DNA of 64,000 nt, from contig CM030716.1 of the NCBI GenBank assembly GCA_017979445.1, forward strand, positions 12,933,611 through 12,997,610, read 5' to 3'. This document shows, piece by piece, positions 1 to 64,000 of the stretch. The notes under the pieces were generated by a model. It made no database searches. It was not told where the DNA came from and saw only the letters and a list, made by a program, of their open reading frames with translations. Source of the stretch: Akebia trifoliata. Taxonomy: Eukaryota > Streptophyta > Magnoliopsida > Ranunculales > Lardizabalaceae. Made by a program: the position numbers and the translations under genes. Positions within the stretch are counted from its first letter, which is position 1, and every line of letters starts with the position of its first letter.

Positions 1-3000
1 GAGACCACCTAGACCGTTACCCAACACCCACGTAATATGTAGGTCTTCTTAGAATATTGAAAACATTGAGTTCCACAATCCGTTATTCACTGGACTCTCT
101 AGGAACCAAAAATTATTTTTCAGGGGTGCCAAAAGTGCTCCTTGGATGCCTCTCAACATCAACTAGACTCCCTAGACATCTTGGTGATAGTTTGGGGGAT
201 TCATATTGGTAATATCTATAATATCCTCGAATCGTTTGATGATTAGACCTTTTGGGAGTAAAATATGCCCAAAATAGGCAATTTTGATGTTCCGGGTGCC
301 GCTGGCAACAAGCAGACCAATTAATGTCATTTCCACTTTGCGTTCCAGGCACCACTAGAAAGTAGCATTGTGCCGTCGATAGAGAGTTCACTTTGAACTC
401 TAACTTGAAAACTATAGTCGTTGGAGTTCCCGATGCCACCCAGAAATGTTTGGGTGCCACGTAGAAATGTCTTGGTGCTGCTGCGAGATGAGTATTAGCT
501 CGCAAAAACCTTTATAACTCAGCCCCTTGGCCCATTTGTGGGTTGATCAAATCCTTGAGAACTTGCTCCCAAACTTCTCTCATTTCTTGGAGCCCTCTCA
601 TGTCATTGGAAACCGTGGATTGAGTGGAGACCATCCTCAACCCCATGTCCCTCTAGTTTGATCCACATTCATTTCACCCTTATTCACCCTTCCACACACA
701 TTGGCACATCATTTTGAGCAAGAAACTGAAGTTGATGAAGCTACGTACAAGGAACAATAGTTTACGGATGAAGTGAACAACAAGGACTCGAAGATCTCAA
801 GCATCAAGTAGGAAAATCCTTGTGTTGAATCAAGTCTTTGTAAGTTTTGTGTTTTCATTTTTACAAAACCTTCTAGAAGATCTTTCTTGGTTTTGCCCTG
901 TGAAAAATTAAGCACTTGCTAGAGTCGAGGACTCTCATCAAGTGTCAATGTTCTAAGTTACTCCTAAGGACAAAACTTAGAGTTAGAATAAGGTGTTATC
1001 TCTTTCGAACAAGAAGGTAATGTAATTTAGCCTAGAGAAAAATTTCATGTACGGTTTGAGGTGAATTGAAAACCTCATTGATTAGTGAACACTAAAACCT
1101 TTGTGAAGGTGACCTTGGGAGTGGATGTAGGCACATTGCTAGACCACTAAAATTTTTATATCTCTTGTTTCATTTACATTTCAGTCATATTTACACTTGA
1201 ATGGTTTGCATGCCATGAATGTATGTGTGCCATGAATGACATCAGTTGAATACATAAATTTTAAGTGTAATTTGGTTTATTTTCTAACTAGAGACCTAGT
1301 ATAAAATCGAGAGAATAAACCTAACTGATCGCATAGTTAAATTAACACACCTAGGTGAATTTAAATAATTGGGAAGAATTTTTAAATTATCCTATTCATC
1401 CTACTCTAGGGCTAGACAAGGTACAAAGTACACAATTTCATGATTTTCAATCAATTTATTCAAATTATATAAAATTTAGATTTTCGATTTTCAATCGGTT
1501 TATTCAATTCGTATAAAATTCAGATTTTTTTGATTTTCAATTTTTTTCACAATCACGTAAAATTTTGAATAACTATTGCTTTTGTTAAATCTTATAAAAT
1601 TTCTAATTTGGGATTATCAATAATTTTTCATTAAACCTTTAGTTTCTTGATTCCCAATTATGGTATATTATGATGTTGCCATGTGAGTATAGTTTTAAAG
1701 AATGTTACTTATTAAGTTTCCATAGTTGTGACCCTATACTTATAAACGTTTATGAATTATTATTATATCGACACCTTTTGAAGAATAAACTTACACTTTA
1801 GTAAATATTATTGCCCAATATAGATATACATGAATTCTATTAATTTTATAACCGTAAAAGTAGCATAAATTAGTAAAATTTATGAAATATCAAATTGTAT
1901 TAAATTTTGATTATTAGGGTGACAATAAAGAACAATAATATTTATAATGGTAGACTGAATTAGGTAAGTCGGATTAGCCCAAAAGACAATTTCATTTAAC
2001 TAATTGGAGTCTGGGTAAGGCAATAAATTTACATGAATTTTTACAGACGTTGGATTGGATACCCAAAGGTAATCAAACTCACTAAATAAATTATGTAAAT
2101 TAAATTATCCTTGCAAGATATTTATTTTTATTACCCTTACAAATGAGTGAACATTCAATATATCTAGTTTTAACCCAAAGGATACATTTTAGGTGATATT
2201 GATAAATTTGTTAAATAAAACTCAAAGAACTTATTAGAGCATTATCTTTTTCCAATTTAAGTTTTCAATTCGTTGCACTCTTATACTTCTACCATTCCGA
2301 TCCTTACTAGATCTAATTTTTTGAAATTGTATGAACACTACCAATTCACTCTGGGCATTCAAGATCTTGACCTAATACTTATTTATACGAAGCTTACAGA
2401 TCTCATTGAGGATAGTACAACATGAAGACATTCCTATCCCAGAATGATAGTGCATTACAGTATCTAAGGGTTGCGTAAGAAAAATTCAAATCTGTTGATA
2501 ACTCATTCGCAGGTACTCTGATGGCTAAGTTGATAGACTATAAAGTACGATGAGGCCTAAGGAATTCAAGATCATATCCTTAATATGACTAACAAGACTA
2601 TAACTTTAGTTTGAGTTTAGTCTCCTTTTGTTGACTGTAGGATAGTCTTAGATCGTTGTAGAGATCGATGGTCTCGATCGGGTGAGTTAGGTGCCTAGTG
2701 CCATTCGAAAATTATAATTTGATCCCTTTCTCGATGTCTTTCTCGTAGACCGATCAAAATTTTATTTAGAGTCATTTTATGATTCTTAGACCTAAACTAG
2801 GTATCAAAGTCCCAAAAACATTAGGATTTACATTTGCTTGAGGATCAACCGAGGCACTTTTAGAATTGCTTTTCACCAGATAATCGTATAACTTTAGATT
2901 GTTGGGGAATCCTTTTTAATAGGCAATGATTGTCGTAGGATCATCACAATTATCAATCTAAAGAAACTTTGTTTTGAATCGGTGAGTGTATCCTCTTATG

Positions 3001-3912
3001 GTTTATCCAATTTTATTCTTGAGGTAAAATAGAGAGTCTACCCCCTTTTATTGTTGTCTACTTCTTAGGAGTTGTGTTATGAAGCTCATGTAAAGACTAG
3101 AGAAATTTCTTATCAACCTTAGAGCAAGTCTATGGAACAATGTCAAGGCTGCTCTATATAAGCTCGACATAGGAAAGCATCCTTCCTTTTTTCGAGTTCT
3201 ATTACCTGCTTTTAATGGTAGAGATGTTCCATCGGATCAACAGATCCTTACAAATGGAGGTTCCTCAAATCTTGGATTGCAAATTGAGCAAGTTGCTCAG
3301 TTGACTTTCCCTTTTCAAGTGTTACCAGAATGTTGAGTTCTTTCTTTTGTTTCTTCAATGTAGAGTCTATTTCATTTTGATTGATGAACTCACCATCATT
3401 TTGCCTTACTTCCAACTATTCTACTTCTTGGTGTTTTACATTTTTTACTCTACCTCTCTATCTCACTCTACTTATGGAATTGGAACGTTGATGTTCTCTA
3501 GAGGTTGATTATTCTTTTATCTTTATTGTGTACCATGATTTGGAGTATTGATTGCATCTCAAGGGTGATTTTCCCCCGGACCATTATATTAAGTTTGTAG
3601 AGTTGCATTCTCTTGATGCAAAAATGCAACAGTTTCTTATTGCTCTTACATTTGGATTTGAACTCTTTGGAGTTTGTTCATTGCATAAAGGTGTATCTTA
3701 ATAGAACAAGAATTAATATAAAATTAAAATTACAAAACTAGTTTAGAATGGCAAGTAAAGTCGTTCCATTGAGGATTGGGAGAATGATTTTTCAGATTTT
3801 AGAAAACCAAAGGAAAAAGTTTATGATTTTGAAGAAAAGTTAAATTTTATAGAAAATAATTAAAACTAATTAAAATTAAGAAATACTTGCAATTTGAGAA
3901 AATATAGGGAGA
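1..3912. repeat. Left copy of a 3.9-kb direct repeat (LTR-like start plus AT-rich noncoding DNA)
   Basis: This block is nearly identical, in the same orientation, to 43459-47353; the match stops abruptly at about 3912, after which the two loci differ. It begins at the window edge, so its true left end is outside. The first ~1.2 kb looks like the R-U5 part of an LTR: around 1130 there is the GTAGGCACATTGCTAGACCACT type of motif common near the ends of plant LTRs. The remainder is AT-rich and degenerate. Around 3090-3345 lies the counterpart of an 89-codon ORF that is open only in the right copy. No gene is recognised. The minus-strand ORF at 113-505 is not supported as a gene. Confidence 0.8.
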
Positions 3913-4817
3913 ATAAATCTATCAAAATAATGAAATTTAATCATAATATTCAAGTTCTTGACAAATAACTCAAATCAAGAATCCAACTAAGGATCTTTAC
4001 TCTTAAATTATAATTTGAGCCAAACATTTCTAATGTCTGGAAAGTATGTTTTAATCTTTAATCAGGGTGTCGTAAATAATTTAAGAAATGAGGGTGTAAT
4101 AAGTAAAAGCAGTCGAACTACAGCTTTGTTTTTTATTAAGTTCAGACGAGATTTAAGATAAAATATACGACTGCGATGAAAGATATTTTTAGGGTGAACG
4201 AATCGCTAACTATACGTTTGTTGCTCTGTACTCAGTTTGTAATTTCACGTGCCATACAGCTAAGGTGGAATAACTAAATATCTAAATTTAACCAATAAAA
4301 TAGGAATTTGACGGTTGTTTTGGAAAATTTCTGGTATAGGACTTAATTATAATCCTCATTGAATTTTGACATGTGTTAGTGGTAGATGGGTATGTTATAA
4401 GTAAAAGTTGGTGTGTTAATAGCTGTTCCGTAATTAAATCATTTTTATTTTAAAAAATTAAAACATATTTTTTAAGAATTGTTTTAAGACTGTTATAGTT
4501 AAAATGATAAATATTTAAATAACCCTTAATTTTTATTTTTTTCTTCCTTCATTTCACTATCTAATTGGTCAAAGATATTTTTGAGTTTTCTACAGGGCTC
4601 TGATATAAAGTCAAAATAATACTAAAATATATGTTTTGAAAAGAATTTTAAATTCTAAATTAAAATAATCGATTTTAATATATTGACCTAAATATTTAAA
4701 TATCCAAAATGTCTAAAAACTGCATATATCGCGCGTACCCACAACTAAAGTCATTTCCTACTTATGGCATTTTCGTACTTTATTGGAATCAAAGAAGAAT
4801 TTTCTAGAACAAACTCC
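3913..4817. other. Intergenic AT-rich DNA upstream of CYP72A-1
   Basis: This stretch holds no ORF or repeat that I can recognise. It is the 5' flank and presumed promoter region of the P450 unit at 4962 and differs completely from the sequence following the other copy of the upstream repeat (47354 onward). Confidence 0.6.
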
Positions 4818-4825
4818 TATAAATA
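4818..4825 (+). promoter_or_regulatory. TATA box of CYP72A-1
   Basis: TATAAATA lies 137 bp upstream of the first ATG of the P450 exon 1. It is followed by a pyrimidine-rich leader at about 4864-4890 made of CT repeats, a common feature of plant 5' UTRs. Neither of the other two P450 units has this region. The assignment is from motif and position only. Confidence 0.6.
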
Positions 4826-5610
4826 AAGGCCTCCTCTCTCACTCTGTCATGAAAAGTAACATCTTTTCTCTCTCTCTCTTTCTCTCTCATCTCAACTCAT
4901 CTTATTGAGAGATTAAGAGACTGTATTTGTATTGGAGATTCTAATATCAAGGAAAGAAGAAATGGGAGAGATGGGTGGTGTGTTGGTATCTGTGGTGATG
5001 TCAGTTGTGATGGTGGTGATATCATGGGCCTGGTATTCTTTATGGTGGAAGCCTAAGAAGTTGGAGAAGTATCTGATGAAACAAGGAGTGAGAGGTCCAC
5101 CGTACAAGTTTTTATTTGGAAATCTAAAGGAAGTCATCAAGATGATGAAGGAAGCTCAATCCAAGCCCATGCCCCTTTCCCATGATATCATGCCACATGT
5201 TGTCCCATACATTGATCATAACATCAAGAACTATGGTATATTTTTCTTATTCTTTTTTTTATGTTTTTTTATTTTTATTTTTTTTTAAATTTTTATGAAT
5301 GAAAAATAGTTTTTTTTTTTTTAGTGCAATAATGACTAAAAAAAGAACCCCATATGTCTATGTAGGACCCCTCATGTATGTATGGCCGACATAACATACC
5401 TGACTTTAAAATCATGATAGGAAATTAAGACCACACATACAAGGGGTTTTCTTCTTAAGGTTTCTAGATTTGGATTTTTATCGATAATCTGATTTTTTAA
5501 TTTTATTTGAAAAAGAAATGACCCATTTTTTAAGATCTTGGGATTTATGTTCTTTATGTTTTATGGCCTTAAAAGTTACTTCTATTAAAGTTAACTGTAA
5601 GATATTTCCT

Positions 5611-5787
5611 TAGTGCGGTGATAATCTTACTTACTCACATGGCTTACTCATCGACATCCCTGACAAGATCTCTGTGCCTCGGATACATCTTTTTAGGGGA
5701 AGTGTAATGTGTATCCCGAGGCATGCAGATCCACGGTTGAGAGATGTCGATTGAGTATATCACGTGGGTAAGTCAGATTATCACTAT
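5611..5787. mobile_element. Foldback MITE-like inverted repeat in intron 1 of CYP72A-1
   Basis: The two ends are imperfect inverted complements over about 80 nt each: the left arm begins around TAGTGCGGTGATAATC and the right arm ends around GATTATCACTA. The arms share inverted CTCGGxATACA and CGACATC blocks. The whole could fold into one hairpin. The flanks each contain a similar TAAGAT-containing stretch, so the target duplication is unclear. The corresponding part of intron 1 is missing in the other units. Family not assigned. Confidence 0.55.
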
Positions 5788-5920
5788 TCATTTCCATATG
5801 TTAGCTGTAAGATGTTGGAATATATTCCTTAACTTTATAATGCATTAAAGTGATTTTAGATTTTTGCATCAGTATCTGAATCGAGGTTTTGATTTTAGAT
5901 TCTTAAAACAATTTCTAAAA

Positions 5921-6006
5921 ATATTGTTTTAGTTAAATTAGATTCTAATTTTTATATCTCTTGTTTCATTTACATTTCAGTCATATTGTTTTAGTTAAAT
6001 TAGATT
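5921..6006. repeat. 24-bp direct repeat flanking LTR-derived filler in intron 1
   Basis: Positions 5921-5944 and 5983-6006 are identical 24-mers. The 38 nt between them, with the first few bases of the second copy, match 41 consecutive bases of the LTR-like region starting near 1148. The arrangement looks like a templated insertion made during break repair rather than a transposon insertion. Confidence 0.6.
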
Positions 6007-8653
6007 ATTATTATTATTTTTTAATTTAAGAAAGTTTATTTATTTATAAAATAATCCTAAAAAATATATGATCTTCGGATTTTGATGATACCAAAAGAAT
6101 TTTTTGTTAGAATAGATTTTGTTTCACACTAAAATAGGGTCGACTAATGGATGCCAAATATTGTTAGCTAGATTTAAGATTTTCTGAAAAATATTTCCTA
6201 CCTTTACTTTTATTTGAATAAGTGGTTTTAACAAGTTAATTTAACAGCTTAACATTCTCATTAGTTAACATGAAATATCTATGTATCAATGGTACCCAAT
6301 CAACCAACTTATCCAAAATTGGAATCAATAATTTTTTATTCTAAACATGATATACTACCCTCAAACAATATTTGTGGATATCCATCAAACAAACAGCTAT
6401 GATGGAAGGATATTGCAATAGATTCGTAAATGACAAGGAATCTTTAGCTAGGAAACATATATTATTCTTTACATCCATCTGTCGATCTTGTCTTGAACAC
6501 AAATTTCAAAGTAGTCCATGTATGCAAGTGTAGGTGAGTTATAATTAGTCAAAAATAGTTATGGATCTGTAGCTTTCTCGAGGGATATTTATAGAAGTTT
6601 ACATTTTTAATTTACATTGCCAAACATCTATTATTTTGGTTAAAATACTCAATATGCTTATTTTCCAAACTTATGTTGTTCAACAGAACTTAATGAAGTT
6701 ATTCTCAAATAAAATGTTTTTACTTAAGTTACTAAAACATAATTAAAATTTGTTACTAATTTGGATATAAATGCAGGTAAGTTGTCTCTCAGTTGGTTTG
6801 GAACAATTCCAAGGGTGAACATTGTGGACCCCGATTTGGCCAAGGAGGTTTTGTCTAACAAGTTTGAACACTTTGGAAAGCCCCATGTGAACCCACTAGT
6901 GAAGTTGTTTACAGTTGGGCTAGCACACTATGAGGGGAAAAAATGGGCCAAACATAGAAGAATTATAACTCCTGCTTTCCATCTAGAGAAATTGAAGGTT
7001 GTTCCCCCTCCCCAACTCCATTTATTCATAATTTTTCATTTTCATTTTTTCCTCATAAATCCAATATTTTTAAGGTTAAAACTTAAGTAATTTACTTCTC
7101 ATTGATTTAGAAAAAAAAAAATCTAGTAATTAATCAGTTCATGCCGAAAAAAATATCCACATTAAACTTTGAAGCAATGTTGATATTGATTGGGTTTTTC
7201 TCTCTGTGTTGGTTACAGCGCATGCAACCCGCCTTTTATAGTTGTTGTAGGGAGATGATCCAGTATTGGGAGAAGAAGGTAGCATCATCTCCAGACGGGT
7301 CGTGTGAATTGGATATGTGGCTAGAACTCCAGAACCTAACCGGAGATATCATATCTCGAACCGCTTTTGGTAGTAGCTTTGAGGAAGGGAGACATATATT
7401 CCAACTTCAAAATGAACTGGCCGAGCTTGTTATGCAAGTTGCTCAAACCCTCTACCTCCCGGGTTTCAGGTACAAACACACTTCTGTTCCCGTTAGATGA
7501 TTGGATTGTCAAACATGATCTCCATGTGACCTGCCATAGTATATATATACACATAACATTCTTTCTCATGTAGACATTGTATACCCTTCAAATCATGCTT
7601 TAAAATGCTACATTGGCTCTGGTTCGTGTTGACTTATTGATCTTCATCGATGTTACTCTCATGCAGGTATCTTCCCACAAAAAGGAACGCTAGGATGAAA
7701 CACATCAATAAAGAAGTGCAAGGTCTGATGCGACAAATCATCGAGAAGAGAGAGGAAGCCATAAGACAAGGAATGGCTACTAAAGATGATTTATTGGGAT
7801 TACTAATGGAATCCAATCTTAGAGAGATCAAAGAACATGGTGACTCCAAGAAAGCTGGAATGAGTATTGAAGAGGTGATAGATGAATGCAAGCTATTCTA
7901 CTTCGCCGGGCAAGAGACCACATCAGTTTTACTTGTGTGGATCCAGAATGGCAAGAGCGCGCAAGGGAAGAAGTCCTTGAAGTATTTGGGAAAAATGAAC
8001 CAGACTTTGATGGGTTAAACCGCCTTAAAATGGTGAGTATTTTCTTCCATTACCTTTTCACTTGTGTTTGGGCATGTAGGGAGTCAGTCCTCTAAAGAAT
8101 TTCCCGAAATCTTCATTGCAGGTAACCATGATTTTAAATGAGGTTCTTAGACTATACTCACCATTGGTAATGCTCAATCGACGTACTTCCGAGAGTACAA
8201 CGTTAGGTGGGGTTTCTCTTCCACCAGGAATACAACTCGGAATAATGACACTTCCCATTCATCATGATCCTGAAGCTTGGGGTGAAGATGTAAAAGAATT
8301 CAAACCGGAGAGATTCTCAGAAGGAGTTTCAAAGGCTGCTAAAAATCAATCTTCGTTTTTCCTATTTGGTGGGGGGCCTCGATTATGTGTCGGACAGACC
8401 TTTGCCATGATAGAAGCAAAGATGGGTCTTGCTTTGATTCTACAAAATTTCTCGTTCAAGCTTTCACCCTCCTATGCCCACGCTCCTTGGGGTTATGTTA
8501 TACTTAAACCCCAACATGGAGCTCAGATCATCTTACAAAAAGTCTGATTTCATCTTCAGAATCAGAACTACTTATCATGGTTTTCATGTTCAAGAGTGCT
8601 CAGAAATTCGACTAAGTTATCGTTATGCATTAAACACTGGATGCTTGTCCAAC

Positions 8654-8659
8654 AATAAA
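8654..8659 (+). promoter_or_regulatory. Putative polyadenylation signal of CYP72A-1
   Basis: AATAAA lies about 107 bp after the stop codon at 8547. The same signal is present at the equivalent place after the other two P450 units. Motif-only evidence. Confidence 0.45.
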
Positions 8660-9047
8660 ACATATAATATACTCTTATGTTGGATTTAAAGTGCTTTTGC
8701 TAGTCTTTGTATCTTTCTTAATCACAATGTTATGTTTTCATTGAGCATTATAGCAGCTTAATTTATTGTTCCTTTCCCTATTTAATGATTTTATTTCCAA
8801 AAAAAGAAATCAAAATATAATTTGAATAAAGTGAAAAAAGTAAAAGGAAAAAAGAAAAAAAGAAAAAAAAAGTACAGTTAATGGTTCAAGATCATATTTA
8901 AATCCATTCTGATATGATAACTTAGGGTTTGGAACGAGGATACAGGATCTGACACGGACCAAATCCAATAATGGGTTCATTACATGAAAAAAATGGGTAA
9001 ATTTGATGTTAAGGTCTATTGAATTTACCCCCCTTTTTTATTAAAAG

Positions 9048-11225
9048 TGTAGACACGTGATTTCGCCATTACGATGACCACATCTACAATGGTTTGGAGT
9101 CGCCACCATTCATTTTTGTAAGTGGGTGTGAATGGTCACCCAATGTGCATTTTTTTTAGAAAATGTGACATTTTTGGTATTTGGTGACTCTCGATGGATA
9201 AAGATGAATCAACCCTTGAGATTCGGGTAAGCGGCTCGGTTGGAGAAAAGGGAAGGTGTTAGGCACCATTTTCTCCCCACTAAATAGTGGTAACCTCAAC
9301 TCAACTCGGTCATTTTGATTAAAAAAAAATACAAAAAACGATGTGCCACGTGTTGTGCATTTGTACCCTAGATAGGGGTTCATTTTCGGCTTGATCATAG
9401 GGTCATTCAATTGATAGAAATGACCCTTATAGACCTTTAGCCTTGGGGTCCATTCATCCTAAAAAATAAAATGAAGGGGAGAGGGTGATAGAAGATGGAG
9501 GAGGAGAGGGTGTAGAAGAGAGAGGAGGGGGGGATTGCCTTGAACCCATCTTGTATCTTCTTTCTTCTTTTCTTCTTCTTGAGTCCTTAGTATTTTATGA
9601 AAATACAATTCTTGTATGGTTGAAGGAGTAGAGAAGAGATGATGAGAGAGATGAGTGGAGTATAATATTTTTTTTTTGTATATGAGACTTGAGGAGGATT
9701 GGTGATGGTTGTTAGTAGTGAGAGTTGGAGAGAATTTTTGTAGTGAAAGTTGGGGGGGCCATTTTTGGAAAGAGGAGGAGGGTATTTATAGATGTTGAGG
9801 AGTTATTTTAGGGATATAATGAGGTGAAGTGAAGAAAAAGAATACAATGGTTATGAGTTTAAGAGAGAAATGGGTGTAATTTAGAGGAGATTTGAGGGTA
9901 TTTAGCTAAGGGGGGTTAAATGGGTGAGTTTTGACCTAAATGGTTTGGATCCTACCCAACCCATTTGGGTGGAGTGTTTGGTGAGGTGAGTTTAAGATGG
10001 TGGTTGTGATTAAATGGTATTTGATTTAAGAGAATGGAGGATTTAAAGAGGTGGTTGATGATATTTTGGGAGGGTGAGGGAGATTATGCCATGTGTCAAA
10101 GTGGGTGAAAATGAAGGGTTGAGATATGTTAATGGGAGAGGTTGAGTGTTTGACTTGAGAGGATGGTATAGATTTAGGTTGTAGATGTAAGTTTTGTAGG
10201 GAATGAAGAGGGTAGATTAGGAGAGGTATAGGTTAGGGGTGTGGGTAGATGTGTTTGATTTGAGAGAAAATGTGATGGGTTGATGTGTGGGTAGATGGGA
10301 TTTAAAGCAAATTAATGGGGTAGGTAGTTGGGTGAGGGAGGTGAGATGGGGTGATGACATTTGTCATCTTTGATGATCAAGATGGTGATTGGTTGATGTG
10401 GGTAGTGGTTGATGGGTTAGGGTTGTGGGTTTGATATGAATTGGATATGAATTTGGGCTTAGGGGCTTTGGAGTGTTTTGGGCTTGGGTTATGAAATGGT
10501 TTTGGATTTTAGGAATTGGTTGGGGGTTATTTTGGAATGGATTTTGAGGGTGTAGGTTGGTTTTAGATTTTTAGGTGATGTGAGATTGAGTTTAGGTTAG
10601 GGGGAGGTGAGAAAAATGGATTTTGAAAAATTGAGGGCTTGTGGGCCTTAGGTGGGTCTATGGTTTTTGAGGATTCGGAGGCGGAGCCGTGGTAGTAGAG
10701 AAGGGGTAGGCTTCCCAAGTCTCATATTTTTTTAATTTATTAAATTTTTTGTGATTTTTGAATTTATTGAATTAATCAAAATGCCACGTGTTGGCAAATT
10801 GGGCTTTTTAGGGCCGTTGGAGAATTTCATCGAAAATTTGGCATTTTTGGTTTTGGAAGCGGAGTGGTGAATATTGGGAAAGCGTAAGGTAGGCCGAGTC
10901 TTTTTGGGGGCCTCCTAAACCATTGAGAAGTCTTAGGGGCCTCGGTTTGGTCAAAATGTCACTTTTTAACTCTTTGGGCCTTTGAGGCCCGTTAGCTTAC
11001 TTTGTTGGAAAATCGATATTTTGAATGGAGCGTGGTAGATGGGAGCATGCCAAATCTTTTTGGTGGACCTACTAACCCATTGAGAGGTGTTAGAGGTTTT
11101 GATTTGTCAAAAAAAGTCATATTTCGATTGATTTGGGCTGTTGAGGCCCGTTGGGAATTTTTATTGAAAAGTCTGTATTTTTGGGCCCTTTCGAGTTTGG
11201 GCCCGTTCAAATTGGGGTGTCTACA
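9048..11225 (-). repeat. 3' LTR of the Tat/Ogre-type element
   Basis: A 2178-bp repeat that differs from 26532-28703 by roughly 1-2 percent by eye, mostly small substitutions and homopolymer indels. It starts TGTAGACACG and ends GTGTCTACA, a perfect 8-bp inverted terminal pair. Short ORFs inside it (for example near 11002-11265) recur in the other LTR copies simply because the LTR is repeated and have no support as genes. Confidence 0.92.
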
Positions 11226-11243
11226 GCTGCCCTTCTTTGCAGG
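11226..11243 (-). other. Polypurine tract of the retrotransposon
   Basis: On the minus strand the bases directly before the 3' LTR read GCAAAGAAGGGCAGC, a purine-rich run abutting the TG of the LTR. Its position fixes the 3' end of the element at the low-coordinate side, in agreement with the PBS at 26511-26528. Confidence 0.7.
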
Positions 11244-14135
11244 AATTGCGTGCAAAGAACTGTAAAGAATAGATTAAACCCCTATTTGCACGGGCAAGAG
11301 AACTTTGTAAAACACGACTTCGAATTTCGGATTAAATTGATGAATTTTGTGGACAATGGCGCCTCAAGCACGGGGTCTAACAGAGTTTTGCCTTATTAAT
11401 TTCTTGATCTCGATGGCGTGGAGCTCGTGTGAGATCTTGGATTTGATGAAAATTTGATGAGTTTTTAAATCCGACTATTTTTTCGATCGTGTTTTGACAA
11501 ATCAGAGTTGAGTGCAACTCGAAAAGGTTTTTGAAATTTTTTTTTCTTCGTTGCCTTCTTTTGTTGATCTTGCTCTGTTTCTATCATAAGCTAACCCTCT
11601 CAATTCATGCATTTTCCTTTGATACCTTTGATCCTTTCAACGGTGCAAGCAGTGAGGTTGTTAGCAGTCGCCACAAATCCAAGAGAAAGTTTTGCAGTTG
11701 GAACTGAATCGACCAAGACCTGTTGCATCGGTGCTACTCTCTTGCAGTATCAACATACTCTTTCACACTTCTTGATTTATTATCACACCAATATCTCTAG
11801 CTGGCATGTTACTAGTCATAACACTTGCCAGGCGTTCGCACTATCAATCTAAGGTAGCAACTCATCACTTTGTTCCCAATCCAAGGTCAGAGTTAATCAG
11901 TATTCTATATGTACTGTGAACTGCTTTGTCATCCACTTCTATATGTTCGACCCATATGACCTCGGAGTGACCATTTGGCATTTCTTGGATTAACCACCCT
12001 GATGGCCTTCTTCGACACCTTAATATCGGGCTAGGACACAAATGATCCAAGGAAACATCGACCACCATTCAAATCCCCTCGGCATGTTGTTTACAATACC
12101 TTACAAAGAAATTTTCTCAAATCAGAACCAGAGGTGAAGGGACTTGAAATTCTGCTGTCATCACTTGAAGGGCTCCATTGTAGTTTTCTGCTACGCTTGT
12201 TGGTACGACCTCAAGAGTCATTGCTCTTGAAACAATGCTAGAAAGTACGGTGGACTACTGATTCACATCCATAAGGATCTCAACAAGGTTAATGTGATTC
12301 ATGATAACAAAGGCCGTTTCTCGATAAGCTTCTGACTTCAATCCAAATGGTTTTAGTCCAATTCCCCTCGGGAATGTTTACATGTACTCATCTTCACTTA
12401 GAATCTCATAAGTATGATCAAGACTATGTATTCACAATGGTTTCCTTAGTTGGACCATTCTTATAAACTCTTTCATTACTGCAACTACGAGCTCGATGAT
12501 CAATGGTTTATTTGCCTCAGTTAGCCCGGAGAGTAATCTTAGAAGGGGCTCGCTCGGGGTCCCTGCTTCGATGCCTTTTGCGTCTTGTCTAGTGAGTCAT
12601 GATGCTTCGGACGCTGAAAAATTGATGATGAGTCGGGCTGCCTGGATCCGTGCTTTGTAGGAATGCCTTGACTCTTTTTTTCATGATGTTTGATTGATTA
12701 CGTTGTATTAACTCTTTTTGTATTTTCTTTTCATTACAAAATGTTGAAAGATTAATGCAAAGAAAATAGGTTTTGTACTTACTTGGCCTCAGGTGTATCT
12801 AATGCTTTAAAAACTTGAAATTTGAATAAGTCCTAGAATCTTCATCACCGGCCAAAATAGTAGTTTTTCTTTTTTTGAAATTTTATGAAATATCTTTATC
12901 AAATGAGTACGATAAATTCAAAGTTTGTAAAACTTTTGGTTGCGACGATCTTGGTATTTTTGCCAATCATAGAGGATATAAACGTCAATTACTCTTTTGA
13001 TTCCTTTAGAGTCATTCCCAGTGCCATGGTATTGGAAGACTATTTTGGGTCTCGGGATTTTAGAAAGATTTTGTCGTTCACAATTTATACTCTTGCGGGC
13101 TAGGAGTTGTTTTTTTTATTTTTTTATTTTTTATTTTTATTTTTTTTTAACCTTTATTGCCCCTGATGCCAATTACGATTTTCATCAGACCCGGTTTTCA
13201 CATTTTTACGCATCGACGTCTTTTTGGGATTTTCATCGTGCTGGTGGCTTTAATCTTACCATAGTCTGATTCTTTTACTCATAGCGCCCTTTCAGGTTTT
13301 CACTATGCCCTTTCAGACCATGCTTGTATTTTTTTAGATTTTTCATTACAATTATTCTTGGAGTCTCTGTGTCTTAGTGGCTTGGTGACTTAAGTTGAGC
13401 TGCAAGATCGATTACTCTACTCTTGTAGTGGCACTTTTTCTTGAGTAATAGATCTAGATTCCCCTCTCGAGCTTGCTAACGACTATTCGTGGTTCGACAA
13501 CTCAAGTTGAACCGCGAGATCGACTACTTTACACTTCGAGTACTTTTTTTTTTCGAATATCCGATCTGGATTCCCTTCTCAAGTCTTCCAACGACTAACA
13601 AGACTTTGAGGTCCGGACCAAGTTGCAAGATCATTGGTGCTGCCACTGTCATTATGTTGTCTTAGAGCATTTCCTGATCAAAAAGGACTTTAAGTAGGAC
13701 AAAATGTTGGCTTAGGCTTATGGTAGTGGAAGGTTACAAAAAGGTTAAGGTCTGGGTCTTAGTTTATCTAAAGTGGAATAAACATGGGGTTCGTCTATTT
13801 TTGTTTCGGAAAAGTGATCTATGTCTCCTCCCAGCATCTCTCGAACTTATTTAGGTTGGAGATTTGGGTCGAGCCAAGATCAAGTGTTCGAGTTTTTGAC
13901 TTTCTTGATTTTTTTGTATTTTTAGCCGTTCACAGTTTATCCTCATGCGGGCTAGGAGTATTTTTGATGCTTTTGATTTTTCTATTTCTTTCTGATCTTT
14001 TTTTTTTTTTTGTAGTTGTTGACTTACCCCAGTCTTAGGTTAAGAAATGAACGTGATGGCTCAAAAGGGTTGACTAGGGTGTGATGGTTTGTTTGGGATA
14101 ACAAAAATGACCTTTCGTCATCTCAAGGTCAGGTC
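11244..14135 (-). other. 3' untranslated internal region of the retrotransposon
   Basis: About 2.9 kb between the integrase stop and the PPT with no credible ORF. It contains T-rich runs and internal imperfect duplications: the segment around 13385-13480 resembles 13490-13610 (shared AAGTTGA, GCAAGATCGA and GGATTCCCTTCTC-like blocks), and GCGGGCTAGGAGT occurs near 13095 and 13948. The portion nearest the LTR (to 12071) recurs at 28704-29550. Confidence 0.7.
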
Positions 14136-15420
14136 TTAAGCGTAATATTTCTTAACAGTGTCAGCATTGATCGGTTGCGGGAAGACTTGTCCGTCCATTT
14201 CTTTGAGAATCAGAGCTCCTCCCGTCATTACCTTCTGTACGATGAATGGTCCCTCATAGTTTGGTCTGAACTTTCCTCTGGCGTCTTCTTGAATTGGTAG
14301 AATCTTCTTTAAGATCAGGTCTCCTGGCGAGAAATCCTTAGGCTTAACTTTCTTGTTATAGGCACGAGCTATTCGTCGTTGATAGATCTGTCCATGACAA
14401 ATGGCCGCAAGGCGTTTCTCTTCAATCAGATTCAGTTGATCAAACCGAGCTTGAATCCATTCAGTTTCATCTAACTCTGCTTCTTTTAAGATTCGGAGGG
14501 AGGGAATCTCAACCTCTACGGGCAAGACTGTTTCCATTCCGTAGACCAATGAATACGGAGTTGCCCCAGTCGAAGTTCTGAACGAAGTTCGGTAGGCGTG
14601 TAGTGCAAAGGGCAACATGTCGTGCCAATCTTTGTATGTAATTGCCATCTTCTCGATTATTTTCTTGATGTTCTTGTTGGCTGCCTCGACTGCTCCATTC
14701 ATCTTAGGTCTGTAGGGTACAGAGTTGTGATGGGTGATCTGGAAGTCTTCGCACATTTTGATCATATCTTTGTTCTTGAAGTTCTTAGCATTGTCAGTTA
14801 CCAATCCGTTTGGAAGTCCATACCTGTAAATGATGTTGTTCTTGACAAACTTCATGATGTTGCTCTTAGTGACATTGGCGTATGAAGCCGCTTCTACCCA
14901 CTTGGTAAAGTAATCGATAGCAACAAGGATGAAACGATGCCCATTTGCAGCTTTTGGCGAGATCTGCCCAATGATGTCCATGCCCCAGAGTGAGAAGGGC
15001 CAAGGAGTGGTCATATTATGTAGTTCTGAAGGTGGGGCATTGATCTTGTTGGCATATATTTGGCATAGATGGCATTTGCGGACATGCTGATAGCAGTCAC
15101 TCTCCATTGTCGACCAATAGTATCCCATCCTCATGATCTTCTTAGTAAAGCATATGACCATTCATGTGAGGTCCGTAGACTCCTCCATGTACAGTCTCAA
15201 TTAGTCGTTTCGCTTCTGTTTCTGCCACACACCTAAGTAAGATCTCATGGTGCTACTTTTTGTACAGAATACCGTTGCTCAAGAAAAATTGTCCTGCTAA
15301 CTTCTGAATGGTCCTTCTATCATTTGGCGTTGCGTCTGAGGGGAGCGTTCGATCTTCAAGATATGCCTTGATGTCAGAATACCATGGCTTTTCTTCAGCT
15401 TCTTCTACTTCGACGGGTAA
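14136..15420 (-). pseudogene. Integrase domain of the Tat-type pol (frameshifted)
   Basis: The integrase joins the cDNA to host DNA. The open part, 14136-15161, encodes the second half of the HHCC zinc finger (CxxC in CHLCQ), then the DDE core: first Asp in WGMDIIG, second Asp in VTDNAKNF, Glu in NGAVEAANKN, followed by the conserved YGMETVLPVE stretch. The His pair of the zinc finger lies upstream (around 15150-15200) in another frame because of one extra base near 15147; a TAG stop also occurs near 15255. The frame ends with TAA at 14136. The catalytic triad is present, but the ORF is broken from the rest of pol. Confidence 0.88.
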
Positions 15421-15861
15421 TCAATAGGCTGGCTCATCTTGAATTCCAATCTCAATAGGGTCGATGATTAAGTCTTTCGAGATGTTGATCATAGAGGCCA
15501 GTGTAGCTAGTGCATCTGCAAACTGATTCTTAGCTCTCGGCATGTACGTGAATGAAATCCTATCAAAGCGCGAGCTTAGTTCTTCCAGATACTCGTGGTA
15601 AGGGATCAGTCTCTGCTCTCGGGTCTTCCATTCTCCAATCGTCTGATAGACTACAAAGCTTGAATCTCCGAAAATATCGATTTCATCTACCTCGAGATCC
15701 AGTGCTGCCTTCAACCCTGCTATGCATGCTTCGTATTCAGCCTCATTGTTGGAACATTGAAATTTTAGTCTGATTGCGATTGGCACGTGGGATCCATCTG
15801 GCTTGATCAGAACTGCCCCTATTCCGTTTCCTTTCTGATTGGCTGCTCCGTCGAAGTACAT
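15421..15861 (-). pseudogene. Second (archaeal-like) RNase H domain of pol
   Basis: Encodes an RNase HI fold beginning YFDGAANQKGNGIGAVL, with the acidic residues in DGA, NNEAEYEA, FGDSSFVV and NQFADALA. A second RNase H downstream of the usual retroviral-type one is a known hallmark of the Tat lineage of plant gypsy elements. A TGA stop separates it from the upstream RNase H in the same frame, and a TAA terminates it before the integrase. It probably was part of one continuous pol polyprotein. Confidence 0.85.
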
Positions 15862-17376
15862 TTTTCAGCCTGGTTCATCATTATCCTCTTCAACCTCAGT
15901 GATCAGTATGGCTTCATCAGGAAAGTTTGTTTTTAATGGCTCGTAGTCAGGCAACGGGTGCTCGGCTAGGTGGTCGGCGAGTGCTTGTCCTTTGATGGCT
16001 TTTTGAGTGACATAGGTGATGTCAAACTCAGATAACAATAGTTGTCATTTTGCAGTGCGACCCGTTAATGCTAATTTCTCGAATAGGTATTTTAGGGGGT
16101 CCATCCTTGCTATTAGCATGGTCGAGTAACTCAGCAAATAGTGACGTAGTCGTTGAGATGCCCAGACTAATGCGTAGCAAGTCTTCTCAAGCGTTGAATA
16201 TTTTGCTTCGTACTCGGTAAATTTCTTGCTGAGATAGTAGATGGCCTGTTCTTTCCGTCACGATTCATCGTGTTGCCCTAGCACACACCCAATTGACGTT
16301 TCTTGCACCAAGATGTACATCAACAAAGGTCGCTCTAGAGTAGGAGGGACTAGTACTGGTGGATTGAGCAGATATTGCTTAATCTTGTCGAACGCTTCCT
16401 GACAGTCCTTGTTCCACTTCTTTGGCGTGTCTTTCCTTAGTAGCTTGAAGACTGGCTCACAGATAGGCGTGAGCTGAGCAATGAAACGACTAATATACTG
16501 TATCCTTCCCAAGAATGCCCGAACATCTCTCTCTGAAATGGGTGCTTTTATCTCGAGGATATACTTGGTTTTTGCCGGATCTATCTCGATGCCTCTTCTG
16601 CTAACGATGAAACCCAGTAGTTTGCCCGATGTTGCCTCGAATACACATTTTGCAGGATTTAGCCTTAAACTGTATTTCCTCAGCCTGTCAAACAACTTCT
16701 TTAAATTTACCAGATGATCTTCTTCAATGTCGGATTTAGCAATCATGTCGTCTACGTAGACCTCCATTTCCTTGTGGATCATATCGTGGAATAGTGTGGT
16801 CATTGCCCGTTGGTAAGTCGCCCTTGCATTTTTCAGTCCGAATGACATGACTTTATAGTGGAAAGTACCCCATGGTGTGATAAATACAGTCTTTTCCTGG
16901 TCTTCTTCCGCCATTTTTATCTGGTTATAGCCTGGAAAGCCGTCCATGAACGAGAACATGCCATGCCCTGCCGTACTATCGACTAGAGTGTCGATGTGTG
17001 CAAGTGGGAAATCATCCTTAGGACTGGTCTTGTTTAGGTCCCGATAGTCAACACACATGCGTACCTTCCCATCTTTATTGGGTACTGGGACGACATTAGC
17101 CAACCACTCAGGATACGTAGAGACTGCAAGAAATCCGGCTTCGAACTGTTTCATGACTTCGTCCTTGACCTTGAGGGTCCATTCTGGTTTTAATCTTCTC
17201 AATTTCTACTTGATCGGCTTGCTTCCGGAGGCAATTGGTAGCTTGTGCACAACAAAATCTGTGTCCAATCCTGGCATATCCCTGTACGACCATGCGAAAA
17301 CATCTTGATAATCTTGTAAGAGTTTGATCATTTCTTCTTTTTGTTATGACGTTAATAAGGCTCCGATTTTGACAAT
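15862..17376 (-). pseudogene. Reverse transcriptase and first RNase H of pol
   Basis: The main open stretch is 16258-17202. It has RT motifs in order: MCVDYRDLNKTSPKDDFPL, FMDGFPGYNQI (usually SFMDGFSGYNQI), GLKNARATYQRAM and the catalytic YVDDMIAKS near 16750, followed by the thumb (GFIVSRRGIEIDP). In-frame stops occur near 17346 (TAA), 17205 (TAG) and 16257 (TGA). The latter interrupts the first RNase H, which continues through AIYYLSKKFTEYEAKYS to about 15890, with another TGA near 16048. These stops rule out a full pol product without suppression. Confidence 0.88.
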
Positions 17377-17850
17377 TCACGGGTCCTCTTCGGTACCAAG
17401 ATTGATTGAATCTGTATCCTCAATGTTTGGCTGAACACCTTTCTCTTGACGTTCTACCAAGTCTTTGATTTCTTTAGGCGGGTATTCCATTTCGTCCTCA
17501 GACTCTTCTTCGATCCCCATGAGGTCAAAGTCGAGTTCAAGATCGAAATCATACTCGTCCGTTTCAAACTCTGTTTTATCTGGGTACTCATTTGATTGAG
17601 ACATATCCCTTGAAAACTCTTTTTTTGGCTTTTGGAAAATATATATTTTTTTGTAACTTTGAAAGCTTTTTGATTTTTTTGACTTTTGAGAAATTTTTGA
17701 TTTTTTTGTTTTTTGAGGAATATTTGTTTTTTTGTTGATTTTCGAATAACTGAAATAAGAAGAACAATCATGCGAATTCATTAATAAAGATAGGGAGCCC
17801 TCAAAACAGTCTTTACCCGAGGACGAGGGCTCGTTATGATCCTCGGGCAA
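17377..17850 (-). pseudogene. Lys/Ser-rich and acidic linker between protease and RT
   Basis: An open frame of 157 codons of low complexity: a lysine/serine/glutamine-rich run around 17640-17750 and then an acidic run (DEYDFDLELDFDL, EEESEDEMEY). It has no domain I recognise. Ogre-type elements are reported to carry a spliced intron between protease and RT, and this AT-rich stretch is where such an intron would lie, but I cannot identify convincing splice sites. Treat as a linker of the polyprotein or intronic DNA. Confidence 0.55.
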
Positions 17851-17861
17851 ACTAGATTCGT

Positions 17862-19982
17862 TTAACGGCGTTTTTTTTTGGAGGCCTCAACAGCCTCAAG
17901 GGTCAATGGGAATTCCTCCCAATTGTTCAAAACTTCACCTTCTTTGAGGGGGCGGATGAGATGTGAAAGTGATGTGTTGGGTGATTTGGTTGGTGATTCA
18001 GAGATAACCATGATCTCCGATTGATTTTTGTCAAATGGGGGCATAGTCCCTCCCAAACTCGATGGGACGACGACTGATGCCCAGTCGATGCCAGTGGGGA
18101 AGGGTGATTTTTTCTCTTGGCTCACGGTGGTTTTCACGTCGGTGGATTCTAGAGTTGTTTCTGATAGACTTTCATCGGAATCCCCATTGAATAAGACATC
18201 AATGCCTTCTATGAAGGATGATTGGGACTCAACGACTAAGTCTTCTTGACTGTGCTGGAGTTTGAAACTCACTTTCTTCTTTCTGGCTAGCTTTGTTGAC
18301 AGTGGTTGTGAAGGACTGTCAAGTCTGACTTGTGATTTTGGGAAACTGACGCTGATATGAGGAATCCTACCCAGATTCCAAACATTAGGCTCACGATTTT
18401 GTTTTCTAGCTAACCGGAGTTCCCTTTTTTTGTCGTTCATTTCCATAATATCTTTTTTCGTGGGCCTGAATCCCAAACCAAAATAAGGAGTATGTTTCTT
18501 TGCTTCAACTGGTGTAGCTTTCCCTTTTCCTCCAGGTCCTAACCCTTGCTTGGGTCGATAACCTGCCTTTTTCAAGACCCAACCAATCATCAGATTTGCC
18601 CTTGATAATTCTGCCTTCACCTTCTCTTTCCCTTTTTCAACGTGGTTAACAGCAGCAAACTGATAAGAATGATATAACGCCTTGTCTTTCGTCATCTCTA
18701 TGTTAATAAAGGGGACGTCCGGAGCTCTCCCAGCTGGAATCAAGTTTTCTACTAGTACAGATATCATCCTCTGTCCCATAATAAATTTGACTCTTTGATG
18801 CAAAGAGGAAGGCACTGCCCCAGCAATATGAATCCATGGCCTGCCCAGCAGCAAGTTGAAAGTTGTAGGTATCTCCATGACCTCGAATGTTACCTCGAAG
18901 GTGCAGGGTCCTATAGTGATTGGTAAATCTATCTCTCCCAGAGAGTCTCTTCTCGAGCTGTCGAAACCTCGGACAACCTTATTGTTAGGTTTAACATGCG
19001 ACCAGTCCGCATTAAGTTTTCGAAAGGTTTCGAGAGGACAGACATTGAGGGCTGAACCATTATCGATTAACACTCTAGCAACCATCATGCCGTTGCACAT
19101 GACCATGATATTTAGTGGCTCGACGTGCCCCCGTCCCTCTGGCACGAACTCACTTTCTGTGAAGATGATGGGGTTGGGAGCCACGATTTGACCCACCGTT
19201 CGTTCTAACTGTGCCGGCGAAGTAGTTGTAGGTACATGCGATTTTCCCAGAATTCTCAACAATGCTTCTTGATGTTCTTCTGACTTTTGTAGCAGACCCA
19301 AGATGCTGATTTGAGCCGGCTGTTTGTTCAGTTGATCCAAGACATTGTGCTCACTCTTACGAATGAGTTTAATGAAGTCTGCTGCTTCCTTGTCTGTCAC
19401 CTTTCTTGTTTTCTCTTCTTTGTCCTCTTCGTTTATCTTGCCCCTGCCATTTTCCTTTCTTTTTTTCTCATTCACTGTTTCTTTTGTTTCTTCCCTGATG
19501 CTTACCCCTTTTTCTAGCAACTTTTGGCACCTCCCTGCCTTTGTCATATGGCCAATGTCAGCTACCATTGCTTTCTTCATGGTTTCAACCGCTGCGGTTG
19601 TGGTGATGGTAGTCTCGTAGCTCCAAAGAATTGCTTGGTTGGAGCTATAGGGGAATGGTTTAGGTGAGCGGATGGTCATTGGAGGTGGGTCAGGTTTAAC
19701 ACTGAGAATGAGGGGTGGTGGTGATGATTTGGATGTGGTGATAATAGAAGGAGTTGCATGAGGAGTTGATGGCGTGTATGGAATGATGAGTGGTGGACGT
19801 GAGGGTGAAGTGTATGGTATATGAAGGGGGGGTCGGGTTGATCCCGGAGAAGTTGACAATGTGTAGGGTATAACAAGAGGAGGTCGGGCTGAACTTTGAT
19901 GGCTTAGTGATTCGTAAGGTATAACTAAAGGTGGTCGGGTAGTGGTATTTTGATTAGTGGGATGGTTGGTGAGGTCAGACAA
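17862..19982 (-). CDS. Gag-protease region: proline-rich repeats, retropepsin, G-patch-like motif
   Basis: A 706-codon open frame. The N-terminal ~80 residues hold about four copies of an RPPLVIPY-type repeat. A charged, probably coiled region follows (about 130-230). Around residues 295-390 is a retropepsin-like aspartic protease: ARVLIDNGSALNVCP carries the active-site Asp in D-N-G-S rather than D-S/T-G, and NLLLGRPWIH forms the distal conserved turn. Around residues 460-500 GWVLKKAGYRPKQGLG matches the glycine pattern of a G-patch. This is the longest undisrupted ORF of the element. The 5' side is out of frame with the gag stop at 20144, so a frameshift or readthrough would once have joined them. 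Confidence 0.82.
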   Translation of the reverse strand: MSDLTNHPTNQNTTTRPPLVIPYESLSHQSSARPPLVIPYTLSTSPGSTRPPLHIPYTSPSRPPLIIPYTPSTPHATPSIITTSKSSPPPLILSVKPDPPPMTIRSPKPFPYSSNQAILWSYETTITTTAAVETMKKAMVADIGHMTKAGRCQKLLEKGVSIREETKETVNEKKRKENGRGKINEEDKEEKTRKVTDKEAADFIKLIRKSEHNVLDQLNKQPAQISILGLLQKSEEHQEALLRILGKSHVPTTTSPAQLERTVGQIVAPNPIIFTESEFVPEGRGHVEPLNIMVMCNGMMVARVLIDNGSALNVCPLETFRKLNADWSHVKPNNKVVRGFDSSRRDSLGEIDLPITIGPCTFEVTFEVMEIPTTFNLLLGRPWIHIAGAVPSSLHQRVKFIMGQRMISVLVENLIPAGRAPDVPFINIEMTKDKALYHSYQFAAVNHVEKGKEKVKAELSRANLMIGWVLKKAGYRPKQGLGPGGKGKATPVEAKKHTPYFGLGFRPTKKDIMEMNDKKRELRLARKQNREPNVWNLGRIPHISVSFPKSQVRLDSPSQPLSTKLARKKKVSFKLQHSQEDLVVESQSSFIEGIDVLFNGDSDESLSETTLESTDVKTTVSQEKKSPFPTGIDWASVVVPSSLGGTMPPFDKNQSEIMVISESPTKSPNTSLSHLIRPLKEGEVLNNWEEFPLTLEAVEASKKKRR

Positions 19983-20143
19983 TCTGAGAGGTTGTAGTGA
20001 ATTTTGGGATGAGTTTGTTGTGTGGTGGTTGACTGTGCTGATTGTTGGTGCTTCTGATTGCTGAGTTAGGTAAACCCTGATTTTGGACCCGATAGGTGCT
20101 GTTAAATCTGAGGGATTGAAGTCGAGTTCTCCACAGACAACAT

Positions 20144-21706
20144 TTACCCTGTGCCCACTCCTCTCTCCATTATGAGTAGGTAGGGGATTTTGGTTGATGT
20201 TCTGTTGTTGGGTGGGTTGGCAGGCCCATCTAGGATGAGAGCCTTTCTATCAATCAGGTTCTGTACTTGATGCTTGAGCTGCCAACATTGATCTGTGGAG
20301 TGCCCTGGTGCACCTATGTGGAACTCATAGAACAGGTTAGGGTTGTACCCTGGTCCTTTTGCAGCCTTAGGATTTGGTGGACGTTTTACCAGATATTCGC
20401 CTCTGAGTAAGAGTGGCAGTAATTCTGATAGTGTCATGGGCAATCTGGTAAACACTCTGTTTACCCTGTTAGGTCGTGCCTGCTGGTTCTGCCCATACCG
20501 TGGTGCTGGTTGTGTTTGCAGAGGAACTGTCTGAAAGGGATTCTGCGGTGCTGGAGCCCAAGCAGCTCGAGGTACTGGCGCCCAAGGGACTTGTGGTGCC
20601 TGCGGCCTCTGAACTGGTGACTGAATGAAAAGAGGTTGGCTGGGTTGTACATTGTTGACTTGATTTTCCTCTTTCTTTTTGGCAAAAGGCACGAACTTCT
20701 TCTGTGCCTATGTCCCTGCCGCTGCGCTTAGGGTTGTGAAGTCAAATATTAAACCAGTCCGGATCCCGTCCTCGACCCGGTCTGCCACTTGAACTAAATT
20801 TGAGAAGGTGCCTGTGGTGTGTCCAACCAGATGAGTATAAAAGGCATGCCCTAGTGTTGAAATGAACGTGGTGTTCATCTCTTGTTCAGTCATTGTAGGC
20901 CTCACTTGTGAAGCAGACTCCCGCCATCTTTGGGCGTACTCTTTTACTGTTTCCCTTTGCTTTCTAGTCATCTTGGCCATATCATTTCGATCCAGACCTA
21001 CATCTGTGTTGAACCGATAATTATGCCAGAACATTTCAGCCAAGTCTTGCCAACTTTTGATAAGCGTATGGTCCAATCCGGAAAACCATTTAAGTACTGG
21101 TCCTGTCAAGCTTCTTTGAAACAACTGCACCAGTAGCCTGTCATCTTCGCCATATTGGCACATGGATCCGCAGTATAGTTTTAGATGAGACAGAGGACAC
21201 CCCACCCCACTGTACTTCTCGAACTCCGGACATTTGAATTTGGCCGGCAACTGTGCATTAGGATAAAAGCAAAGGTCCTTGAATCTTATCCCTCCTAAAG
21301 TATTTGTACCATTCATTCGTCTCATTTCTTCTTGGAGAGACTCTATCTACTGGGCCATTTTGTTATCAGTGGCATTTTTGGCCTCAGGCACCCTGAAGTC
21401 ACACTCATCATCTGGGATTACCACAAGAGGTGGTTGATTCTGTGGGATGTAAAGTGGAGGGCCCTGATACATTGGCACCGTAGGAGGTGTGGTGGTCTGT
21501 TGATCTGGTCGTGTCTGTTCAAGGGGTTCTGGATTTGATCAAGATGCTTGGTGCTGAGTGGCTTGCGCTTGTAGAAAGTTAGTATTACTAAAAACAGCTA
21601 TCAACATTTATTCTTGTCTTTTCGTTGTTTCTATTAACTTCGCTATCATTGCATTAGCTTCAGCAAGTTAACTTGTCGCAGGTTGTGGGTCCTCTGAGTT
21701 GCTCAT
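20144..21706 (-). pseudogene. Gag of the Tat-type element, five in-frame stops
   Basis: Gag forms the particle and binds RNA. The likely start is the ATG at 21706 (MSNSEDPQPATS). The central retrotransposon-gag domain is at 20708-21325 (PLSHLKLYCGSM, FQRSLTGPVLKWFSGL, YAQRWRESASQVRP). The C-terminal part, 20144-20692, is proline- and glutamine-rich and ends in a degenerate zinc-knuckle-like segment, YEFHIGAPGHSTDQC, where the first Cys of a CxxHxxxxGHxxxxC pattern appears to be Tyr. In-frame stops sit near 21669, 21627, 21540, 21348 and 20708. The series of separate stops means no full Gag can be made. Confidence 0.82.
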
Positions 21707-21889
21707 AGTTGATGTAGATCGAAGGAAATATGGAGGCTTCTCAGGGTGTTTGTACTTCTTTCGTTTGGCCACCTTTGGGTACAGAAGACCAAGCATTACT
21801 ATCTTGTTTACAAAAAGAAAAATGCCTGACAAAGTCATTTATTTTAAAGCAAACGAGTTTTAAAGAAATAGTTCTTTGGTTCCGAGCTG

Positions 21890-22935
21890 ACATTAACGCG
21901 AAGTTGGCATCAACACGGGACTGGCAAAATATTTTGAAAAAGAATTACATCAGCACGGAGCTGGCATCGACACAGAGTCGGTAAAATTAAAAACGATTTC
22001 ATCAGCACGGAGCTGGCATCGACACGGAGTCGGTAAAATTTAAAAGCGATTTCATCAGCACGGAGCTGGCATCGACACGGAGTCGGTAAAATTTAAAAGC
22101 GATTTCATCCGAACAGAGCTGGCATCGACACGGAGTCGGTAAAATTAAAATGATTACATCAATACGGAGCTGGCATCGACACGAAGTCGGTAAAATTAAA
22201 AAGATTTCATCAGCACGGAGCTGGCATCGACACGGAGTCGGTAAAATTTAAAAATGATTTCATCAGCACGGAGCTGGCATCGACACGGAGTCGATAAAAT
22301 TAAAAATGATTTTATCAGCATGGAGCTGGCATCGACACGGAGTCGGTAAACTTAAAAATGATTACATCAGCATGGAGCTAGCATCGACACGAAGTCGGTA
22401 AAATTAAAAAGATTTCATCAGCACGGAGCTGGCATCGACACGGAGTCGATAAAATTTGAAAACGATTTCATTAGTACGGAGCTGGCATATACATGGAGTC
22501 GGTAAAATTTTTTTTAAAAATGATTACATTAGCACAGAGCTGGCATCGACACGGAGTTGGTAAAATTTTAAAAACGATTTCATCAGCACGAAGCTGGCAT
22601 CGACACGGAGTCGGTAAACTTAAAAATGATTACATCAGCACGGATCTGGCATCGACACGGAGTCGGTAAAATTAAAAAGATTTCATCAGCACGGAGTTGG
22701 CATCGACACGGAGTCGATAAAATTTAAAAACGATTTCATCAGCACGGAGCACGGAGTCGGTAAATTTTTTTTAAAAATGATTACATCAGCACAGAGCTGG
22801 CATCGACACGGAGTCGGTAAAATTTTAAAAACGATTTCATCAGCACGGAGCTGGCATCGACACGGAGTCGGTAAAATTTAAAAATGATTACATCAGCACG
22901 GAGCTGGCATCGACACGGAGTCGGTAAGACATTTT
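21890..22935. repeat. Minisatellite, ~53-bp unit, about 19 copies
   Basis: Tandem units built around GCACGGAGCTGGCATCGACA followed by CGGAGTCGGTAAAATT and an A/T spacer. Each unit contains two diverged 17-bp halves (TCAGCACGGAGCTGGCA and TCGACACGGAGTCGGTA), so the array is probably an older short repeat doubled. Units vary in A-tract length; one near 22750 lacks a central piece. It lies between ORF1 and gag within the retrotransposon. Tandem repeats in noncoding parts of Tat/Ogre elements are known; it is not a CRISPR because the spacers are related A/T runs. Confidence 0.92.
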
Positions 22936-23026
22936 GAAAAAGAAGATTACATTTTGAATTTTGTACACCAACCCATTAAACAATTCATTTATGCCATGAT
23001 TATCCACAAATAAATTGAAAGAAATT

Positions 23027-24290
23027 TCATTGAACTATTGAAAATTGTTTGACAAATAGGATTTTCATTGAATTACAACTTTCAAATAACCCTGTTTTAC
23101 ATTCTTTTACATGGACGCTTGGATTTGTTTTGATCGTCATCAGGATTGCTGGGACAATTAGTCTTGTTTCTTTTGGTTCTAACGACTGACTCTTTGAACT
23201 CTGTTGTCCATCTGGATATCCTAAGGTGCGCTTGTTCCAAGCCTTCTCAATGAGATGCACTAACTTTTCAGTCAATGGTTCGGGAGAAAAGAATTGTTTG
23301 TGTTGAGGTAGCGAAAACTTTATAGGTACTCCATACTATTCTGTGATCAAAGCAGGTTGGTAAAAAGATGTCTCCTCCAGTCCAATCAAACGGACATAAT
23401 AGGATCCTTTGGTACCTAAAACAGGGTAGTCCGTCATCCACCAAGGGCATCTCAAACCAATATGACGTGCAAGACGAGAATCCAACCATTTGCCCCAAGC
23501 CTTAACTTAGTTGTGACGCACTAACATGTTTCTCTTGGAAAAGTGCTCTGGCCTATACTCGAGGGTTGAAGGAATGTCCACAATTTTAAGACGGTCGCAG
23601 AGTCACATATAAAGTAGGTGAGGGCTTCCTTTGAAATCCCTTCCCTCACCATTTTTTATGGCATCCAAACCTGAGAAGGTTTCAGCTAGAATAAGAGGCA
23701 CGGGATTGGCTTTTCTAGAGAGCTGGGAAGCTATGTCTATGAAAGACTTAGGAACAGTTTGACCCTCACTTTTGGAGGTCAGTATGTATTGGGCTAAGAT
23801 TCCTAAACACAATCGATAGTCTCTAGTGGCTCTCCAAGCTTCTGGCTTTACATTGATGGGATGACTGCGGGAGTGGTATGGACTCAATAAGGGTACTAAA
23901 TCCAATCTCCAGTTACAGACTAAGGCCTTGGCTTCTTCCTTTGAAATGTTTAGGCCTGTGGCGAGGTCACCAGAATATCCTGTCTTCAATGAAGGCCTGA
24001 CTAGAGAACCTGAAGTAGATATCCCCATAATGTCACAATAGTCTACATGAGTAGGACACAAGTGCATATGCCCAATGTGGAAGATGAAAAGATAAGGGTT
24101 CCAACGCTTAGCCATAGCGCGCAAAAGATTCTAATCTATCTCAAACTCGTGAAAGTACAAGGCGCATCTCAACATGAATTTTGCAAAGTTGAATTTCTCT
24201 ACGGTGTACATCCCCGTGATGGTTGCTTTGACCAATTGGTCGATTGGGTTATTGTCTGCAGCCAGCATCCTGAGTTGACACAAGAGAATA
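23027..24290 (-). pseudogene. Extra ORF1 upstream of gag (Ogre-type), broken by stops
   Basis: Reading in one frame from about 24290 to 23027, a conserved-looking protein is interrupted by stops near 24137, 23603, 23508 and 23337. Readable blocks are LRMLAADNNPIDQLVKA, MLRCALYFHEFEID, FHIGHMHLCPTHVDYCDIMG and, towards the end, WGKWLDSRLARHIGLRC and PEPLTEKLVHLIEKAW. A CPTHVDYCxIMGI-like segment resembles the plant DUF7745/plant-mobile-domain-like proteins often found as ORF1 in Ogre elements; that match is from memory of the pattern and not verified. The function of Ogre ORF1 is unknown. Position between the 5' LTR and gag supports the assignment. Confidence 0.65.
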
Positions 24291-26510
24291 GTTCAGTACA
24301 TTTCCAAGGTCTATGTAAAATTGCTTTTCTTTTGAAAATCTTTGTTCTTATGGAAAACGCTCTCTTGAAAACACTTTTCTTTTTTTTGAAAACATTTTCT
24401 TTTCCTAGAGAACACTCCTACTTTCTGGAAAATATTTTTCTTTTGTAAACCACTTTTCTTTTTTGACAATTTGATTTCCATTTTGATTCAAGTGGCCCGG
24501 CCTATCATGATTATTAGATCGAGATGGACTGGGTCATTATTGAATTTTTGCAAGAAATGGATTCTTTATTGGGTTGGTGCACCCATTTTAATTTCTGAAC
24601 ACAAAATTTTGATTCTTGAGGACAATCATAAACTCTGATCTCATCATTCACATGATCCACATACATCAATCATCCGGTTCCATTCAACAACCCGGGAACA
24701 CCCGCGATAAGTTCGAGTCGTGACTTACGGGGAAGGTTTCTAGACTCTAAGCTTACTACGTGCAATGCATTTTTATCTGGCCACTCTTGCCCAAGCACAC
24801 CTATATACCTCTCAAGCGTACTCAATCAGACGGTACGTGGTGACTTGGTTTGATATACCGTATAGGTGATAATCTAAAACTTCAATTCACTTCTATGAAG
24901 CCAAAAATAGTCAGTTTGATCCCTAGTTGAGAGGTGGTGCACGATGCTGAGCAAGGGCCCACTTAAGTACCTCTCGTCTAGAATAGACGTAGTCTATCCC
25001 CCTCGTACAGTAGGGTACAACGGGGCAGGATCTTGTTTAGGCACTGGTTTTGACCAAGAAGTGCAATTGATGTACTTGGATTATCTTTTATATACCTACA
25101 GGTACGAGTTAGGAGTTGTAGCTTTCATAAATGGTTTTCGCATCCCGCGAGGGAACCGACCACGTACTAGTACTACGTTGGCAATCGGGACATGTGACCG
25201 TGCGGCTTACAATAGGACAAAGGCTCAGGTCGCTCCAACGTGGGTGTATCCATATATATTTCAGAATCACTTGATCAAACGTTATTGATGCCCCAGTTTT
25301 ATATACCTTACGGTACGTGATTGGAGTTGTGGTTTTCATGAATGACGTCGCATCTCCGAGGAGACCGGGCCACGAACTAGTGCCACGTTGGCTATTAGGG
25401 ATATGCAAGCGTGCAATACAGTAAAGTAAACGTGCTAGTGGTGTGTGCAAATAGGATAGGGTGTGCCCGGGGCATTTTCCAGATGAGTGGGCCCATTGGC
25501 CAAATCTTAGCTTTTTAGATAATTAGTCCATAACGATTGCACATTCATAGTTAAGCATCAACAAATTGATTTTTTTTTTTCATCATTTTTTTTTCAATTT
25601 TACGAATGAACTAATCATAAAAGGACTTTCTTTTTATTTTTATTTTTTTATAGTCCAACTGATGATCACTTTGGATTTTCATTTTGATCAATCAAAAAGT
25701 GGCGAGCGGTACGCCCTGAGTTTAAAAAGATGATCCGTTTGATCTTTTGAAGCTTTAAAACTTAAAATAAAAATAAATTCCAAGAGGAAAGTTTTCAAGA
25801 CTGATGTAATGAACAAGTTGAGCAAAGATTTTTTTTTTAATTAATAATTTTTTTTTAATTATTTTTTTGTGTGCTCATTTTGAGGCACATTGCCTCTGGT
25901 TTTTGGCTTGGGCCAAATTTTTTCCTTTTTTATGCTCTTTTTTCTTACTCATTTTGTATCGTGACAAGACGTAAAACGGAAATGATAGCGTAAACGATAG
26001 TAAATGAGCTCAAAAATCGATTCTGACTTGTCAAAATGTTGCTAACGTTGTCACATTTAGTAGAAAATTTTGTTCTACCCCAAATCGATATGCACTAATA
26101 GCTAATCGAAGATCGGACGAGAAAGTTATGATCATTTTAAGTTCGACTGTCCATTCAGCCAAAAAAGAAGAAAAACGACTTTTTTTTATATTTTTTTATA
26201 TTTTTTTATATTTTTTATTTTTTATACCCATTTTGAGGCACATTGCCTCTGGTTTTTGGCTTGGGCCAAAAAAGAAATTTTTTTTTTCATTTGTTTGATG
26301 ATACGCATGCTTAAAAGGACATAATCGGAGAAATAAAGTGAAAATCAGATTTTTTTTTTCAAGTAAGTAAATAAATAAAGGAAACCTACCTAAAAAATAA
26401 ATACAACAAACACAACAAGTATTGTTAGCTTGCAAAATAAAAAAAAATAAAAAAAATTGAAACTTTTTTTTTCCAAAATAACCGAGTTGACACGAGGGTA
26501 GAGCCTTTAG
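24291..26510 (-). other. 5' leader of the retrotransposon
   Basis: About 2.2 kb between PBS and ORF1 without a credible ORF. It contains an imperfect direct duplication (about 25090-25220 and 25300-25420; both with ATACC..ACGGTACG-like starts, GAGTTGT and CACGTT) and two copies of a GAGGCACATTGCCTCTGG block at about 25880-25917 and 26232-26268. Runs of T and A are frequent. The ORF at 24944-25288 plus is probably chance. Confidence 0.6.
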
Positions 26511-26528
26511 TCCCCAGTGGAGTCGCCA
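26511..26528 (-). other. Primer binding site of the retrotransposon
   Basis: On the minus strand TGGCGACTCCACTGGGGA begins 3 nt after the end of the 5' LTR. It starts with TGG, as expected for pairing with the CCA end of a tRNA. Tat/Ogre elements are often described as tRNA-Arg primed, but I cannot confirm which tRNA here. Confidence 0.75.
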
Positions 26529-26531
26529 AGC

Positions 26532-28703
26532 TGTAGACACGTGATTTCGTCATTACGATGACCACATCTACAATGGTTTGGAGTCACCACCATTCATTTT
26601 TGTAAGTGGGTGTGAATGGTCACCCGATGTGCATTTTTTTTAGAAAATGTGACATTTTTGGTATTTGGTGACTCTCGATGGATAAAGATGAATCAACCCT
26701 TGAGATTCGGGTAAGCGGCTCGGTTGGAGAAAAGGAAAGGTGTTAGGCACCCTTTTCTCCCCACTACATAGTGGTAACCTCAACTCAACTCGGTCATTTT
26801 GATTAAAAAAATACGAAAAACGATGTGCCACGTGTTGTGCATTTGTACCCTAGATAGGGGTTCATTTTCGGCTTGATCATAGGGTCATTCCATTGATGGA
26901 AATGACCCTTATAGACCTTTAGCCTTGGGGTCCATTCATCTTAAAAAATAAAATGAAGGGGAGAGGGTGATAGAAGAGGGAGGAGGAGAGGGTGTAGAAG
27001 AGAGAGGAGGGGGGGGATTGCCTTGAACCCACCTTGTATCTTCTTTCTTCTTTTCTTCTTCTTGAGTCCTTAGTATTTTATGAAAATACAATTCTTGTAT
27101 GGTTGAAGGAGTAGAGAAGAGATGATGAGAGAGATGAGTGGAGTATAATATTTTTTTTTTGTATATGAGACTTGAGGAGGATTGGTGATGGTTTGTTAGT
27201 AGTGAGAGTTGGAGAGAATTTTTGTAGTGAAAGTTGGGGGGGGCATTTTGGAAAGAGGAGGAAGGTATTTATAGATGTTGAGGAGTTATTTTAGGGATAT
27301 AATGAGGTGAAGTGAAGAAAAAGAATACAATGGTTATGAGTTTAAGAGAGAAATGGGTGTAATTTAGAGGAGATTTGAGGGTATTTAGCTAAGGGGGGTT
27401 AAATGGGTGAGTTTTGACCTAAATGGTCTGGATCCTACCCAACCCATTTGGGTGGAGTGTTTGGTGAGGTGAGTTTAAGATGGTGGTTGTGATTAAATGG
27501 TATTTGATTTAAGAGAATGGAGGATTTAAAGAGGTGGTTGATGATATTTTGGGAGGGTGAGGGAGATATGCCATGTGTCAAAGTGGGTGAAAATGAAGGG
27601 TTGATATATGTTAATGGGAGAGGTTGAGTGTTTGACTTGAGAGGATGGTATAGATTTAGGTTGTAGATGTAAGTTTTGTAGGGAATGAAGAGGGTAGATT
27701 AGGAGAGGTATAGGTTAGGGGTGTGGGTAGATGTGTTTGATTTGAGAGAAAATGTGATGGGTTGATGTGTGGGTAGATGGGATTTAAAGCAAATTAATGG
27801 GGTAGGTAGTTGGGTGAGGGAGGTGAGATGGGGTGGGATGACATTTGTCATCTTTGATGATCAAGATGGTGATTGGTTGATGTGGGTAGTGGTTGATGGG
27901 TTAGGGTTGTGGGTTTGATATGAATTGGATATGATTTGGGCTTAGGGGCTTTGGAGTGTTTTGGGCTTGGGTTATGAAATGGTTTTGGATTTTAGGAATT
28001 GGTTGGGGGTTATTTTGGAATGGATTTTGAGGGTGTAGGTTGGTTTTAGATTTTTAGGTGATGTGAGATTGAGTTTAGGTTAGGGGGAGGTGAGAAAAAT
28101 GGATTTTGAAAATTGAGGGCTTGTGGGCCTTAGGTGGGTCTATGGTTTTTGAGGATTCGGAGGCGGAGCGGTGGTAGTAGAGAAGGGGTAGGCTTCCCAA
28201 GTCTCATATTTTTTAATTTATTAAATTTTTTGTGATTTTTGAATTTATTGAATTAATCAAAATGCCACGTGTTGGCAAATTGGGCTTTTTAGGGCCGTTG
28301 GAGAATTTCATCGAAAATTTGGCATTTTTGGTTTTGGAAGCGGAGTGGTGAATATTGGGAAAGCGTAAGGTAGGCCGAGTCTTTTTGGGGGGCCTCCTAA
28401 ACCATTGAGAAGTCTTAGGGGCCTCGGTTTGGTCAAAATGTCACTTTTAACTCTTTGGGCCTTGAGGCCCGTTAGCTTACTTTGTTGAAAATCGATATTT
28501 TGAATGGAGCGCGGTAGATGGGAGCATGCCAATCTTTTTGGTGGACCTACTAACCCATTGAGAGGTGTTAGAGGCTTTGATTTGTCAAAAAAAGTCATAT
28601 TTCGATTGATTTGGGCTGTTGAGGCCCGTTGGGAATTTTTATTGAAAAGTCTGTATTTTTGGGCCCTTTCGAGTTTGGGCCCGTTCAAATTGGGGTGTCT
28701 ACA
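26532..28703 (-). repeat. 5' LTR of the Tat/Ogre-type element
   Basis: A 2172-bp copy of the LTR at 9048-11225 with the same ends (TGTAGACACG and GTGTCTACA). It is shared between the complete element on its left and the mostly deleted element on its right, because internal sequence adjoins it on both sides. Confidence 0.92.
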
Positions 28704-29550
28704 GCTGCCCTTCTTTGCAGGAATTGCGTGCAAAGAACTGTAAAGAATAGATTAAACCCCTATTTGCACGGGCAAGAGAACTTTGTAAAACACGACTTCG
28801 AATTTCGGATTAAATTGATGAATTTTGTGGACAATGGCGCCTCAAGCACGGGGTCTAACAGAGTTTTGCCTTATTAATTTCTTGATCTCGATGGCGTGGA
28901 GCTCGTGTGAGATCTTGGATTTGATGAAAATTTGATGAGTTTTTAAATCCGACTATTTTTTCGATCGTGTTTTGACAAATCAGAGTTGAGTGCAACTCGA
29001 AAAGGTTTTTGAAATTTTTTTTTTCTTCGTTGCCTTCTTTTGTTGATCTTGCTCTGTTTCTATCATAAGCTAACCCTCTCAATTCATGCATTTTCCTTTG
29101 ATACCTTTGATCCTTTCAACGGTGCAAGCAGTGAGGTTGTTAGCAGTCGCCACAAATCCAAGAGAAAGTTTTGCAGTTGGAACTGAATCGACCAAGACCT
29201 GTTGCATCGGTGCTACTCTCTTGCAGTATCAACATACTCTTTCACACTTCTTGATTTATTATCACACCAATATCTCTAGCTGGCATGTTACTAGTCATAA
29301 CACTTGCCAGGCGTTCGCACTATCAATCTAAGGTAGCAACTCATCACTTTGTTCCCAATCCAAGGTCAGAGTTAATCAGTATTCTATATGTACTGTGAAC
29401 TGCTTTGTCATCCACTTCTATATGTTCGACCCATATGACCTCGGAGTGACCATTTGGCATTTCTTAGATTAACCACCCTGATGGCCTTCTTCGACACCTT
29501 AATATCGGGCTAGGACACAAATGATCCAAGGAAACATCGACCACCATTCA
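28704..29550 (-). repeat. Copy of the 3' internal region next to the shared LTR
   Basis: Matches 11226-12071 almost base for base, including the PPT directly after the LTR end. It then stops at ACCACCATTCA and jumps into LTR sequence. It is the remnant of a second element that shared the LTR at 26532-28703. Confidence 0.9.
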
Positions 29551-29928
29551 GGGCTCGTGGGCCTTTTTAGGCCCGTTAGAGAATTTCATCATAAAATTTG
29601 GCGTTTTTGTTTTTGAAAGCGGAGCGGTGAATATTGGGAAAGCGTAGGTAGGCCGAGTTTTGAATGGAGGTCGGGGCGGTTTGGTCAGTCACTTTTTAAC
29701 TCTTTGGGCCGTTGAGCATACTTTGTTGGAAATCCGCGGTAGATGGGAGCATGCCAACTTTTTGGTGGATCTACTAACCCATTGAGAGGTTTTGTATAGG
29801 CTTTGATTTGTCAAAAAAAGTCATATTTCGATTGGTTTGGGCTTTTGAGGCCCGTTGGCAATTTTATTGAAAAGTCTGTATTTTTGGGCCCTTTCGAGTT
29901 TGGGCCCATTCAAATTGGGGTGTCTACA
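29551..29928 (-). repeat. Truncated and deleted LTR fragment (outermost 5' LTR)
   Basis: Corresponds to about 10790-11225 of the full LTR and ends in the same TGTCTACA, with several small internal deletions. It is more diverged than the two full LTRs. The fragment marks the outer right end of the insertion, with AAAGG following. Confidence 0.85.
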
Positions 29929-31370
29929 AAAGGTTTTCATCGAATCACCTTTTTTTTTTCACAAATAGGAGACTTTATTAGGTGAAATATATAAAATCGA
30001 GTTGGATCCAATAAGGATCATCACAATCATCATCAAAACTTTATTCGAAAAATTTGTTGTTGGCTTATGATCTTATCCTACTCAACTCTAAAGCCTATCT
30101 TATGCTATTGAAAGCATCTCTATAGACTTGCTGAAATTAATGTTTTTAGAGTCTTCAACTTGTTACTAGTAATTGGGTTTCTAATTAGTCTCAATTGACT
30201 TTCTTTTAATTTATCGCCTATTGGGGTGACCACATTCTCTCAATGCTTCTTAATCACCCAACATCAAGTTCTGAGGAAACTAATCAATTAAAGGGATGAT
30301 ATCACTATCAAACTCCTAAAGTTCTTGTTTTAAATTATGAAAATAGCTGAACCAATTGTATCATTTTGATGCACAAAACCAGGATTTGGGACATTTTAGC
30401 ATCAATACTACCCTTTGATGGATTTTACCCACATTCGGATCTAGTTGTAAGGTATCACTGATGATAAAAGTCTTTCACTATTTGCAAATGTCTTGTATTC
30501 TGTTGTGCTACGTGGAGTTATGAGGAGATTTAAATATTTTAGTAACTCCTGATTTTACAAATAAAGATCTCTATAGTTATAAAACATTTTATAAAATAGT
30601 GATTGTTCTTGTTCTGTTCCATGAACGTAGGCACATTGTTTATTAATATAAATCGTTGTGTGTTGTGTATGATTTTGTCTCTTTGCTATTAATATTTTTA
30701 AAAAATTGGTATTGTAGACAATCCAATTTGCACGGGCCCACCTCAATATAGACCTCAAAAGTACATTTAAAGCCAAAAATCGACAAGGGTCTAGGGTACA
30801 AATACTCAAAAATCCCACCTGTCGATCTAATAAAATGGCCCAAGGCTTTATTTGGCCCATGGGCTGACAACAACTCATTTTTCATTACAACCACTTTAAA
30901 CTCAAAGCCTTTTTCAACCCTATCGTAGATTAATTTCTAACCTAATCCAAATACTAATCCTTAGCCAATTCCAATCACTTACTCATTTCCTAACCTAGAC
31001 CATAACCAACTTCTAAGCCCAATACCCTACCCGTGTCTATTATCTTACCTTAAGTTCAAATCTAATACTACCCTAAAACTCAATCAATACTATTTTGACC
31101 AAGGTCAAGGTCCACAAAGCATCAAAAGCCCATTCTTACAAGAGCTGGATACATGTCATCACCACAATTTGCCTCTCAATCCATTCAACTAACCTCGTCA
31201 TCACCCTCAAAAGCTACAATACCCATACCTCACTCCACATCTCATGCCATAATTTAATCTCATAATTTTTTTCAAAATCCTATCTAAGCAATCTCCATAC
31301 TGCACCACATTCCTTCGATCTAATCAGGATTTTAACAAATTCAAATACAAGAATTTGATAAATACAAGAC
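29929..31370 (+). repeat. Composite downstream repeat, copy A (two LTR remnants)
   Basis: This is the 3' flank of CYP72A-1 continued after the retrotransposon. It matches 35775-37215 and 40300-41720. A first part has an LTR R-U5-like motif near 30620 (GAACGTAGGCACATTG). A second part begins at 30713 with TGTAGACA followed by CCAATTTGCACGGGCCC, resembling the first bases of the Tat LTR read in plus orientation. No gene. Short ORFs on the minus strand here are not supported. Confidence 0.75.
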
Positions 31371-32145
31371 AACCTTCATGGTCCCCTTCGGACATTACGA
31401 ATGGAATGTAATACCTTTTGAATTAAAAAATGCTTTAAGTGAATTTTAGAATATGATGAATGATATCGATATTCGATTATCTCATAAATTTAGATTCTCA
31501 CTGGAAACATCTTTATATATTTAGAAAAGCAATCCTAAAAAGGACTTGTTCTTTCATAAAGAAAATTAAATTATTTAAACACAATACAATTTCTAGGATT
31601 TTTATAAAAAAACAAAACCTGTATACTTGGAAATCGTGTTAAACAATTTGTTGACAAATTTCCTGATGAAATAACTGATAAGAAACAATTACAAAGATTT
31701 TTAGGATGTTACAATTACGTTCTCAATTTTATAAAAAATCTAAAAGATGAACGAAAACTCCTTTTCGATTTTCTTAAAGAAAAAAAAAATATGAATGTAG
31801 AATCATAGTTTAGCCGTTCAAAAAATTAAACAAGCTGTTAAAGTCCTACCTTGTTTACATATTCAAAATCTAGAATTACGAAAACTAATTCCAACTGATG
31901 CCTCTAAAATAGGATATAGAGGAATCTTAATCTAAAAACCAAAAACAAATGAAGAACAAATTGTTATATATACCATAGGAATTTGGAATCTCTATCAACA
32001 AAATTATTCAACAATCAAAAAAGAGATTTTAGCAATTGTTTTACCAATTTTAAAATTTCAAAGTGATGTTTTAAATAAAAAATTCTGATAAAAAATTAAT
32101 TGTAAATCTGCAAAAAAAATTTTAGAACAAGATGTCAAAAATCTT
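31371..32145 (+). pseudogene. Caulimovirid-like RT-RNase H fragment, copy A (degenerate)
   Basis: Endogenous pararetrovirus remnant, parallel to 37216-37978. It has lost the part around the YIDD catalytic motif, keeps the C-terminal RT stretch and part of RNase H in broken frames, and has multiple stops and frameshifts. No function can be expected. It ends at the same junction with P450 intron 1 sequence as copy B. Confidence 0.7.
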
Positions 32146-32440
32146 GTATGCAAGTGTAGGTGAGTCATAATTACTCAAAAATATTTATGGATCTCTAGCT
32201 TTCTTGAGTGATATTTATAAAAGTTTACATTTTAAATCTACATTGCCAAACAACTATTATTTTGGTTAAAATACTCTTAGTTCAATGCTTATTTTACAAG
32301 CTTACGTTGTTCAACATAACTTACTAAAGTTATTATCAATAAAGTGCTTTTACATAAAATACTGAAACATTAGTAAAATTTGTTGCTAATTTGGATATAA
32401 ATGCAAGTTGTATCTCAGTTGGTTTGGAACAATTCCTAGG
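32146..32440 (+). pseudogene. CYP72A remnant: end of intron 1 and first bases of exon 2
   Basis: From the TATGCAAGTGTAGG block near 32150 the sequence follows the end of intron 1 of CYP72A-1 (6517 onward). The 5' part of exon 2 follows at about 32404 (CTCAGTTGGTTTGGAACAAT), but the first bases of the exon are altered and homology is lost by 32441. It is an abortive extra copy of the unit start. Confidence 0.75.
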
Positions 32441-33180
32441 GTAAGTTGTATTGAACCGAAATATTGGTTGATTGGTTTCTATTTATTAAATAATTATAAT
32501 ATATATTCATAAAAATTGAATATGATGCACTAAAATAAAAATGAAAAACTAAAAAAAAATATATGATTTAGGAAAATAAATTCTTTTTCATAACATAAGA
32601 TTTTAACTTTCAGTTAATTATAATTAAATTAAAATAAATAAATATATAAGATTATAAAATTTAAAATTAGTTCAAATATTGCTCACAAAAGAGTAAAGAA
32701 AGTGTCAATCAAGTTTATACTTTAAATCATCAACATTCATAAATAATTAAAAAAATAAAAAATCAACTCAATAAGTCATTTAATCATATCTAGTATTTCA
32801 AAATGGTTCAAATTCAACATATCTATAAGTAGTAGCATAGTTTTATCATAATCTTTTTTCCTTCAAAGTGTTTCAAATTTTCTTTTTCTTGAAGGTAAGT
32901 TTTCTAAACTTTATATGTAAATCACGTAACAATAGATTAAAATAATCTGTAAAAATAAATAATATGCCCCTAAAAATCAAATCAAACTATGAGGGGGGAA
33001 TTTTTTTTCAAATCATTTATGAACATTAACAAATACATATATTTCTAGTTTTTTATTTTTTTATTTTTTTATTTTTTTATTTTTAAGTTGGAAATCATGT
33101 TCTTTCCCCAACTTTTTTTTTTCTTCAAATTTAAAAAAGAATAGATCCCTTTGACACTAAAATATGGTGGGTTGTGTTTT
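32441..33180. other. AT-rich DNA without recognised features
   Basis: No ORF, gene homology or repeat relation found. There are T-rich simple repeats near 33045-33085 and a TTA microsatellite at about 33178-33197 that leads into P450 intron 1 sequence. Confidence 0.5.
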
Positions 33181-33408
33181 TATTATTATTATTATTTTCT
33201 TAATTTAAGAAAGTTTCTTTATTTATAAAATAATCCTAAATAATATATGATCTTCGGATTTTGATGATACTAAAAGACTTTTTTGTTAGAATAGATTTTG
33301 TTTCACACTAAAATAGGGTCGACCAATGGAATTATTCTAAATAAAATGTTTTTACTTAAGTTACTGAAACATAATTAAAATTTGTTACTAATTTGGATAT
33401 AAATGCAG

Positions 33409-35196
33409 GTAAGTTGTCTCTCAGTTGGTTTGGAACAATTCCAAGGGTGAACATTGTGAACCCCGATTTGGCCAAGGAGGTTTTGTCTAACAAGTTGGAA
33501 CACTTTAGAAAGCCCCATGTGAACCCACTAGTGAAGTTGTTTACAGTTGGGCTTGCACACTATGAGGGAAAACAATGTGCCAAACATAGAAGAATTATCA
33601 CTCCTGCTTTCCATCTAGAGAAATTGAAGGTTGTTCCCCCTCCCCAACTCCATTTATTTATAATTTTTCATTTTCTTTCTTCCTCAGAAATCCAATATTT
33701 TTAAGGTTAAAACTTAAGTTATTTACTTCTCATTGATTTAGAAAATTTTTTTTTAGTAATTAATCAGATCATGCCGAAAAAAATAGCCACATTAAACTTT
33801 GAAGCAATGTTGATATTGATTGGGTTTTTCTCTTTGTGTTGGTTACAGCGCATGCAACCCGCCTTTTATAGTTGTTGTAGGGAGATGATCCAGTATTGGG
33901 AGAAGAAGGTAGCATCATCTCCAGACGGGTCGTGTGAATTGGATATGTGGCCAGAACTCCAGAACCTAACCGGAGATATCATATCTCGAACCGCATTTGG
34001 TAGTAGCTTTGAGGAAGGGAGACATATATTCCAACTCCAAAATGAACTGGCCGAGCTTGTTATGCAAGTTGCTCAAACCCTCTACCTCCCGGGTTTCAGG
34101 TACAAGGACACTTCTGTTCCCGTTAGATGATTGGATTGTCAAACATGATCTTCATGTGACCTGCCATAGTATATACATGCAAAACATTCTTTTTCATGTA
34201 GACAATGTATACCCTTCAAATCATGCTTTAAAATGCTACATTGGCTCCGGTTCGTGTTGACTTCTTGATCTTCATCGATGTTACTCTCATGCAGGTATCT
34301 TCCCACAAAAAGGAACGCTAGGATGAAGCACATCAATAAAGAAGTGCAAGGTTTGATGTGACAAATCATCGAGAAGGGAGAGGAAGCCATAAGACAAGGA
34401 ATGGCTACTAAAGATGATTTGTTGGGATTACTAATGGAATCAAATCTTAGAGTGATAAAAGAACATGGTGACTCCAAGAAAGCTGGAATGAGTATTGAAG
34501 AGGTGATAGATGAATGCAAGCTATTCTACTTCGCCGGGCAAGAGACCACATCGGTTTTGCTTGTGTGGACTATGGTTGTGTTAAGTATGCATCCATAATG
34601 GCAAGAGCGCGCAAGGGAAGAAGTCCTTGAAGAATTTGGGAAAAATGAACCAGACTTTGATGGGTTAAACCGCCTTAAAATTGTGAGTATTTTCTTCCAT
34701 TACCTTTCACTTGTGTTGTGGCATGTAGGGAGTCAGTCCTCTAAAGAATTTCCTGAAATCTTCATTGCAGGTAACCATGATTTTGAATGAGGTTCTTAGA
34801 CTATACTCACCATTGGTAATGCTCAATCGACGTACTTCCGCGAGTACAACGTTACGTGGGATTTCTCTTCCACCAGGAATACAACTCGGATTAATGACAC
34901 TTCCCATTCATCATGATCCTGAAGCTTGGGGTGAAGATGTAAAAGAATTCAAACCGGAGAGATTCTCAGAAGGAGTTTCAAAGGCTGCTAAAAATCAAGC
35001 TTCGTTCTTCCCATTTGGTGGGGGGCCACAATTATGTGTTGGACAGACCTTTGCCATGATAGAAGCAAAGATGGGTCTTGCTTTGATTCTACAAAATTTC
35101 TCGTTCAAGCTTTCACCCTCCTATGCCCACGCTCCTTGGGGTTATGTTATACTTAAACCCCAACATGGAGCTCAGATCATCTTACAAAAAGTCTGA
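33409..35196 (+). pseudogene. CYP72A pseudogene, unit 2 (exons 2-5 only)
   Basis: Exons 2-5 correspond to 33409-33629, 33849-34099, 34295-34682 and 34771-35196 with the same splice sites as CYP72A-1. Upstream (33181-33408) is a shortened intron 1; no exon 1 with the membrane anchor is present. Exon 4 has two stops: TGA at 34359-34361 (CGA in unit 1) and TAA at 34596-34598 just after the I-helix. The AGQETTS and ExxR motifs remain. The haem loop reads GGGPQLCVG, replacing the usual Arg before Leu-Cys by Gln. It keeps the 22 nt missing in unit 1, which is how that deletion can be recognised. Non-functional. Confidence 0.92.
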
Positions 35197-37215
35197 TTTC
35201 ATCTTCAGTATCAGAACTACTTATCATGGTTTTCATGCTCAAGAGTGCTCGGAAATTCCACTAAGTTATCGTTATGCATTAAACGCTGGATGCTTGTCCA
35301 ACAATAAAACATATAATATACTCGTATGTTGGATTTAAAGTGCTTTTGCTAGTCTTTGTATCTTTCTTAATCACAATGTTATTTTTTCATTGAGCATTAT
35401 AGCAACTTAATTTATTGTTCCTTTCCCTATTTAATGATTTTATTTCCAAAAAAGAAATCAAAATATAATTTGAATAAAGAGAAAAAAGTAAAAGGTAAAA
35501 TGAAAAAAAAAAGAAAAAAAAGAAAAAGAAAATAAATGACAGTCAATGGTTCAAGATCATATCCAAATCCATTCTTATATGATAAATTAGGGTTTGGAAT
35601 AAATTAGGGTTTGGAACGAGGATATAGGGATCCAACACGGAGCAAATCTAATAATGGGTTCATTACATGAAAAAATGGGTAAATTTGATGTCCCGGTCCT
35701 TCAAATTTACCCTCTTTTTGATTAAAAGGTTCGCATATTTACCCTCCTTTTTGATTAAAAGGTTCGCATCGAATTCACCCCTTTTTTCACACATTATTAG
35801 GTGAAATATATAAAGTCGAAGTTGGATCCAATTAGGATCATCATAATCATTATCAAAACCTTATCCCAAAAATTTGTTGTTGGCTTAATGAATCTTATTC
35901 CTACTCAATTCTTTTTAAAGCCTATCTTATGCTATTGAAAGCATCTCTATAGACTTTCAATGCTCAAATTAATGTTTTTTGAGTCTTCTACTTGTTACTA
36001 CTAATTGGGATTCTAATTAGTCTCAATTGACTTTCTTTTAATTTATCACCTACTGGGGTGACACATTCTCTCAAATGCTTCTTAATCACCCAACATCAAG
36101 CTTTGAGGAAACTAATCAATTAAAGGGATGACATCAACTATCAAACTCCTGTTAAAGTTCTTGTTTTAAATTATGAAAATAGTTGAACCAATTGTATCAT
36201 TTTGATGCACAAAACCAAGGATTTGGTACATTTTAGCATCAATACTAAGCTTTGATGGTTTACCCACATTCGGATCTAGTTGTAAGGTATCACCAATGAT
36301 AAAAGTCTTTCACTTGTTGTGTAAATGTCTTGTATTTTATTGCGCTACGCGGAGCTATGAGGAGATTTACATATTTTAGCAACTCCTGATTTTACAAATA
36401 GAGATCTCTATAGTTATAAAACATGTGATAAAATAGTGATTGTTCTTGTTTTGTTCCATGAACATAAGCACATTGTCGAACAACATAAATCCTTGTGTTT
36501 TGTGCGATTTTGTCTCTTTGTTAATTCATTTTTTTCAAAAAATGATATTGTAAACAGCCCAATTTGCTCGGGCCCACCTCAATAAAGGACCTCAAAAGTG
36601 CATTTAAAGCCAAAAATTGACAAAGGGCCTAAGGGTACAAATACTCGAAAATCCTATCTTTTACTCTAATAAAATGGCCCAAGGCCTTTATTTGACTCAT
36701 GGACTGATAACAACTCATTTTTCATTACAACCACTTTAAACCCAAAGCCCTTTTCAAACCCTAACCTAGATCAATTTCTAATCTAATCCAAATCCTAATC
36801 TTTAGCCAATTCCAATCAGCTACTCATTTCCTAACCTAGACCATAACCAACTTCTAAGCCCAATACCCTACCCATGTCTATTATCCTACCTTAAGTTCAA
36901 ATCCAACACTACCCTAAAACCCAATCAATACCTATTTGACCAAGGTCAAGGTCCACAAAGCATCAAAAGCTCATTCTCACAAGAGGTGGATACATGTCAT
37001 CACCACAATTTGCCTCTCAAATCCATTCCAACCAACCTCGTCATCACCCTCAAAAGCTACAATACCCATACCTCACTTCACATCTCATGTCATAATTTAA
37101 TCTCATAATTTTATTCAAAATCCTATCATAAGCAACCTCTATACTACATCACACTCCCTCGATCTAAAATCAGAATTCTAGCAAATTCAAATACAAGAAT
37201 AATATAAATACAAAA
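35197..37215 (+). repeat. 3' flank and composite downstream repeat, copy B
   Basis: The 3' flank of unit 2 (with AATAAA near 35303), then a duplicated short block (TTAAAAGGTTCGCAT occurs twice around 35725-35770), then the same LTR remnants as copy A. The R-U5-like motif is near 36465-36520 and the Tat-LTR-like start at 36549. The stretch at about 35758 represents the uninterrupted target of the insertion at 9048. Confidence 0.75.
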
Positions 37216-37978
37216 ACAACTTTCACGGTCCCTTTTGGACATTACAAATGGAATGTAATGTCTTTTGGATTAAAAAATGCTTCAAGTGAATTTCAGAATA
37301 TGATGAATGATATCTTCTCAAAATATTCAAAATTTATCTTAGTTTACATAGACGACATTCTCATCTTCTCTCAAAACTTTGATTCTCACTGGAAGCATCT
37401 TTATATATTTAGAAAAGCAATCCTAAAAAATGGACTTGTTCTTTCCTGAAGAAAAATTAAATTATTTTATATAAAAATACAATTTGTTGACAAATTTCCT
37501 GATGAAATAACTGATAAGAAACAATTACAAAGATTTTTAGGATGTCACAATTATGTTCTCAATTTTATAAAAAATCTAAAAGATGAACGAAAACTCCTTT
37601 TTGATTTTCTTAAAAAAAAAAAAAATAATGTATAATTATAGTTTACCCGTTCAAAAAATTAAACAAGCTGTTAAAGTCCTATCTTGTTTACATATTCAAA
37701 ATCCAGAATTACCAAAACTAATTCAAACTGATGCCTCTAAAATAGGATATGGAGGCATCTGAATCCAAAAACTAACAACAAATGAAGAACAAATTGTTAG
37801 ATATACCATAAGAATTTAGAATCTCTATCAATAAAATTATTTAACAATCAAAAAAGAGATTTTAGCAATTGTTTTAACAATTTTAAAATTTCTAAATGAT
37901 GTTTTAAACAAAAAATTATTGTAAAAAACTAATTGCAAATTTGCAAAAAATATTTTAGAACAAGATGTCAAAAATCTT
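37216..37978 (+). pseudogene. Caulimovirid-like RT-RNase H fragment, copy B
   Basis: Endogenous pararetrovirus (Caulimoviridae) remnant. The readable ORF 37258-37449 has the RT finger/palm segment with FGLKNAS and the catalytic YIDD motif, followed in shifted frames by an RLG-like thumb region and an RNase H portion containing a TDAS core. Stops interrupt the RNase H near 37760 and 37818, and frameshifts lie near 37450 and 37610. The N-terminal RT, protease, coat and movement domains are absent, so it is a short broken piece. It is separated from the neighbouring gene only by intron 1 sequence. Confidence 0.8.
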
Positions 37979-38239
37979 GTATGCAAGTGTAGGTGAGTTA
38001 TAATTACTCAAAAATATTTATGGATCTGTAGCTTTCTCGAGGGATATTTATAAAAGTTTACATTTTTAATCTACATTGCCATACAACTATTATTTTGGTT
38101 AAAATATTCTTAGTTCAATGCTTATTTTACAAACTTATGTTGTACAACAAAACTTACTAAAGTTATTCTCAATAAAGTGTTTTTACATAAAATACTGAAA
38201 CATTATTAAAATTTGTTGTTAATTTGGATATAAATGCAG

Positions 38240-39871
38240 GTAAGTTGTATATCAATTGGTTTGGAACAATTCCCAGGGTGAACATTGTGGACCCCGATTT
38301 GGCCAAGGAGGTTTTGTCTAACAAGTTGGAACACTTTGGGAATACCCATGTGAACCCACTAGTGAAGTTGTTTACAGTTGGGCTTGCACACTATGAGGGA
38401 AAAAATGAGCCAAACATAGAAGAATTATCACTCCTGCTTTCCACCTAGAGAAATTAAAGGTTGTTCCCCCTCCCCCTCCCCCTCCCCAACTCCATTTATT
38501 CATAATTTTTCATTTTCTTTTTCTCCCCATTAATCCGACATTTTTAAGGTTAAAACTTAAGTTATTTTCTTCTCATTGCTTTAGAAAAAAAAATCTAGTA
38601 ATTAATCAAATCATGCCGAAAAAAATACCAACATTAAACTTTGAAGCAATGTTGATATTGATTGGGTTCTTCTCTTTGTGTTGGTTACAGCGTATGCAAC
38701 CCGCCTTTTATAGTTGTTGTAGGGAGATGATCCATTAAAGCGCATGCAACCCGCCTTTCAAAAGCAACATCTCCAGAGGGGTCGTGTGAATTGGATATGT
38801 AGCTTGAACTCTAGAACCTAACCGGAGATATCATATCTCGAACCGCATTTGGTTGTAGCTTTGAGGAAGGGACACATATATTCCAACTCCAAAATGAATT
38901 GGCCGAGCTTCTTTCTCATTTAGACAATGTATACCCTTCAAATCATGCTTTAAAATGCTACATTGGCTCTGGTTTGTGTTGACTTCTTGATTCAGCGAAA
39001 TTACTCTCATGCAGGTATCTTCCCACAAAAAGGAACGCTAGGATGAAGCACATCAAAAGAGAAGTTCAAGGTCTGATGCGACAAGTCATCAAGAAGAGAG
39101 AGGAAGCCATAAGACAAGGAAAGGCTACTAAAGATGATTTGTTGGGATTACTAACGGAATCAAATCTTAGAGAGATCAAAGAACATGGTGAGTCCAAGAA
39201 AGCTGGAATGAGTATTTAAGAGGTGATAGATGAATGCAAGCTATTCTACTTCGCCGGGCAAGAGACCATGTCGGTTTTGCTTGTGTGGACTGAGTTTGTT
39301 AAGTATGCATCCGTAGTGGCAAGAGCGCGCAAGGGAAAAAGTCCTTGAAGTCCTTAAAATTGTGAGTATTTTCTTTGATTCCCTTTTCACTTGTGTTTGG
39401 CATGCAGGGAGTCAGTCCTCTAAAGAATTTCCCGAAATCTTCATTGCAGATAACCATGATTTTGAATGAGGTTCTTAGACTATACTCCCCATTGGTATTG
39501 CTCAATCGACGTACTTACGAGAGTACAATGTTAGGTGGGGTTTCTATTCCACCAAGAATACAACTCGTATTAATGACACTTCCCATTCATCATGATCCGG
39601 AAGCTTGGATGAAGATATAAAAGAATTCAAACCAGAGAGATTCTCAGGAGTTGCAAAGGCCGCAAAAAATCAATCTTCGTTCTTCCCATTTGGTGGTGGG
39701 CCACGATTATGTATCGGACAGACCTTCGCCATGATAGAGGTGAAGATGGGTCTTGTGTTACTTCTATAAAATTTCTCGTTCAAGCTTTCACCCTCATATG
39801 CCCATGCTCCTTGGGGTCCTGTTATTCTTTAAGCTCAACATGGAGCTCAGATCATCTTACAAAAAGTCTGA
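38240..39871 (+). pseudogene. CYP72A pseudogene, unit 3 (heavily damaged)
   Basis: Exon 2 (38240-38459) has a 1-nt deletion near 38403 that shifts the frame. Exon 3 (from 38691) contains a micro-duplication: 38740-38759 repeats the start of the exon. Its 3' end and donor site are deleted, joining exon 3 to intron 3 near 38910. Exon 4 (39015 to about 39361) has a TAA near 39217 and a deleted 3' part. Exon 5 (39450-39871) has a short deletion near 39607, a TAA near 39766 and a TAA near 39829, although the haem loop GGGPRLCIG is intact. No exon 1 is present; intron 1 sequence precedes from about 37978. Oldest-looking of the three units. Confidence 0.9.
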
Positions 39872-41096
39872 TTTCATCTTCGGAATCAAAACAACTTTTC
39901 TTGGTTTTCATGCTCAAGAGTACTCCGAAATTCGACGAAGTTATCGTTATGCATTAAATCCTGATGCTTGTCCACCAATAAAACATATAATGTACTCTTA
40001 TGTTAGATTTAAAGTGTTTTTGCAAATCTTTGTATCTTTCTTAATCACAATGTTATTTTTTCAGTGAGCGTTCTAGCAGCTTAATTTATTGATCCTTTCC
40101 CTATTTATAGATTTTTTTTTCCGAAAAAAGAAATCAAAATATAATTTGAATAAAATGAAAAAGAAAAAAGAAAATAAAGGACGGTCAATGGTTCAAGATC
40201 ATATCCAAATCCATTATGATTTTTGAAAAAATGGGTAAATTTGATGTTAAGGTCCATCGAATTGACCCTCCTTTTTGACTAAAAGGATCGCATCGAATTC
40301 ACCCCTTTTTCACACGTAGGAGACCTTATTAGGTGACATATATAAAATCAAAGTTGGATTCCAATAAGGATCATCATAATCATCATTGAAATCTTGTCCC
40401 AAAAATTTGTTGTTGGCTTAATGGATCTTATTCCTACTCAATTCTCTCTAAAACCTATCTTATGCTATTGAAAGCATCTCTATATCTACTTACAATGCTC
40501 AAATTAATGTTTTTTGAATCTTCAACTTGTTACTACTAATTGGGGTTCTAATTAATCTCAATTTTACTTTCTTTTATTTTATCGCCTATTGGGTGACCAC
40601 ATTCTCACAAATGCTTCTTAATCACCCAACGTCAAGCTCTGAGGTAACTAATCAATTAAAGGGATCATATCAACTATCAAAATCTTTCTAAAGTTCGCGT
40701 TTTAAATTATGAAAATAGCTGAATCAACTGTATCATTTTGATGCACAAAACCAAGGATTTTGGACATTTTAGCATCAATACTAACCTCTGATGGATTTAC
40801 CCACATTCGGATCTAGTTGTAAGGTATCACTAATGATAAAAGTCTATCACTTGTTGAGTAAATGTCTTGTATTCTGTTGCGTTATGCGGAGCTATGAGGA
40901 TATTTATATGTTTTAGCAACTCCCAATTTTATAAAGATAGATCTTTAGGACTATAAAACATATGAGAAAATAGTGATTGTTCTTATTCTATTCCATGAAA
41001 GTAGGCACACTGATGAACAACATAAATCCTTGTGTTTTGTGTGATTTTGTCTGTTTGCTATTTCTTTTTTTTTTCTTTTTTTTCAAAAATTGGTAT
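39872..41096 (+). repeat. 3' flank and composite downstream repeat, copy C
   Basis: Parallels copies A and B: AATAAA near 39977, the LTR R-U5-like block near 40990-41050, and the run up to the Tat-LTR-like start at about 41097. No gene recognised. Confidence 0.7.
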
Positions 41097-42350
41097 TATA
41101 GACATCCAATTTGCATGGACCCACCTCAGTAAGAGACAACAAAAGTGCATTTTAAGTCAAAAATTGACAAAGGGCATAAGGTACAAATCCTCGAAAACCC
41201 CACCTTTTGCTCTGACAAAATGGCCCAAGGCCTTTATTTGGCCTATGGGCTGACAAACAACTCATTTAACCACTTCTAAACGCAAAACGCTTTTCAAATC
41301 CTATCCTAGATCATTTTCTAACCTAATCCTAATCATGATCCTAATCCTTAGCCAATTCCAATCACTTACTCATTTTCTAATCTAGACTATAACTAACTTC
41401 TAAGCCTAATACCCTACCCATGTCTATTATTTTACCTTAAATTCAAATCCAACGCTACCCTAAAATCCAATCAATAGCTATTTGACCAAGGTCAAGGTCC
41501 ACAAAGCATCAAAAACCCATTCTCACAAGAGATGGATACATGTCATCACCACAATCTACCTCTCAAATCCATTCCAACCAACTTAATCATCACCCTCATA
41601 AGCTACAACACCCATACCTCACCCCACATCTCATGTCATAACCTAACCTTATGATTTTCTTCAAAACCTTACCACAAGCAACCTTCAAACTACACCACAC
41701 CCTTTTTCCTTAATCAACTCACTTAATCCACCAAAAAGCTACACATGCTTACAACCTTGCAATTTATGGTCTTCTCTACCCTCCTAAAACCAGCTACTTA
41801 AATTGTCATACCTTAGTCATTCCCTCAATCAACCACCTCACTTAATTCACACTCAACTTAGGCATGGGTTGTAAGACCCAACTCATATGAGTCCAACCAA
41901 TGGGCATGGGTAAAAAATATCCATTTATCTTTTTTCCACTATCTTCAAATCCCAACTCCTCTCCAATGTCTCATATTATTTTTCCCCATTTCCTATTTTG
42001 GGACCCTTTTGACCCTAAAGATATCTCAAACCTCTATAAAAATCCACCATCTTTCTATAAAAATCTCATGCTTGAACCTTCTCTTTCAAAGTTCAAAAAT
42101 TCCACAATTTTTCTCTCTTTCTTACACACACAATCTCTCTAAAATCCCTTAAACTCCCAATCTCAAATCCCTATACTATTCTTTCAACTCCCAACCCCAA
42201 ATCTACTAATCTACATTTCTCTACACTAAAAGAAGGATCAAGATTCAAAATCCATCATTTGAAGAAAAAGAAGAGAAGAAAGACAAGAAACAAGGTAGGG
42301 TTAAGGAAAAAAAGGTGGTGTAATTGTTTTCCTTCCCCTTTTCGATCTCC
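41097..42350 (+). repeat. Diverged Tat-type LTR remnant, plus orientation
   Basis: Starts with TATAGACATCCAATTTGCA, comparable to the LTR start of the large element. Unlike copies A and B it is not cut by pararetrovirus sequence and continues through a TATA-like CTCTATAAAAATCC near 42033 to an AG-rich stretch (about 42250-42300) similar to the R region of the full LTRs. The right end is not clear. No coding potential. Confidence 0.55.
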
Positions 42351-43308
42351 TTCTTCTATTTCTCCCCCTCAATCTTAATTTTTTTTATATATGCCTAAGA
42401 AGTAATGAACACCCTGACCTATACTCGGTAGATTGGTCTTTGACTAGGTCGAAAGGATATGGGTTAAGCCTTTAAAAAGATATTTGTCTCTTACACACAC
42501 TTTGCACCCACCACTTCAAATTGTTTTAAGGTTATACCCTTTTTTCCAAAACTTTGACCCATGACTACAAAAACTTACACTTTTTAAAACCTGGTGATTT
42601 CAAGGCAAGACAAGAATAGGATTCCTTTCTCAATAAGGAAATCCTCATAATCTAGGCCAAGACTGAAATCCCTCACACCCGAGGATATAAAATAAAGTTT
42701 TTTTTTTCCATTTTTGTTATTTTTTTTTCTTTTTTAAATGGCCATATTCTCAAGGTTATCGCCCAAGGTGGAGATAGCAAAGTGCTTAACTCCTTCCTCT
42801 CAATCTAGATGGACCCCTTACCTAGATCTTAGGTAGATTGACTACTTGGTTGTCATGGTGAAAATGGATAAACTATTTGGTTAATTAAAGGTAATTGATT
42901 CAAGGATGTGTATGGTTCACTGAATTAGATTGGGAAATTGTTTTACATCATCGGATTTGTAGATACCTTCCGCTATGCATATTGCTCTGATAGTCATATT
43001 TATTGCTTGCATGTTTATTTTTCCCTCTATGCTTATTAGTATATCTATCTGTGGACACTAGGTTGATTACACCCTTTGTTAAATATTGACAAAGAGGGAA
43101 AGAATAGTTTTCACCGATGTATACTATCATGTTTCATGTCTACATGCAAACCATTAAGGAGGAGCGAAGTAGTTAAAATTTTAGGATTTTATATTTAAAT
43201 ACTTTTGTAAGATTCTATCAGGTATAAGCTTGTTTATTATTTTGGGAATATTTTTCAGTTTGATTTGTCTAGATTAGGTTTTGTCTTGTAATTAATAAAG
43301 GGAAAGAT
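42351..43308. other. Noncoding AT-rich DNA
   Basis: I see no gene, and the short ORFs are not convincing. The last bases (43297-43308, AAAGGGAAAGAT) form a purine tract directly before a TGTTAG, the arrangement expected at a PPT-LTR junction. Confidence 0.45.
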
Positions 43309-44660
43309 TGTTAGTTTCATATTTTTTCAATCTCGAGACTTAGTTGTGTGTCAGACTAATTTGCATTTGAAGACGAGTGAAGACTCCGGTAAAGTCGTTC
43401 ACCTCAAGCACCTCAACAAAACATTCCACATGTGTGTGCAAGTAGCCTAAAATGTAGTGAGACCACCTAGACCGTTACCCAACACCCACGTAATATGTAG
43501 GTCTTCTTAGAATATTGAAAACATTGAGTTCCACAATCCGTTATTCACTGGACTCTCTAGGAACCAATAATGGTTTTCCAGGGGTGCCAAAAGTGCTCCT
43601 TGGATGCCTCTCAACATCAACTAGACTCCCTAGACATCTTGGTGATAGTTTGGGGGATTCATATTGGTAATATCTACAATATCCTCGAATCGTTTGTTGA
43701 TTAGACCTTTTGGGAGTAAAATATGCCCAAAATAGGCAATTTTGATGTTCCGGGTGCCGCTGGCAACAAGCAGACCAATTAATGTCATTTCCACTTTGCG
43801 TTCCGGGCACCACTAGAAAGTAGCATTGTGCCATCGATAGAGAGTTCACTTTGAACTCTAACTTGAAAACTATAGTCGTTGGAGTTCCCGATGCCACCCA
43901 GAAATGTTTGGGTGCCACGTAGAAATGTCTAGGTGCTGCTGCGAGATGACTATTAGCTCACAAATACCTTTATAACTCAGCCCCTTGGCCCATTTGTTGG
44001 TTGATCAAATCCTTAAGAACTTGCTCCCAAACTTCCCTCATTTCTTGGAGTCCTCTCATGTCATTGAAACCATGGATTGATTGGAGACCATCCTCAACCC
44101 CATGTCCCTCTAGTTTGATCCACATTCATTTCACCCTTATTCACCCTTCCACACACATTGGCACATCATTTTGAGCAAGAAACTGAAGTTGATGAGGCTA
44201 CGTACAAGGAACAAAAGTTTACGGATGAAGTGAACAACAAGGACTCGAAGATCTCAAGCATCAAGTAGGAAAATCCTTGTGTTGAATCAAGTCTTTGTAA
44301 GTTTTGTGTTTTCATTTTTACAAAACCTTCTAGAAGATGTTTCTTGGTTTTGCCTTGTGAAAAACTAAGCACTTGCTAGAGTCGAGGACTCTCATCAAGT
44401 TTCAATGTTCAAAGTTACTCCTAAGGACAAAACTTAGAGTTAGAGTAAGGTGTTATCTCTTTCAAACAAGAAGGTAACGGAATTTAACCTAGGAAAAAAT
44501 TTCATGTACGGTTTGAGGTGAATTGAAAACCTCATTGATTAGTGAACACCAAAACCTTTGTGAAGGTGACCTTGGGAGTGGACGTAGGCACATTGCTGGA
44601 CCACTAAAATTTTTATATCTCTTGTTTCATTTACATTTCAGTCATATTTACACTTGAATG
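43309..44660 (+). repeat. Putative LTR (copia-like) at the start of the right repeat copy
   Basis: TGTTAG follows a purine tract, and near 44577 there is the GTGGACGTAGGCACATTGCT motif that many plant LTRs carry near the R-U5 boundary. The 3' boundary is uncertain, and I do not see a standard tRNA-Met PBS after it. The equivalent part of the left copy begins at window position 1. Confidence 0.4.
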
Positions 44661-47353
44661 GTTTGCATGCCATGAATGTATGTATGCCATGAATGACATG
44701 AGTTGAATACATAAATTTTAAGTGTAATTTGGTTTATTTTCTAACTAGAGACCTAGTATAAAATCGAGGGAATAAACCTAAGTGATCGCATAGTTAAATT
44801 AACACACCTAGGTGAATTTAAATAATTAGAAAGAATTTTTAAATTATCCTATTCATCCTACTCTAGGGCTAGACAAGGTACAAAGTACACAATTTCATGA
44901 TTTTCAATCAATTTATTCAAATTATATAAAATTTAGATTTTCGATTTTCAATCGGTTTATTCAAACCGTATAAAATTCAGATTTTTTTGATTTTCAATTT
45001 TTTTCACAATCATGTAAAATTTTGAATAACTATTGCTTTTGTTAAATCTTATAAAATTTCTAATTTGGGATTATCAATAATTTTTCATTAAACCTTTAGT
45101 TTCTTGATTCCCAATTATGGTTATATTACGATGTTGCCATGTGAGTATTGTTTTAAAGCATGTTACTTATTAAGTTTCCATAGTTGTGACCCTATACTTA
45201 TAAACGTTTATGGAGTATTATTATATCGGCATCTTTTGAAGAATAAACTTAAACTTTAGTAAATATTATTGCCCAATATACATATACATGAATTTTATTA
45301 ATTTTGTAACTGTAAAAGTAGCATAAATTAGTAAAATTTATGAAATATCAAATTGTATTAAATTTTGGTTATTAGGGTGACAATAAAGAACAATAATATT
45401 TATAACGGTAGACTGAATTAGGTAAATCGGATTAGCCCAAAGGAGAATTTCATTCAACTAATTGGAGTCTGGGTAAGGCAATAAATTTACATGAATTTTG
45501 ACAGACGTTGGATTGGATACCTAAAGGTAATCAAAGTCACTAAATAAATTATGTAAATTATATTAGTCTTGCAAGATATTTATTTTTATTACCCTTACAA
45601 ATGAGTGAACATTCAATATATCTAGTTTTAACCCAAAGGATAAATTTTAGGTGATATTGATAAATTTATTAAATAAAACTCAAAGAACTTATTAAAACAT
45701 TATCTTTATCTAATTCTTCTACCATTCCGATCCTTATTAGATCTAATTTTTTGAAATTGTATGAACACGTCCAATTCACTCTGGGCATTCAAGATCTTGA
45801 CCTAATACTTATTTATACGAAGCTTACAGATCTCATTGAAGATAGTACGACATCAAGACATTCCTATCCCAGAATGATAGTGCATTAGAGTATCTAAGGG
45901 TTGCGTAAGAAAAATTCAAATCTGTTGATAACTTATTCGTAAGTACTCTTATGGCTAAGTTGATAGACTATAAAGTACGATGAGGCCTATGGAATTCAAG
46001 ATCATATCCTTAACATGACTAACAAGACTATAACTTTAGTTTGAGTTTAGTCTCCTTTTGTTGACTGTAGGATAGTCTTAGATCGTTGTAGAGATCGATG
46101 GTCTCGATCGGGTGAGTTAGGTGCCTAGTACCTTTCGAAACTTATAATTTGATCCCTTTCTCTATGTCTTTCTCGTAGACTGATAAAAATTCTATTCAGA
46201 GTCATTTTATGATTCCTAGACCTAAACTAGGTATTAAAGTCCCAAAAACATTAGGATTTACATTTGCTTGAGAATCAACCGAGGCACTTTTAGAATCTCT
46301 TTTCACCAGATAATCGTATAACTTTAGATTGTTGGGGAATCCTTTTTGATAGGCAATGATTGTCGTAGGATCATCACAATTATCAATCTAAAGAAACTTT
46401 GTTTTGAATCGGTGAGTGTATCCTCTTATGGTCTATCCAATTTTATTCTTGAGGTAAAATAGAGAGTCTACCCCCTTTTATTGTTGTCGACTTCTCATGA
46501 GTTGTGCTATGATGCTCATGCAAAGACTAGAGAAATTGCTTATCGACCTTAGAGCAAGTCTATGGAACAATGTCAAGGCTGCTCTATATAAGCTCGACAT
46601 AGGAAAGCATCTTTCCCTTTTTCGAGTTCTATTACCTGCTTTTAATGGTAGAGATGTTCCATCGGATCAACAGATCCTTACAAATGGAGGTTCCTCAAAT
46701 CTTGGATTGCAAATTGAGCAAGTTGCTCAGTTGACTTTCCCTTTTCAAGTGTCACCAGAATGTTGAGTTCTTTCTTTTGTTTATTCAATGTAGAGTCTAT
46801 TTCATCTCGATTGATGAACTCACCATCATTTTGCCTTACTTCCAACTATTCTACTTCTCGGTGTTTTACATTTTTTACTCTATTTCTCTATCTTACTCTA
46901 CTTATAGAATTGGAACGTTGATGTTCTCTAGAGGTTGATTATTCTTTTCTCTTTATTGTGTACCATGATTCGAAGTATTGATTGCATCTCAAGGGTGATT
47001 TTCCCCCGGACCATTATGTTAAGTTTGTAGAGTTGCATTCTCTTGATGCAAAAATGCAACAGTTTCTTATTGCTCTTACATTTGGATTTGAACTCTTTGG
47101 AGTTTGTTCGTCGCATAAAGGTGTATCTTAATAGAACAAGAATTAATATAAAATTAAAATTACAAAACTAGTTTAGATTGGCAAGTAAAGTCGTTCCATT
47201 GAGGATTGGGAGAATGATTTTTCAGAGTTTAGAAAACCAAAGGAAAAAGTTTATGATTTTGAAGAAAAGTTAAATTTTATAGAAAATAATTAAAACTAAT
47301 TAAAATTAAGAAATACTTGCAATTTGAGAAAATATAAGGAGAATAAATCTATA
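43459..47353. repeat. Right copy of the 3.9-kb direct repeat
   Basis: Same sequence and orientation as 1-3912 with scattered substitutions and small indels. It includes an open frame at 46497-46766 (89 codons, central part NNVKAALYKLDIGKHLSLF) whose counterpart in the left copy (about 3090-3345) is interrupted. I do not recognise this protein. The match ends at about 47353. Confidence 0.85.
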
Positions 47354-48400
47354 CATTTTACCGGATTCGGGTCAGTGTTCAATTTTGCCGCAACCCCCAT
47401 GTGCGAATGGTATTTGGGTCAGTGTTCATCAAACAAGTCAACGCAGGTCTGGTCAAACTACGCTGGAATAGTTGGCGGTTGAGACTAGAGAAGTCATTGT
47501 AGCCAGTAATTAATGGTAGTAAAAGTATCTTAAGACATTCATTTAGCACAACTTAGTGAAGTTATTTAAGTGTGGACCCACTAGCATTGCAACCGTTGAT
47601 TTTGCAATTATAGGAGATTATACTAAAGGGTATCCAATCATAAAGCTGTGATGTTAGTTTAGTTACCTAAAGAGGTGGTGGGTGTAGAATGTGTTTGGTG
47701 GTGGGTGGTCATGAGCTCTTTGAGTTGAAATTGCATGCCGTTTATGAAAGCCCTAGTTCCCTGTAGTGACTCCTTTATGACTTCTTTCAACTCGCTTAAA
47801 GCCATGTTGTAAGTTTCCTGTCCATTTCAAATAAAGAAAAATCGATTGAGATAGTTCCAACGCAGGAGATATAATTTGGTGGACTTAAAAATAAGAATAA
47901 TGCTGAAGTGACCTCAGACTGGAACATCATCGCACACTGATTATCTTCCTCACCAAAAGTAAGCTCATTTCGAAACTTTTTACCCATATAAGATGAAATA
48001 ATTCAGCAATGGTGTGGATTGCCCTTATTAATTGTGGGATGCTTTTACAAGTGCCCTTAAAATTTTGACTAAAAAAGAAAACGGAAAAGATACTATATGA
48101 AAATGGTTTAGGTATAAGTGTATAAGTGTATAATAACTCCAATACTTGGAAAAACTTTCAAAAATTCTTGTGTAACTTTTCACATCCATATCCACATATT
48201 TAAAACTCCCCAATCATTTTTAGATTTATTTTTTTATATCTCATTTTTTCAAAATCACCAGTCTTGACTTTGAACTTATCCGGGCGATCTAGCTCTTCTC
48301 TTTACTTGTGCAATCTTTCAATACTACCCACTTTCACTCACAAGTTGATGAACTATGTATTTTTTTCGGATTACTTGTGAACTATTTAATTATGATTGTT
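47354..48400. other. Noncoding DNA without recognised features
   Basis: Nothing with coding or repeat evidence was found. Short ORFs around 47796-48213 on the minus strand overlap each other and look like chance. Confidence 0.5.
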
Positions 48401-48402
48401 TT

Positions 48403-48612
48403 TTGTTGTTGTTGTTGTTGTTTGGAATTGAGGTATCCAAGCCTCATAGAGCACCCAACTAATCATTGGACTTGTGTAGTCCTCTCCCCCACGCACGCCA
48501 AGTAATTTCTTGGATTAACTCTTCAAATGGCCCCTAAGGGGTATTCAAACTCAAGACCTCCACTTCCTAAGGTGTGGTCTTGGCCATTTCACCAACCCTT
48601 CCATGGTTATTA
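48403..48612 (-). mobile_element. tRNA-derived SINE (minus strand)
   Basis: On the minus strand an A-box-like TGGTGAAATGGCC (48582-48594) is followed by a B-box-like GGTCTTGAGTTTGAATACC (48540-48558), the spacing of a Pol III promoter. The low-coordinate end runs into a CAA-repeat tail (TTG repeats on the plus strand at 48403-48422), typical for the 3' end of some plant SINEs. The target duplication is not clear. Confidence 0.65.
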
Positions 48613-49555
48613 TAATTCACTTGAAAGATTAATCACAATCTTTTGAACATGAGCTCAAGAGAACACTTGAAGCTTTATGAAATTCTCTTAAAATTCAAAA
48701 GAATATATTAGGCTTGTTTATCAAACATTTAATCCTTATAAAGTTCTCCTACAAATCAAGAACACTTGGGTACTTCTACTCATATTTATCAAACATTTTA
48801 ATTCTTATTCTAAAATAGCGCAAAACAAATTTAAAACTAGGAATATAATAATATTTTATGAACTAATCGTATTATAAATTAACACATATCTTCATATATA
48901 ATGCAAATAACACACGCTATTACTTAACCGAGTTACCAAAACTCCAATAAAAAAAAATCTAGGCACAAGAGGAGAGAGAAGAGATATAAAAAAGGTAAAG
49001 AAACTAATTTGATGATCGGTTTTGAGATTCGATACTGAACGATAATTAACGATTGTTTTATTGTTAAGTCTTTACAAGTGTAAAAGGAGAATAGTAAAAG
49101 TATTATCACTTGAGATTGAGTTAAAAAAAAATTATTTCAAAAAAATGTTAACGTGTTTTTAGCTCTATGTACAAAAAAAGAAAATTATTTGTTTAATTCG
49201 AGACAACCGTTATTTGTTTTTAGTAAATTATTTCAATTATTTGCTATTTGTAGGTCTCTTTAAAATTTTTTTTTGTATCAAATGGTATTTACCAAATTAG
49301 TATACATCTTTATTATGATCTCTTAAAGATAACTATTTTTTATGACCTCTATTTTAAATTACTAATTCCACGTCCTTATCGATAACATTAGGATTTAGGG
49401 TTATTCGCCTTTATGTGACTTCGTCTTCTCTGCTCGTGTAAACTATAAACATGCTTGTTATACAACCAAGTATTTCTTACAAAGATTATTGAAGTAACAA
49501 TAATTTACGTGAGCAAGATTGAAGAAGAATAAAAATCAAAAGAGTTCAATATTTT
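48613..49555. other. AT-rich DNA without recognised features
   Basis: No ORF above noise and no repeat relation within the window. Confidence 0.5.
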
Positions 49556-50113
49556 TATTTTGAGTGCAATCATCCAAATAGAGCGTAAGGGAAAAATTTT
49601 AACTGATGGAGTGCAATTGGTAGTGAGTGATGTGCAACTCGCTAATCATTATTTTTACATCATGCTTATCCAACCCCCCCCCCCCCCCCACCAGAAAAAA
49701 AAAAAAAAAAAAAACTTAATTAATATATAGGAAAATCATTACAATCCCATGACATCTTTAATCAAATTAGTTTTTTTCTTAAATTACAAAAATATCTTTT
49801 TATTATGTTTTATTTCAAAATTACATTTATTCATATTATAAATTACAAGAAGGAACTTACAATAAATATTAACTGATAGAATATGAATTATAAAAGAATT
49901 TAATCATATATTAATCCTAATTTTTTTTAATGCATGTGAATTTTCTCATGCCACCTATTAATTTAGTTTAATTTATTTTTATAGCTGAAATATACCTTGA
50001 ACTCTAAATATATTTCTGATCTTTTATACCTATTTGTAAGAGAAAGAGAAAAAAAAGATCTTTTATTTGAGATTCGCTAGAAGGCTAAAATTGTAAATGT
50101 AACATACATACAC
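49556..50113. repeat. Direct repeat, copy 1 of the pair flanking the solo LTR
   Basis: Matches 61056-61590 (TTTTGAGTGCAATCATCCAA start). It contains a run of 16 C (49674-49689) and, 5 nt on, 20 A (49695-49714); the other copy has only short runs there. It continues past the place where copy 2 is broken by a CACTA end, giving the empty site ACATACATACACATGGC. No gene. Confidence 0.8.
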
Positions 50114-50964
50114 ATGGCACCCATGTTGTTAAAAATAAATAAATATCTTATCTTATTATTTTAATGACATAAGGTGGACTAACAGATGTTTGACACCAAA
50201 ATTTAAATATATTTAAACTAATTAGCAGGATTTTTTCATCAAAACAAATAAATCTACAAATGCATGATTCTAACCATAACTAAGTTAGTTAATCTTAAAA
50301 ATTACAATTTTTTTAATATTCCAAATTATAATGAAATGGAGAAAAATACTCTTGAAATATATTAAAGAGAGATTTACGAGGACGACCTATTAGTTGTAAT
50401 TTTATTACTCTTGGAATATGTTTTTGGATTCTAAAAATTGATGCTGTTAGGATTCAGTCCAATGCATGTGAAGTAAGAAATCAAGTACTTCAATTTGAAT
50501 TTTATGATGTGGATCCCCACTCCAAGATTTGCCCGTTAACAAACTTGATAAAGAAAGGTTTGGTGGGTAACAAACATTATAAAGTAAGGTTCCCTTGGAG
50601 TTATCAGAACTCTAAAGGGGTTTTTGTAATAAAAATGCAACAAAATAAATCTCTCTCATATTAAATGACAAATTATCTTATAAAATTTCTTATTGAAAGT
50701 AAATTTTTTTTAAATAATCATTTAATTATTTATATATTTTTTTAAATTTGACATAAATCATAATTTTCGTCCTACAGGTATGTTTGCACGTTCCATTTCC
50801 TAGTGGATCTTAATATATATTTTTTAAACAGGGTTAGACCACAAATTTGGACTTAGTCTTGGACCATTTTGTTAGTTTTCTCAAAAATAAGAAAGCAACT
50901 TGTGCCATGGCGCACTTGATGTGAGTACAGGGCAAGGACCGAAATGTAAACTCAACGATAAGAG
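50114..50964. other. AT-rich DNA between repeat copy 1 and the LTR fragment
   Basis: No credible gene or repeat identified. Confidence 0.5.
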
Positions 50965-51460
50965 GGGCAATGGTTTGGGAGGCCTACCAAGAGGACTCGG
51001 CCAACCCTCCGCTTTCCCAATATTCACCGCTCCACTTCCAAAACCAAAAACGCCAAATTTTCGATAAAGTTCACCAACGGGTCTAAAAAGTCTGATTTGC
51101 CAACACGTGACATTTTGATTAATTCAATAATTTCAAAATCTTAAAAAAATGGATAAAACTAAAAATATGAGACTTAGGACATCTATCACTTCCTCTACCT
51201 TCACCGCTCCGCTCCCGAATCTAATAACTCAAGCCCAATACACTAAAAAGCCCACAAGCCTTTATCCATATCCAATTCACATCCAACCCATAATCCTAAC
51301 CCACAAACCACTACCCACATCAACCAATCATCATCTTGATAATCAAATATGACACATGTCATCACCCTATCTCACCTCCATCATCCAACTACCTACCCTA
51401 TTAATTTCATCTACCCACACATCAACCCATCACCTTTTCTCTCAAATCAAACACATCAAT
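50965..51460 (+). repeat. Solo LTR of the Tat-type family, left part (U3-truncated)
   Basis: Reverse-complement match to the large element's LTR, e.g. the equivalents of 10790-10910 (TTTGCCAACACGTGxCATTTTG) and of the region near 10380. The first few hundred bases of the LTR are missing. It is interrupted at 51460 by the CACTA element and resumes at 59715. Confidence 0.85.
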
Positions 51461-51589
51461 CACTACGTGAAAATCCCAAATTTGTCTAAAAAAATTTGTT
51501 GGGCCCGGCCCGTCGAATTTTAAACCCAAAACTCCGCGGCCTGTGTACCACGTTTTTGGGTCGATCAAATTTGTCTAAAAACTCTCTGC

Positions 51590-52040
51590 CTCTCTCACTA
51601 TTTCTCTTTCTCTCTGCTTCTCTCTCACAGTCGATCTCTCTCTTTCTCTCTCACTGTTTATCTCTCTCTCTCTTTCTCTCTCAATCGATCGACCTCTCCA
51701 TCGAAGGTGAAGCACGATTCTTCCCGATGGAAATTTTGCGAAGAACTCTTTGTCTCCATTGTTGACGACGTTGCATCTCTTTCGATTGCACATCTCGAAA
51801 TCGAATAGATTTCAATCGCAGCCGCGCGAAGAAATCTCTATCTCCATTTCAGACGAAGTTGAATTTCTTTATAGTTGATCCGGACACTCCTCCATCACTA
51901 ACTTCCCTTTGAATTTCTTTATAGAAATCTCTATGTTCTTGGATTCTCTGCTAATCAAGGATCTAAAAGCTTGAATTTCACATATGGTAGATTCATGACG
52001 ATTTGTCTGGAAAAATTGAATTTCACATATAATCCTCAAG
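51590..52040 (+). promoter_or_regulatory. Pyrimidine-rich leader and possible 5' UTR exon of the CACTA element
   Basis: A long CT-rich stretch (51590-51690) is followed by unique sequence with a short uORF (ATG at 51727, 11 codons), ending CCTCAAG/GTATGT, a good plant splice donor at 52041. The second CACTA element has the same layout (donor near 62195). This looks like a promoter-proximal exon, but no transcript evidence is available. The RE-repeat minus-strand ORF at 51575-51793 is an artefact of the CT run. Confidence 0.45.
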
Positions 52041-54294
52041 GTATGTTCGAAATCTCTTTTTTCCTATTTGATTCATGTCTTCTAGGGTTTGTATCGTATA
52101 AATTGGATTGAGTTTCATTGAATTTTAGTAGAAAAATAGTTGAAATTTAGGTTTTGTAAGATTTTCTTATTTCAGATCTCAGTTTTGTATGATTCACGTT
52201 TTAGATTAGTTAAAAACATTATTAAAAAAAATTATGCCAAATTAGAGACTTAGAAAACGGATTGCCACTAATCTCAAAAATTTAGAACCTGTATATATTG
52301 TCACAATTGCCTAAATGATACCTCAATCATTCAGGTTTAAAATACAATAAAAGAATTTACTAATGAAAGACTTTGAAAATGGAAGGGCACAAAATTCTAC
52401 ATTTATCCATAATAAAAAAGCATCTTTTTGATATTTTAGAGTTCTTTGAATTTTGTGCTCTAAGATATATCCTTACCATTAGATTTTGTGTTTCAACAGT
52501 CAGGATTATGTGATCCTTAGAGTTTTGTTTTCTTGTTTCCATGGATCCCAAATCATCTCTTATTTTGGGGTGCAAATAGCAGCTCTCATTTTTTATCCTA
52601 CACTTGTGAGGAGTGGGTGTAGCTCAAGGTTGTAGGTGCTTTAGTTTTTAGTCTAATATCGGAAACCTATAAGAAAGGTGAAGAAAGTTCTGATGTATAA
52701 AAAAAGTATTGAAGAGAAGGTTTAAAACATACTTACATGGACAAGGTCAATGGACGATCAAGAAGGTCCATGGCCTACGTTAGCGACCTCCATAGCACTT
52801 TGGAGGGGTGCTCTAGAACTAATATTTCACCTATTCGTTTGAAATATGAAGTTGTATATGTACTAATGCATTCAAGATCGGTATTTCTTGACATCAACAA
52901 CATTTATCAATGATGTTTACTCTTTGAATGGATACTTCCTTTATTAACATGACATCCCACAAACCTGGGTAGTTTGCTTGCTCTCCATTTCAACATTGTT
53001 TGACTATGACACTCAAGTTCGTGCAGTTAGATTTTTTCTATTACTAATAATCCGATTTAAGTGCTGGAAAGGACTGGATGTCTTCTTATTGTTGTATTGT
53101 TTTGGGCATGCATATATATTTGCAAAGTGAGTGCCAATACTGTTTGTACAGAATCAAATATCTCAGTTTCACATTAGGAAATTGGTTGGAGACGTCCTGT
53201 CACTCTACAATACAGGCCTGCCCTTACAACGGTAGCCAAAGTATTTGCATAATGTTTAACAAAACTGGCAATTACCAAACTGATTGTTTCATCTTTTTCT
53301 CATTTCACAAGGGCAATCCTTGACTATTTGCAGGCAAGCTCTTGATTGGTATTGGATTGCAGCCATGGGCTTCCAACCAAAATCATAGGTCTAACACCAA
53401 CCTGTATGTATGTCAGTAGAGATAAATGGGAACAAGGTTTTTTGGTAGGCAAGCAGGTTAGTGGTAGGTAGCTATAAGAAGGATTTGGAACGCAGATCTT
53501 GTTTCAACTCCCATAGGCTTCATCTGTATAGTATGCATGTAAGGTGATGGGACATGGTTTCTATTTGCATACTAAAATTCTACACATCAAGTGAATGCCT
53601 GATTATTTATTAGAAGTTCTAGGAGTTCTATTCTTAAATTATTTATGCTGTAAATTCCAGCTACTTGGGACTTCCGTGTGCCCTTATTTTTGGGCTGCAT
53701 CACCATGCCGATCAAAGAACATTAGTCAAGGCAATGTAGATGGAGACATCGGGTAGGAAAGCATGTATGATACATGAGGTGATTCTTATCCCAATATTGG
53801 ATTTGGTAGCTGGAAATAAATTGGGCAGGCCACTTTTTTATACTCCCTTCTATCTCCCACTCCATGTATTTTCACAAATTTTTTTTTTTTTTTTCTATTT
53901 GGTATCTTTTTTTTTTTTCTTTTTCTTATTCTATTGCTTTGTTTATGTTGGCTTGTGACACAATTAAAGCATTCCAAAACAGATTCAAATATAAAATAAT
54001 ACCACCTACATAAAAAAGTTGTTCTATTGATTTGATTCATAAATATAATTTTGTAATATTTAGTACTCTGCAGTTTTTTGATTGATTGAAAATATGGGGT
54101 ATATGCCCCTCTATTTACTGCTATGCAGTTTTTCGATTGATTTGATTCATCCTTATATAGGCATATGCCCATTGGCATCCTTCAACACAATATCCATCAA
54201 TTCTAAGGGAAAATCTCTAGGTTCTAAGGAAACAAACCCAATAGAGGGGATCATTGTATTTTTCCACTAATTTGCATTTGATATGTACTTAATC
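52041..54294 (+). other. Internal CACTA sequence without recognised genes
   Basis: About 2.2 kb of AT-rich DNA. Possible exon-like pieces near 53150-53330 and 53673-53750 have acceptor-like AG contexts and short open frames, but I recognise no protein. Confidence 0.45.
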
Positions 54295-54381
54295 ATGGAA
54301 GTGTTCTCACTACCATTGTGTATACTCTTCGTCTTGTTAAGCCTTGAAGCAGTTAATGCAAATTGTGAACTTATAAAATAA
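54295..54381 (+). CDS. Small ORF with signal-peptide-like sequence
   Basis: 28 codons starting MEVFSLPLCILFVLLSLEA with an ANA-type cleavage site and a stop at 54379. It has the n-, h- and c-region layout of a secretory signal peptide, so it may be a captured first exon of a secreted or receptor protein, or chance. No match to a named family is claimed. Confidence 0.25.
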   Translation: MEVFSLPLCILFVLLSLEAVNANCELIK

Positions 54382-54589
54382 AATAGAAAAAGACAATTGT
54401 GAACTACTTTGGTCTTTCAAGATTGATTTTTTTTGTTTGGTGACAAAAACTTTTCTTGCAAATTTCATTTTTAATGAATGTGGCTTATCATATTACATGT
54501 ATTATTAGAATACAAATGCATTTATAATTTATTTCAATTTTTTTTTTTTGGGTGGAATGTGAACTATTGCTTTTTTATTTTCCTCGCAG

Positions 54590-56017
54590 AATCCCTCAAA
54601 GTCATGCTTGTTTGTGGTTCTGATTTACTTGAATCTTTTGGTATTCTTGGAGCATGGATTCGTGAACAGGTATATCTCAGAAAGAAAAAAAAAAAAAGGA
54701 ATCTTCCCTTGTTTTTCAATTGTGCTTCCCATTGTGTTCTTCCATGAACAGACTAGTTTCTTTGAACACTAATATGAACCAATCTGTAGACCTGGGATGT
54801 AGGACTCTGTCTATGACCAAATCAAGGAGATCCTTGCAACGAAAACAAAACAATAAATTAAGTGTTTTTCCTAATATCGTGTTTGAGAATGTCTTCCTTT
54901 TTCTTGAATAAGAAAAACAAAATTTTCTTTTTAAATGTCTCAACTAGTTCTGGGAAAGGGGGAATTCATCTTTGTTTTCCAAACTCAAACTTTATTTAGG
55001 ACCTTTAAGGCAGCTGGAAAAACTGATCAAATATCCCTCTATGGTTTTACAGGTTCGAACTATATGCAAAGATTATGGCATTGCCTGCATTCGTAGGGAA
55101 GGCAAAAACATTGAGAATGTCATATCTGCTGATGATATTTTGAATGAATATAAGGTAATAAGAATCTTTGGTGGTTCTAAATATTTTTTTTAAAGTGTAC
55201 TTTCATAAACAGCTAAATCTCATCATGGATGGGGCTTATACCCATAGGTCAGCTGGTTTGACAAAAAATGCAAAGCAACTTTGAGGTCATGGGTTCAAGT
55301 TCAGCTTAACAATAAAAACAAAAGAAAAAAAAACCATCATGGAGGTGGGTTTTCTATATGCAACACTCAGTGTATGTATGCCCCCTTGTCAATCTGGTTT
55401 TATTGACTAGTCACCGCATGGATTCAACTATGGTCCCAAAAGTTCCTTCAATTAAACTATCTGATTCATGAACATAATTTAGTAGTTGTAAATATTTTCA
55501 GTTCATCAACTATTCAAAAGCAAAACACACAAATGCACACTCACAAAGATGCAATTTTGATAAGAATATCCTTAATTCAATTAAGGGAAAGAGATTCTTC
55601 ATATATTTGATCTTACTTGATGTGCAATGGTCACATCCATCGTTTTCAGGTAGAGACAAAGAAAGAGCTAAATGATTTTTCGTATTAATTCCTTAAAGAA
55701 CTAATACCATTCAACATTTCATATCTGTTTATTTCGGAAGAGTAACATCAGAGTAACATCAAAGTTGTAGATGAACTTGTACCTAACCAGATCAGCTCGA
55801 CAAGAGTAAGGTAAATGATTTTTCGATTTATTCACAAAATACTAGAGATAACATGAACATGTTGATTAGTATAATAACATTGAAAGGGGAGCCTCTTTTT
55901 GTTAATCTTTTCAGGGAATGCATTTCAAGAGGGTTGTCAGTTAAATATCTTACTGCAGATGAAGTTATTGATTATATCAAGGAACAACACTTGTACTTCA
56001 ATACAAATGAAAAATGA
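54590..56017 (+). pseudogene. Captured NMNAT 3' exons (nicotinamide-mononucleotide adenylyltransferase)
   Basis: NMNAT makes NAD from NMN and ATP. Four exons with GT-AG sites: 54590-54669, 55053-55154, 55752-55810 and 55915-56017. Together they give one open frame of about 114 codons: VMLVCGSDLLESFG, WIREQVRTICKDYG, IRREGKNIENVI, DDILNEYK, IKVVDELVPNQISSTRVRE, VIDYIKEQHLY, ending in TGA. ISSTRVR is the family's ISSTxxR nucleotide-binding signature. The N-terminal half with the GxFNPxHxxH motif is absent, so the enzyme cannot work. Exon phases fit and there is no internal stop. The intron between exons two and three carries a SINE. Confidence 0.85.
55230..55334 (+). mobile_element. SINE inserted in the captured NMNAT intron
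   Basis: About 105 bp bounded by a perfect 9-bp target duplication CATCATGGA (55221-55229 and 55335-55343). It contains an A-box-like GGTCAGCTGGTTTGA, a B-box-like GGTCATGGGTTCAAGTTC and an A-rich tail, so it is tRNA-derived and in plus orientation. It is the youngest resolvable insertion here if it entered after gene capture; it may instead have been captured with the NMNAT intron. Confidence 0.8.
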
Positions 56018-56084
56018 TCACTTGAGTATTAAATTTGCACAATCTAACTGTACAATTAGCTGTTCTTAATATCATGATGTACAG

Positions 56085-56343
56085 TTCCCTCCAGATTCTT
56101 CACGTTCTCTTGCATTTGGTTCTGGATATCATAAAATCTATTGCTATGATCTTCGTAACACACGAACGCCTTTGTGCACATTAATTGGTCACAGTAAGAC
56201 TGAGTTATGTCAAGTTTTTAGACTCAAAGACTCTTGTTTTAACGTCCACGGCTAACACACTGAAGCTTTGGGATTTATCAGCATGCACATCGCGAGTACT
56301 TGACAATCCTCTCCAAACATTCACAGGCCACACAAATGTAAAG
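56085..56343 (+). pseudogene. Captured SPA/COP1-family WD40 exon
   Basis: SPA proteins work with COP1 in an E3 ubiquitin ligase complex that represses light signalling. The exon reads WD40 blade sequence: [20 protein letters not shown], then in a shifted frame [39 protein letters not shown] and TGHTNVK. TSRVLDNPLQTFTGHTNVK resembles SPA rather than COP1. Two nucleotides are missing after GGTCACAGTAAGACT near 56199, so the frame is broken. A donor-like site GTGCTC follows the exon. The rest of the protein is absent. Confidence 0.8.
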
Positions 56344-56531
56344 GTGCTCATCATATTGAATTAAGATTCTTGATTCTCATAGTGTAAATTTGTTTCTTCT
56401 ATGACTGTAGTTCAAGTTTGTTGCCAATGTACCTCTGTTAATTTGCTATATTTTTTAAACTTGTTGGAGGTTATGGTGACACGTATTTGTGCTCGATACT
56501 GGCGTGTGTTTTATATGTATTCTTCCAAAAG

Positions 56532-57618
56532 GCTGATAGCACAACTGCTGGGAATTACAATGATTTGATTTATGAAGTGTTTCTTCAGGTAAGTTTGAAT
56601 ATATATATTTCGATTAATATTTTGAGTAAGTTTTAGTCTTTTTGTTTAAATGGGAATTCTTTTTCTTGTTCAATAGAAATTTGATGCCGTCGTTGGAGAT
56701 ACAACCATTAGAGCCAACCGATCCCAATATGTAGACTTTACACTACCATATACAGAGTCTGGGGTATCAATGCTCGTGCCTATTAAAAACAATGGAAAGA
56801 AGAATGCATGGATTTTCTTGAAGCCTTTAAGCAGAAATCTTTGGTTAACAAGTGGTTCCTTCTTTATCTTCACTGGTTTTGTGATTTGGGTCCTTGAACA
56901 CCGGATCAACGAAGAATTTAGGGGGCCAGCAGCTTATCAGTTTGGCATGACCTTTTGGTTCTCCTTCTCTACACTTTTTTTGCACATAGTAATTCCTCAT
57001 ACATCTCTTTAAATTTACTTACTATTAGTTTCAATAGAGTGCAAGGACACCTTTTGAGGGCATTCGGTTCAAAAGAACCAAAGTCATGAAGGTTTCCTTT
57101 GACATAGTATAGTGTGCACTGGTTAAAAGACTTAGGCTGATGTGGTTGAGGTACAATATAACAATATCTAGAGGTCCAAACAGTATCTATTTTGTGATAA
57201 TTTCAATACAACTTTGTGATGGTGCAGGGGAGAAGGTGGTGAGCAACTTGGCTAGGTTTGTGCTGATCATATGGATTTTTGTAGTCCTCATACTTCCATC
57301 AAGTTACACAGCTAGCTTGACATCGTTTTTGACGGTTCAACAACTCCAACCAACCATCACTGATATCAAAGAGCTCCTAAAGAGATGCGAATCTGTTCAT
57401 TTGTGTTTGGGCTCTTGAAGCAGATGGGGTTTGATGAATCCAAGCTTAAGTCCTATAATTCTTCAGACGAGTTCAATCAAGCTTTATCAAAAGGAAGTAA
57501 AAAAGATGGCATTTCTGTAGTTTTTTATGAGGCCCCTTACGTAAAGCTCCTCCTTGCGAGATACTGTGCTAAGTATACGATGGTCGGACCTACGTACAAG
57601 ACTGACGGATTTGGTTTT
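56532..57618 (+). pseudogene. Captured glutamate receptor-like (GLR) exons
   Basis: Plant GLRs are ligand-gated cation channels of the plasma membrane. Exons: 56532-56588 (GNYNDLIYEVFLQ); 56677 to about 56990 (KFDAVVGDTTIRANRSQYVD, M1 segment WLTSGSFFIFTGFVIWVLEH); 57228-57411 (M3 with [20 protein letters not shown]); and about 57409-57618 ([34 protein letters not shown] before a GTAAGT donor). Damage: a 1-nt indel in the T-run near 56985, and a short deletion near 57405 that puts the last part in another frame. It covers the ligand-binding S1 end, pore region and part of S2; the N-terminal ATD and M4 are missing. Confidence 0.88.
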
Positions 57619-58065
57619 GTAAGTCTTTCCTGCTCTCTTTGGAATCATAATCACTGGGAAATACTAAATTGCTAATGTTCCAAATACAAGTATTGGGTGT
57701 TAACAATCTCCAATTACTTAATTGTTTTTTTTTTTTTTGAAGAAAATCCTCAAACAACTAATCTTTTTTATTATTATTATTATTATTTTTTATTGTGCAA
57801 TATTTTTTATAAATAACTTTCCGAGACTTTGTGATATTGACAGAAATGTCATTACACAACAACAATCAAGTAGTGACTTTTTTTTATAAACATTAGTAGA
57901 CTAATTGTGGTTTTGATACTTTTTAAGAAATTTTATGAAAAAACAAGGTATGTGAGGTTGCTAACACCAAATGCTTGTATAAGACATTAGCAATTCCCAT
58001 ATTTAAGTAAAGATGTATTGAAATCTTAGCTATGTTTCTTTCAATTTATATGTGTACACATTGAG
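57619..58065 (+). other. Internal CACTA DNA without gene evidence
   Basis: T-rich and TTA-repeat sequence (about 57724-57790) with no recognisable exon. Confidence 0.5.
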
Positions 58066-58318
58066 GTATAATTTTTCGACAAGCAAAGTGATGAGATGCA
58101 TCCACATTGGGCTATTATGTGTTCAAGAAGATGTTGCAGATAGGCCAACAATGGCAACTGTGGTTCTTATGCTCGGTAGCTATTCTGGCACTCTTTCCCA
58201 ACCTTTACCACCTACATTTTGCGTGCATGGTAGAATCAAGTCAAACATGCCCATGAGTGATTTAACACTGCCATCAACTATGAATGAGGTGACAAATACT
58301 GAGTTATACCCTCGATAA
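58066..58318 (+). pseudogene. Captured 3' exon of a cysteine-rich receptor-like kinase (CRK)
   Basis: The open frame [43 protein letters not shown] and ending TELYPR-stop is the C-terminal part of the kinase domain (subdomain XI arginine in ADRP) and tail of DUF26 receptor kinases. Only the last ~80 codons are present; ATP-binding and catalytic loops are missing, so it cannot be an active kinase. The natural stop codon is retained. Confidence 0.85.
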
Positions 58319-58689
58319 TCGTATTGATTTATTGGAAATTACTTATTTTCTTTAGACATTATTAACTAGGGCTTGTCATTGCCATTTATGGCAACAAGTA
58401 TGCTTGTGCTATTATTTACATTTGGGAGGTGTGAATATCATTTAAATCATATTGGATTATATGAGTGTTATTATCATATGCAAGAGTGTTCACAAATAAA
58501 ACTAGATGATCTTTTGAGACATTATTAAGTTTGGGTTAAGTAGCCAATGCAATCAGGTTATTTGAGAACATGTACACCTGTTAGGTATTCCTGTCAGTTT
58601 TTGTAAATTACCTTTTTTGATGCAATTGATGCCATTTTCAAAGGGAAGCAACTGAAATTATTATTTATTTAGTAACGGTTAAATAAATA

Positions 58690-58840
58690 CTAGAATTTTG
58701 ATATAGGAATGACTTTGGTTGGTTGAATGCTCTGATTATTTATGCTCTGGCTGCTTGTGGGCTTTTTCCAGCAGCCATTCAAGGATTATATTGGCGTTTA
58801 CCTGCAAACAACCTCGTATATATACATATATCATTTCATT
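58690..58840 (+). other. Unidentified hydrophobic exon-like segment
   Basis: After a possible acceptor (GATATAG near 58706) an open stretch reads FGWLNALIIYALAACGLFPA and QGLYWRLPANN, resembling a membrane segment with a short loop. Given the five neighbouring captures it may be a sixth host fragment, but I do not recognise the protein. Confidence 0.3.
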
Positions 58841-59108
58841 CTTCTTCTTCTTCTTTATTTATTATTTTCATTGTTCTTCTTTCAATAGGTTTATTATTGC
58901 TTAATTCGTTATTCAGGATTTCATTTGATAAACTAACTTGGAAAACAAATTTTATTTGCTGCTGGTAAATGGCACATAATTGTTATTGCAAACTTTGTTT
59001 CAATCAAACAGGTGGGGTACCTTGGTGTTTGTATTGCTTGAGATCCTATTTTGGTGTCTTTTTGCATCTTTACATTTTATTGGGTCTTGTGACCAGTTAA
59101 CATGGAGA

Positions 59109-59310
59109 GTATGGGTGGACAGCTAACATGGAGAGGACAATGCAGGCACAGGCTCTGAGGGACTCGAGCATGACTGGGTACATATCAAGCAAGAAGACAA
59201 TGGAGATCAATCCAGAGAATCCCATTATGGAGGAGCTGAGGAAGAGAGGTGATGCAGACAAGAATGAAGCTAGTCAAGGATCTGGTTCTACTGAATTTTC
59301 TTCGATTTAA
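59109..59310 (+). pseudogene. Captured HSP90 fragment
   Basis: HSP90 is an ATP-dependent chaperone. The frame reads [40 protein letters not shown] and RGDADKN, the C-terminal domain segment of cytosolic HSP90. After DKN the frame shifts: the next frame continues VKDLVLL, the expected sequence. The reading frame ends in TAA at 59308. Only about 60 residues are present and the upstream end is cut within a small duplicated GTTAACATGGAGAG-like block. Confidence 0.85.
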
Positions 59311-59714
59311 TGTAAAGTTGGGTCTATTTCAATTTCAAAATATTAATTCATGAATATTGATTTAGTTTTCTCTTCTTTGTTCTTCAGTCAATATGGATGC
59401 CCATCATATTCTTATTCTATGATTTTTCTTTTGTTTTTTATTTTTCTGATTTTTTTTATTATTATTTTGTTCATTGTGATTAGTGAATTAGAGGACCGTG
59501 CTATTGTTTGTTAAACCTCCAAATTCGACGGTCATACTCTATGAATTTTTTTTTTTTTTTTAAGCCCATTCTCCAATAATTTGATAGTCTAGGGCCATCA
59601 AAAAAAAAATTCTACAAGAGAATATTTGACGGGCATATTTGATGGGAGGGTCCGTCAAATTTCTCAAAATTTGACGGGCTAAGACCGTCAAATATGGGCT
59701 TTTTTCACATAGTG
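59311..59714 (+). repeat. Right subterminal region and TIR of the CACTA element
   Basis: Contains repeated ATTTGACGG, CCGTCAAAT and TTTGATGG-like motifs in both orientations (59520-59695) and the terminal inverted repeat ending CACATAGTG at 59714. Such subterminal repeats are typical transposase-binding sites in CACTA elements. Confidence 0.75.
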
Positions 59715-61055
59715 AACCCACACCCTCCCCTAACCTACTCTCATTACTCCCTATAAACCTCCATTCTCTCAAATCAAACACATCAACCCACACCCTCCCC
59801 TAACCTACCCTCATAATTTCCTAACCCCTATTCTCTCAAACCAAACACCTCCCCCTATCCTACTATCATCAATCCCAACTAACCAACCACCACCTTCCCC
59901 TAATCTACCATCTCTACAACCTAAACCTACACCCCCCTCAAACACTCATTCACTCCTATCAATTAATCTAAACCCTATCTCCACACATCATGTCATATGT
60001 CACCATCTCCCTCACCCTCCCAACCACCCTCTTACACCCTCCATTCTCTTAAATCAAACACCACTCAATCAATTAACCACCCTCTTAAACACCCATGATC
60101 TCACCTCACCAAATACTCCACCCAAATGGTTTGATAAGATCCAAACCATTTGGATCAAAACAAAACCCATTTACACTCATTACATAATTACCCCTCTCTC
60201 AACTCCTAATTTCATACCCCCCCCACCTTTAAAACATATATAAATACCTTCCTCCTCTTCTCAATTATATCCCTAAAATAACCCCCCAACATCTATAAAT
60301 ACCTTCCTCCTCTTCCTAAAAAAACCCCCAACTTTCACTACAAAAATTATCCCCCCAACTCTCACTACCAACCACTATTATCAATTCTCTCTCATCAATT
60401 CTCTCTTATTAACTCTATACCAAGTCTCAAGCAAAAAAGAACTCAAATCTCTACTCACCTCTCCTCTACTATTCTACCTTCACAATAATCTTTTAAAAAA
60501 ATATATACACACCCTCTCATAGTCTACTAAGGATTCAAGAAGAGATAAAAGAAGAAAGAAATAAGAGAAGAGAAGCTTCAAGGTGGGTTCAAGACTCCAT
60601 ACCTCCTCTTCTTTTTACCCTCTCCTCCTCCCTCTTCTATTATCCCCTCTCCTCTTTATTTATTTTAAATGGATTTAAGATGAGTGGATTTCAAGGCAAA
60701 TGATCCATTAGGATCATTTCTTTCAATGAGATGATCTTATGATCAAGCCGAAAGTAAATCCCTACTTAGGGTACAAATGCACACTTTATTTTTCACGTTT
60801 TCTTAAATCAAATGATCGAGTTGAATTGAGGTTACCGTCACTTGGCGGGGAGAAAATGGTACCTAACACCTTCCCTTTTCTCCAACCGAGCCGCTCACCC
60901 CGAATCTCAAGATTTGATCCGTACCTTATCCATCGAGAGTCACTAAACGTCAAAATGTCACTTTTTCAAAAAAATGCACATTGGGTGACCATTCACACCC
61001 ACTTAAAATATGAATGGTGGCGACTCCATCGTAATGACGAAACCACGTATCTACA
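59715..61055 (+). repeat. Solo LTR of the Tat-type family, right part
   Basis: Continues the LTR interrupted at 51460, in plus orientation. It includes a TATAAATACC-like region near 60238 and 60293, the AG-rich stretch (60535-60580), GATCAAGCCGAAAGTAAA near 60741 and the end GACGAAACCACGTATCTACA at 61055. A tandemly repeated ACCCACACCCTCCCCTAACC block occurs at 59716 and 59788. The ORF at 60739-61089 is an LTR shadow. Confidence 0.85.
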
Positions 61056-61582
61056 TTATTTTGAGTGCAGTCATCCAAATAGAGCGTAAGGAAAAAGTTT
61101 TAACTGATGGAGTGCAATTGGTAGTGGGTGGTGTGCAACTAGTTGATCTTTATTTTTACATCATGCTTATCCTATCCCCCAAAAAAAAAACTTAATTAAT
61201 ATATAGGAAAATCATTACAATCCCACGACATCTTTAATCAAATTAGTTTTTTCTTAAATTACAAAAATATCCTTTTATTATGTTTTATTTCAAAATTACA
61301 TTTATTCATATTATAAATTACAAGAAGAAACTTACAATACATATTAACTGATAGAATATGAATTATAAAAAAATTTATTTATATATTAATCCTAAATTTT
61401 TTTTTAATGCATGTGAATTTTCTCATGCCACCTATTAGTTTAGTTTAATTTATTTGTATGGCTGAAATATACCTTGAACTCTTAATATAATTCTGATCTT
61501 TTATACCTATTTGTAAGAGAGAAAAAAGGATCTTTTATTTGAGGTTCGCAAGAAAGCTAAAATTGTAAATGTAACATGCATA
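61056..61582. repeat. Direct repeat, copy 2 of the pair flanking the solo LTR
   Basis: Matches 49556-50113. It is cut at 61582 by the start of a second CACTA element; copy 1 shows the uninterrupted sequence. The C and A runs here are short. Confidence 0.8.
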
Positions 61583-64000
61583 CACTACGTCAAAAAAGCC
61601 CAAATTCTGCACTTTTTAACGTTAAATTCGACGGCCTAAAACCCACGTTTATATTCGCCGGCCCAAAAGCCCGCATTTAAGCCCATCACACTTATTCGAC
61701 AGCCCTGGCCCAACGACCCACCGGTTTTTTTATATTTTATATTTTATTTTTATTTCATCCAACAGCTACTTCGATCTTCCTTCTCAAGGAAAACCATCTC
61801 TGCGCTAAAATCCTGTCGAAATTTCTTCTCAATCTCCCTCTTCGATCTACTTTTCTCAAGCTCCTTCTTCGATCTACTCTTCTCAAGATCCCTCTTTGAC
61901 TCTGAATTTCTTACCAAACCAGTCTTTGGAGAGGCATTCGAGCAGACTTTCGAGAAACATTCGGGAGGCATTCGAGCAGACTTTGGAGAGGCATTCGAGC
62001 AGAATTTCGAGAGGCATTCGAGAATACTGATCACCGATCAAACCAGACATTCGAGACGCATTGGAGAACACCGATTGATCAAACCGATCGATCGATCACT
62101 TCGTCGATAGATTTCTTATCTGCTTCAAATCCAGAGTTCATTAGTGTTTCTGTAAATCAAATTTTCTTCCTGCCTCGTTTTAGCCTTTTAAGAGGTACAT
62201 CTTATAATTTTCTCTCTAATTTCAGTTTAATCTTGTTAAAATTCTGCTTTAGATGCTTTAATCTAATTTACCGAGCTTGTTTGTGCTAAAATGAACTTCT
62301 AATCGTAGAGTTATTAGCGATTTTTATGTAAAAACCCTAATTTTCCAGTCTGCCATCTTCACTTCTTTTTATTTCTTATATTTTTATTCTAGTTTCTTTA
62401 CTGCTTCTATTTTTCACTTTAATATTCTCTAATTATTATGTTTTGATGGTGATTTATAGTTTTTTTTTTGGAGCTTTTCTGATAAATTTGGATCTAAGAT
62501 TGGAGAAACCTAATTGGATGCATTTTTCTATGAATTTAGTTCGTTAAGAGTCTATGTTTGGAGCTCTCTGCCAATGGTCCATCTCACTGTCTTCTTGTTA
62601 GCCATGTCCAACGGAGATTGTTTTTTGAATTTTGTTTTTATTTTGGATCCGAGATTTTCTCTGAGATGTATAGGGCTGTTGTGTTGGTTTGGTAATGTGA
62701 TGATTTATTTGAGCAAAACGACCCTTAAAATCTTATCAAGCTAGTAAAGAAAGTGTCACGTTAATTGATTAGAAATTTTCAAAGTGGAAAAATTTTCAAT
62801 TGTCGAAATACAATATGACTAATAAACAATAATATTGATCCGACTTGTTTAGTGGTAGTTAGTTGGAGATTCTGAATAAACTGTAAAGTAGTATTGGTTA
62901 TGTAAGTCAAATCACATAATTTATGGTAACTCGGTATATATTTGATATATATACATCTTGAATGAATTTTTGAAACCATGATACCAACACCCATATCAAG
63001 GGCTACCAATGAGCCAGGCTAAGCCTTATTGGACCTCAAAATCATAGCCTAATCCTAGACCCTCCAATAGGTCGGGCAGACCAAATAAAGAATGACTAGG
63101 TCTTTAGCCCGAATTAATGTAATCAGACCTATTTAAACATACATGTTATTGTAAAAAACAATAAGGACATATGTAGTTTGTAGGTGGTATTTTGTTTAAC
63201 ATGTATGTCAGAACAATTGCGGGTATGGCAACGGAAAGTGTCACTGTGACTGAGTGGAGGCCAGAGACTTCCCCAAAGAGTAGCAATGCTTTTTAAGTAA
63301 CCTACTCAAATGGGGCCTCCAGCTTACAAAAAATAGCTCAGAAGTGCCAGAGTCGAACCTGATTTGGGTTTATTTGGATACAGAAGTTCAAGTTGCACAA
63401 GGCAGAGTTATATGGGAGCCATACCAAATTGTGTTCGTCTAGGCCATGAGTTTAGCAATTGCAGCAAAAATGGGCTCTATCGATTCAGGTCTGATAAGCA
63501 CGTTTTGAATGTTTTAGATAAAACCCATAACTAGTTTACTCCCAAAAGAGTAATAGTTATCATTGCCTTTTCCTACTTCGTGTCTAAATGGTTTAGCGAG
63601 CTAAAAAAGGATACCAACATTGCTTCTCTAGCATTTCATGAAACTTACAAATCTAAATTACTTTACCCATATTTTCATACAAGCAGTGGCCATAGAGCAT
63701 TCAATAATTCCCTAAAATATATACACTTCATTCTTAGAAGTCACTTGGAAGAATACATTATGAGAAAAATAAAAGAAAAGCTACACAAAACAGAACAATA
63801 AGCCTTCAAAGACTAAGAAAAATGAATTTTAAAAAACAAACCAAAACTAATCTAACAATTCCCCCTCCCAAGAAAAAAGCTTTCCCATTTCTCATGGATC
63901 AAAACCCATATCTCCAAAATCCCACATAAACCCTACCAAACAAATAAATTTACACAACAAGCACTCATAAGAAGTTGAGATATTGTTCAAAACCCCAATT
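61583..64000 (+). mobile_element. Second CACTA element, left end (continues past the window)
   Basis: Starts CACTACGTCAAAAAAGCCCA, nearly the same as the inverted right end of the first CACTA element, and has TTCGACGGCC/CGACAG subterminal motifs to about 61720. No right end is found before 64000. A leader with a possible donor AAGAG/GTACAT near 62195 follows. From 62200 to the end I recognise no gene; ORFs at 62514-62744 and 63580-63801 have no support. Confidence 0.65.
61925..62065. repeat. Short tandem repeat in the leader of the second CACTA element
   Basis: Four to five imperfect units of GAGGCATTCGAGCAGACTTT (about 22-36 nt spacing). On the minus strand it gives repetitive ORFs (near 61750-62071) which are an artefact of the repeat. 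Confidence 0.7.

What the first reader, a model, noticed from the sequence alone, without database searches (positions are those of the whole stretch)
51461..59714. Multi-gene Pack-CACTA: one transposon carrying pieces of five unrelated host genes, all in one orientation
Between clear CACTA ends lie NMNAT, SPA-type WD40, GLR, CRK and HSP90 fragments, each recognisable by family motifs and all on the plus strand. Introns and splice sites are kept, so capture was from genomic DNA. Gene capture by CACTA elements is known, but five sources in 3.5 kb with uniform orientation, next to a leader with a splice donor, is unusual and could produce new chimeric transcripts.
Basis: partly seen in the sequence, partly recalled or inferred. 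Interest (0 to 1): 0.87.

Follow-up and report, generated by a model that had tools for sequence, protein, structure and literature searches.

The report
Jumping gene carrying plant gene pieces
A plant cut-and-paste transposon has picked up pieces of at least five unrelated genes, all facing the same way, and has since spread to several other places in the genome; such elements are known, but a set of relatives that keep their cargo in one direction behind a shared front end is a useful new case.

Summary
Window 51461-59714 is one non-autonomous CACTA element inserted in a repeat whose uninterrupted relatives lie in the same window. It carries NMNAT, SPA-type WD40, glutamate-receptor, CRK-kinase and HSP90 pieces, probably a sixth, all on the plus strand, with introns. 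The host assembly (653 Mb, unnamed) holds four more copies with the same cargo, >=99.2% identical, each with a perfect 3-bp target-site duplication, so it moved after capture. Longer source genes were found for NMNAT (C5) and GLR (C10); SPA relatives lie elsewhere. The element is a mosaic: its leader is shared with elements carrying Argonaute, myosin VIII, EMC4 and other pieces, its CRK-X-HSP90-tail with another set. In six-frame Pfam scans of seven distinct elements, 11 source genes lay on the sense strand and none on the other (7 to 0 above curated cut-offs; 9 to 0 in the five elements with the shared leader). The leader's splice donor is the same in 13 of 13 leaders. Reading frames are broken, so a protein product is unlikely. 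Multi-gene Pack-CACTAs are known (soybean Tgm-Express1 also carries five): a new member of a known kind. The sense bias and module sharing are the interesting part.

The parts
51461..59714 (+). complete non-autonomous CACTA element (Pack-CACTA), 8254 bp
   Evidence: ends and flanks; four further same-cargo copies
51461..51473 (+). 5' terminal inverted repeat CACTACGTGAAAA
59702..59714 (-). 3' terminal inverted repeat (reverse complement CACTATGTGAAAA)
51458..51460 (.). left target-site duplication AAT (right: AAC at 59715-59717)
   Evidence: perfect in the 11 other elements there with both ends seen, and in L030
51461..52366 (+). leader shared by the family (shared on to 52979 with the L014 group and L018, to 53604 with L013)
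52011..52260 (+). most conserved block of the leader (98-99% among 6 distinct elements), holding the splice donor CCTCAAG|GTATGT at 52040/52041
52584..53080 (+). about 497-bp segment missing from the C1, C2 and C4 copies, present in the window and C843 copies; most of it also in relatives
54148..56035 (+). NMNAT (nicotinamide mononucleotide adenylyltransferase) 3' part with introns; exons 54590-54669, 55053-55154, about 55741-55810, 55915-56017
   Evidence: 93.7% to C5:31.20 Mb over the whole stretch; that locus also holds an NMNAT N-terminal exon further up; PDB
56036..56078 (.). 43-bp filler of unknown origin between NMNAT and SPA pieces
56079..56526 (+). SPA-type WD40 fragment, frame broken
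   Evidence: 94% to C69:222470, 80% to SPA-type gene C11:47.44 Mb
56522..58051 (+). glutamate-receptor-like (GLR) fragment with introns
   Evidence: 91.5% to C10:4.549 Mb, which continues as GLR on both sides; Pfam, PDB
58052..58320 (+). cysteine-rich receptor-like kinase (CRK) 3' fragment
58701..59080 (+). probable sixth captured fragment, hydrophobic, gene unidentified
   Evidence: open reading frame, also in L025, L026, L027, partly in L030; no significant Pfam match
59081..59299 (+). HSP90 C-terminal-domain fragment, frame broken near its end
   Evidence: Pfam 1e-18
58047..59714 (+). 3' module CRK-X-HSP90-tail, shared at 92-94% with other elements
59300..59714 (+). 3' terminal region shared by the family, with TTTGACGG/CCGTCAAA subterminal motifs

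Best explanation
A non-autonomous CACTA transposon family with a conserved 0.9-1.5 kb leader (end, splice donor) and about 0.3-0.4 kb tail carries interchangeable interiors made of host gene pieces copied as genomic DNA. This element was assembled in steps (inferred): a tail module (CRK-X-HSP90), also present in other elements, was joined to a leader module and to NMNAT, SPA and GLR pieces, at joints with short micro-homology or filler (inferred: break repair or fusion of neighbouring insertions). After assembly it spread to at least five sites (shown), presumably cut and pasted by a transposase supplied in trans (inferred). The leader probably drives transcription and splices into the retained acceptors of the sense-oriented exons (inferred). 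The frames are broken, so the most likely product is non-coding or truncated chimeric RNA.
For: One insertion with collinear flanks. Five same-cargo copies, 99.2-99.5% alike, four with perfect target-site duplications; 119 of 120 biallelic differences private, a star-like burst. Longer source genes with introns on other contigs; 10 of 10 printed splice sites in the NMNAT and GLR pieces keep GT or AG as in the source. Micro-homology of about 3-4 bp at SPA/GLR and GLR/CRK (read by eye). Shared leader and tail with different cargo in L013, L014, L018, L021; tail module shared with L025 and partly L030. Leader donor identical in 13 of 13 leaders. 11 source genes sense, 0 antisense.
Against: No RNA data, so transcription and splicing are inferred. 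I ran no transposase search, and the end-pattern and leader-copy counts did not complete. The window copy's own target-site duplication is 2 of 3. Which repair route built the joints is not decided. No source gene was found for CRK or the sixth piece, and none was singled out among the intact HSP90 genes. The SPA source is unclear: its 3' part also matches at 92-99% at eight scattered places, so it may have come by way of another repeat. C843 is a small contig and could be a duplicate haplotype, though its flanks differ from the other four.
Confidence: 0.93

Rival explanations
1. The uniform orientation is chance or detection bias, not a property of the family.
For: Small sample of top hits; the E threshold was set after seeing the results; four of the 11 lines (LRR, LOG-like, RecA-like, protein kinase) are below Pfam's own cut-off in the six-frame scans. 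L030 shares only the first 240 bp of the leader and L025's 5' end was not fetched. An antisense PPR capture is reported in a grapevine CACTA (PMC2528002, passages).
Against: Six-frame scans treated both strands alike: at E<=0.0025, 11 source genes sense and 0 antisense over seven elements and 21 frames per strand, two-sided coin p about 0.001. Stricter counts: 7 to 0 above curated cut-offs (p 0.016), 9 to 0 in the five elements with the shared leader (p 0.004). The only antisense line was V-SNARE 0.029, below its cut-off.
Confidence: 0.15
2. The cargo was inherited as one block from a chimeric host locus or pseudogene cluster, so capture happened once.
For: CRK-X-HSP90 is found together at L025 and L026, and four loci carry the SPA piece at 93-94% outside full copies.
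Against: NMNAT and GLR match longer genes on C5 and C10; in the capped list no place outside the five copies held two of NMNAT, SPA and GLR; the CRK-X-HSP90 loci seen are tied to CACTA ends.
Confidence: 0.05
3. The captured exons are maintained as a new functional chimeric protein gene.
For: With parental splice sites the leader ATG reads in frame into NMNAT exon A, giving the same 85-residue fusion in 5 of 5 copies but for one residue in C2.
Against: An 11-bp duplication that breaks the NMNAT frame is present in all five copies; SPA and HSP90 frames are broken; NMNAT and GLR exons are no more conserved than introns against the source, nor clearly among copies (10 of 1109 exon and 35 of 2280 intron positions vary). 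The in-frame join has a 1 in 3 chance, and three short upstream ATG frames precede it.
Confidence: 0.05

Closest known systems
Tgm-Express1 (soybean wp allele; Zabala and Vodkin 2007, PMC1947982)
   Same: CACTA element with fragments of five unrelated host genes, introns kept; the fragments were spliced as exons into transcripts of the gene that holds it, which implies a common sense orientation (passages seen; the word orientation does not occur there).
   Different: There the transcripts start at the F3H promoter of the interrupted gene; here the element lies in a repeat, has its own leader donor, four further same-cargo copies, and relatives with other cargo. Sources differ.
Tpn1 family (Ipomoea nil, PMC5105172)
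   Same: Non-autonomous CACTA elements with conserved ends and interiors replaced by captured host genes; chimeric transcripts known (passages seen).
   Different: Subterminal repeats of 122 and 104 bp; the strand of the cargo across Tpn1 was not stated in the passages I saw.
Pack-CACTA of Arabidopsis and maize (PMC8903248; Catoni 2019 not held)
   Same: TIRs, target-site duplications, several source loci per element (maize Pack-CACTAs hold the most); proposed gain by fusion of neighbouring insertions (passages seen).
   Different: No strand rule for cargo was given in the passages seen; here a sense bias and sharing of a cargo-tail module are seen.
Cactavine-5 (grapevine, PMC2528002)
   Same: CACTA with captured coding sequence (passages seen).
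   Different: Its PPR piece is antisense, so sense orientation is not a rule for all CACTA elements.

Membership tests
CACTA superfamily | ends beginning CACTA in inverted orientation | tested here: met
   CACTACGTG / CACTATGTG; small changes in one end of the C4a (L011) and C4b (L018) elements
CACTA superfamily | 3-bp target-site duplication | tested here: met
   window copy AAT/AAC only 2 of 3; perfect in the 11 other elements with both ends (a thirteenth row, C8b, had one end only) and in L030
CACTA superfamily | subterminal repeats | tested here: met
   TTTGACGG/CCGTCAAA, 2+2 in the last 300 bp of the window copy; none of this motif in its first 300 bp
CACTA superfamily | mobilised by a CACTA transposase (own or in trans) | not tested
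   no transposase search was run; no transposase family appeared in the six-frame scans of the cargo regions
Pack-CACTA | non-autonomous, carries host gene fragments | tested here: met
Pack-CACTA | multi-copy after capture | tested here: met
   five copies, same cargo, different flanks
Pack-CACTA | chimeric transcripts | not testable with these tools
   no RNA data at hand

The most novel reading that the evidence does not exclude
The family works as a mobile exon trap: a conserved leader supplies promoter, start codon and a phase-1 splice donor, and only elements whose captured exons are in sense (so that the transcript splices like a host gene) persist, while ready-made cargo modules are swapped between elements and between CACTA families.
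Probability: 0.3. Interest if true: 0.65.

Novelty: new member of a known kind. Interest (0 to 1): 0.42.

Why it matters
How cut-and-paste transposons acquire gene pieces, and whether orientation is set by the capture step or by later selection, is to my knowledge open. This family offers identified source genes, shared modules, young near-identical copies and an apparent strand rule in one genome, so both questions can be tested by a census and by RNA data.

Tried and rejected
A chance or mis-paired set of ends was rejected by the empty-site comparison. A single chimeric source locus was rejected for NMNAT, SPA and GLR. L026 first looked like a transposon-free CRK-X-HSP90 locus; its 3' side runs into inverted repeats and ...GACGTAGTG, so I read it by eye as another CACTA type with one end seen; this was not tested further. 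A coding function was set aside.

A first in-silico transcript used a donor one base too early; one search corrects it. The UDP-glycosyltransferase reading of a piece in L025 is by eye only; Pfam gave nothing. Argonaute, myosin, EMC4, EMG1 rest on Pfam; FVE/MSI4, LHCP-translocation-defect, SPA, CRK, LOG and lipoamide-dehydrogenase names are recalled from motifs. Pfam lines judged chance and not counted: DUF1885 (0.00029; 0.012), Lipase_GDSL_lke 0.0012 and Phytochelatin_C 0.016 on the NMNAT piece, SieB, p12I, Daxx and DUF7002. The NMNAT exon-C acceptor (CAG in the source, AAG here) and the second GLR donor are not among the ten splice sites counted. A pattern look for the leader donor in the first 2000 bases of L030 found none.

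Could not be done: copy number by end pattern CACTACGTGAAAATC and by the leader core, all busy; protein homologue search (database switched off). Papers on the strand of captured pieces were sought; no listing states a family-wide rule for CACTA, but only listings and the passages named were seen. Passages of PMC8978399 and PMC13317346 gave background only.
Full report
What is there. The 8254-bp stretch 51461-59714 begins CACTACGTGAAAA and ends, reversed, CACTATGTGAAAA. Its flanks (50968-51457 and 59913-61028) match, in the same order on the minus strand, a repeat present twice without this interruption in the window, near 9.1-10.9 kb and 26.6-28.4 kb, at 83-85% on the left and 72% on the right. 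The joined flanks align to those copies across the joint, but the first 200 bp on the right, rich in short repeats, align loosely. A neighbouring unit at 59768 reads CACATCAACCCACACC, so the likely target was AAC, now AAT on the left.

Copies. The window lies in an unnamed 653-Mb assembly, C13:12933611-12997610. Four further copies with the same cargo lie on C1, C2, C4 and the small contig C843, pairwise 99.2-99.5% identical, each between perfect 3-bp duplications (CTT, CAT, CAT, TGG) in unlike flanks. C1, C2 and C4 share a 497-bp deletion. Of 120 biallelic differences, 119 are private to one copy. That is about 0.3% per copy; at a recalled rate of 7e-9 per site per year this is a few hundred thousand years, a rough figure.

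Sources. NMNAT 54148-56035 matches a cluster at C5:31.20-31.28 Mb, 93.7% over 1.9 kb including introns; the matched locus also reads an NMNAT N-terminal exon about 3.3 kb further up. GLR 56522-58051 matches a cluster at C10:4.4-4.7 Mb, 91.5%, and that locus continues as GLR on both sides. SPA 56079-56526 matches four loci at 93-94% in whole or large part, one of which, C69, reads as a degraded longer SPA copy, and a longer SPA-type gene at C11:47.44 Mb at 80%. Its 3' part also matches eight scattered places at 92-99%, so the immediate SPA source is unclear. Exons and introns diverge alike from the sources (NMNAT exons 96.1-98.4%, introns 94.8-96.7%; GLR exons 93.0-96.4%, introns 92.9-98.2%), and 10 of 10 splice sites printed keep GT or AG. 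An HSP90 profile search finds intact genes and, among its 73 matches, 15 fragments that coincide with tail-module matches: the five same-cargo copies, L025, L026, L027, L030 and six more places.

Mosaic. The leader is shared with elements that carry other genes: L013 (Argonaute PAZ and linker), L014, L015, L016 and L019 (one cargo; only L014 scanned: ankyrin 0.00044, RecA-like 0.0022), L018 (LRR, myosin VIII, an inositol-phosphatase-like domain), L021 (EMC4, LOG-like 0.0025, WD40 0.037). The last 1.67 kb (CRK-X-HSP90-tail) is shared at 92-94% over its whole length with four loci, and from further inside with a fifth, outside the same-cargo copies. Of these L025 also carries EMG1. L031 is 97% like L025 in much of its cargo, and L032 and L033 share with them only the piece next to the tail module. 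L030, another complete element with duplication TTC/TTC, has a protein-kinase piece ahead of part of X and HSP90; it shares only the first 240 bp of the leader. L026 carries CRK-X-HSP90 (85%) beside what reads as an end of another CACTA type; L027 has X-HSP90 after a lipoamide-dehydrogenase-like piece (weak Pfam 0.042). Joints show micro-homology of about 3-4 bp at SPA/GLR and GLR/CRK and a 43-bp filler at NMNAT/SPA.

Orientation. Cargo regions of seven distinct elements (window, L013, L014, L018, L021, L025, L030) were scanned against Pfam in all six frames. At E<=0.0025 the sense strand gave 11 source genes: Argonaute, myosin, inositol-phosphatase-like, LRR, EMC4, LOG-like, EMG1, RecA-like, HSP90, GLR, protein kinase. 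The other strand gave none; its only line at E<=0.05 was V-SNARE 0.029. Seven of the 11 (Argonaute, myosin, inositol-phosphatase-like, EMC4, EMG1, HSP90, GLR) pass Pfam's cut-off in these scans. Nine of the 11 lie in the five elements with the shared leader; L025's 5' end was not fetched, so its strand is taken from its tail, and L030 has little of the leader. NMNAT, SPA, CRK and ankyrin, also sense, came from separate queries made mainly on the plus strand and are left out. The threshold was set after the results were seen. The seven are a subset: one search listed 49 matches to the leader stretch and one search listed 43 to the tail stretch, both capped lists.

Leader. The donor CCTCAAG|GTATGT is the same in 13 of 13 leaders, five of them in same-cargo copies. 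The block 52011-52260 is 98-99% alike among six distinct elements, against 68-97% in the leader before it. An ATG about 45 bases before the donor stays open to it in 13 of 13. Spliced with parental sites it would read into NMNAT for 85 residues in all five copies and stop just after an 11-bp duplication. This would fit truncated or non-coding RNA rather than a protein gene.

Known or new. Tgm-Express1 (five fragments, chimeric transcripts; PMC1947982, passages), Tpn1 (PMC5105172, passages) and maize Pack-CACTAs with several source loci (PMC8903248, passages) make the kind known. An antisense capture in grapevine (PMC2528002, passages) shows that sense orientation is not universal. The additions here are the strand bias across elements with one conserved leader, and a cargo-tail module shared between elements.

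Source-gene continuity was checked then.

Noticed in passing
window 9048-12071 and 26532-29550: Direct repeats of 3.0 kb, 98.8% identical and about 17.5 kb apart, like the ends of a large LTR element; a diverged relative on the minus strand (50968-51457 and 59913-61028) is where the CACTA element sits.
   Followed up: partly
window 1-3922 and 43459-47352: Duplicated stretch, 95.9% identical.
   Followed up: no
window 21891-22953: Dense tandem repeat seen in the self-comparison.
   Followed up: no
G000 C14:33280929, C16:16336553, C10:18448119, C8:18258060, C1:1599142, C14:30448807: Six places carry a different HSP90 piece (profile positions 284-337, open 62 aa), perhaps another captured fragment.
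   Followed up: no
window 56293-56526; G000 C7:847110, C15:23729367, C12:17110043, C9:18444109, C12:18723500, C12:10683368, C16:24090436, C14:23767134: The 3' part of the SPA piece matches eight scattered places at 92-99%, some closer than the longer SPA relatives; it may belong to another dispersed repeat.
   Followed up: no
L026 (C2:15402900-15406500): CRK-X-HSP90 beside what reads as a CACTA end of another type (reverse complement CACTACGTCATAATG), suggesting cargo exchange between CACTA families.
   Followed up: partly
window 53196-53604: Piece also found alone at C14, C2 and C1 at 94-96%, perhaps a separate small repeat inside the leader module.
   Followed up: no
L032, L033: Copies of the tail module's upstream piece with nested retrotransposon sequence, by reading of frames.
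   Followed up: no
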